Source: a virus. Taken from it: DNA of 35,678 bases. Shown here piece after piece: positions 1 through 35,678 of this stretch. The notes under the pieces were generated by a model. The model saw nothing but the letters and a program-made list of their open reading frames with translations, was not told the DNA's origin and did not search any database. The position numbers and the translations under genes are program-made. The DNA lies in IMG/VR virus record IMGVR_UViG_3300037489_000084, positions 1 through 35,678 of that record; one strand, 5' to 3'. Every line of letters begins with the position of its first letter. The stretch's first letter is position 1.

Positions 1-3000
1 ATAGGTTTTCTCATACCATTTCAAGGCAATTTTCAGCCGGTTTGCTTGCTCTGGAGTCAAAGACTCTCGGAAACTGAATCGGCGCCTGGCCGGGATGCTG
101 GTGAGAGGATGAGCCCGCTTAATGCTCCTTCTCAGGGTTCTCCCCGTTGCCCCAGGGTATGTGTAATATTTATCCAGGTATTTTTTAGCCGCTGTTAAGT
201 CCCCGTACTTTAAAGCCTGCCGGTAATAATACAAGGCATTGCTGCGGTTTGTGGGCCGCCCGGATGGTCGATCGGTGCCCTGTTCGTCCAGCCAATCAAA
301 GACAGCCTTTCTGGTATCATAATAGGCCTGCTCTCCTGGGTCCGAGGTGTAGACCAGCAAGGACTTGATATCAGAAAGAAAGTGCTCCGCCATGTTTTTG
401 CCGCGCCCTGGCTTGCCTGCTGCCATACGGTACATGGAATCAAGCGAGAAGGTTCTCAACACGTTTTCAACCCGGTCCCGAATGGGCCTGGGGGAAAACA
501 CGTCCGGATAGGTCCGGTATCCGGTCGCACTCTCGAATAATAGTTTAGGTTCTGGGCGGATACCCTGAACCGCTCTATTTAACAGCGCTTTGGGCGCGTC
601 TGTGATCTTGTCTTGAATGGTGGCCTTACCTTTCGCAACGTCGACAATGTCCGCCGGCCAATCTTCCAGGCCGAAAAATGATAGGGCATCAGATAAGGCG
701 CCCTGAAACCTGATTGTCATAATAGTTCCATCTTCTCGGCGCCCCAGTATCAAATGCATCTGCCGGCGCTTGGCTTCTCCCAGCTCCTCCCATTCGTCAC
801 GATGAGCAAGCATGTTCCAGAGAGTTACCATACCCATAAGAAGATTGGCCTTGATCAGAAGTTTAACGCTCCCTTTCGCCATTTTTAGCGATAGGATCCC
901 GGCAACGCGCTTACGCAGATCCGCAGCGTCCGAGTGCCTATCTTCGGATCTTAGGTTTCTCATCAAATAAACATACCTGGGAGCGTTAATTTCGATCCAG
1001 GAATAAAACGGAATCAGCCGGCGCCGGATATATTGGCCTGCTGCGGAAATATTGCCGTAATCGCCGATCAACTCGCGTGCCAGTTTGGCCGCCCGATCGT
1101 CCATATCTTTAATGTTATCGATCTCATGGACTTTAGAGGCGCCATATACCGCATTACCGGCTTTGAGTTGCTCTCGAAACCATCGGTAAGCCGCGAGACG
1201 AAGGACGTTCTCGCGTAGGACCGTTGTGCCCTTGGCCTTCTCCCAATAGCGCATGGCAATACCCGGTTTTTCACCCAGGAGCACATTCCGGACAAATTTA
1301 TCCATGCTCATAATATTGAGCACGTCCTCAACTTCCTGCACGGCAAAACCTGAACCGATCACGCCTTTACGCCGGGCGTTATTGATTTCAGCCTGGATAT
1401 CGGCGGGGAGCTCTCCGCGTTTCATCCATTTGCGAAGATCATTGAACGCTTTTCCCATACGAGCGGGCGTCGCGATCCCCGGCGCGTATGCCAGAGTAAT
1501 ATCCAAGTCGCCGGACATATTGTTGACATTATAGCGGGTCCATCGGCGCGGGTTTATCAGTATCCACATTTTCCATGCACTAATCGCCCAATCCGCCACA
1601 CGTCCCAGGGAATTGGCGTCCGGATATCTTCTGAAATTATCCATTGTCGATGCCAGACCCTTGGGCACAACCCAGGTAAGATCCCGGCCGCGGGCAAGAG
1701 CTTGGCGGACATCCTTGTCTTCAAGCGCCTTTTCGCCGGCTATGATCTTTTGCAAGATATCGTCCGCAACGGTATTGGTCCAGAACCACCCTTTGCCTGG
1801 AGTCGGTTTCCATTCGATATAATTTTCCGGAATGATGTTCTGATAGGTGATGAAGTCGTCTCCCAGGTATCCTTTGATCGTTTTGTTCCTGCCTTGGATA
1901 GCCTTGAAAATAGTTGCCGCCCAATTCGACCCGGGCAGGCCTCTACCAACCAGGTATGAGAGGAAAGCAAAATAGCGGGCGTCTGAAACATCTCCCAGCT
2001 CGTTGGCGCCCTGCTGTTCTTCCTCGGATAGCTTTTTATAACTATATTTCTCGGCCAAGGCGTCGACGACATCATCCCACTCGGAGTTGACGTTCAGATC
2101 GTCATTGTGGGCCATTTTCTCCAGGCCGGCGCCGGCCATGGCGATATTTTGCCTGAATGGGAATAGCGGGTCCAGCTTGACGGGGTCCTGGTGGATCTCG
2201 GCCACCGTGATTTTTTGATTATAGAGTGCTGACAGGTTTTCCGCTGTCTTCACATAAAACTTTTTCAGGTTCTCGAACTTTGCCGCGGTCTTTAAGTCCG
2301 AGTAAATATCGGATATGTTTTTAATTCGCTCCAGGGTCCGTGCCGTCTCAATTTGCGCGAGCTGCTGTGATAATGCGGCGAATTCGGCCTCAACGTATTC
2401 GGTGTTGTAATCAAGCATCGATCCCTTACGAGCTGTCATCCAGGGGCGCCAATGGGTACGGACATCGGCGCTGCTGGTCCCGATAGTCTTCATTTGATTA
2501 CCGGCCCAATATGACAATACCTGATGGTGGAAATAATCCTTGTGTTTCAGAACCTCTTTTTTAAGGACTTTGTATTTCACCATCTCCTTGACCAGGCCGT
2601 TGATATAGCTGCGACGATCGCTTATCGCCTTTCTTATCGAGGGGGCCTGGTCAGCTAACTGCTCGAAAGTATCAAAGGTGTCTTTGATTTCCTGGGTGCT
2701 TTTAAACCCAAATGGTAGGGTTTCACCCTCTTTTAATCCGCGATCGGTAAGGAGCTCGGTTTCAATATCCCGTATCATGTCCGAGAGAATAACGTGGATT
2801 CTGAATACCTCGTATTGGTCCTGGGTGAGGTTTTTGGTGAATTCGATCACCTTCCGCGCTGCCTGATCCTTGGCGGACTCGGGTACTTCCTGATGCTGCC
2901 TAAGAATATCGGATAGCTTATCTTCCTCGGCAACATTGCCGATTGTGTAGATGTCTGGGAAATGGTGTTTTTGGGCTTTCACGAAAGCAATCTTCTCCTT

Positions 3001-6000
3001 GGCGCTTTCGATCCATGATTTCTTGGGCACACCTCGGGACTGGGCGAATCTGTGTTTAACGTCCTCTGGCAGGCGCCCCACGACATCGATCGATCCTTGT
3101 TTCTTCATAAACAAGGGCATACCTTCATAGAGCGCCTTGGCCTTCATTTCGGGAGTGATTGGGAGCGATAGTACTTTAGTCTTATCAGACAGGCTCTTGA
3201 ATGAGGTGGGCCTTGTTTCGCCTGCTTCCGTTCTCTGCCCGGTGATCTCAATTTCCGAGACCCCAACCCGCGCCTTGCCCCAGGCCGAGGTGCCAAATAG
3301 CTTATTGAGCTTATTGGGTAGCATTTTGTCGTAAAATTCCAACATGCCCTTGCCGCCGATATCAAGGTCCAGGCCCTCTATTACGCCTTTATTGTCCGGC
3401 ATTTCCATAATACGCTTGGCAACGTCTTTGCCCACAACATCATCCAGTTGTTTGTCCTGGAATTCAGTCATGGAGGAATTGTCGATCTTGCCGGCTTTAT
3501 TAACTCCCAGTTCGACGGAATATTGTCGTCCTCGTTTTAAAATGATGCTAACTCCATAATCTACCTCCCCGGTTACTGCGTGCGTTCGAGGGACCACCTC
3601 AACCCTCTTGACTACCCGGCTCAGGTTATACCGCGTCTTCTGTGCCTCTCCAGGTGTCCAGGAAATCTTGTCGAATTCGTTTTCCGCAGCATATCTAACC
3701 ATCCGTTTCATAATCAGCATGGGCCATGCTTTTTTAAATGGAGCGTCTGGGACACCTTCCCGCCTGTCATGGGATATGTCGTTCATTTCTTGCTGGTCTG
3801 CTAAGGTGGCATTGCCCGCCTTGGCCTTTTTGCGTAATTCTGCAATCCGTGCATCTTTTTCGTCTTGACTTAGTTTCCTCAGCCTATACCCTTTATCCCT
3901 CCCCCTCTGATGCCAGTCGGACTGCACTTCCTCCAGGAATAAAATCTTTTCTCCGTCGGCATCGATGCGGGTATTGAAACGGACATGAGCAACCACGTTT
4001 TTAACATCGCGCCAATGCTGGTGGGTAAAAATATCCTTTTTATCATCTTTCCTTCGGGATACATCCCCGCGCCAACGGTCATCTTCTGACTCAAAATGCT
4101 CCAGCTTTTTAAGGTCGATGGCCTCCAGTTTTAGCCTATTGTCTTTCTGCGCCCATCCGTCCCCGTATTTTTCCCGCATAGCTATTTGAAAGACTTCCCA
4201 CTGTTTTTTTATAACCTCGTAACCTGTCGGTTTTACCGGCAATGTCAAAAGGAGCTCGCGGTAATCCTTCCCGCCTGGTAGCGTTAATGAGTGTTTATTA
4301 TACAGGGGCTCGGTCGGGCCGGGGGGGGCTTCCTCTCGGATAGTTTCACCCTCGTTAAAATCGACCATAGCTTCAACCTCGTTTAGAACGTATTGTTCGA
4401 CGGCAATTTTAGCCTCTGGCAAGGAATCGTAGACATCCATCCCCGCTACTTCCTGCCACGGCTGCCCGTCCTCAGTCACCAGAAAGACGGTGGACCCACG
4501 CGCAAACTCGGGCCTTATTTCAAATTCCAGGGACTCGCCGTTTGCTTCGTTTTCAAAGGTTGCCGTATAATAAGGCTCGGCCGCGTCCCCCTGTTCGTCC
4601 CAGTCCATCTCCGCCATTTCTTTAATGGCATCGTCTTTCAGATCGTCCGCCCAATCTTCGGCCACGTCCTTGGCGGCTTCCTCCTCCTCATAGGTGCCCA
4701 CCGTGTCTCCATCTACGTCCAGGGTCCAGGTCTCGTCCCACTCGCGGCTCATTTCAAATGTGTGAACCTGGCCGCTAACAGGGTTGGTCCATTCCGTATC
4801 GTAATGATCCCCGGTGAACATTGGCCAATTAATGAACCTATTGGTAAGGTGGTCCTTTATCTTTTTATCAGGATCGGTCCAATAGCTGATTTCCTCCAGC
4901 TTCACATTGTTTTCGTCCAACCAGGCAAGCAGGCCCTTGCTACCATCGCGCTTGATCTTGCCTTTCTGGGTTTTCAGCCACTCGCGCACGCCGGACCATT
5001 CCAGTTCTTCGCTTTTGATTTTGCCGGAATTGGCCATTTCTTTAAGCGCCCGTAAATATGACGATACGGTACCGGACTCGGGCAGGCTCTTTTCGATGGT
5101 GGCCGCCATTTGTGAATACCACATATCGGCAAGCGCCGGCATCCGGTCAAAAGCGATCGGGGGGAATACCGACGCCGGTTGACCTGTTCTGACGTACTGC
5201 CGTGCGCTTGCCAATAGGGCTCTTATCTCAGTATCCGAAAATTTCAGGTTGGGATTAATATTTCTCATCCATTTCCGGATCATTGCTATTACGCGATCAA
5301 TCCACTTGGAATCTGGGTTTGTTTGTGCCTCGCGTGCCAACCATTCATCAGCCGCCGCCCGCCGGCCCTCTTTGGTTTTTAAATCGAATCCATATTCCGT
5401 GGCAATGGCGGTGATTTCGGACCGCTTGGCCATATAGACGCGATCCAGCGTGCTGTCCAGCTTATCTCCCAAAATGGAACGTATGCCAAAATGGCCCATT
5501 ATCTCATGGAAAAGAGCTTTGACGGCTTCGTGCCGGTCCTCGATGTTTTCGGCCACCAGGTAAACCCGGCCATCGAAAACCGCGGCGACGACGATATCAT
5601 TTGTGGCGCCCTGCTCTTTCAGGTAGGTTTTCACACCAGGAGGCAAGCTGGATTGCCTTCCCAGGACCGTAACCCCTGGGCGTGTCTTCATTTCAGATAG
5701 GAAAGGATCGATGTTGTCTTGTACCGCCTGCCTGCTCATGGGCGCCTTGGGGCGTGAGACCTTGCGCGAAAACAGGATATTTTTTTCATTAACCAGGCTT
5801 TGGAAATAGTCGGTTGCTACTAATTCAACATCCCGCCTCCATACCTCCAAAATTCCCTTATCAGCCATTGATACATGATCGATGAGGATTTCATGCACGG
5901 TGCCACCGAAATGCTTGGCTTGCTGAACCAGTGCCTTTAAGTATCGGCCCCGCGCTTTGGATAGCTTGCCGCTCTTATCAGCGCTTTTCAGGTTTATAAC

Positions 6001-9000
6001 CATTGCCATGGCGTTGTGGCGGTCCAGCTCGCTAATCACCCGAGCGGTAAACTCTTTCTCGTTTTCTCCCTTGCCCCAGGGGACGAACCCCAGGTCTTGA
6101 TTTTTAGCGCCCAACAACATGATACCTTCCATGTCGTGATAGGTCTTCTTTAGATGCTTTATTGCCTCTACTGAGTTAGTTGGGCCTTGCGAAAGCCCGC
6201 CCGTATCAAATCCCCGTACAGGAGTTACGAACCGCTCGCCTACCGGTAATTTCGTGGTGAGATTTTCCCGGACCCGCTTTCTCATTTCGGGGGTTAGCGG
6301 CCGCCTTTGGTAAATCGTGCCGAATTCGTCAAATGGATCGAATTTTATATACGACGGCGGGTTATCAGCTATGATGACTGCTTCCAGCTCAATGCCTCTC
6401 ATTTTGGCAACGCTGGAGATCATCCGGCCTGCTGCATGATCCTCTCGGCTCGGCTCGGTAGATCCGGACGGGTGTTGATGGATGAAATAAACCTTGTGGC
6501 CGCCGTTCGACTTCAGCAAAGTTCCCCCGGTCTCTATGACAGGTATCGAGGCGCTTGACATAGTGCCCTTGGATACTTTGTGGATCTGAACAACATTGGC
6601 CTTATTGTCCACAACAATAGTATAGGCCTCCTCAGCGCCCTTTCTCAGGAGGAAGGAAACGAGTCCGGCCGCTTCCTCCGCGTTCCGGATCTTGGTCCCG
6701 TAATGGGAGATATCCCCGGTGGTCTCCAGTTGGACGGTCTGGCGAGGATCAGGAAGTTTCGGCGCCGCTTTCTTGGCCGCTTTCTTTTCGCCCTTGTCGG
6801 TGAAAAGATTTTGCTGATTGCCGCCAAACAGCGTCATTTGTACCTGTTTACCGTGCCCAAACAGATTATTAATATCCTTGGGCTCGCTGATGGTGGAACT
6901 TGTCAAAGTAGGTCCGGCGTATGGCTTTGAGACATTGGTAACAGTAGAAAACTCTATAACGTTATCCATGGCCGCCGCCGCATTTTTCCCGGTAGGTACG
7001 AAATAGCGGGTTTTATGGGCGATTGTCTCAACGATAATTCCCCATTTCTCCAGGTTGTCAAAATCATCATAATCCGGTCCGAATAGCTCGATCCTTTCGT
7101 CTCCGGAGACGGTCTTTTTCTTGATCTTCCAACGATTCGCGAGGCGGACCGTCGCGTTCTCGTCCATGATGTCTTTCACCAGGTCTTTGCCGCTGTAATC
7201 CGTCGCCTTTTTTGTCGCTCCCAGGTTGGTAAGCACAAAATCAATATTGTTTTGGGGAATGACCAGGCCTAAAAACCGCTCGCCGGCGTCGGTCTGAAGT
7301 CGGTGTACGGTAGAGGCGCCGCCCAATCGATCCCAGATCGGCAATAATGCGCCGGTCATAAGGTGGCTTTCCCGGGTGATGGTGGGTGAGGTTTCAGCAT
7401 AGATTTTATTCCAGCGATCGGCGGCCTCTTTCTTGCTGGTGATTTCGGTGAATGTGTGCTTGATAACTCCTTTTGGATCGAAAACCAGGAAGGTTTTATC
7501 GTTAATTACTTCCTGGCCGGAATAGTTGAATATCTCCGTAGTTGCGAGGAAATGCTGTACGAGGTAATCGAGATACTCGGCGTCGAATTCGTCGGTTAAC
7601 TCAACTCGGTATTGTTCATCTTCCGCCTTCGGCCCCTTTTTCCAGATCTCAATATTTAGATCGCCCCAGGGCATACTGCTGTCCAACTCGTATTTTTCCT
7701 CGAACAACCCCGCTTGCTGTGCTCCCAGTTTATCGACGTCTACCCGCTGCACCGTGCCTGCTGGGGACATCATCGATCGGTAGGTTACCGCGTTGCCGGT
7801 TCTATCCGTCATTGTGCGAGTGGGAGAGGCGCCCCAAATTTTGCCGCTTCTCAGGTTGACATAATACTTTTCGACGTTGACCATATCCTCAAACGGCTTG
7901 CGGTTGCTCGGGGTGGTTATGTCTAAGCGGATATAACGAGTCTTTGCTCCGGTGGCCTTGTCGGTGTTGACAGTCCGATCGTCTGTTTTGACGATATTTA
8001 GGGCTCTGATGGTTTCGATACCGACATCCAGCGTGCCGGCCGCGGCTGCAGCATCGATCAAAACGTCGATACGGTCCGACCATTCTCCGAATATTTTATT
8101 CTGCCATTCTATTTCCATGGTCAGAAGCCGGTTCATAAACTGCGTGGCAGGCGGGAGGGTTGCAAGCAAGTTCCCGTCCGTGTCGGTCAAAGATAGTGCG
8201 GTTTGCTCCTCGAAGTCTGAAAGGGTGATCGACGAAGATCCATCAACTATATTTCTATAAAGCTGATTGAGCGCCGAGGCCGCGTATCCGCTTTCCAGAT
8301 TGTCGCGGGCCTGGAAAATTCCCTGGCTGCCGGTTTGGCGCTGGCCTTTGGTGAGACTTCCTAATTGATCCAGCCGGCGTGCAATGGAAGATATAAACCG
8401 TTTTTGACCTTCAAGGTCGGTGGTTATCAACCAGTAGTTGGGCGGTTGCTTCTGATTGCTTCGGTGGGACCGTCCCAGGCCTTGAATAGCCTTGTCAGCT
8501 CTCCACCCGGGTTGGACTAAATAATGATCCCGCTTTCTCTGATTAATTCGGTCCAGGTCGGCATGGTAGGAAACCCCAGTCCCGCCTTTCTCGGAAAAGA
8601 CAAGGATCTGCTTTTCGTCGTCCATGAAGGCCGCGACGTCTTTTTTGACCGAGGAATCGTTCCTCTTTTCCTCTACGAGTTCTCCGTTTTCGTCATAAAC
8701 CAGCCGGACTTTTCGGCCCGTCACCTCGGCCACCTTATCCGTGCCGAAATGGTGGAGAATCATGTCAAGCGGGCTGCCTGGGACTGCGATCGCTGATATT
8801 CGCTGGATGAGCTCTTGCTTTTTCCTCAATGCCTCCCGATTGATTACCGGGTTACCCTGGCTGTCAACCATCGGCCTGCTGGCCTCGTTGCCGTTTTCGT
8901 CAATGTAATCCTCCCATTGCTGGGTGGGGAATCCTCTTTCGATGTACTCCAGGAGCGCCGCCTTCGGCCCCAGCTCCATATCTTCGAGTTCTGCGTCCTC

Positions 9001-12000
9001 ATCACGTGAGGCCAAGGCGCGTACAAGCTGATCGCCGCCATGGTTTACCAGCTGCAAAACGAGCGCGTGGCCTTTTGCCAGTTGCGCCTCCATGTGCTTG
9101 ATACCGGTGCCCATTTGCATGGTGGTAATTAACTGGTTAAAAAATCTTAATTGCCCGCCCCAAAATTGAGACTTCATCCGGCCTACGGATTGCCCGTCAT
9201 GGTCCTGTCCGGTTATTCCCAGGGCATCCTCCAGATTAGCCAGTACTAAGCGCCAGGCGCGGGCTAATTCGTCGTATTTGGCGCGTTGCGTCTTGTCTAA
9301 TTTGTGAACCAGTTTATTATGCTGCACGCCGTCATAAGAAAGAGTCGGTGCCAGATACAGGCCTCGGGCTTTCAAGTCGCGTGCCACCAGCTCCATGGCG
9401 CTTAGACCGCGGGCGTTGATATCGGTAATAAATGCGCCTTTATTGGGAAATGCCGTGCCTTCGCCCCAAAGTCCCAGGCGCTCGGCATAGGCCAAGTTAC
9501 GGACCTCGGTGGCCGCTGTGGCGGAAACATACAAGATCCTCGCATTTGGTAGCCGGTTCTGGAGCATTATTCCCGCCATGGCCATATCAGATGCGTCGGT
9601 AGTTCCCCGGTCGGTCTGCTGCTGCAACGAGTTGCTCATATTGTGGGATTCGTCAAACGCGATAATGCCGTCGTAATCTTTCCCCGCCCATTTAACTATT
9701 TGATTTATGCGTACTCGCATATTTCTCAGGGTTGACGGGTCGTTTTCGTTGATTTTCTTGAATTTCGAGGACAATGTTGAATAGGTGGTAAACATGATCC
9801 CGTCTCGGTCTGGAATCGTGTCTCCCGGCTTGGTTTTCATGTAGAAAAGATTATCCGCACCCTCTGCCCAGCCTATTCCGGATTCTACTTTTCGAGCTGG
9901 ATCGAATCCTATATCCCGCTTGGCATCGTTAAACAGCTGCGCTTTCTCGGATATCCAAATAGCTTTTTTCCGGCCTCTATTCCAGTTATCCAGGATAATA
10001 CTTGCAATGATTCGGCCTTTCCCCACTCCGGTTCCATGGCCGGCAAAAAATCCGCGCCGTTGCCCATTGCGTAAAATACCATCATGGGCCTGGCCGGCGT
10101 AGACAGCGGATTCTAATTGGGCATCAGATGTCCTACCTTCGTCAATCATCTTTTGGGGAAGTCTGGGCTTGTAGGTGGCAGGCGGCGGGTTGGTATCTCC
10201 CAGGGCGGCCGATTCGTCAAGCTGGGTGGGATGTTTCTTGGCGCCCTTGATCTTAACCGTTGGTACATAACGCTGATATAACTTTTCCTTGATCTCAGCG
10301 ACTTCCTTTTCCGCCTTTTTAAGATCCAGTTCCCCTTGGGCGCTCGCCTCTTTTGGCGAGGGGGGCTCGAGGTCTGGCCGATCGTTCTCGTAGAAATGCA
10401 ATACCCAGTTTTTAGCGATATTGATATCTGTAACCCCATTGGCCATGAGGTTGCGGAGCGCGTCTTTTATCCATTCGTGGGCACGTGCTTTTAGATCCTT
10501 GGCGCCCTCCATGAAATTGGCATATTGCGTGGCAAACTTGACCTTGGCCTTTGCGTAGATCTCAGGGAGCATTAAGGGAGCGGTTGCCGGCTTCTTTTCG
10601 CCACCATAGGGCGCCTCGGGCTCTTTTACCTGATTTTTGGCATTATTAATCAGATCGGCAATATCGCCATAGTCGCCGCTACCCGGTTTTTTGGGTGGAG
10701 CGGGAGCGGGTGGTCCGCCCATGGGCGCGAGGGGTGGTCCAGGTTCAGGGGTTTGCGGAGGTTTGGTTTCGGTTTTCTCGGCTTCGAGTTCGGAGACTAC
10801 ATCGTCAAAGATATCCGAAATATCATCTAACGATAGGTCTCCAGTCGTTTCGGGGGGTAACTGCTCTGGCTCTCCGTCGCCGCGCCGTGGAGTTCCTCCA
10901 GGAGGATGTCCGCTTGTTCCAGGGGGTCGCTCCGGAGGGGCTGGTTGTTCAGGTCCAGGTAATTGATCACGTGGGCCGGCTGGTGGTCCAGGAGGTTGTT
11001 CAGGAGGTGCTCCAGGCTCTCCGACGTCTGTGTCAGCTTGATCTTTCCCGCCCTTATCGCCCAGATCAGAAGGCTTAGGGCGTGGAGATGGTGGTCCGGA
11101 TGGGGGGCCTTCGCCTTTATCAGGAGTTCCCGGCAATGGCGGTTGAAGGGTGTCTGATTCGCCTTTTTCGTCAGATTTAATCGTTTTTGGTCGATCATTT
11201 CGGATACTCCTTAAAAGATCGGGCAACGCTCCAACGGTTTCAACATCAGCGACAACAGGATCATATCGCGTTGGGCCGGAATTGTCAATGATGATAAGTC
11301 GATTGTCGAATGTTGTCCCATATTTACGGTATTCGTCGCCGCTGATACCAATATTAGCACGGACATTATACTCTTTTTTGATAAGTGTCCACCATCTACG
11401 GAAGGTGGGCGCGGTCATGTCCATGCCGCGGCCCACTATTGCCACCAGGCGCCCATTAGGCTCCAGGCGCTTCAATGCCTGATCGACGTGTTGAGCGCCA
11501 TAGGCCGTGGCGTTTCGTTTAAGCCTGCCGGCCGTCGAAGAAAAAGGCGGATTCATCACAACAACGGTAGGTTTGACATGATCCGGTAGGATATTGTTAA
11601 GCTGGATAGCGTCTTCTCCAAAAACCTCATTGCTGATATTAAGCAATTCCAGGAGTTCACGCCTGCGGTTGCTCAACTCGTTGGTGTAGATTTCCTCCGC
11701 GTTGGTCATGCGTCCAAAGACAGCAAGCCCACCGATCCCGGCCGAGGGTTCCAGGTATACGTCATTGTTCCCAATGGCTGCTACCCAGTTAGCCACATAG
11801 GCGAGAAATGGCGGTGTTGAATATTGTTGGTATTCAATCTGCTCGTTGGTACGCTTACTTTGAGTCGGTAAATAATCAACCAGATCTTTTAATTGGTCGA
11901 TGATGGATTCTGGGGTCCTTTTGGAAGAATTCGGACCTTCTACAAACCGAAGATATTTCAGGAGGTACCGGTTGACACCCAGCTCCATGGCGTCGTAGGC

Positions 12001-12711
12001 GTCGCGAGGCGTATAAGCTCCCTCCGCCTGGGTACCACCGAAGAACTCATCGGCTTTCTTGAAAAGCTCTCTCCAGGTAATTGTATAATCGGGGCTCGGG
12101 TCCTCTGTGATCGGCGCGAGGGCGTCGACTACCCAGTTAGCAAGCCGGCCGGAATTCTTGGTCTTTTCCGAAAGCTCCGGTTTGTTCATCTTGTCCCTCA
12201 GACGGCTTGTTCCTTTTTCCTTGCGCCTAACCGATAGGCCTTTGGCAAAGAACCGTTCTGCCCGTCCGCCTCCCAGGGTGCCCACAACGTCGTAATACAG
12301 ATCGGTCCCCTTTTTAACCGCGCCGATCTCTTTTGCCCATCCAATAATGAATTTCTTTTCGAGCTGGTCAACCTTGTGGCCGGATGCAACCCCAACGGCT
12401 GCCCAATGAGGATCTTCCTCTTTTTTCTTTTTGGGCTTGGGCTCGGGAGGTGGCTCTACCTTATCTTCAAATATCGGTTTGCCGGCATTTTTGGCCTTGG
12501 CGGTCAAATCGTAATGGTGAACCATGATAGCCGCTTTAACCGAGGCGCGTCGGACTTCGAGAACCTTCTTGCGAACCTTGACGGCTTTTTTAAGGCCTTC
12601 GAGTGGCGTCCCGCCCTGCTGGATATTAGCAGCTATCTCTTTTTCGAGCTGCCCCTTAATATCCTTGCTCAAACCCTTATTTTTGCTTAAACACTTGAAA
12701 GGATCACTCAA
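1..12711 (-). CDS. Giant polyvalent protein (N6-MTase, strawberry-notch helicase, RadC/JAB, zincin), partial
   Basis: One open frame of at least 4237 codons runs off the left edge, so the C-terminus is missing. Domains numbered from the TTG at 12711: residues ~290-490 N6-adenine methyltransferase (motif I EPSAGIGG at ~319, NPPF at 387); ~505-680 proline-rich linker; ~860-1480 strawberry-notch-type SF2 helicase with Walker A GHGTGVGKG (K898), DESH box (1020-1023), an SAT motif and GRSHR (1413-1417); ~1990-2130 RadC-like JAB domain with HQHPSG and a matching Asp (H2078, H2080, D2091); ~2380-2480 zincin with HEIMGH (2402-2407); EEVQSDWHQ at ~2927, typical of large polyvalent-associated domains. 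The last ~1000 residues look helical and I cannot assign them. Known family: polyvalent phage proteins, including DarB-like antirestriction factors. Inferred role: ejected with the DNA to protect it. The start is uncertain: TTG overlaps the previous stop; the first in-frame ATG is at 12525. Confidence 0.9.
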   Translation of the reverse strand, partial: MSDPFKCLSKNKGLSKDIKGQLEKEIAANIQQGGTPLEGLKKAVKVRKKVLEVRRASVKAAIMVHHYDLTAKAKNAGKPIFEDKVEPPPEPKPKKKKEEDPHWAAVGVASGHKVDQLEKKFIIGWAKEIGAVKKGTDLYYDVVGTLGGGRAERFFAKGLSVRRKEKGTSRLRDKMNKPELSEKTKNSGRLANWVVDALAPITEDPSPDYTITWRELFKKADEFFGGTQAEGAYTPRDAYDAMELGVNRYLLKYLRFVEGPNSSKRTPESIIDQLKDLVDYLPTQSKRTNEQIEYQQYSTPPFLAYVANWVAAIGNNDVYLEPSAGIGGLAVFGRMTNAEEIYTNELSNRRRELLELLNISNEVFGEDAIQLNNILPDHVKPTVVVMNPPFSSTAGRLKRNATAYGAQHVDQALKRLEPNGRLVAIVGRGMDMTAPTFRRWWTLIKKEYNVRANIGISGDEYRKYGTTFDNRLIIIDNSGPTRYDPVVADVETVGALPDLLRSIRNDRPKTIKSDEKGESDTLQPPLPGTPDKGEGPPSGPPSPRPKPSDLGDKGGKDQADTDVGEPGAPPEQPPGPPAGPRDQLPGPEQPAPPERPPGTSGHPPGGTPRRGDGEPEQLPPETTGDLSLDDISDIFDDVVSELEAEKTETKPPQTPEPGPPLAPMGGPPAPAPPKKPGSGDYGDIADLINNAKNQVKEPEAPYGGEKKPATAPLMLPEIYAKAKVKFATQYANFMEGAKDLKARAHEWIKDALRNLMANGVTDINIAKNWVLHFYENDRPDLEPPSPKEASAQGELDLKKAEKEVAEIKEKLYQRYVPTVKIKGAKKHPTQLDESAALGDTNPPPATYKPRLPQKMIDEGRTSDAQLESAVYAGQAHDGILRNGQRRGFFAGHGTGVGKGRIIASIILDNWNRGRKKAIWISEKAQLFNDAKRDIGFDPARKVESGIGWAEGADNLFYMKTKPGDTIPDRDGIMFTTYSTLSSKFKKINENDPSTLRNMRVRINQIVKWAGKDYDGIIAFDESHNMSNSLQQQTDRGTTDASDMAMAGIMLQNRLPNARILYVSATAATEVRNLAYAERLGLWGEGTAFPNKGAFITDINARGLSAMELVARDLKARGLYLAPTLSYDGVQHNKLVHKLDKTQRAKYDELARAWRLVLANLEDALGITGQDHDGQSVGRMKSQFWGGQLRFFNQLITTMQMGTGIKHMEAQLAKGHALVLQLVNHGGDQLVRALASRDEDAELEDMELGPKAALLEYIERGFPTQQWEDYIDENGNEASRPMVDSQGNPVINREALRKKQELIQRISAIAVPGSPLDMILHHFGTDKVAEVTGRKVRLVYDENGELVEEKRNDSSVKKDVAAFMDDEKQILVFSEKGGTGVSYHADLDRINQRKRDHYLVQPGWRADKAIQGLGRSHRSNQKQPPNYWLITTDLEGQKRFISSIARRLDQLGSLTKGQRQTGSQGIFQARDNLESGYAASALNQLYRNIVDGSSSITLSDFEEQTALSLTDTDGNLLATLPPATQFMNRLLTMEIEWQNKIFGEWSDRIDVLIDAAAAAGTLDVGIETIRALNIVKTDDRTVNTDKATGAKTRYIRLDITTPSNRKPFEDMVNVEKYYVNLRSGKIWGASPTRTMTDRTGNAVTYRSMMSPAGTVQRVDVDKLGAQQAGLFEEKYELDSSMPWGDLNIEIWKKGPKAEDEQYRVELTDEFDAEYLDYLVQHFLATTEIFNYSGQEVINDKTFLVFDPKGVIKHTFTEITSKKEAADRWNKIYAETSPTITRESHLMTGALLPIWDRLGGASTVHRLQTDAGERFLGLVIPQNNIDFVLTNLGATKKATDYSGKDLVKDIMDENATVRLANRWKIKKKTVSGDERIELFGPDYDDFDNLEKWGIIVETIAHKTRYFVPTGKNAAAAMDNVIEFSTVTNVSKPYAGPTLTSSTISEPKDINNLFGHGKQVQMTLFGGNQQNLFTDKGEKKAAKKAAPKLPDPRQTVQLETTGDISHYGTKIRNAEEAAGLVSFLLRKGAEEAYTIVVDNKANVVQIHKVSKGTMSSASIPVIETGGTLLKSNGGHKVYFIHQHPSGSTEPSREDHAAGRMISSVAKMRGIELEAVIIADNPPSYIKFDPFDEFGTIYQRRPLTPEMRKRVRENLTTKLPVGERFVTPVRGFDTGGLSQGPTNSVEAIKHLKKTYHDMEGIMLLGAKNQDLGFVPWGKGENEKEFTARVISELDRHNAMAMVINLKSADKSGKLSKARGRYLKALVQQAKHFGGTVHEILIDHVSMADKGILEVWRRDVELVATDYFQSLVNEKNILFSRKVSRPKAPMSRQAVQDNIDPFLSEMKTRPGVTVLGRQSSLPPGVKTYLKEQGATNDIVVAAVFDGRVYLVAENIEDRHEAVKALFHEIMGHFGIRSILGDKLDSTLDRVYMAKRSEITAIATEYGFDLKTKEGRRAAADEWLAREAQTNPDSKWIDRVIAMIRKWMRNINPNLKFSDTEIRALLASARQYVRTGQPASVFPPIAFDRMPALADMWYSQMAATIEKSLPESGTVSSYLRALKEMANSGKIKSEELEWSGVREWLKTQKGKIKRDGSKGLLAWLDENNVKLEEISYWTDPDKKIKDHLTNRFINWPMFTGDHYDTEWTNPVSGQVHTFEMSREWDETWTLDVDGDTVGTYEEEEAAKDVAEDWADDLKDDAIKEMAEMDWDEQGDAAEPYYTATFENEANGESLEFEIRPEFARGSTVFLVTEDGQPWQEVAGMDVYDSLPEAKIAVEQYVLNEVEAMVDFNEGETIREEAPPGPTEPLYNKHSLTLPGGKDYRELLLTLPVKPTGYEVIKKQWEVFQIAMREKYGDGWAQKDNRLKLEAIDLKKLEHFESEDDRWRGDVSRRKDDKKDIFTHQHWRDVKNVVAHVRFNTRIDADGEKILFLEEVQSDWHQRGRDKGYRLRKLSQDEKDARIAELRKKAKAGNATLADQQEMNDISHDRREGVPDAPFKKAWPMLIMKRMVRYAAENEFDKISWTPGEAQKTRYNLSRVVKRVEVVPRTHAVTGEVDYGVSIILKRGRQYSVELGVNKAGKIDNSSMTEFQDKQLDDVVGKDVAKRIMEMPDNKGVIEGLDLDIGGKGMLEFYDKMLPNKLNKLFGTSAWGKARVGVSEIEITGQRTEAGETRPTSFKSLSDKTKVLSLPITPEMKAKALYEGMPLFMKKQGSIDVVGRLPEDVKHRFAQSRGVPKKSWIESAKEKIAFVKAQKHHFPDIYTIGNVAEEDKLSDILRQHQEVPESAKDQAARKVIEFTKNLTQDQYEVFRIHVILSDMIRDIETELLTDRGLKEGETLPFGFKSTQEIKDTFDTFEQLADQAPSIRKAISDRRSYINGLVKEMVKYKVLKKEVLKHKDYFHHQVLSYWAGNQMKTIGTSSADVRTHWRPWMTARKGSMLDYNTEYVEAEFAALSQQLAQIETARTLERIKNISDIYSDLKTAAKFENLKKFYVKTAENLSALYNQKITVAEIHQDPVKLDPLFPFRQNIAMAGAGLEKMAHNDDLNVNSEWDDVVDALAEKYSYKKLSEEEQQGANELGDVSDARYFAFLSYLVGRGLPGSNWAATIFKAIQGRNKTIKGYLGDDFITYQNIIPENYIEWKPTPGKGWFWTNTVADDILQKIIAGEKALEDKDVRQALARGRDLTWVVPKGLASTMDNFRRYPDANSLGRVADWAISAWKMWILINPRRWTRYNVNNMSGDLDITLAYAPGIATPARMGKAFNDLRKWMKRGELPADIQAEINNARRKGVIGSGFAVQEVEDVLNIMSMDKFVRNVLLGEKPGIAMRYWEKAKGTTVLRENVLRLAAYRWFREQLKAGNAVYGASKVHEIDNIKDMDDRAAKLARELIGDYGNISAAGQYIRRRLIPFYSWIEINAPRYVYLMRNLRSEDRHSDAADLRKRVAGILSLKMAKGSVKLLIKANLLMGMVTLWNMLAHRDEWEELGEAKRRQMHLILGRREDGTIMTIRFQGALSDALSFFGLEDWPADIVDVAKGKATIQDKITDAPKALLNRAVQGIRPEPKLLFESATGYRTYPDVFSPRPIRDRVENVLRTFSLDSMYRMAAGKPGRGKNMAEHFLSDIKSLLVYTSDPGEQAYYDTRKAVFDWLDEQGTDRPSGRPTNRSNALYYYRQALKYGDLTAAKKYLDKYYTYPGATGRTLRRSIKRAHPLTSIPARRRFSFRESLTPEQANRLKIALKWYEKTY

Positions 12712-12959
12712 TTTAGTACCCCACTTGTAAGCACTTGAATTAGTATTTCCAGCATTTCCTCATCTTCCTTCTTGTAATACTCTCGGCCCTTTTCTCTCAG
12801 TAAATCTTGCAGATCCCACACGCCGCCAAGTTGCCCGCCGCCTCGATATTCCGGTTTTTCCTCGATTTCGACCAGGGGCGCTATTGCGGGCCCTAGACCG
12901 TAGGCTAACAATCTGCTGGCCGAATCTCCAAGGCCTTGCCCTGGGAGAAGATTATACAC
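12708..12959 (-). CDS. Small hypothetical protein preceding the giant gene
   Basis: An 83-residue protein starting with GTG at 12959, which overlaps the stop of the preceding gene by 8 bases. The first half is glycine/leucine-rich (GLGDSASRLLAYGLGPAIAP) and the second half is charged and helical (REKGREYYKKEDEEMLEIL). Its TGA stop overlaps the probable TTG start of the giant gene, so the two are likely translationally coupled. I do not recognise the family. A frameshift fusion to the giant protein was considered, but no canonical slippery heptamer is present in the short overlap. It may be a small virion or chaperone-like partner; that is only a guess from position. Confidence 0.6.
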   Translation of the reverse strand: MYNLLPGQGLGDSASRLLAYGLGPAIAPLVEIEEKPEYRGGGQLGGVWDLQDLLREKGREYYKKEDEEMLEILIQVLTSGVLN

Positions 12960-13593
12960 TGTTTGCGAGCTCCTGGGCCAAAGCGCCGGCCGCCAAGTCC
13001 GTTATTTCGTCGCCGGCGGAATCTTTGAGCGCCTTTTTCAGGATCACAACCAGCCCGTTATCGCTGAAAACTTCCAGATACCAGGTAGAGCTTTCCTTGA
13101 CCAGTATCCGCTTGTTATCGATTATCCTGATCTGATACGCGGTCCTGGAGTCAATATTTGTCAGCTTGGCGCTTTCCTCCGCCGTTAACCCGGAAGTGCC
13201 GACTTCGATAATACCGACCAGGTCCGAGACAGACTGGGTAATGACCACATTATAATTACCCACCGTCGAAACAAACGGGTTTGACCCATCCCTTGTAAAC
13301 AGATTGCCGACGACTCGTAACCAGTGATCGTCTTCATAGGGCCGGACCTGCCAGCCGCCTTCGAGAAAGAAGGTTTTGCCGACTTGCCCGCCTGGCTTCG
13401 AGTCGCCACCAGTGGACCCCATGAAAAACTTTAGTTTATGCAGATCGGTTTCAATCAGCCAATCCTCTTTACCATCAGAATATAGATCGGCTTCGACATC
13501 GATATCGACAATCCAATCAGAACCCACCAAGGTAGGGGCTTCGTCGATCTGGACGATTAAATTAACCGGATCAAATGTCACTTTTTCGCCCAT
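12952..13593 (-). CDS. Phage structural/appendage-associated protein
   Basis: A 213-residue, beta-rich protein. It starts with ATG at 13593 three bases after the previous stop, with an AAGGGG ribosome-binding sequence inside the end of the previous gene. Visible motifs include FLEGGWQVRPYEDDHWLRVVGNLF, followed by NPFVSTVGNYNVVITQSVSDLV, a pattern I associate with uncharacterised tail-region proteins of diverse phages. The C-terminal third switches to a helix-prone segment (AEESAKL), then strands and an alanine-rich tail. It is the third of three genes (614, 135 and 213 residues) that probably act together in an appendage. No enzymatic motif is visible. The phage structural role is inferred from context and this remembered pattern. 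Confidence 0.7.
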   Translation of the reverse strand: MGEKVTFDPVNLIVQIDEAPTLVGSDWIVDIDVEADLYSDGKEDWLIETDLHKLKFFMGSTGGDSKPGGQVGKTFFLEGGWQVRPYEDDHWLRVVGNLFTRDGSNPFVSTVGNYNVVITQSVSDLVGIIEVGTSGLTAEESAKLTNIDSRTAYQIRIIDNKRILVKESSTWYLEVFSDNGLVVILKKALKDSAGDEITDLAAGALAQELANSV

Positions 13594-13595
13594 TA

Positions 13596-14003
13596 TTACC
13601 CCTTATATTCTCGCTCTAAGATCTTCATGCGAGCTGCCACCTCGGCCGGTGATGAATCAATGGGGATAGCAACCCGTTCCATAACCTGATCCCATTCTTG
13701 CCAGACAGACATCAGCCGGTAGACAATCATAAACGGGTTTTCCCCTGTGATATCCCATTTGTCAGCAAACAGATCCCAGCCGCTGAATCCCCCCAGGGCC
13801 TCCACATATTCCTTGAATCCCTGGGGAGCGTCGCTGGCCTCCGCGCCTCCGGTGGCTTCGGATCGGAAACGATAACACCAATAACGCGCCATTTTTTTGA
13901 GCGTCCGGCCTAACAGCTTTTTACGCTGCAGCATCGCCTTATCATGCGACGGTCTGAGGAGCTCGCCCTCGTAAAGGACGAACTTCTGTTTTTTCTTGGC
14001 CAT
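13596..14003 (-). CDS. Small basic hypothetical phage protein
   Basis: A 135-residue protein with a strong AGGAGG ribosome-binding site upstream of ATG 14003. The N-terminus is lysine-rich (MAKKKQKFVLYEGELLRPSHDK) and basic; the centre is aromatic (MARYWCYRF) and the C-terminal half is helical with several tryptophans (FSGWDLFADKWDI). No signal peptide, membrane segment or catalytic motif is visible. It sits between the 614-residue appendage-like protein and the 213-residue beta-rich protein with gaps of 15 and 2 bases, so it is probably co-translated with them. It may be an assembly factor or small structural component; I do not recognise the family. Confidence 0.65.
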   Translation of the reverse strand: MAKKKQKFVLYEGELLRPSHDKAMLQRKKLLGRTLKKMARYWCYRFRSEATGGAEASDAPQGFKEYVEALGGFSGWDLFADKWDITGENPFMIVYRLMSVWQEWDQVMERVAIPIDSSPAEVAARMKILEREYKG

Positions 14004-14018
14004 ACACCTAACCTCCTG

Positions 14019-15863
14019 TTAAGTCGGATTCGCGTATGTCAGCTCATCGGCCACATTGACCGGAAAGTTTAGTCCGGTTGTGCGGGTGATGGTGAATTCG
14101 GCAAAGTCGATTTCCGCCCCTGGGATACCCTGGGCCACCACAACCACATCAGCATCCGAGGCCGCGTCACGTCCGCCCTGGATGTTGCCGTCATAGTCAA
14201 AATCGAAAGCAACGCTTTTTGACGTGATCTCTCCAGAGATGTCCGTATCCCCGTTATCATCAACCACGATAGCGCTGAGGGTATCATACGGCTGTTCTTC
14301 GAGAGTGACCGTATCTCCGAGCACTTCGTCGATCTGGGTCCGGCCCTTTGAGTCGGTGTAAGCGACTGAACTTGCGCCCCCGGCCGCCGTCGCCTTTTTT
14401 ACTCCATTGTTATCGTCATTGGTTAAGAAACCGGAAACGATGAAGTAATCGTCCTGGGCGATATTAGACAGGTCTGCAAGGGTGCTCGTTAAGTCCGCGG
14501 CCGCTCCAGAGGCATTTTCAACGGCAAAATCCGCCTGGGTTTGCTCGCGGATATTCTTGAAATACATCCGGAAAAGCGTATTGGCATCCGATTCAGCCAC
14601 CAGGTTATCAGAAAAAACCATATTGCCGGCCGCTGTAAACGGATAGGTCCGCTCGGTTGACGTAATGGGCACGTCCTCGCTGTCAAGGCCTGCGTCGACT
14701 GTGATGTCATGCAAAACAATCTCATTGGTAATATTGGAGTCAAAATCATCGAAATTAACCCCAGGCCATGAGTGAAGAACGTCACCGACATAGTACGCCA
14801 GCTTGGTAGCCACGGCGCCGTTGACGGTCCCGTAACTATCTGTGTCCGGATCGTCATTAATATCGGCCGCCTTTCTGAGTCTCTGCTGACAAAACTTGTA
14901 AATTTCGTCTTTGTCCGGTTCGCCGCTTCCACCGTTATACTGCACGGCCCGGTTAAACGCATAGTAATTGGTGCCTATTTGCCGCTCGCCAGGATAGATC
15001 TCCCAGGTGGCCGATCCAACAAAAGAACCCCATGCTCCACCTTCTCCACTGGTTATATCACCAGCGCCGGTACATCGTGCCCAACGGCCCACGCCGTCTT
15101 GAACAACATCGTCAATGCTGTAACTTTGTACCGCCGCCGTCTCGAATAGCGCCCCCTTGTAATACTGGAGCTCCATGTCCTGATACGGATCATTGGCGCC
15201 GTCGATAAAGGCTTCGGTAGTGCCGGTATTCTTAATGTCCGCCGCATTAGCAAGAGGCGCCCGGTAGGCAATATAGGTAAGAGCTGAGAACCCCTGTTCG
15301 ACCAGCAAGGAATAATCAGAATACGTCATCTGCCATTCGCGGAGAAACAGTTTCAGAAAGTCGCGATAGTCAGCTGATGCGCCGTCATAGATCTGCACGG
15401 CCTCATTAAGCGGTCCGGTTTTGTCAAAATCGGTGGTTGTCTGGTCGAATCCTTCGACTTGCTGGTAATTGCCCTGCTGGGTATCATCGTACTGAGAACC
15501 CAGGGAAATCATACAGGCATATTCAGAATCATCGATTTCCTGCCAGCCGGCGTCTCGGATTAGATCCCGCGTCTGGGCATTGGCAGGCTGCCAGCCATAG
15601 CGCCAAATAAACTTTGCTTCATAAATTGCCTTAAACGGGAATTTGAATTTGTTCAAGGTCGCGTTCGTTTTCCATTCCTCTTTTAAAAAGGAATAAAGAC
15701 ACTGGTGAGTAATGCCGGAGGTTGATCCTGGGTTATTATCGTCCAGATCGCCGGCAAGTCTCAGCTCAATAGTTTTCGCGTCGGTGTCGATCGCGACTTC
15801 CTCTACCGTAGGGGTTCCGTCAACATCCAATGCCAAAGCATCTGGATCAACAATTTTAGCCAT
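14019..15863 (-). CDS. Large beta-rich tail appendage/fibre-type protein
   Basis: A 614-residue acidic protein rich in Asp, Thr, Gly and aromatic residues, starting at ATG 15863 with a GAGGAGA ribosome-binding sequence. Residues ~80-330 are mixed and contain many tyrosines and tryptophans; residues ~400-614 look beta-rich (ITVDAGLDSEDVPITSTERT, VTLEEQPYDTLSAIVVDDNG). This fits a phage structural appendage protein. No catalytic signature, signal peptide or membrane segment is seen. It follows a 638-residue lectin/beta-helix-like protein by 15 bases and precedes two small genes, so the block probably encodes one appendage. It could instead be a tail-tip or baseplate-like protein. The name is inferred from composition and context, not homology. 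Confidence 0.75.
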   Translation of the reverse strand: MAKIVDPDALALDVDGTPTVEEVAIDTDAKTIELRLAGDLDDNNPGSTSGITHQCLYSFLKEEWKTNATLNKFKFPFKAIYEAKFIWRYGWQPANAQTRDLIRDAGWQEIDDSEYACMISLGSQYDDTQQGNYQQVEGFDQTTTDFDKTGPLNEAVQIYDGASADYRDFLKLFLREWQMTYSDYSLLVEQGFSALTYIAYRAPLANAADIKNTGTTEAFIDGANDPYQDMELQYYKGALFETAAVQSYSIDDVVQDGVGRWARCTGAGDITSGEGGAWGSFVGSATWEIYPGERQIGTNYYAFNRAVQYNGGSGEPDKDEIYKFCQQRLRKAADINDDPDTDSYGTVNGAVATKLAYYVGDVLHSWPGVNFDDFDSNITNEIVLHDITVDAGLDSEDVPITSTERTYPFTAAGNMVFSDNLVAESDANTLFRMYFKNIREQTQADFAVENASGAAADLTSTLADLSNIAQDDYFIVSGFLTNDDNNGVKKATAAGGASSVAYTDSKGRTQIDEVLGDTVTLEEQPYDTLSAIVVDDNGDTDISGEITSKSVAFDFDYDGNIQGGRDAASDADVVVVAQGIPGAEIDFAEFTITRTTGLNFPVNVADELTYANPT

Positions 15864-15878
15864 GATATGTCTCCTCTG

Positions 15879-17795
15879 TTAACTTGGGTTAAAAAAATTT
15901 ACGTCGGGGATCTGAACAATGGGAATAGTTGCGTCGCCTTGATCCAGAAGGATATCCTCCAGAATAATGTCCTCGTAATCCACATGGAAGATGAGAATAT
16001 CAACATAGGTGCCTGATGCATAAACGTAAATATACTCGTTTTCACCATCAGAAGGCACGTCCTCGGTGTGATCGATCGCGTCAAAGGCGCCGTAAATATC
16101 ACACGACACGGCCTGAGTAGCCGGGGCCTTCTCCGACATCGTGATGGTTGTTTCATCATTTGAGACCACGTAATACCGGCCCTCGTTAGCGCCGGCGGTT
16201 GAAACCACCAACAGCTTGCCCTTGAATTCGTCTGGGGTCCAGTCTGCTGCGATATCCTCAGCAACACGATCACCCACATAAAAAGCCAGACCAGTTAGGG
16301 AGTCGTAGGGAGTGGGCTTTTCGGTGTACGTGACCTCTGTGTTTTCCTTCACGCCTGTTAACTTATGGGTAAAGCTCGCGTTAAAGGTAACTGATCCGCT
16401 TCCCTGAATATAAGAGGTTGATGCGTTCGACTGGATGCCGCCGGAAGCAAGATTGTTAATAACAAGGTCGCCGGACGCAGGTGTGAAACGAACATCATAA
16501 TCATTTCCGGAGAAGGTAAGGCCCTTATAGTCATAAGTCCCTGCGACGGTGTGCGTTATCGCGTTGGGGTTGCTGCCCCCTGAAGTAATGGCGACAAACT
16601 GACACCTTTCAATATCAATACCGGGTCTCCAGTACAGGCTCGTCGCGGTCCCCTCTTTATACTCGGCTTGTGAGAAAAGAATATTTCGTAGCTTGGGCGC
16701 CCCAACAGGATCAAAATTCCCGCATTTAGTGACCGACCCACCGTAAAACAGATGATCTGAGTCATCGCCCATCGAAATCCCGCCCAGTACTCCAATAAAC
16801 TGGGTGCCATACAATTTCGTCAAGGATGCCGCGTTATTGCCGCCGTACAGGTCAAAACTCATGTCCAGGTCAGGGTGGCCGATAAGAATAGAACCCGCGC
16901 GGCCCTTGTCGGTTCCTACGATAATTCCGTCTTCAAAAAGCGTTGAGTATCCAACGGAGTCCTCTATGGTTAATCCGGCCCACATTGAAAAATGTTGTGC
17001 ATTAATCCACGTGCTGCTTTCACTATAAAAATAGGTGGGCGCCCATTTCACGATGGGGGAGGAGCTCTCCTGAATAGAGACATTAGCGCCTTGCGTCGAA
17101 TCTCCAAAATAGAGATGCCCGTAAACATAGATAATGCCTTCTCGCTCCTGAACCATTCCCCAGCCTCGACTGGCGTAATCGGTGCACCAAGCAACGATGT
17201 CCGCCCATGGGGTTGTGGATGATCCAGTAATTCTAAGACCTTTGCCCACTGAAATTTGATCGATCCAGAGGCTTTCCGCCCGTATAGATGCAGTGGTTTC
17301 GATCCATATTCCAAGAGTTCTAACCGCGGAGGTGACCAAGGTCCCACTCTCTCGCGAGGGGTTCCTTGTCGGATCAATAACAAACAGTTTCCAGCCACCC
17401 GTCCAGCCGTTCGATCCGTCGCTTCCTGCAATCGTAAAATCTTTGTAATTGCTCGTCCCTGGGGAATCGCTTGAAACCCTAACACAAAGCCCGTAATTGC
17501 CAAGGGTTTCGAGCGCGGAGAAGGCCGCCATATTCACCCACATATAGATTAACTGTTGGTACTCATTGCCTCCAGAATTGAAATTTAGCTCGTTTCCTGA
17601 ACCTAAATCGTATTGCTGAAATCCACTTTTGTTGGCGTATTTCCCGCCTATCGATCCACTTCCAACCAGAAAAACATCCGGGCTTAGCGTCATGGTTCCG
17701 CCGCCCTCCTCGGACCATTCTCCGCCCGCGGTATCACTAAGATCGTCACAGTTGGCTATGACCCCGGTTCCTTCTATTGCAATGGTGAGTGCCAT
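15879..17795 (-). CDS. Lectin-like/beta-helix tail appendage protein
   Basis: A 638-residue protein from ATG 17795 with an AAGGAAA ribosome-binding sequence. The first ~210 residues resemble a concanavalin-like sandwich: alternating strands with WVNM, GLCVRVSSD and LWIDQISVGKGLRITG. Residues ~215-470 have the glycine- and asparagine-rich rhythm of a right-handed beta-helix (SILIGHPDLDMSF, GGISMGDDSDHLFYGG, IDIERCQFVAI). The last ~150 residues contain a small strand domain (GKLLVVSTAGANEGRYYVVS) and an acidic beta tail. Phage proteins of this build often bind or line up on surface glycans. No hydrolase catalytic residues are obvious. Being upstream of the 614-residue protein suggests both belong to the same appendage. 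The domain calls rest on sequence texture and are tentative. Confidence 0.75.
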   Translation of the reverse strand: MALTIAIEGTGVIANCDDLSDTAGGEWSEEGGGTMTLSPDVFLVGSGSIGGKYANKSGFQQYDLGSGNELNFNSGGNEYQQLIYMWVNMAAFSALETLGNYGLCVRVSSDSPGTSNYKDFTIAGSDGSNGWTGGWKLFVIDPTRNPSRESGTLVTSAVRTLGIWIETTASIRAESLWIDQISVGKGLRITGSSTTPWADIVAWCTDYASRGWGMVQEREGIIYVYGHLYFGDSTQGANVSIQESSSPIVKWAPTYFYSESSTWINAQHFSMWAGLTIEDSVGYSTLFEDGIIVGTDKGRAGSILIGHPDLDMSFDLYGGNNAASLTKLYGTQFIGVLGGISMGDDSDHLFYGGSVTKCGNFDPVGAPKLRNILFSQAEYKEGTATSLYWRPGIDIERCQFVAITSGGSNPNAITHTVAGTYDYKGLTFSGNDYDVRFTPASGDLVINNLASGGIQSNASTSYIQGSGSVTFNASFTHKLTGVKENTEVTYTEKPTPYDSLTGLAFYVGDRVAEDIAADWTPDEFKGKLLVVSTAGANEGRYYVVSNDETTITMSEKAPATQAVSCDIYGAFDAIDHTEDVPSDGENEYIYVYASGTYVDILIFHVDYEDIILEDILLDQGDATIPIVQIPDVNFFNPS

Positions 17796-17804
17796 GTAAT
17801 TTCC

Positions 17805-18137
17805 TTAAACCTGCTCGATGTCCACATACAACATTAGCCCATCCTCGTTTCTGACAGGCGTGCAGCGGAATTTCTTTTTTGTCTTATCGACTGGAACTGT
17901 AACGGTGATCGGTGGAAGTGAAGTTTCAGACTTCCGCCCCAGGGGCTCGGATACGATATCCATTCTCTCGGCTATTTTGTCGAGGATCTTGATATTCGCC
18001 GCCATTGCCTTGACAACACCTTCCATGGCGCCGGCCTGTGCCTGATCTGCTTTGAGCTTGCGGATATGGGGGCGGTCCTTTTCCGATACTTTCCACGACC
18101 CTTTATCCAGATCAGCAAGTTTGATGGTTTCCACCAT
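17805..18137 (-). CDS. Small hypothetical protein downstream of the 1616-residue polyvalent gene
   Basis: A 110-residue protein with a strong GGAGGT ribosome-binding site at ATG 18137, only two bases after the polyvalent gene stop. The N-terminal half is helical and charged (LKADQAQAGAMEGVVKAMAANIKILDKIAERM), with a heptad-like pattern suggesting a coiled coil. The C-terminal half is beta (ITVTVPVDKTKKKFRC) and ends in a strand with acidic residues. It could be a small trimeric coiled-coil structural protein or a partner of the polyvalent protein. I do not recognise the family. Confidence 0.65.
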   Translation of the reverse strand: MVETIKLADLDKGSWKVSEKDRPHIRKLKADQAQAGAMEGVVKAMAANIKILDKIAERMDIVSEPLGRKSETSLPPITVTVPVDKTKKKFRCTPVRNEDGLMLYVDIEQV

Positions 18138-18139
18138 TG

Positions 18140-21100
18140 TTATTTACCTCCAGTCAAACAATTCAGGAGTTCTTCATAACCTGAGATTTCCTCATCCAGG
18201 TCTATAAGATACTCGGCCGCGTCGGTGTCACGCTCTACTAAATCCCCGGTTTCTTGTACCCTAACCTTCTTGGTGAAGGCTATTCCAGATGGTTTCCCGG
18301 TCCTTCTGTATTCGGCCGCGACGTATTTAACATATTCCCCAGGAGTAAGCATTTCGGGCTTTGTGGGCTCGGGCGCCGGGGGAGCTGGAGTATCCTCCAC
18401 GACAAGACCGAAATTAGCATCCATGGACTCAATAAACGTCCTCGGCGGAAACATGAAGGTTTGATCCTTGGTATCTGCCATAGCATCAGAAGCAAATCCC
18501 TTGAATCGTTTGGCCAATACTGGCTGGGTTTCGATAACCAGCAGCTTCCCTATGGTTTGCGCAATAGGTCCATAACTTTTCTCATCCCCAAATAAGGACC
18601 GCTGCTTTAAAAATTCCCGAATAGATAGATCGGCGCCCTTGGCCTGGGTGGCAAGCTGGAGCGCGTCTTTCACGTCGGGGGTGATATCCCATTGCCCTCC
18701 TCGGGCCTTAATCTTCGCTAAAGACGGCAAAAGCCGGCCGATCTTGTTTAACAGGCCTTTGGGCGCTGCTGATAATAGGTCCGGATCATCTATAATAGAT
18801 CCTAATAGGGCCTTTTCGATAATGGTTTTACCGGTATCATTGAGAAGACCGACCTTTTGACTGACAAACTTATTAACATCCCCGGAAGCTACGACGCCGT
18901 CCCCTATCAACCATTGTAGGATCTCGGTGCCGTCCTTCTTGCCGAGGAGCTCACGTAGGGTAAGATCGCGGTTTGACATTCGCAGGCCGATTTTCTCGAT
19001 CGTCTCCATGGAGATGTTTTTCCCCATAGATGCTATTTCGGCCTCCTGGCTCACCCCTTGCGTAAGGGATTTATTAAAGTCACTGGCCATACGGTGAAGG
19101 ACGGTTGCGTTGACTTCGTCAAGATAGACCATCCTCACCAATACGGGTTTGCTCATGCCAGAGACAGCAGTTGGCATAATGCCAAATTTAGGAAGGGCCT
19201 TTGTGGTTAACAGGTTTTTGTAGGCAAATGCTTTTTTGGGCTTATCGGCCGCGTATGCCAGTTGCAGGCTCATGGCGCGGGAGTTGCCACCCAGGACTAC
19301 TCCGGTTGCGGTGACAATCGGCGGGCCGTTGGTGGGTGTAGGATCATCAGAGAGCACAATATCTGGATTTAAATTCTGGGCGTTGGTGATAACCTTTTCT
19401 TGCTCGGCCGGATCGGTGTCGTAGGTACGCTCCTGGATGCCTGCGGGATACTTCGGATTTTTCTGGAATGTCCTGGCGTTGTGCGAAGGTATCAGAGCAT
19501 CTGCCTCGATCAAAGCGTAATGGGCCAAATAGCCGCGCTTATTACCTGGGGTGATAATATTGACGCGCTTGCCAGTGATCATCTTTATATCACGAGCGCC
19601 CTGGACGGTCCCTTTCAGCTTCTTGGCTGCCCGCTCCTTGGTCTGCTTATCCAGCCAGTCGGCAAAATCGGACTTTCTCATAGCCGTCATGGACCCGAAA
19701 CCTTGCCAGCCTTGCTCGTAATTGGCCATATAGGCGGCTTTTGCAGCGTCCCTGCTCCAAAACCCTAACATGACCTTATCTTCGTCCGGCTTTTTGGTTT
19801 TCGGGTCAACCTGGTGGATAATAAAAACGCTGGTGGTTTCCAGAGCATCGCCCATAAACAGATCTATTTCGTCGCCGTCCTTGCCCTCGGTTCGAGAGAA
19901 ATACCCGTAATGATTTTTCATTAGGGTTTTCCACTCTTTGCCGTCCGCGCCTTTACCCCTGCGGTATTCGCCGGCTGGGTTTTCGATGGTGATGTCGAAG
20001 CCCATTACCTTAAAATGCCCCTTGCTGTAATTGCCGGCTTTCTTCTGGCCTTCGCTCGGATCGGTGTCGACGCTATCCAGCTCTTTTTTGATCTTGGCCG
20101 CGGAATCGGTATCCGGTGGGGTGGTCCGCATGGGAGCGCGACGGGCGCCGCCTCTTAAATACTGCTTTTTTACCCAATCGTCGTATTCTTTGGGAGTTTT
20201 GCCCTCATGCTTTTTCTTGAATTCAATCTGCTGTAAGGCTTCTTGCTTATATTTCGCAGGTACTTTGGAAACGTCGATTTTAAGCCGATCGAATTCCGCG
20301 AGCTGTTCGGGGGTGAAAAGTTTCCGCCCTCTTAATTTCTTTTCAGGAACTCTTTCCCGTTCACCTGGAGCTTGCTTCCCTTTGGCAACGAACCCAGGAA
20401 GTCCTTTGGGGATTGCGCCCCTTCCGGCCCGTTTACCTGCAATCTCACGCTTCTTTTTGTGCTCCTGGAGTCTGGTTTCTGCTGCGGTAGTGGTTTGCGC
20501 TTTGCCATAGCTAAATTGCACCTCGTATTTGATCTGCTTGCCGTCTGGCAAGGTTACGGTTATTGGATTCTTTGCAAGGTGAGATACTATACGTTTGTCC
20601 AGTATGTCGTCTAACCTGGAACTATCGTCAGATTGGACGATGAACTCATCTCCGGATATGTGATAGGTGTCCGCGTCGGTGATCTGCTTTAGGGCATCGC
20701 CAAAATTGATAAGGATCTGATCGCCGGTCTGGTGGCCGAAGGCATCATTAAAATATTTCAAGCTATCCAGATCGATGGAAGCAACATGCTTTTTCCTGGT
20801 GTCCTCGATGTCGAAAGCCTGCTTATTGCGTAGGCCTGTGAGATAATCGGTATTGAGCGCCTCTCGAAGCTCGGTCTCCGACATTTCCTCGGTGCGCTTT
20901 CGAGGCTCCATGCCGGCCATGATTCGACCATGCACGGTTTTTAAGGCTTCGTCGATGGGAGTATCTTCCTCGATGGTCTCTCCCAGGCGCTTGGCAAGCT
21001 CTTTTAGGCCTTTGCCTTCTCCACGAACCAAAATATTTCTTGCTGAACGGACGAACTGCTCCTCATCCAGCTTCTTGGAATTGAGATAGATGTTGCGGAA

Positions 21101-22990
21101 TCCCTTATCCCATGCCGGGGGCGGGCGTTCGGGTGTCTCGCGTCGGTCCCTGGTTTCCCGGTCCAGGTCGCGACGATCGCCCATCGGCGCTTTTGACGAT
21201 ACTGCAGCCAAGGCCTTTTTAACCAGCCTCGAACCTTCCTCCGCTGCATCTAATTTAGCCTGAAATTCTGCTTGCGCTATTCTCCCCGCTGAGTCCAGAT
21301 CCTTATAAGTGCCGTCAATAAAGGGTTTTAGATCCCTTTCAGCTTCCTTGATTCGGCCGGCATACCCTTCCGCCATGCCTTGCAGCTCTGGAGCGGACTT
21401 CTTAATCAGCCTCTTGTAGAACGGTTTGTCTTCATCGGCTCCCTCGCCTTGAAGTACTCCACCTGATGGAGGCGCTTTTTTGCCTGGTTTAACGGGAGGG
21501 GCCGGCTTAGGTTTTTGCCCTTGTGGCTCTTTACTTGGTACAGGTCTTTTCCCACCTTTTTTATCACCCGAGGCCTCCTTTTTAGGTTCAAGTTTGGATA
21601 GTTCTTCCTCCGAAAATTCCCCGGCTTCCTCCTCGGCATCGATGGACTCAGCTCCGCCGAATTTTTTCCCTTTGGTTTTATCCCGGATCTTTTTTGCTGC
21701 ATCCTCCCCCAGGAGGATGTCTTTAGCCGTTGTTTCAGATCCATCGGTTAGCAGATCCTTGGCCGCGCTTTCCTTGCCTGCCCGGCCCGCTACCCCTGCC
21801 ATGCCGCCACCCATGAAGAACCCGGCCACGGACCCTTGGGCCATTGCCTCGCCCACGCCCTCGGTTAGCTCCTGGTTTTCATCGACTAACATTTTGCGCG
21901 AAATGTTACTAACAAGGCGTTCCATGCCGGATTGTGGCATTTCCTCGAAAAACCCCTCCGTAATAGCTCCCTTCAGGAGGTTGCCCCAGAGAGACTTTCC
22001 GCCCTCGCCGCCGATCAGCTTACCCATGAAGGCGCCGGATGGGGCGCCGAATATTCCGGTCGTGAGTGCGGTTGGAATTCCGACGAAAGCGCCGGTGGCC
22101 ATGGCAAGAGCTTTCCTGGCGTAGGCGTGCTTTTTCTCGATGGAGAGAGAATCCGGCATTGAGTTGAATATTTCGTCATAGGCGCGGGACTTGATAAGTT
22201 CCTCTTGCGGGAGGTCCATTATTTCCTGGTAGGCCTGGGAGGCGTTCTCCAGTCCGGAATATCCACCCTCCCCAGCTGCGCCGCCTATTACGCCGGCCAC
22301 GGCATTGACACCGTATTTATTGACCATTTTATTGATGACACCTTGAACTATCTTGGGCGCTGCCTTCAGGCCGGTTGAGATAAGTCCCTTGGTGATCATC
22401 ATGCTTCCGCCCATTGATATTATTGTAGACGGTATAGATTCTGCAATTAATCCAGCTATTTTCCATGGGTCAGTTGCCCCTGGGCCAAAGAATCCCTCCT
22501 CCTCGCCGCTTGCCAGAATGGTTTTTTTCATGCTGGCTTTCATGGCTGGAGTTAGCTTTTCGTCGTAATAACGATCGGCTTCGTCGCCCCACTCTTTTAA
22601 CTTGGCCGAGGCACCGTGCTTGTCGGAAAAATCGCGGTAGCTCTGCATCATTTCATTGTCAGTCAGATCCCCATAGGCGCCGATTAGCTTTCCGGCTCTT
22701 GCAGCAGGATTGGTAAGGGAATTGAAGAATGATGCAGTTTTGGCGATACCAGCTGCTCCCTTGCCCATGACACGAGGAATATCCCACAAGGAGTGGCCAC
22801 CCTCGTCAGGTTCGTCGATATTACTGGATTGCGGATCGTTTTCATAAGGGTCCGCACCCTCAAAAGGATCGTAGTCCACCACTTCACCGACGGAATAAGT
22901 GGAATCTTCCGAATCGGCCGGGGAGTCGATTGTATCTTCATCGTCCTCAAAAGGGTCGTAGTCGAGCACATCGCCAATTTTATAGGCCAT
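18140..22990 (-). CDS. Polyvalent protein with GGDEF, pyrophosphatase-like and DdrB-type ParB domains
   Basis: A 1616-residue protein from ATG 22990 (ribosome-binding sequence GGAGAAAAG). Order: acidic N-terminus with two copies of a [IV]G[DE]V[LV]DYDPFE motif (residues 5-15, 34-44); residues ~175-410 with several hydrophobic, Gly/Ala-rich stretches that could insert in membranes; charged Lys/Pro linker ~420-520; coiled coil ~530-600; GGDEF domain ~710-860 with DYLTGLRNK, DLDSLKYFND, GHQTGDQ and SGDEF (779-783) and no RxxD inhibitory site; inorganic-pyrophosphatase-like domain ~985-1120 with YGY and DGDEID (D1038, D1040, D1043); ParB-like DdrB domain ~1140-1290 with LIPSHNARTF and VVLGGNSRAMSLQ; then the helical DdrB-type tail. 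These are established domains of polyvalent antirestriction proteins; the GGDEF domain is unusual. Location suggests a virion-packaged, ejected protein (inference). Confidence 0.93.
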   Translation of the reverse strand: MAYKIGDVLDYDPFEDDEDTIDSPADSEDSTYSVGEVVDYDPFEGADPYENDPQSSNIDEPDEGGHSLWDIPRVMGKGAAGIAKTASFFNSLTNPAARAGKLIGAYGDLTDNEMMQSYRDFSDKHGASAKLKEWGDEADRYYDEKLTPAMKASMKKTILASGEEEGFFGPGATDPWKIAGLIAESIPSTIISMGGSMMITKGLISTGLKAAPKIVQGVINKMVNKYGVNAVAGVIGGAAGEGGYSGLENASQAYQEIMDLPQEELIKSRAYDEIFNSMPDSLSIEKKHAYARKALAMATGAFVGIPTALTTGIFGAPSGAFMGKLIGGEGGKSLWGNLLKGAITEGFFEEMPQSGMERLVSNISRKMLVDENQELTEGVGEAMAQGSVAGFFMGGGMAGVAGRAGKESAAKDLLTDGSETTAKDILLGEDAAKKIRDKTKGKKFGGAESIDAEEEAGEFSEEELSKLEPKKEASGDKKGGKRPVPSKEPQGQKPKPAPPVKPGKKAPPSGGVLQGEGADEDKPFYKRLIKKSAPELQGMAEGYAGRIKEAERDLKPFIDGTYKDLDSAGRIAQAEFQAKLDAAEEGSRLVKKALAAVSSKAPMGDRRDLDRETRDRRETPERPPPAWDKGFRNIYLNSKKLDEEQFVRSARNILVRGEGKGLKELAKRLGETIEEDTPIDEALKTVHGRIMAGMEPRKRTEEMSETELREALNTDYLTGLRNKQAFDIEDTRKKHVASIDLDSLKYFNDAFGHQTGDQILINFGDALKQITDADTYHISGDEFIVQSDDSSRLDDILDKRIVSHLAKNPITVTLPDGKQIKYEVQFSYGKAQTTTAAETRLQEHKKKREIAGKRAGRGAIPKGLPGFVAKGKQAPGERERVPEKKLRGRKLFTPEQLAEFDRLKIDVSKVPAKYKQEALQQIEFKKKHEGKTPKEYDDWVKKQYLRGGARRAPMRTTPPDTDSAAKIKKELDSVDTDPSEGQKKAGNYSKGHFKVMGFDITIENPAGEYRRGKGADGKEWKTLMKNHYGYFSRTEGKDGDEIDLFMGDALETTSVFIIHQVDPKTKKPDEDKVMLGFWSRDAAKAAYMANYEQGWQGFGSMTAMRKSDFADWLDKQTKERAAKKLKGTVQGARDIKMITGKRVNIITPGNKRGYLAHYALIEADALIPSHNARTFQKNPKYPAGIQERTYDTDPAEQEKVITNAQNLNPDIVLSDDPTPTNGPPIVTATGVVLGGNSRAMSLQLAYAADKPKKAFAYKNLLTTKALPKFGIMPTAVSGMSKPVLVRMVYLDEVNATVLHRMASDFNKSLTQGVSQEAEIASMGKNISMETIEKIGLRMSNRDLTLRELLGKKDGTEILQWLIGDGVVASGDVNKFVSQKVGLLNDTGKTIIEKALLGSIIDDPDLLSAAPKGLLNKIGRLLPSLAKIKARGGQWDITPDVKDALQLATQAKGADLSIREFLKQRSLFGDEKSYGPIAQTIGKLLVIETQPVLAKRFKGFASDAMADTKDQTFMFPPRTFIESMDANFGLVVEDTPAPPAPEPTKPEMLTPGEYVKYVAAEYRRTGKPSGIAFTKKVRVQETGDLVERDTDAAEYLIDLDEEISGYEELLNCLTGGK

Positions 22991-23186
22991 GATCGTCTTT
23001 TCTCCGTTGGTAATAATAGTCCCAAATTACTTTACAATAGGCACATTCGACGTAGACAACACCCGTTCCTTGCCGCCTGGTTAGCTCCCGGTCACACATA
23101 AAACAGGTAGTAATCGAAACAGGGTGAGAGGCCGATTTACCTTGCCCCTCTACCGATTTTTTTCCGGATAACTGTTGGACCTTCAT
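22980..23186 (-). CDS. Small zinc-ribbon protein
   Basis: A 68-residue protein with two CxxC pairs (C28/C31 and C48/C51), spaced as in a zinc ribbon, followed by an aromatic and basic tail (WDYYYQRRKDD). ATG 23186 has an AGGTGAG ribosome-binding sequence at good spacing, even though the start lies 50 bases inside the end of the preceding 437-residue gene. Its stop also overlaps the start of the 1616-residue gene by 11 bases. This tight nesting argues for translational coupling. The protein may bind nucleic acid or act as a small partner of the polyvalent protein. A later start would still keep all four cysteines. Confidence 0.7.
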   Translation of the reverse strand: MKVQQLSGKKSVEGQGKSASHPVSITTCFMCDRELTRRQGTGVVYVECAYCKVIWDYYYQRRKDDHGL

Positions 23187-24450
23187 TTTCTCTCACCTGA
23201 TTAAAGACGTTCACGCCGGCGCTGGTCATGTTCTGGTTGGGTGGCTTGGGAGTAGGCTTTTGTTTCTTGGGCTTCTTTTTGTCCTCGTTGCCCGTAATGG
23301 GCGCCCATCCCTTACCCTTTTTTATGTACCAAACACCGTCTTTACCTCGTCTGGCATTTGGATGCCCCTTTGGCCGGGATTTGCCTCTGTAAGCGTCTTT
23401 AGGCACTTTGCCCATTCTTGCCGTCCTGGCCGCCTCATCCTTTTTAGCCTTGGCCGCCTCGGCTTCTTGCTTTTCCGTTTCGGCTCGCTGCCTGATCGCG
23501 CTCGGTGATTCTTCGCCCTTGGCCTTTGCCATATACTCCTCATAGTCGATATCGTGTTGCTCTTGGGAGAATCGTTGCGCATTTCGGTAGCCGTCAAATG
23601 TGGCATGTTCCCACCCAGCAGCGTCCGCCTCTTTGTGCATCTCGAAATTAAGTTTGTCCTGATCCAGCTTGTTTTTCGCGGTATTCTTGGCGCTGGTGAT
23701 CTGATCCTTGGACTTTTCGTGCTTCGGATTCATCGGCGCGAGCACGTTCTGGAAAGCCTCCTCGGTCGATTTAAAAACGGTAGGCTTCTTTTGACCTGGG
23801 AAAATAACTCCAACAACATCGGACTTAGGATCAAAGATAAACTGAGGAATATTGGTTTTGCCGGGCCTTCCCTTAAAGCTACGTGCCGGCATGGTCGTTC
23901 CACCAGGTCCCTCCTCTGCATCGACGGGCTGCCCCTCGGTGATAACGTCCTCGCCCTGGGCGCCGGGTGCCAATAGTGCGAGGGCCTCCTGGATCATCTG
24001 CGGGTTTCTCATCATCAGCCCGCGCTTGACATCCTCATAGGCTTGGGTCCGATCGGACTGGGCTCCCTCGCGCTCGAATGTTTCGCCCTTCTGTTCTCTG
24101 GTCTGCTGGCCGGTGGCCATGGATGCCTCATGGGTCTCCTGGCGCCTTTGCTCCTCGTTTTGATCCATTTCCAATTTCCGAGCATCTTCCTGATCTTTTC
24201 GGCGCTGTTCATCCTGATACCGGGATTCTTCTTTTTGGAGCAATTCGTCCTCGCGGGCCTTGCGATCCCGTTCCTGGGACCGGGTGAGGTTCTCAGATCC
24301 GCCGCCGCCGCCTACCACTCTGACACCTCTACCGCGGTTGCGGTTGGCGATAATACCGCTCAAACTATTGACCATCGGCATATAGCTTCTGTCTTTGAGC
24401 GACTTTACGCCGCTGCCATAGCCGCCTGAAAATGCGCTTCCTATACCCAT
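23137..24450 (-). CDS. Charged coiled-coil virion protein, probable internal/ejection protein
   Basis: A 437-residue hydrophilic protein with a GGAGAC ribosome-binding site at ATG 24450. The N-terminus MGIGSAFSGGYGSG matches the start of the next gene upstream. Residues ~55-150 are a long Arg/Glu/Gln-rich coiled coil (RSQERDRKAREDELLQKEES), the centre contains a small globular segment (FDPKSDVVGVIFPGQKKPTV), and a second charged helix (AKGEESPSAIRQRAETEKQE) leads to a lysine/proline-rich basic tail. Such composition is common in internal or scaffold-like virion proteins. Its position between the tail genes and the polyvalent protein supports an internal virion protein. No enzyme motif is visible. 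Confidence 0.75.
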   Translation of the reverse strand: MGIGSAFSGGYGSGVKSLKDRSYMPMVNSLSGIIANRNRGRGVRVVGGGGGSENLTRSQERDRKAREDELLQKEESRYQDEQRRKDQEDARKLEMDQNEEQRRQETHEASMATGQQTREQKGETFEREGAQSDRTQAYEDVKRGLMMRNPQMIQEALALLAPGAQGEDVITEGQPVDAEEGPGGTTMPARSFKGRPGKTNIPQFIFDPKSDVVGVIFPGQKKPTVFKSTEEAFQNVLAPMNPKHEKSKDQITSAKNTAKNKLDQDKLNFEMHKEADAAGWEHATFDGYRNAQRFSQEQHDIDYEEYMAKAKGEESPSAIRQRAETEKQEAEAAKAKKDEAARTARMGKVPKDAYRGKSRPKGHPNARRGKDGVWYIKKGKGWAPITGNEDKKKPKKQKPTPKPPNQNMTSAGVNVFNQVRENEGPTVIRKKIGRGAR

Positions 24451-24471
24451 GAGCTTGTCTCCTTCCGTTCG

Positions 24472-24711
24472 CTAATTGCTTCTCAGACTGGCGCCCTTGG
24501 CGCCGCCGCTTGCCATACTTGCGCCTTTACTAAGACCGCTTTGAACAATTCGCCCGCTGTGTCTTTCGTGCTCATCCTCGGAAGCTGATGCGGCCACAAC
24601 AAAGACGCCTGCCCCTGTTGTTTTCTTCCTGGTTATCGCCATTGGCTTCCGCTCGGGCTTTTTTGGCTTCATACTGTTGTATCCAGACTGAAATGCTTTG
24701 CCTATTCCCAT
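24472..24711 (-). CDS. Small basic protein sharing the MGIG..F..GY N-terminus
   Basis: A 79-residue basic protein with an AAGGAGACA ribosome-binding site at ATG 24711. It begins MGIGKAFQSGYNS, clearly like the MGIGSAFSGGYGS start of the following 437-residue protein, and its upstream GGAGACA region is also similar. The rest is Lys/Arg-rich, then Ser/Gly/Ala-rich (GLSKGASMASGGAKGASL). It looks like a shortened paralogue or a small virion component. I do not recognise a family. Confidence 0.65.
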   Translation of the reverse strand: MGIGKAFQSGYNSMKPKKPERKPMAITRKKTTGAGVFVVAASASEDEHERHSGRIVQSGLSKGASMASGGAKGASLRSN

Positions 24712-24723
24712 GAAACTGTCTCC

Positions 24724-25743
24724 TTACGTTCCATAAAATTTCTTTCTATTTGCCTGCGCCTGTTGTCTGGCCGCGTCAAACATACTCATCTTCGATCCGG
24801 TAGGCGCCGAGGACGATACCGGCTTGGTGGCCTGGGAGACTCCCAGCTGGGCCGCTCCCATCTCACCCCTGGGCGCTGCAACGTTTTGAGCAAAGCCGCT
24901 TGCAAGGTTACCCTGCTGCCCTGCTAAATTAGCCGTATGGCCTGCTAATCTACCCTGAATATCAGCCAAATTCGTTGATAAATTGGAGCGGGTTGTAAGC
25001 AAGCTGTTTTGTAGTTCCTGAATTCCGGTGGCCGCGTTAATGTTTTTGGTTGGATCGATCAACTCCAGGCCTTTAGCTGTTAGGCCTGAAACCCGTTCTT
25101 TTTCGTCCAGTCTGGCCTTATTGCCGGCCATTGCCTTATTTAGCGCCTCATCGTTTCTGGATGTCCGCATAAAGGCACGTGATCGGCCGGAAGTGGGGTC
25201 CACGCCTAAACCGGACATCCTCATAGCCTCGGCTTGGCGCCCAGCTTCTGACTGTGCCGCAACATCGCCCATGGCACGGCCGGAGGCGCCCTCATAATCC
25301 GCCCTGGTCAAGTCCATGAATTGCCGAGTCAGCTCCCCACGGTTTGCCATATCCTCTTTGGCGCCGCCGATCAGATCGCCCTTGATGCCGGAATATTCGG
25401 TTTTCATCGACTCCCACTCGGATTTCATGTCCTCGCCCATGCTCCCCATGGAGGCGGTAACATCCTTGTAAGCGCCTGAAACGTAATCTTTAGCGCTCCC
25501 CAGGCTGTTGATGGCCTCGTTATACATGCCGCCGGCTTTTGTCAGGTCGGTGTTCCACTGTTTGAGATACTTTTTCGACATCTTCGCAGCTTCGGCCGAT
25601 ACCTCTGCATTGCCAGCGGATTGGCTGTCCATGTTGGAAATCTCTTTTCTCAATAATTCGAGTTGGAGTTCTTCCTCCTCGGTCGCCTTTTCGCCCCAGG
25701 ATAATCCGCCGCCCGGGTGTCTTGTTTGTGTGAAAGTAGGCAT
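24724..25743 (-). CDS. Ala/Gly/Gln-rich helical protein, probable internal virion protein
   Basis: A 339-residue protein from ATG 25743 (ribosome-binding sequence GGAG). It is almost entirely predicted helix, rich in Ala, Gly, Ser, Met and Gln, with repetitive coiled-coil segments (DYVSGAYKDVTASMGSMGED, NSLLTTRSNLSTNLADIQGR, HTANLAGQQGNLASGF). The composition matches T7/P22-like ejection proteins that form periplasm-spanning channels. It sits directly after the tail genes and directly before the two MGIG proteins and the polyvalent protein, the usual place for ejection proteins. No lytic-transglycosylase motif is seen. Function is inferred from composition and order. Confidence 0.75.
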   Translation of the reverse strand: MPTFTQTRHPGGGLSWGEKATEEEELQLELLRKEISNMDSQSAGNAEVSAEAAKMSKKYLKQWNTDLTKAGGMYNEAINSLGSAKDYVSGAYKDVTASMGSMGEDMKSEWESMKTEYSGIKGDLIGGAKEDMANRGELTRQFMDLTRADYEGASGRAMGDVAAQSEAGRQAEAMRMSGLGVDPTSGRSRAFMRTSRNDEALNKAMAGNKARLDEKERVSGLTAKGLELIDPTKNINAATGIQELQNSLLTTRSNLSTNLADIQGRLAGHTANLAGQQGNLASGFAQNVAAPRGEMGAAQLGVSQATKPVSSSAPTGSKMSMFDAARQQAQANRKKFYGT

Positions 25744-25746
25744 AGC

Positions 25747-26265
25747 TTATGCTCCTTTTTTCAGTATTTCTTCAACAGAGGTTGCCACATCAACCCGTTG
25801 GACTTTTTCAACATTGCCCTCCAGGCTGATGATCCATTTTTGTCCACGATAACCGCCCTTCATCTTAAAGATGGCGTTGGTATACAGCTGTTTGGTGAAT
25901 TTCAGAACCCCATCAGCATATAACTTGAAGACAAGCGATAGCTCTCCACCGTAGGTGGGCTCGGCGGGGACCGTCTCCAGATTGTCGCCGGCAATGGGGA
26001 ATTCCCCGAAGATATAGCCGCCCTCGTTTCCGCCTATGGTGCCCAAAAGACCGGTTGCAAGTTTGATGGAATTTCGCTGGATAAGCTCATCCCGGTCCGC
26101 GATTGTTTGCCAGAAGGCCGCCAAGTCCCCTACGTTAAATAGGATACGGGCCACCGATAGCCTGATTCGGCCGTCCATGACGATTTCCGGGCTTTCCCAG
26201 TACAAATCCTTAAATGCCTGGGTATCGTCGCCTTCCCACTCGTAAACTTTGTTGTCAAAAGCCAT
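25747..26265 (-). CDS. Tail-associated beta-rich protein
   Basis: A 172-residue protein, ATG 26265 with an AGGATG ribosome-binding sequence. It is mainly beta (DGRIRLSVARILFNVGDLAAFW, GELSLVFKLYADGVLKFTKQL, GQKWIISLEGNVEKVQRVDV). It lies directly behind the nozzle-like gene and three bases before the helical internal-protein gene. In other short-tailed phages a small protein often follows the nozzle gene. No catalytic motif is visible, and the family is not recognised with confidence. Confidence 0.7.
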   Translation of the reverse strand: MAFDNKVYEWEGDDTQAFKDLYWESPEIVMDGRIRLSVARILFNVGDLAAFWQTIADRDELIQRNSIKLATGLLGTIGGNEGGYIFGEFPIAGDNLETVPAEPTYGGELSLVFKLYADGVLKFTKQLYTNAIFKMKGGYRGQKWIISLEGNVEKVQRVDVATSVEEILKKGA

Positions 26266-26281
26266 TTAGCCAGCATCCTGT

Positions 26282-27772
26282 TTATATGGTTTCCTGAATA
26301 TTAAAAAACAGTACATCAGTTTTTGGATCGACGAAAAGCGCGGTTGAGTCCAGCTCGATCTCCGAGACCGATCCATTCTCCATATTGATCACGACGGCGC
26401 CCACGTCTCCGGCCCCATCGTTATAAAATGCAAAATAGCGCCCGTCGTGATAGGCGCCGATAAATGTTTCCGGATGGTAGGCCGCCCAATCCTTTGTGGT
26501 GTAGGCGCCCTTGGTGATAACCCGGCCCTTGCCGCCACCCACGTAATACAGGCCGTCATTAGAGGGAAAGGCAATACCGTTCTCGAAAGCCACCAGGCCA
26601 CGCGAGGACACGCAGGGGTGAGAGTCTGCAAACCTTACCGGTGTCATAACTCCTGGGTTAGATCCCTGCACGATATAAGGATTTTGCTCGGTGCCAATTA
26701 CCAGGCTATTGCCGACCGCTCCCATGGCCACAATGGGGAAATCCAGCGGAAAGGAGTATTTATCCGGGTAAGCATGGGGATAGTTGGGCTCGCAGAAAAA
26801 CAGGTCCTTGCCGACGAAACCGGCCATAAACCGGCCAATACTGGTCAAACCTTTCATCGTAAGAGGTGGTGGGTACCAATCATCAGAAGGAAGGATCGTG
26901 CCGCCGGCCGCCTGTGTGTCAGTTTTGGTATCAACATAGACCTCGGTTGCCATGGCCACGGCGCCGATATAGTGGTAACTGCCAAAGACGTCCCCGGTTA
27001 AAATACGGTAAACTCGCTTTGTCGCTCCGCTATCAAATAAGATTTCTTTCTTGTAACATCTCCAGGTGCAACCATTATCATCGGTATCGGCATCGATGGT
27101 TGTACCCCAGGTCGGCTCTCCGCTGCCTGACACGCCGCCGTCAACACACATATAAACGTGATCGACTACGCCTGAAGACGGGACAATGTACATGCCGGCA
27201 TCATAGGTCTGACTCGCTGCCCACTTGATCGTGATGCCTGACAGGTTGACCGTCTGGCCTTGCATGGCCGATACAAGATTACTGGCAGGAGACGGCGGAC
27301 CCTCCTCGCCCCATGAGGTGACAAGCGTCCACTCATATCCGATTTCGCGAGGATCTCCTGTGCCGCCGCCGCCCAAAGCTGCGGTAAGCGCCAAATGAGG
27401 AATAGGCGCTCCCATGGGGTAGAAATTGATCGGGTAGGGAGGTGATCCCGTCGTCGCTTCGTCCTCATTGGTTTTTTTCGGAAGCCCGATGCCGGTAAAA
27501 TATCGCCGGTTGGTCGTGTCATTGGCAATGGGACCAGGTAGGATATGAACCTCTGCCGTAAACTCAAACCAATACGTTTCCAGGTACCGGTATATGGTCT
27601 TAATCAGCGTGTCGGACTGGGAAAGAGTTGTGTCAATCAGCTCTTTTTTCCAGGGGCGCAGTGATCCCTTTTGCAAATTTGCATTGCGGGCCACCTTGGC
27701 CATGTTCGGCTGGAGGAGATGGGCTTCTATTCTTGGCTGCATACCCTGAAAGGTGTCTATTGATATCAACAT
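26282..27772 (-). CDS. Tail nozzle-like beta-propeller protein
   Basis: A 496-residue protein whose ATG shares a base with the previous stop (TAATG). The N-terminus (LISIDTFQGMQPRIEAHLL, MAKVARNANLQKGSLRPWK) is characteristic of short-tail tubular/nozzle proteins that begin with a strand swap and a list of 'variable naming' residues. The body contains repeated beta blades (PIVAMGAVGNSLVIGTEQNP, GLVAFENGIAFPSNDGLYYV, TKDWAAYHPETFIGAYHDGR), consistent with a beta-propeller as in P22 gp10 or T7 gp12. It probably forms the distal tail channel. A fibronectin-like insert around residues 160-200 (YEWTLVTSWGEEGPPSPAS) is also plausible. Annotation is by pattern, not search. Confidence 0.8.
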   Translation of the reverse strand: MLISIDTFQGMQPRIEAHLLQPNMAKVARNANLQKGSLRPWKKELIDTTLSQSDTLIKTIYRYLETYWFEFTAEVHILPGPIANDTTNRRYFTGIGLPKKTNEDEATTGSPPYPINFYPMGAPIPHLALTAALGGGGTGDPREIGYEWTLVTSWGEEGPPSPASNLVSAMQGQTVNLSGITIKWAASQTYDAGMYIVPSSGVVDHVYMCVDGGVSGSGEPTWGTTIDADTDDNGCTWRCYKKEILFDSGATKRVYRILTGDVFGSYHYIGAVAMATEVYVDTKTDTQAAGGTILPSDDWYPPPLTMKGLTSIGRFMAGFVGKDLFFCEPNYPHAYPDKYSFPLDFPIVAMGAVGNSLVIGTEQNPYIVQGSNPGVMTPVRFADSHPCVSSRGLVAFENGIAFPSNDGLYYVGGGKGRVITKGAYTTKDWAAYHPETFIGAYHDGRYFAFYNDGAGDVGAVVINMENGSVSEIELDSTALFVDPKTDVLFFNIQETI

Positions 27773-28035
27773 TATTCTATCACCTCAGCGATTACGGGCG
27801 TAACTTCCCGGTATTTAAATTTAGGGTTAGCAAAAACCCTAATCCTATCTTCCGTCTGGGTTAGCTTAAATCGCACTCGTATGTCGATCGGTCTTTCCTG
27901 AACTCGAAAATGTTTTCTCGCACCTGCATTAAGTTCGATTTCAAGAGCGATTAGTTCATTAAAGATATCTTCCATGTTGTTTTCATCGCCCCCGCCAGTG
28001 ATAACAACATCAGATTTCAGTTCAGCTCTCCACAT
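27772..28035 (-). CDS. Small tail-region protein
   Basis: An 87-residue protein beginning at ATG 28035 with a weak ribosome-binding sequence, and ending in TAATG where the nozzle-like gene starts, so the two are translationally coupled. It has a helix (MEDIFNELIALEIELNAG), then basic strands (IDIRVRFKLTQTEDRIRVFA). I do not recognise the family; tight coupling suggests a structural partner of the nozzle-like protein. Confidence 0.65.
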   Translation of the reverse strand: MWRAELKSDVVITGGGDENNMEDIFNELIALEIELNAGARKHFRVQERPIDIRVRFKLTQTEDRIRVFANPKFKYREVTPVIAEVIE

Positions 28036-28051
28036 TATGACATTACCTTTA

Positions 28052-28936
28052 TCACGATGAATACATCTCTATTTTGGTGATCTCCAATGGGTTCGGAAAT
28101 CCCCTGAGAGAAATATATTTAAGGTCAATCGGGGGAGAATAATAACTAAGGTCTTTCTCCTCCAAGCTCTTATAGCCTACATCGTTAAATATAAACCGGT
28201 CTTGTAGATCGTACACATAAAGCTCAATATAGGTCTGGCCGGTAAAGGTTACCCTGATCTTCTCTGGCTCCTGATTTGCGTGCCAAGTCCCGTAAGGGAA
28301 AAGTTCCAGGTCATAATACGGATCGGTGAATTCGGTGGTATATTTTGATCCATCCCAGTTCCCCAGGGAAAGCGTCCAATAGGCTGGGCCGGTAACATCA
28401 AGCCACCCGCTCCAGCCCGGCGCCGGCAACAACAAGTCATAGGTCCATCCGATATCCTGGAGGTATTCGTCGCCGCACGCCTCCCCTGTAATAATATCCC
28501 AATACTGATTAACCGCATTAAAGGAAATCCACCAGCGTTCACAACCAGCGGGACTGTTCTGATAAATTTTCTCGCCGGCATAAAGCGGGGACAATACCTG
28601 GTTAGGATTATAGTCGATTGTCCGGTTCGCTCCCCGCTGGATAATTGAGTTGTAATGATCCTCATTTGTGGAATTAAAGAGCAAAGCGCCCAATGGCCAA
28701 GCGTTTGCCGTGGTACCGCCCTGGCCGCGTTCGACTTTAAGATTCTCGTTCATTGAACCAGAAGCATCGATTTTGACCACTTCGCGATTGACCGGACCTC
28801 GAATTAGGGCATAAACATTTCCCCCTGGCCGGACAAAGGACTCGAAAACTTGCGGGCTCACCTTCATCCAAACATCGGAATCGGTGACAGCTTCCAAGAG
28901 GTGGCCAAGGGCCTTATGTGAGAATGATATTGTCAT
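28052..28936 (-). CDS. Attachment protein with paralogous N-terminal module
   Basis: A 294-residue protein from ATG 28936 (GGTGGG upstream). Residues ~1-185 match the 500-residue gene just upstream nearly motif for motif: RGPVNRE, K[IV]D, VERGQG.TTA, [QN]RG.[AN]RTI, YNPNQ.LSPL[FY]AGEK, SPAGCERWWISFN, WDIITG and QDIGW.Y. The C-terminal ~100 residues differ and look like a jelly-roll carbohydrate-binding domain (RVTFTGQTYIELYVYDLQDR). The shared part is probably the virion-binding half and the distinct part a receptor- or host-contacting head. No enzyme motif is visible. Confidence 0.8.
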   Translation of the reverse strand: MTISFSHKALGHLLEAVTDSDVWMKVSPQVFESFVRPGGNVYALIRGPVNREVVKIDASGSMNENLKVERGQGGTTANAWPLGALLFNSTNEDHYNSIIQRGANRTIDYNPNQVLSPLYAGEKIYQNSPAGCERWWISFNAVNQYWDIITGEACGDEYLQDIGWTYDLLLPAPGWSGWLDVTGPAYWTLSLGNWDGSKYTTEFTDPYYDLELFPYGTWHANQEPEKIRVTFTGQTYIELYVYDLQDRFIFNDVGYKSLEEKDLSYYSPPIDLKYISLRGFPNPLEITKIEMYSS

Positions 28937-28955
28937 GCGCCCACCAAAATTAGCA

Positions 28956-30458
28956 TTATGAATCTCCCCGCGTCCAGATTATCCCAGGTCCTACGCTGCT
29001 GGAGACGGCCGCCGCCAATTTGCCGTGGTAGCTGTCGTGAGCAAAAGCATAGATATTGACGTTTTCTAATTCCTGCTCCATTGTCCAGGTGTCCCCGCCG
29101 TCTTTACTAATCCACACTTGGGACTCGTAAGCGCTGCCGGCAAACACCCAATGGTTATCCGGGTTGTAAAATAAAGCGTTAACCTCGTATTGTGAGGGTG
29201 ATTCAAGACTAAGATCCTTTATCAATGACCAGGTCTCTCCGCCGTCTGTACTTCTCCAAAGCTGGGCATCGTTGTAAGTCCCACAAATAATTGCATCGTT
29301 CTCGATGTCATAACACATGGAAAGTATTTGATCTTGCGGGTTGCCTTCATCCCCCAGGGCCTTTTTCTTCACCCAGGTATCTCCATCGTCCGTGCTGACC
29401 CACAACGAACCATCACCTTTGCCGGTCCCGCAGATAAACCGGCTTCGAGAGGAATCGTAGGCCAATGCTGAAACATCGGACTCCCAGGGGGAGGGTGATC
29501 CAAGATTTTGTTTCATAGTCCAGTTTAGGCCGCCGTCCGTGCTTTTATAGATCTTAGCCGACGAGAAGGTCCCCGCGATAATCGTATGGGTATCTGGAGC
29601 GTAGCAAAGCGTTGTGACTTCTTGATTAAGTCCAGTAACTTCACTCCAGTTTGCGCCGCCGTCCGTGCTTCTCCACCAGTCGCCATTTCCTCCTGTGCCT
29701 GCAACGAGAGCATCGTGATAGGCGTCATAAACAAGAGATCTGACTCGATCTGTACCGGTGTCTTTACTTAACGTCCAGTTTGCGCCGCCGTCCGTGCTTT
29801 TGAAAATGAATCCGTTGTACTTTGTGCCAATGAATAGATTGTGCCGACTGGAATCATAACAAAGGGAATAAAGCCACCTGATGGACGAATCGTAATCAGA
29901 TAGGTTTTGCTTCTCGCTCCATGGGTCAGAAGCCATTAAAAGCTCATAGTCCCATCCGATATCCTGGTAAGTCTCGGCGCCGCACGGTTGCCCTGTAATG
30001 ATGTCCCAGTAAGGATCGGTGCCGTTAAAAGATATCCACCAGCGTTCACAGCCTGCCGGGCTGTCTTGATAAACCTTTTCGCCGGCAAATAGAGGCGATA
30101 AGATCTGATTCGGGTTATAACTAATTGTGCGGGCTATCCCGCGTTGGAGGATCGCGTTGTAATGGTCCTCATGGGTGGTTGCAAACATCATCGATCCCGC
30201 CGGCCACACTTTCGCGGTGGTACTACCCTGGCCGCGCTCCACGGTAAGATAATTCGAGAGTCCGCCGCCCCAGATAGAAGCATCGATGTCGACTTTTATC
30301 AGCTCACGATTGACAGGACCTCGAAGCATGAGAAAGACCGACTCACCAGGAGCGGACAAAATAGCGCCATATTCCAGATCTTGGACTTGGACCTGGGTTT
30401 CCCCCGTCGTGATCGCCGCTGCAATATGTGCGACTGCTTTGTTAGTAAACCCAATCAT
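28956..30458 (-). CDS. Attachment protein with a six-Asp-box (BNR) propeller
   Basis: A 500-residue protein whose start (ATG 30458) overlaps the preceding stop as ATGA; a longer start at 30503 inside the preceding gene is less likely. Residues ~1-190 form the virion-binding module shared with the neighbouring 294-residue protein. Residues ~190-490 are a beta-propeller with six SxDxGxxW Asp-boxes (STDGGANW twice, STDGGLNW, STDDGDTW, STDGGETW, SKDGGDTW) spaced about 42-55 residues apart. Asp-boxes are found in sialidases, Vps10-type and HCF136-type propellers. No conserved sialidase arginine triad or FRIP motif is visible, so glycan binding or a structural role is more likely than sialidase activity. 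Confidence 0.85.
   Translation of the reverse strand: MIGFTNKAVAHIAAAITTGETQVQVQDLEYGAILSAPGESVFLMLRGPVNRELIKVDIDASIWGGGLSNYLTVERGQGSTTAKVWPAGSMMFATTHEDHYNAILQRGIARTISYNPNQILSPLFAGEKVYQDSPAGCERWWISFNGTDPYWDIITGQPCGAETYQDIGWDYELLMASDPWSEKQNLSDYDSSIRWLYSLCYDSSRHNLFIGTKYNGFIFKSTDGGANWTLSKDTGTDRVRSLVYDAYHDALVAGTGGNGDWWRSTDGGANWSEVTGLNQEVTTLCYAPDTHTIIAGTFSSAKIYKSTDGGLNWTMKQNLGSPSPWESDVSALAYDSSRSRFICGTGKGDGSLWVSTDDGDTWVKKKALGDEGNPQDQILSMCYDIENDAIICGTYNDAQLWRSTDGGETWSLIKDLSLESPSQYEVNALFYNPDNHWVFAGSAYESQVWISKDGGDTWTMEQELENVNIYAFAHDSYHGKLAAAVSSSVGPGIIWTRGDS
29521..29800 (-). repeat. DNA-level repeats encoding Asp-box blades
   Basis: A near-identical stretch of about 24 bases starting cagttt and including cgccgtccgtgctt recurs at 29521, 29647 and 29776 (126 and 129 bases apart, both multiples of three). 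It encodes the STDGG(A/L)NW Asp-box. The conservation at DNA level suggests recent blade duplication or gene conversion inside the propeller. Confidence 0.75.
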
Positions 30459-30892
30459 GCGTGATTCATTTCCTGCCAAGTTGTGCCGGTTGTATGTTTC
30501 CACCAGCGCCCACTTGCCGATTGAAATACCTCCTCGCCGAAATAGGACGCTGCCAGACTTCCGTCTGGATCTTCTGTAACCGTCCTGAAATCACCCTTTT
30601 GCAAAAAGGAATTCAGCATGTCGCCACTCATGCTATGTCGAAAGTAGGCGCCGGCGGAAAAGGATTGAGGCGCCGTGGGGTGCCTGGTGACTGTGAGTTG
30701 ATCGCCGGACCTGGCTGTAACCGTAATCCACTCGGATGTTGATCCTTCGACAATAACTCCCTCGAATTCCTCATCCGCCCCTATGGGTGGTAGGGTCGCG
30801 CCGTCGCCGGACTGCAATGTGATTGACGTATCCCCGGTGCCTATGGCACTATTGAGATATCCCTCTCCATTGTTGGTGAATTTAAAAGTCAT
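30455..30892 (-). CDS. Small tail attachment protein, short member of the paralogue family
   Basis: A 145-residue protein from ATG 30892, overlapping the previous gene by 11 bases and the next by 4. It contains IGTGDTSITLQSGDGATLP, VEGSTSEWITVTARSGDQLTV, a small propeptide-like block and FGEEVFQSASGRWWKH..TG..W. This order (TSITL, LTV.R, LQ.G..RT, GE.V[FY]Q, WW) is a compact version of the module in the next two genes. The GDTSITL...GDxLTVxR pattern recurs in tail/head-fibre proteins of many phages. It probably anchors an appendage. Confidence 0.75.
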   Translation of the reverse strand: MTFKFTNNGEGYLNSAIGTGDTSITLQSGDGATLPPIGADEEFEGVIVEGSTSEWITVTARSGDQLTVTRHPTAPQSFSAGAYFRHSMSGDMLNSFLQKGDFRTVTEDPDGSLAASYFGEEVFQSASGRWWKHTTGTTWQEMNHA

Positions 30893-31550
30893 GGTAGCGT
30901 GTCCTCGCGAAACCTCGGGTCTTTATCCGCTGAAAACCCTTATGTTTCTTTTGTTTTGCATCGATCATCTGCATTTCGTAGCTTGCCAGAAACTCCCCAG
31001 CCGTCTTTAGATCGGTCCAGGGCATGTCCAGCATGGATTTAAGCCGGCCGCGGGTGCCGTCTGAAACCATATCCTTGAAATTGTCCCACAAGAATTCTGG
31101 CACAACTATTGCGGTTATGTCTGGAACCAGGATAGCCCAAACTATCAGCCCGCCGGTTAGGTCCGCGTCGGGGATGTAGACAAGGCGGACCTTCTTTTCG
31201 ATTGTCACAAAGTAGCGCTCCGGCTTATCGGTGGTTTTCGTCCGCCATTCCTCATTGCCGCCGATCTGGGTATCGTCTTCATCCAGGGCCGTTTCCGAGG
31301 CCGGGAAAATAGTTTTACCGTTAAAGGCTGCCCGGTCCGCGCCTGCTATGCTGGCGCCGGTGGTCGTGAGCTGGTATTCCGCCTGATCCATTACAACATC
31401 GATTGCAGGCAGTTCCAGGGTCCACAACATTGTCCGATCGCACAAATCCCTGCATGTGTTAACTATCTCCCGCCGAATTATCTTAGCGGGACATAATTGG
31501 GCCGCCGGAATCACGTCCGGAAACCATAGGTCCACTGAAATATCTACCAT
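30882..31550 (-). CDS. Connector/tail-adaptor-like protein
   Basis: A 222-residue protein from ATG 31550 with a GGAGGG ribosome-binding site inside the end of the previous gene. It begins with a short helix-strand (ISVDLWFPDVIPAAQLCPAK) and a helix with CRDLCDR, then strands, then a helical C-terminus (FLWDNFKDMVSDGTRGRLKS) ending in a basic tail. Its size, the pattern 'strand, helix, beta insert, two helices' and its place after another adaptor-like gene fit head-tail or tail-tube adaptor proteins of podoviruses. No catalytic motif is seen. Confidence 0.7.
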   Translation of the reverse strand: MVDISVDLWFPDVIPAAQLCPAKIIRREIVNTCRDLCDRTMLWTLELPAIDVVMDQAEYQLTTTGASIAGADRAAFNGKTIFPASETALDEDDTQIGGNEEWRTKTTDKPERYFVTIEKKVRLVYIPDADLTGGLIVWAILVPDITAIVVPEFLWDNFKDMVSDGTRGRLKSMLDMPWTDLKTAGEFLASYEMQMIDAKQKKHKGFQRIKTRGFARTRYHDF

Positions 31551-31552
31551 TT

Positions 31553-32212
31553 TTAAGCCCTCCGATACTTATTCTCTTTTTGCGCCCTAAGTCCTAAGTC
31601 CTGCAAGAAACGGCCATAAAACATCTGGCTCCTGGGGGAGTTGCCTGGCGTGTCGGTGTCGTCGTCGTAGGCGATATAAACCATGCCGTTGATAATCGCG
31701 CTTCCAAAAGTGTCATCGAAAGGGATAACGGCTAACTTCCAATCCCCGTTGGAATCCCAGATCACACGTGCCGGTATGGTGGTAACTCGCCCCTTCATGT
31801 AACCCAATCCCGTATTGGGCGGATAGACCATGAATTCCACCTTAGACTCAGGCAGGCGGAAATAGTTTTCGACAACGGCGGCTGGAGTATCAGCCTCCCA
31901 GTCGGGGAGAAGCACTTTCATCACGTCCAGGGTGGTCTCGCGGATCGCCACTCCAGGGACCATGCCGTCGGTGCCCATATTCATAATTGCGTCGACCAGT
32001 TCCACGGCATCGGCCGGGATAACCTGGCGCGTTGCAGCTGCTAATTTCCAGGTTCTCGAATCCGAATGAGCTCTTGGGACAAGGTTGATAATTTCGTTGA
32101 TTGCCAAATGGTACAGATCCAGAAGGTTTTGCTCGGTGTATTCGTCGTTTGATTCATCCAGGATCTTGCGTTCTGCCATGTCGATACAAAAGCCTACGGT
32201 GGTTGTCGGCAT
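31553..32212 (-). CDS. Head-tail adaptor-like protein (DUF6682-like)
   Basis: A 219-residue protein with an AGGAGA ribosome-binding sequence at ATG 32212. Early helices (CIDMAERKILDESNDEYTEQ, LLDLYHLAINEIINLVPRAH) are followed by strands (FRLPESKVEFMVYPPNTGLG), PARVIWDSNGDWKLAVIPFDDTF, and a helical C-terminus (FYGRFLQDLGLRAQKENKYR). This is the pattern I associate with the DUF6682/adaptor family that follows capsid genes in N4-gp56-type phages. It probably sits between portal and tail. The family name is from memory and should be treated as likely, not proven. Confidence 0.75.
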   Translation of the reverse strand: MPTTTVGFCIDMAERKILDESNDEYTEQNLLDLYHLAINEIINLVPRAHSDSRTWKLAAATRQVIPADAVELVDAIMNMGTDGMVPGVAIRETTLDVMKVLLPDWEADTPAAVVENYFRLPESKVEFMVYPPNTGLGYMKGRVTTIPARVIWDSNGDWKLAVIPFDDTFGSAIINGMVYIAYDDDTDTPGNSPRSQMFYGRFLQDLGLRAQKENKYRRA

Positions 32213-32223
32213 TTGCTAATCTC

Positions 32224-32547
32224 CTATGTTTTGAGCATACCGGATAAATGAAAGCTCACCACATCGACGGTGCCTGCCTTGATCCGGATCGTCTCGGGGT
32301 TTTTGGCCGTGATCGGGATTACAAGACGCGCATAGGCCGCTAAAGGCTCCTCGAACGCAAGCCAGTCCTCGCCGGCTGCTGCGCCTGCTGCATCGGTGTG
32401 CGCTGCGCTGATATCCACGCTTGAACTCGATTGATTACAGATCGTTAAATTTGCGATAATCTCTGAATTACTCGGGACGGCGTAAAGTTCTTCCTCGGTT
32501 GTTGCTGCCGGCCTGCTTGCCGCTATGCGTCCATATTCGATTGTCAT
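32224..32547 (-). CDS. Small structural protein of the capsid-tail region
   Basis: A 107-residue protein with an AAGGAGA ribosome-binding site at ATG 32547. It is a compact beta protein: SEIIANLTICNQSSSSVDIS, PLAAYARLVIPITAKNPETI and RIKAGTVDVVSFHLSGM, reminiscent of small jelly-roll or Ig-like phage proteins (tail-completion or fibre-linked). No cysteine cluster or enzyme motif is visible. It lies 9 bases after the HxH-repeat gene. Confidence 0.7.
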   Translation of the reverse strand: MTIEYGRIAASRPAATTEEELYAVPSNSEIIANLTICNQSSSSVDISAAHTDAAGAAAGEDWLAFEEPLAAYARLVIPITAKNPETIRIKAGTVDVVSFHLSGMLKT

Positions 32548-32556
32548 GGTCTCTCC

Positions 32557-32985
32557 TTAAATTATCGATTGCCAGTATGCCCGGGCCTCGATCTCCTCAA
32601 ATTGAAGATGGTCGTGATTCAGGCTCGAATATAGTTCGTTGTGTTGATGTTCCAGGGCCGCGTACAAACCTGCGTGGTCATGGACGATGAGAGCATACAC
32701 ACCCTCAACGTCGACAATTTCAGCATATAGGCCAGAGTGGTTATGGGATAGGGCGGAATATATAGTGTCGTGGTTGTGGCCGGACGTTGATGCCTCAACA
32801 ACTAGTTGGTCATTGCCGCTGAGATAGCTTACCAGCTCATAGTATGTAATAAACCTAAGATTCTTGTCGATGTGCCGGCCTTCGCGGATCTCCGCAATAG
32901 TTTTAAGAGCAAGCAGGATCTCGCGTAGGTCGGCATCTTCAATAAGAACATCAGGTATTGCCGGCGTCGGTGATATAATCGTCAA
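32557..32985 (-). CDS. Fibre-like protein with HxH repeats
   Basis: A protein of about 142 residues if it starts at TTG 32985, which has AAGGGA upstream and overlaps the previous gene by 35 bases; an open frame extends further to 33126. The C-terminal half carries five HxH motifs (HNH, HNH, HDH, HQH, HDH) in a repeat of about 11 residues with the pattern HxH..[LI]Y..L, plus one His-less repeat. HxH motifs in trimeric phage spikes and fibres are known to hold metal ions. A role as a small trimeric fibre or spike is inferred. There is no ATG in a sensible place. Confidence 0.65.
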   Translation of the reverse strand: MTIISPTPAIPDVLIEDADLREILLALKTIAEIREGRHIDKNLRFITYYELVSYLSGNDQLVVEASTSGHNHDTIYSALSHNHSGLYAEIVDVEGVYALIVHDHAGLYAALEHQHNELYSSLNHDHLQFEEIEARAYWQSII

Positions 32986-33514
32986 TATCAAATCCCTTAA
33001 TGTCGGGGTCAATTTCCGGTAAAACTTTGTCAATCTTTCTTGCGAGCTCGCGCCGGACATCGATTGGCCACAACATGACGTTTTCGCGGTTATCGTCGAT
33101 GTATTTTTTAAACTGATCAGGTCCAAGGCGCTTAAAGCTGTTTAGCTTTTGGACCTTTTCATTCAGATCCCAGTCATAGTCGACCAGGCCACCAGGTTTG
33201 ACCGACTCGCTCGGGGGGACCTCCTCAATAAGATCCTGCTCGAGTACCACCGGTTTTAGCGGTGGCCTTTTCTTCTTGCTTCCGAAAACCATGGACTCCG
33301 GATTGCCGCCCTGGGGGCCTTGGAGATCCTTCGGCGGTTTGTACGGCCGATAAGTGCCGTTGCCCATACCCAGCAGGCGGTTTTGATGCCCTTGACCTCC
33401 CACAAAGCAAACATGGTCTCCGGCTGCGTTTTTGGTAAACCGGTAGCGTACTTGCTCAAAATCGACAAATGTCTCGCTTCCGTCCGATCGCTTAATTAAA
33501 CATTCGATAAACAT
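32951..33514 (-). CDS. Hypothetical protein of the capsid region
   Basis: A 187-residue protein with a strong GGAGGT ribosome-binding site (33523-33528) eight bases before ATG 33514. The N-terminal 50 residues are beta (ECLIKRSDGSETFVDFEQVR) with the segment VCFVGGQGHQNRLLGM, the middle is Pro/Gly/Lys-rich and flexible, and the C-terminal third is helical with LGPDQFKKYIDDNRENVMLW. It resembles no family I can name. It could be a head-completion or head-fibre anchoring protein given its position after the capsid genes. Confidence 0.65.
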   Translation of the reverse strand: MFIECLIKRSDGSETFVDFEQVRYRFTKNAAGDHVCFVGGQGHQNRLLGMGNGTYRPYKPPKDLQGPQGGNPESMVFGSKKKRPPLKPVVLEQDLIEEVPPSESVKPGGLVDYDWDLNEKVQKLNSFKRLGPDQFKKYIDDNRENVMLWPIDVRRELARKIDKVLPEIDPDIKGFDIDDYITDAGNT

Positions 33515-33654
33515 AAAATAGGACCTCCTATCCTAATCGGGATTTGGTTATGTGCCCGCACGAACTGGGAAAGGAGGAAGGCGGGATAGCCCGACACTAC
33601 CTAACCTGCCAAGAAAAACCAGAACATGCGAGCACGGTTAACAGCAATTACTAA
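33515..33654. other. 140-base non-coding gap after the capsid-associated gene
   Basis: The gap has a short inverted repeat on the minus strand (CGGG, loop ctat, CCCG) and the GGAGGT ribosome-binding site of the next gene. I see no T-tract terminator, no tRNA and no clear sigma-70 promoter. Confidence 0.4.
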
Positions 33655-34131
33655 TTACTCGTTGTACTCTTTGCCACGAAAAAGGATCGATGCTTTGATC
33701 CTGCCGGTCGCGGCGCCGGTACCCGGTGCGGTTGTCACTTTATAGACAAGAAACCGCTGATTATCAACAGCGACCTCCAGAACCAGCCGCCTGGCCGTGT
33801 CCAGATTGTCCATGCGTGCCACTCCCGCGGCCTGCCCGAGCGTGTTAGTCAGAATCAGCTCGGAATCTGCGATAATGTCAGCTCCGCCCGGCTCCATGAG
33901 CGCCAGACTACCGACAAGAGCGTCCGCGCCGGTGTCCAGTTCGTCCATTTCCAGGCGTGCATCGATCGGGATGCAGCCAGCCGGAATCTTGCAGAGTTTG
34001 ACGATGTCGCCGACCACAAGGGCCGCTGCCAGATCATATTTACCCTCTGACACATGGACCTCACCCGCGCTGTGAATCGAAGCCGGGGGATTAACGTCCT
34101 GGGCTTGGATGCCCACCAATATTTCAGCCAT
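33655..34131 (-). CDS. Capsid-associated (decoration/structural) protein
   Basis: A 158-residue protein with a GGGAGGT ribosome-binding site at ATG 34131, immediately downstream of the major capsid gene. It is mostly beta: AAALVVGDIVKLCKIPAGCI, DARLEMDELDTGADALVGSL, and a C-terminal strand run ending IKASILFRGKEYNE. Small beta proteins directly after the capsid gene in N4-gp56-type phages are usually abundant virion proteins, possibly decoration proteins. The role is inferred from position and fold texture. Confidence 0.75.
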   Translation of the reverse strand: MAEILVGIQAQDVNPPASIHSAGEVHVSEGKYDLAAALVVGDIVKLCKIPAGCIPIDARLEMDELDTGADALVGSLALMEPGGADIIADSELILTNTLGQAAGVARMDNLDTARRLVLEVAVDNQRFLVYKVTTAPGTGAATGRIKASILFRGKEYNE

Positions 34132-34183
34132 GATTAAACCTCCCTAAATATAAATGTTAATTGTTACCGGTTGTTTGGGTCAA

Positions 34184-35323
34184 TTACGCCGGGGACTTGG
34201 CCGCCGTATCAGTCGCGTACATGCCAAAATCCTTGCCATTGAAAGTCACCTTCTTGACGGCAAAGATTGAGCTTGTGGTGATGATTGCCTGGTTGCCGTT
34301 GTCTCGGCTTTCTTCGTGCCACGAAAACCGAAGTCCGGTGCCAGCGGTACCAAAAGCCATTACCATGGCCTGCTCGCCCATGAATAAAGCCCTGGCCGCC
34401 AGAACCGCGCCGGCGCCATAATCAGAAAACCGGATAATTGACTCATGCTCATGCAATACGACGTTGTTGTACATTCCCAGGGTGCCTTTGAAGATGGGGG
34501 ATTTTCGCCCCTCGGCGCCGGCCGCTGCCTTCTGGATGTCCAACCATTGCCCCGCTTCAGCGTTGGTCCTGACATCAAATACCTGCCACGGATTCATCAG
34601 CTGTACGAAATGGCGCTCACCATTAATCATAATCGGCTGAATCTTCGGCGTCTGGGTGTTGCCGTCGGTGCCTGCATCTCCGCCACCACTTCCGCCGCCC
34701 ATCATGGCCGCAACTGCAATGGCCTTATCGATCTCGGTCAAGGACATGATATGGGCGCCAGCGTCCAGAACTTCGGTCTTATCGACGGCGTCGCCGGCAA
34801 AAGCAATGTGCTCGGAATCAGGTGCGGTAAACGGGTTGTTTGCAAACCCGGGGTATGAGGTGGGATAGATGAAATCCGCATTGACGCCGCGAGCTCCAGA
34901 GCCATACATGAAGATCAGCTCGTCAAAAGCACGCTGCCACCAGTCCGAGGACCGACGACGGGCAACTTTGCGTAGAGAGTGGATGGTTCGTTTCCGCGTC
35001 ATGCGGCCGCCGGCGTTCACACCACCTCTCATTTGATCGATGTAAATCCCGTCGGTGTAGAATTTCAGATCTTCCTCTTTATTCTCCAGAACATCATCAC
35101 CCTCGACCGGCTGCATTTTCAGCTGCATACTCAAATCAAAAGAGATGTATTCGCCGGCGTCGGACTCCAAATCCTTTAACTGCTGGATCGGCATGGAGGA
35201 GGCGTCGCCTTTCCCCATGAATTTCTTACTCCAGTAAGACTTTTTCGCAACGTCGGTTGCCAAGAAAGCGGAGTATTTCTTGACCGCTTTCGGATCGTTA
35301 AGACCTACAATAGTACGTGCCAT
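34184..35323 (-). CDS. Major capsid protein, N4-gp56 family
   Basis: A 379-residue protein with a GGGAGGT ribosome-binding site seven bases before ATG 35323. The opening (LNDPKAVKKYSAFLATDVAK, WSKKFMGKGDASSMPIQQLK), the segment GEYISFDLSMQLKMQPVEGD, then VLENKEEDLKFYTDGIYIDQ and the run RTIHSLRKVARRRSSDWWQR are the hallmark blocks of N4-gp56 family capsid proteins, and length is normal for them. The C-terminal half has HFVQLMNPWQVFDVRTNAEA and GVVLHE-like blocks that complete the HK97-type fold. It forms the icosahedral shell. The gene follows the largest non-coding gap of the window, which may carry its promoter. Confidence 0.93.
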   Translation of the reverse strand: MARTIVGLNDPKAVKKYSAFLATDVAKKSYWSKKFMGKGDASSMPIQQLKDLESDAGEYISFDLSMQLKMQPVEGDDVLENKEEDLKFYTDGIYIDQMRGGVNAGGRMTRKRTIHSLRKVARRRSSDWWQRAFDELIFMYGSGARGVNADFIYPTSYPGFANNPFTAPDSEHIAFAGDAVDKTEVLDAGAHIMSLTEIDKAIAVAAMMGGGSGGGDAGTDGNTQTPKIQPIMINGERHFVQLMNPWQVFDVRTNAEAGQWLDIQKAAAGAEGRKSPIFKGTLGMYNNVVLHEHESIIRFSDYGAGAVLAARALFMGEQAMVMAFGTAGTGLRFSWHEESRDNGNQAIITTSSIFAVKKVTFNGKDFGMYATDTAAKSPA

Positions 35324-35330
35324 TGGTAAT

Positions 35331-35337
35331 ACCTCCC
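35331..35337 (-). promoter_or_regulatory. Strong ribosome-binding site of the capsid gene
   Basis: Read on the minus strand this is GGGAGGT, seven bases before the ATG of the major capsid gene. It is among the best Shine-Dalgarno matches here, in keeping with high capsid expression, and it fixes the capsid start. Confidence 0.75.
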
Positions 35338-35420
35338 AACAAATTCAGTTATAGTTAACAGTTCAATTACAGATTAATTTCCATTATTTCGGGCCGTCCT
35401 GGCCTGTTTCCCCGAAGCCT

Positions 35421-35455
35421 GGTTATAATTGAACCGTGCGGTTATAATTGAACCG
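35421..35455. repeat. Tandem pair of ggttataattgaaccg quasi-palindromes
   Basis: The 16-base unit ggttataattgaaccg occurs at 35421-35436 and again at 35440-35455, a period of 19 bases. Each copy has GGTT/AACC arms around an A/T core, as expected for a pair of dimer-bound operator sites. The plus-strand reading contains TATAAT, but downstream genes read on the minus strand, where the same core reads TATAAC. Confidence 0.65.
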
Positions 35456-35475
35456 CTGGGGGTCTTACCGTTTTT

Positions 35476-35515
35476 GCGTAAGCTGCCCAAAATGCCAGAA
35501 TTGGACAGCTTACGC
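35476..35515. promoter_or_regulatory. Long inverted repeat upstream of the capsid gene
   Basis: Arms gcgtaagctgcccaa (35476-35490) and ttggacagcttacgc (35501-35515) pair over 14 of 15 positions, with one G-T type mismatch, around a 10-base loop. It is not followed by a T-run on either strand, so it is not a standard intrinsic terminator. It could be an operator, a processing site or a structured phage promoter element. Confidence 0.6.
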
Positions 35516-35543
35516 TCGCCGCTCACTTATCATCACGTATGAG

Positions 35544-35561
35544 CAACAAATAATTTTGTTG
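35544..35561. other. Small A/T-rich hairpin immediately after a stop codon
   Basis: caacaaa (35544-35550) and tttgttg (35555-35561) form a 7-bp stem with a 4-base loop, directly adjoining the TAA of the upstream gene. It lacks a GC-rich stem and a T-tract, so it is at most a weak terminator or 3'-end stabiliser. Confidence 0.35.
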
Positions 35562-35678
35562 TTATGCGTCTTGATCCTCCATGGGTTGCGCCGTGGGCGG
35601 AGGAGGCGCATACTCGTCTTCTTTATTGTAATAAGGCGGATACTGCTGGTTATCGCTCACATGAATACTGACATCCAA
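35562..35678 (-). CDS. C-terminal end of an upstream gene (portal or head-protein candidate), partial
   Basis: An open frame enters at the right edge and ends at TAA 35564-35562 after 38 codons. The visible tail is low-complexity and acidic/proline-rich (YPPYYNKEDEYAPPPPTAQP then MEDQDA). Such tails are common at the C-terminus of portal or scaffold-like proteins, and portal or scaffold is expected just before the capsid gene, but the fragment is too short to assign. Confidence 0.6.
   Translation of the reverse strand: MDVSIHVSDNQQYPPYYNKEDEYAPPPPTAQPMEDQDA

Follow-up and report, generated by a model that had tools for sequence, protein, structure and literature searches.

A virus-specific SGDEF-type GGDEF domain alongside an inorganic pyrophosphatase in a DarB-like phage polyvalent protein

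We analyzed a 35,678-base IMG/VR virus record (hereafter, the window) and found that it encodes a 1616-aa DarB-like polyvalent protein carrying a true GGDEF fold. Alignments and trees place this domain in a coherent, virus-specific SGDEF subfamily that is new here, and members of the subfamily repeatedly lie close to an inorganic pyrophosphatase (InPase) domain. We consider it very probable that the domain functions as a nucleotide-binding enzyme, and the protein is likely packaged in the virion and injected. An earlier note on this DNA had described a near-intact GGDEF domain and proposed a profile search, a structural comparison with PleD and a survey of phages for GGDEF beside the pyrophosphatase. 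The results of all three are given below.

Organization of the polyvalent gene and its locus

The 1616-aa ORF is intact in the window, and its best PHROG match is a DarB-like antirestriction family (Table 1). It is polyvalent in the sense of several unrelated enzymatic domains per polypeptide, with GGDEF, InPase and ddrB-ParB domains in one ORF. The second giant ORF encodes a strawberry-notch type helicase, RadC and a methyltransferase-like domain, and matches the downstream part of the giant proteins of two other loci, L002 and L010. The DarB-like scaffold is a single giant ORF in L002, L010, JC1 and Atu_ph08 and is divided between two ORFs in the window. Five genes (12952-18137), with no Pfam or PHROG match, separate the two.

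Two further observations concern this region. In the tail region, a 515-aa protein (28956-30503, minus strand) carries BNR/Sortilin-Vps10-type beta-propeller repeats (Pfam E=1e-17). Additionally, phrog_2206 ('virion RNA polymerase') matches 21662-22492 on the minus strand (residues 167-443, E=3e-16); this match probably stems from an ejection/packaging module that the two have in common and does not denote a polymerase.

Table 1. Features of the window, with coordinates, strand and basis of assignment.
Feature	Position	Strand	Basis
DarB-like polyvalent protein, 1616 aa, carries GGDEF	18140..22990	-	ORF; Pfam and PHROG domains
N-terminal module, residues 146-386, common to virion-associated DarB-like proteins	21833..22555	-	blastp
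GGDEF domain, residues 698-870, SGDEF-type, virus-specific subfamily	20381..20899	-	Pfam, AlphaFold2, Foldseek, tree
D740-D757: metal D740, phosphate K745, guanine-binding N748 and D757	20720..20773	-	conservation; PleD alignment
SGDEF motif, residues 779-783, catalytic D781 and E782	20642..20656	-	viral alignment
C-terminal signature K845..R848-E..G852.R854..R857-G..P861, viral-subfamily-specific	20408..20458	-	viral vs bacterial alignment
Inorganic pyrophosphatase (InPase), residues 981-1113	19652..20050	-	Pfam E=2.7e-50
ddrB-like ParB superfamily domain, residues 1151-1287	19130..19540	-	Pfam E=1e-16
Second giant polyvalent ORF, at least 4237 aa, runs off window	1..12711	-	Pfam AAA_34, Helicase_C_4, RadC
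JC1 gp61 homologue ('head closure', virion-associated), upstream of polyvalent gene	26282..27772	-	31%/503 aa, E=7e-63; phrog_511
Major capsid protein, 50% identical to JC1 gp48, anchors phage type	34184..35323	-	Pfam Phage_capsid_3 E=5e-53

The GGDEF domain and its active site

Four motifs, DYLTGLRNK (715-723), DLDSLKYFND (740-749), GHQTGDQ (752-758) and SGDEF (779-783), occur once each, in the GGDEF order and spacing that the earlier note had recognized. Residues 713-843 match the Pfam GGDEF profile (PF00990) with 48.9 bits (E=8.3e-13); the curated cut-off is 23.8, so the match is not due to chance. Viral members score 48.9-54.0 bits against the same profile, and all 65 aligned members pass the cut-off.

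An AlphaFold2 model of the domain, built from 65 viral sequences, has a mean pLDDT of 90.7 and the canonical strand/helix order. In Foldseek, the best solved structure for this model is PleD (E=2e-9, probability 1.00), and the nearest solved structures, PleD, DgcR, DgcB, SiaD and TpbB, are all diguanylate cyclases. A sequence profile of the domain finds 48 solved chains, nearly all of them GGDEF proteins.

The metal and catalytic acids of PleD, D327 and E370/E371, are kept as D740, D781 and E782, while the guanine-reading residues N335 and D344 are kept as N748 and D757. The position of the I-site reads 'ITDA' in the alignment, with no RxxD, in agreement with the earlier note. The I-site is an optional trait that GGDEF membership does not need.

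A virus-specific SGDEF subfamily

Seventy-one loci with a related GGDEF domain were retrieved from viral contigs by an alignment-based scan. In the majority of these the domain lies within ORFs of 600-5288 aa; about 12 are stand-alone proteins of 154-164 aa that resemble gp44 of phage YuA. No cultured phage carrying the fused form was recognized among the matches listed. D740, N748, G756, G780, D781 and E782 show no variation among the 70 aligned viral domains, D742 is kept in 69/70, and K745 and D757 are each kept in 65/70. The metal-binding Asp, the ND pair and the GDE that the earlier note had seen kept in the window are represented among these positions, and related phages show no degradation of the catalytic acids.

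The loci were retrieved through two peptide patterns, DSLK and SGDEF, and each motif was checked in the loci found by the other pattern. All 16 loci found by DSLK only keep GDE, and all 33 found by SGDEF only keep D740 and N748. We therefore rejected the conservation as an ascertainment artefact of the pattern scan, since it holds when each motif is conditioned on the other.

Several features set the viral domains apart from their nearest bacterial counterparts. The motif opens with Ser in 61, or by the alignment count 62, of the 69 readable viral domains, and with Gly in 76 of 79 bacterial ones. Two residues before the motif, His is found in 53/69 viral domains, whereas Arg is found in 79/79 bacterial domains; this is the position of PleD R366, which is His in the fused viral clade. 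An RxxD I-site is present in 1/69 viral domains compared with 44/79 bacterial ones. Towards their C-terminus the viral domains share a nearly invariant signature, K..RE..G.RA.RG..P (R854 68/68, G852 67/68, K845 68/69, R857 65/68), and G.R..RG..P was found in none of the 80 best bacterial GGDEF matches. The viral domain thus has the fold and active-site residues of PleD/WspR-type bacterial diguanylate cyclases, but differs from them in these features and in being without a receiver or sensor domain. Motif decay was rejected as the origin of SGDEF, as most of the family has Ser here and the acids never vary. The earlier note's term 'near-intact' thus undersells the domain, because Ser in place of the first Gly is no lesion.

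Phylogenetic analysis supports the same division. In a tree of 147 rows, the viral domains lie on one side of a single branch (SH-aLRT 98). In a tree of 74 rows, in which the bootstrap is not fully settled, the viral domains split from the sampled bacterial GGDEFs with bootstrap/SH-aLRT of 100/99 and the fused forms make up one group (100/96). A viral profile scores cellular GGDEFs of four genomes at no more than 85 bits and fused viral proteins at 146-244 bits. Pairwise dN/dS among viral domains, where measurable, is about 0.12-0.35. As to other companions, methyltransferase-like or GNAT acetyltransferase domains occur in the GGDEF polyvalent proteins of L027 (7974-8525; residues 1086-1200, downstream) and L021 (7161-12704; residues 534-599).

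Relation to known phage GGDEF proteins

GGDEF domains in polyvalent proteins are already known, as are stand-alone GGDEFs in YuA-like phages, so the kind of protein is not new; the earlier note was not aware of GGDEF as a standard polyvalent domain. Iyer et al. (2017) count GGDEF among polyvalent domains, calling it 'not very widespread', and suggest that it may interfere with nucleotide-based responses (PMC5512222). Their Acetonema longum protein (WP_004096050.1) similarly embeds GGDEF in a (pro)phage polypeptide of giant size and many domains. The companions of their GGDEF proteins are SWI2/SNF2, methyltransferase, ART and similar domains, and the idea of injected nucleotide signaling is alike; their passages on GGDEF, however, describe no subfamily, SGDEF rule or InPase pairing.

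Stand-alone proteins like YuA gp44 occur in Mesyanzhinovviridae (YuA, MP1412 and Bordetella phages CN1, MW2 and LK3) and are annotated as diguanylate cyclases. They belong to the viral clade and share its SGDEF/AGDEF motif and the K..RE..G.RA.RG signature, but they are single-domain proteins of about 156 aa with Arg, not His, before the motif. The SGDEF branch is thus used both in this stand-alone form and as probable injected cargo. In YuA and MP1412 the gene is located upstream of the terminase, with an antirestriction gene, of KlcA type in MP1412, directly after it (L005 9968-10926; L006 7968-8929). These neighbors suggest that viral GGDEF recurs in counter-defence surroundings.

The 1616-aa protein itself gave no PADLOC hit at E<=0.01, and its membership in a defence system, CBASS/CD-NTase and mCpol (Panoptes) included, was rejected on this basis. 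The subfamily, its signature and the close GGDEF-InPase pairing were not reported in the literature searched, which is only part of the existing literature.

Virion association and phage type

The structural genes of the window are colinear with those of Burkholderia phage JC1, with the capsid gene followed by homologues of gp49, gp51, gp52, gp56, gp61 and gp64. The phrog_511 family, to which the gp61 homologue belongs, was found in 10/50 other records. By blastp, the N-terminal module matches the N-terminal part of JC1 gp69 (28%, E=7e-12), the Snf2/DarB-like protein of Atu_ph08 (32%, E=2e-20) and the L010 giant protein (35%). JC1 gp69 was detected in CsCl-purified virions by mass spectrometry, with 51 unique peptides (PMC9144972). 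Virion delivery, which the earlier note had proposed, is likely on the strength of this homology.

The JC1 and Atu_ph08 proteins, from Bcep22-like podoviruses, share both the N-terminal module and the gene order with the window, and the Atu_ph08 protein also has an InPase. No GGDEF was found in JC1 gp69 or in the 3368 aa of the Atu_ph08 protein examined. In L004, as read from gene order and sequences, GGDEF is part of a 2526-aa protein at the position of T7 gp16, directly upstream of a tail-fibre-like gene. Together, the JC1 synteny, the module shared with gp69 and the gp16 position in L004 suggest that GGDEF resembles exchangeable cargo on a virion-ejected scaffold. L004 additionally contains an HNH homing-type endonuclease-like ORF of 155 aa (8763-9230, minus strand), antisense inside the intact 2526-aa ORF and just downstream of GGDEF.

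The possibility that the contig had acquired a gene from a cell or prophage was not supported, with no plasmid match at 1e-12. A search of about 800 genomes from the orders of Azohydromonas and Bradyrhizobium gave no match at 1e-33, a weak result given that scoring covered no more than eight candidates in each genome and no positive control gave a signal.

Close pairing of GGDEF and inorganic pyrophosphatase

In 13 fused loci of the GGDEF set, the ORF also encodes an InPase. Among 15 distinct proteins with both domains, the window included, nine have them within 40 residues of each other. GGDEF comes first in five of these (L029, L030, L033, L040 and L158) and InPase in four (L010, L016, L021 and L034), with gaps of 11-28 aa; the presence of both orders points to separate joinings of the two domains. 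Random placement in the ORF would give 0.64 close pairs (p<=5e-5), and placement confined to 400 residues 1.5 (p=2e-5), under nulls that ignore shared descent. The two domains of the window protein are separated by 104 residues. Its InPase keeps the acidic motif D-G-D-x-x-D along with further conserved acidic positions. This close pairing is new here, and our claim is restricted to closeness, with no enrichment of co-occurrence claimed. A search with the ddrB-ParB domain returned 12 loci, five with InPase and none with GGDEF, and a search for relatives of the window's helicase found none.

Diguanylate cyclases release two pyrophosphates (PPi) per c-di-GMP, and the simplest reading of the pairing would be that InPase is coupled to the pyrophosphate of the neighboring GGDEF. 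It is nevertheless quite possible, with a chance somewhat short of even, that InPase serves replication or transcription and that its closeness to GGDEF reflects the crowding of enzymatic modules. Iyer et al. (2017), in the part concerned with InPase, proposed that it may clear the PPi of nucleotidyltransfer reactions for these processes (PMC5512222). InPase is also far commoner in polyvalent proteins than GGDEF, with at least 549 loci, and of 96 loci with InPase just 3 also have GGDEF, which indicates that InPase has other uses as well. Crowding is harder to reconcile with the short gaps in both orders, which exceed expectation even with InPase held within 400 aa.

Proposed mechanism and alternatives

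In what we regard as the best explanation of the whole, a finely balanced one, a Bcep22/PBC5-like podovirus would use this gene to make a DarB-type polyvalent protein that travels in the virion and enters the host together with the phage DNA. Among the cargo of the protein, GGDEF would be a diguanylate cyclase with full catalytic competence. Shortly after infection, two copies of the protein would come together in the cell and turn bound GTP into c-di-GMP; lacking the I-site, they would escape product inhibition. The neighboring InPase would destroy the released pyrophosphate and pull the cyclase reaction forward. The resulting c-di-GMP pulse would precede phage gene expression and may shift the host to an infection-favoring state or blunt nucleotide-based defence. 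Homology supports the packaging step; cyclase activity, its product, dimerization in the cell and physiological purpose are what we infer. We count the replacement of PleD R366 by His in the fused clade against the cyclase reading. GGDEF domains also need to dimerize for catalysis, and the meeting of two giant proteins in the host is another weak point of this reading.

The same difficulty favors a GTP-binding, non-cyclising module, such as a sensor, tether or structural cargo, comparable to degenerate nucleotide-binding GGDEFs. Such a module would suit a giant chain that may not dimerize, and Ser at the first Gly together with His for Arg in most fused members is in line with it. We consider this unlikely, though a serious contender. 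Degenerate GGDEFs usually lose the acidic pair of the motif, whereas here the catalytic acids, beyond the GTP-binding residues, are invariant across about 70 diverse viruses. Moreover, SGDEF domains are able to synthesize c-di-GMP, as reported for MbaA and others cited there (PMC8079147), which bears out the earlier note on this point.

An active cyclase might instead make a different product, such as linear pGpG or a mixed or unusual cyclic dinucleotide, directed against nucleotide-based immunity, for example as a CBASS/Panoptes competitor. The separateness of the subfamily, its particular R/G signature at the C-terminus and the His next to the motif would be compatible with this, virion delivery would let it act in the first minutes, and nucleotide decoys matter in phage conflict, as in Panoptes. 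The conserved guanine readers N748 and D757, however, point to GTP and c-di-GMP, and the protein is without a defence-family match, making a different product quite improbable.

Equally doubtful is a role in lysogenic conversion, in which the gene would increase c-di-GMP and biofilm of the lysogenized host instead of supplying an injected effector: YuA gp44 is annotated with a 'putative role in host cell conversion' and Bordetella LK3 lysogens, which carry the stand-alone form, over-produce biofilm (PMC8471281), but the LK3 link is an association, and the window domain lies in a late structural module, in a DarB-like scaffold, and not in an early or lysogeny gene.

Returning to the injected cyclase, a more far-reaching version would have a particle-delivered, virus-only branch of nucleotide cyclases, fused to its own pyrophosphatase, flood the cell with a cyclic dinucleotide within minutes of infection, ahead of all phage gene expression, and thereby block or mislead cyclic-nucleotide immunity or reset host behavior. 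We think this improbable as a whole, and the decoy or anti-immunity role in it is hypothetical.

Known phage strategies remove cyclic nucleotides, by degrading or sponging them. A virion that carried in a cyclic-dinucleotide synthase would, if true, do the opposite. The family is broad, with about 70 viral loci, its active site is kept, and a culturable stand-alone form exists in YuA gp44, which makes the proposal directly testable. Furthermore, if InPase acts on the cyclase pyrophosphate, this would provide a biochemical reason for a common and so far unexplained polyvalent domain, at least in GGDEF-InPase proteins.
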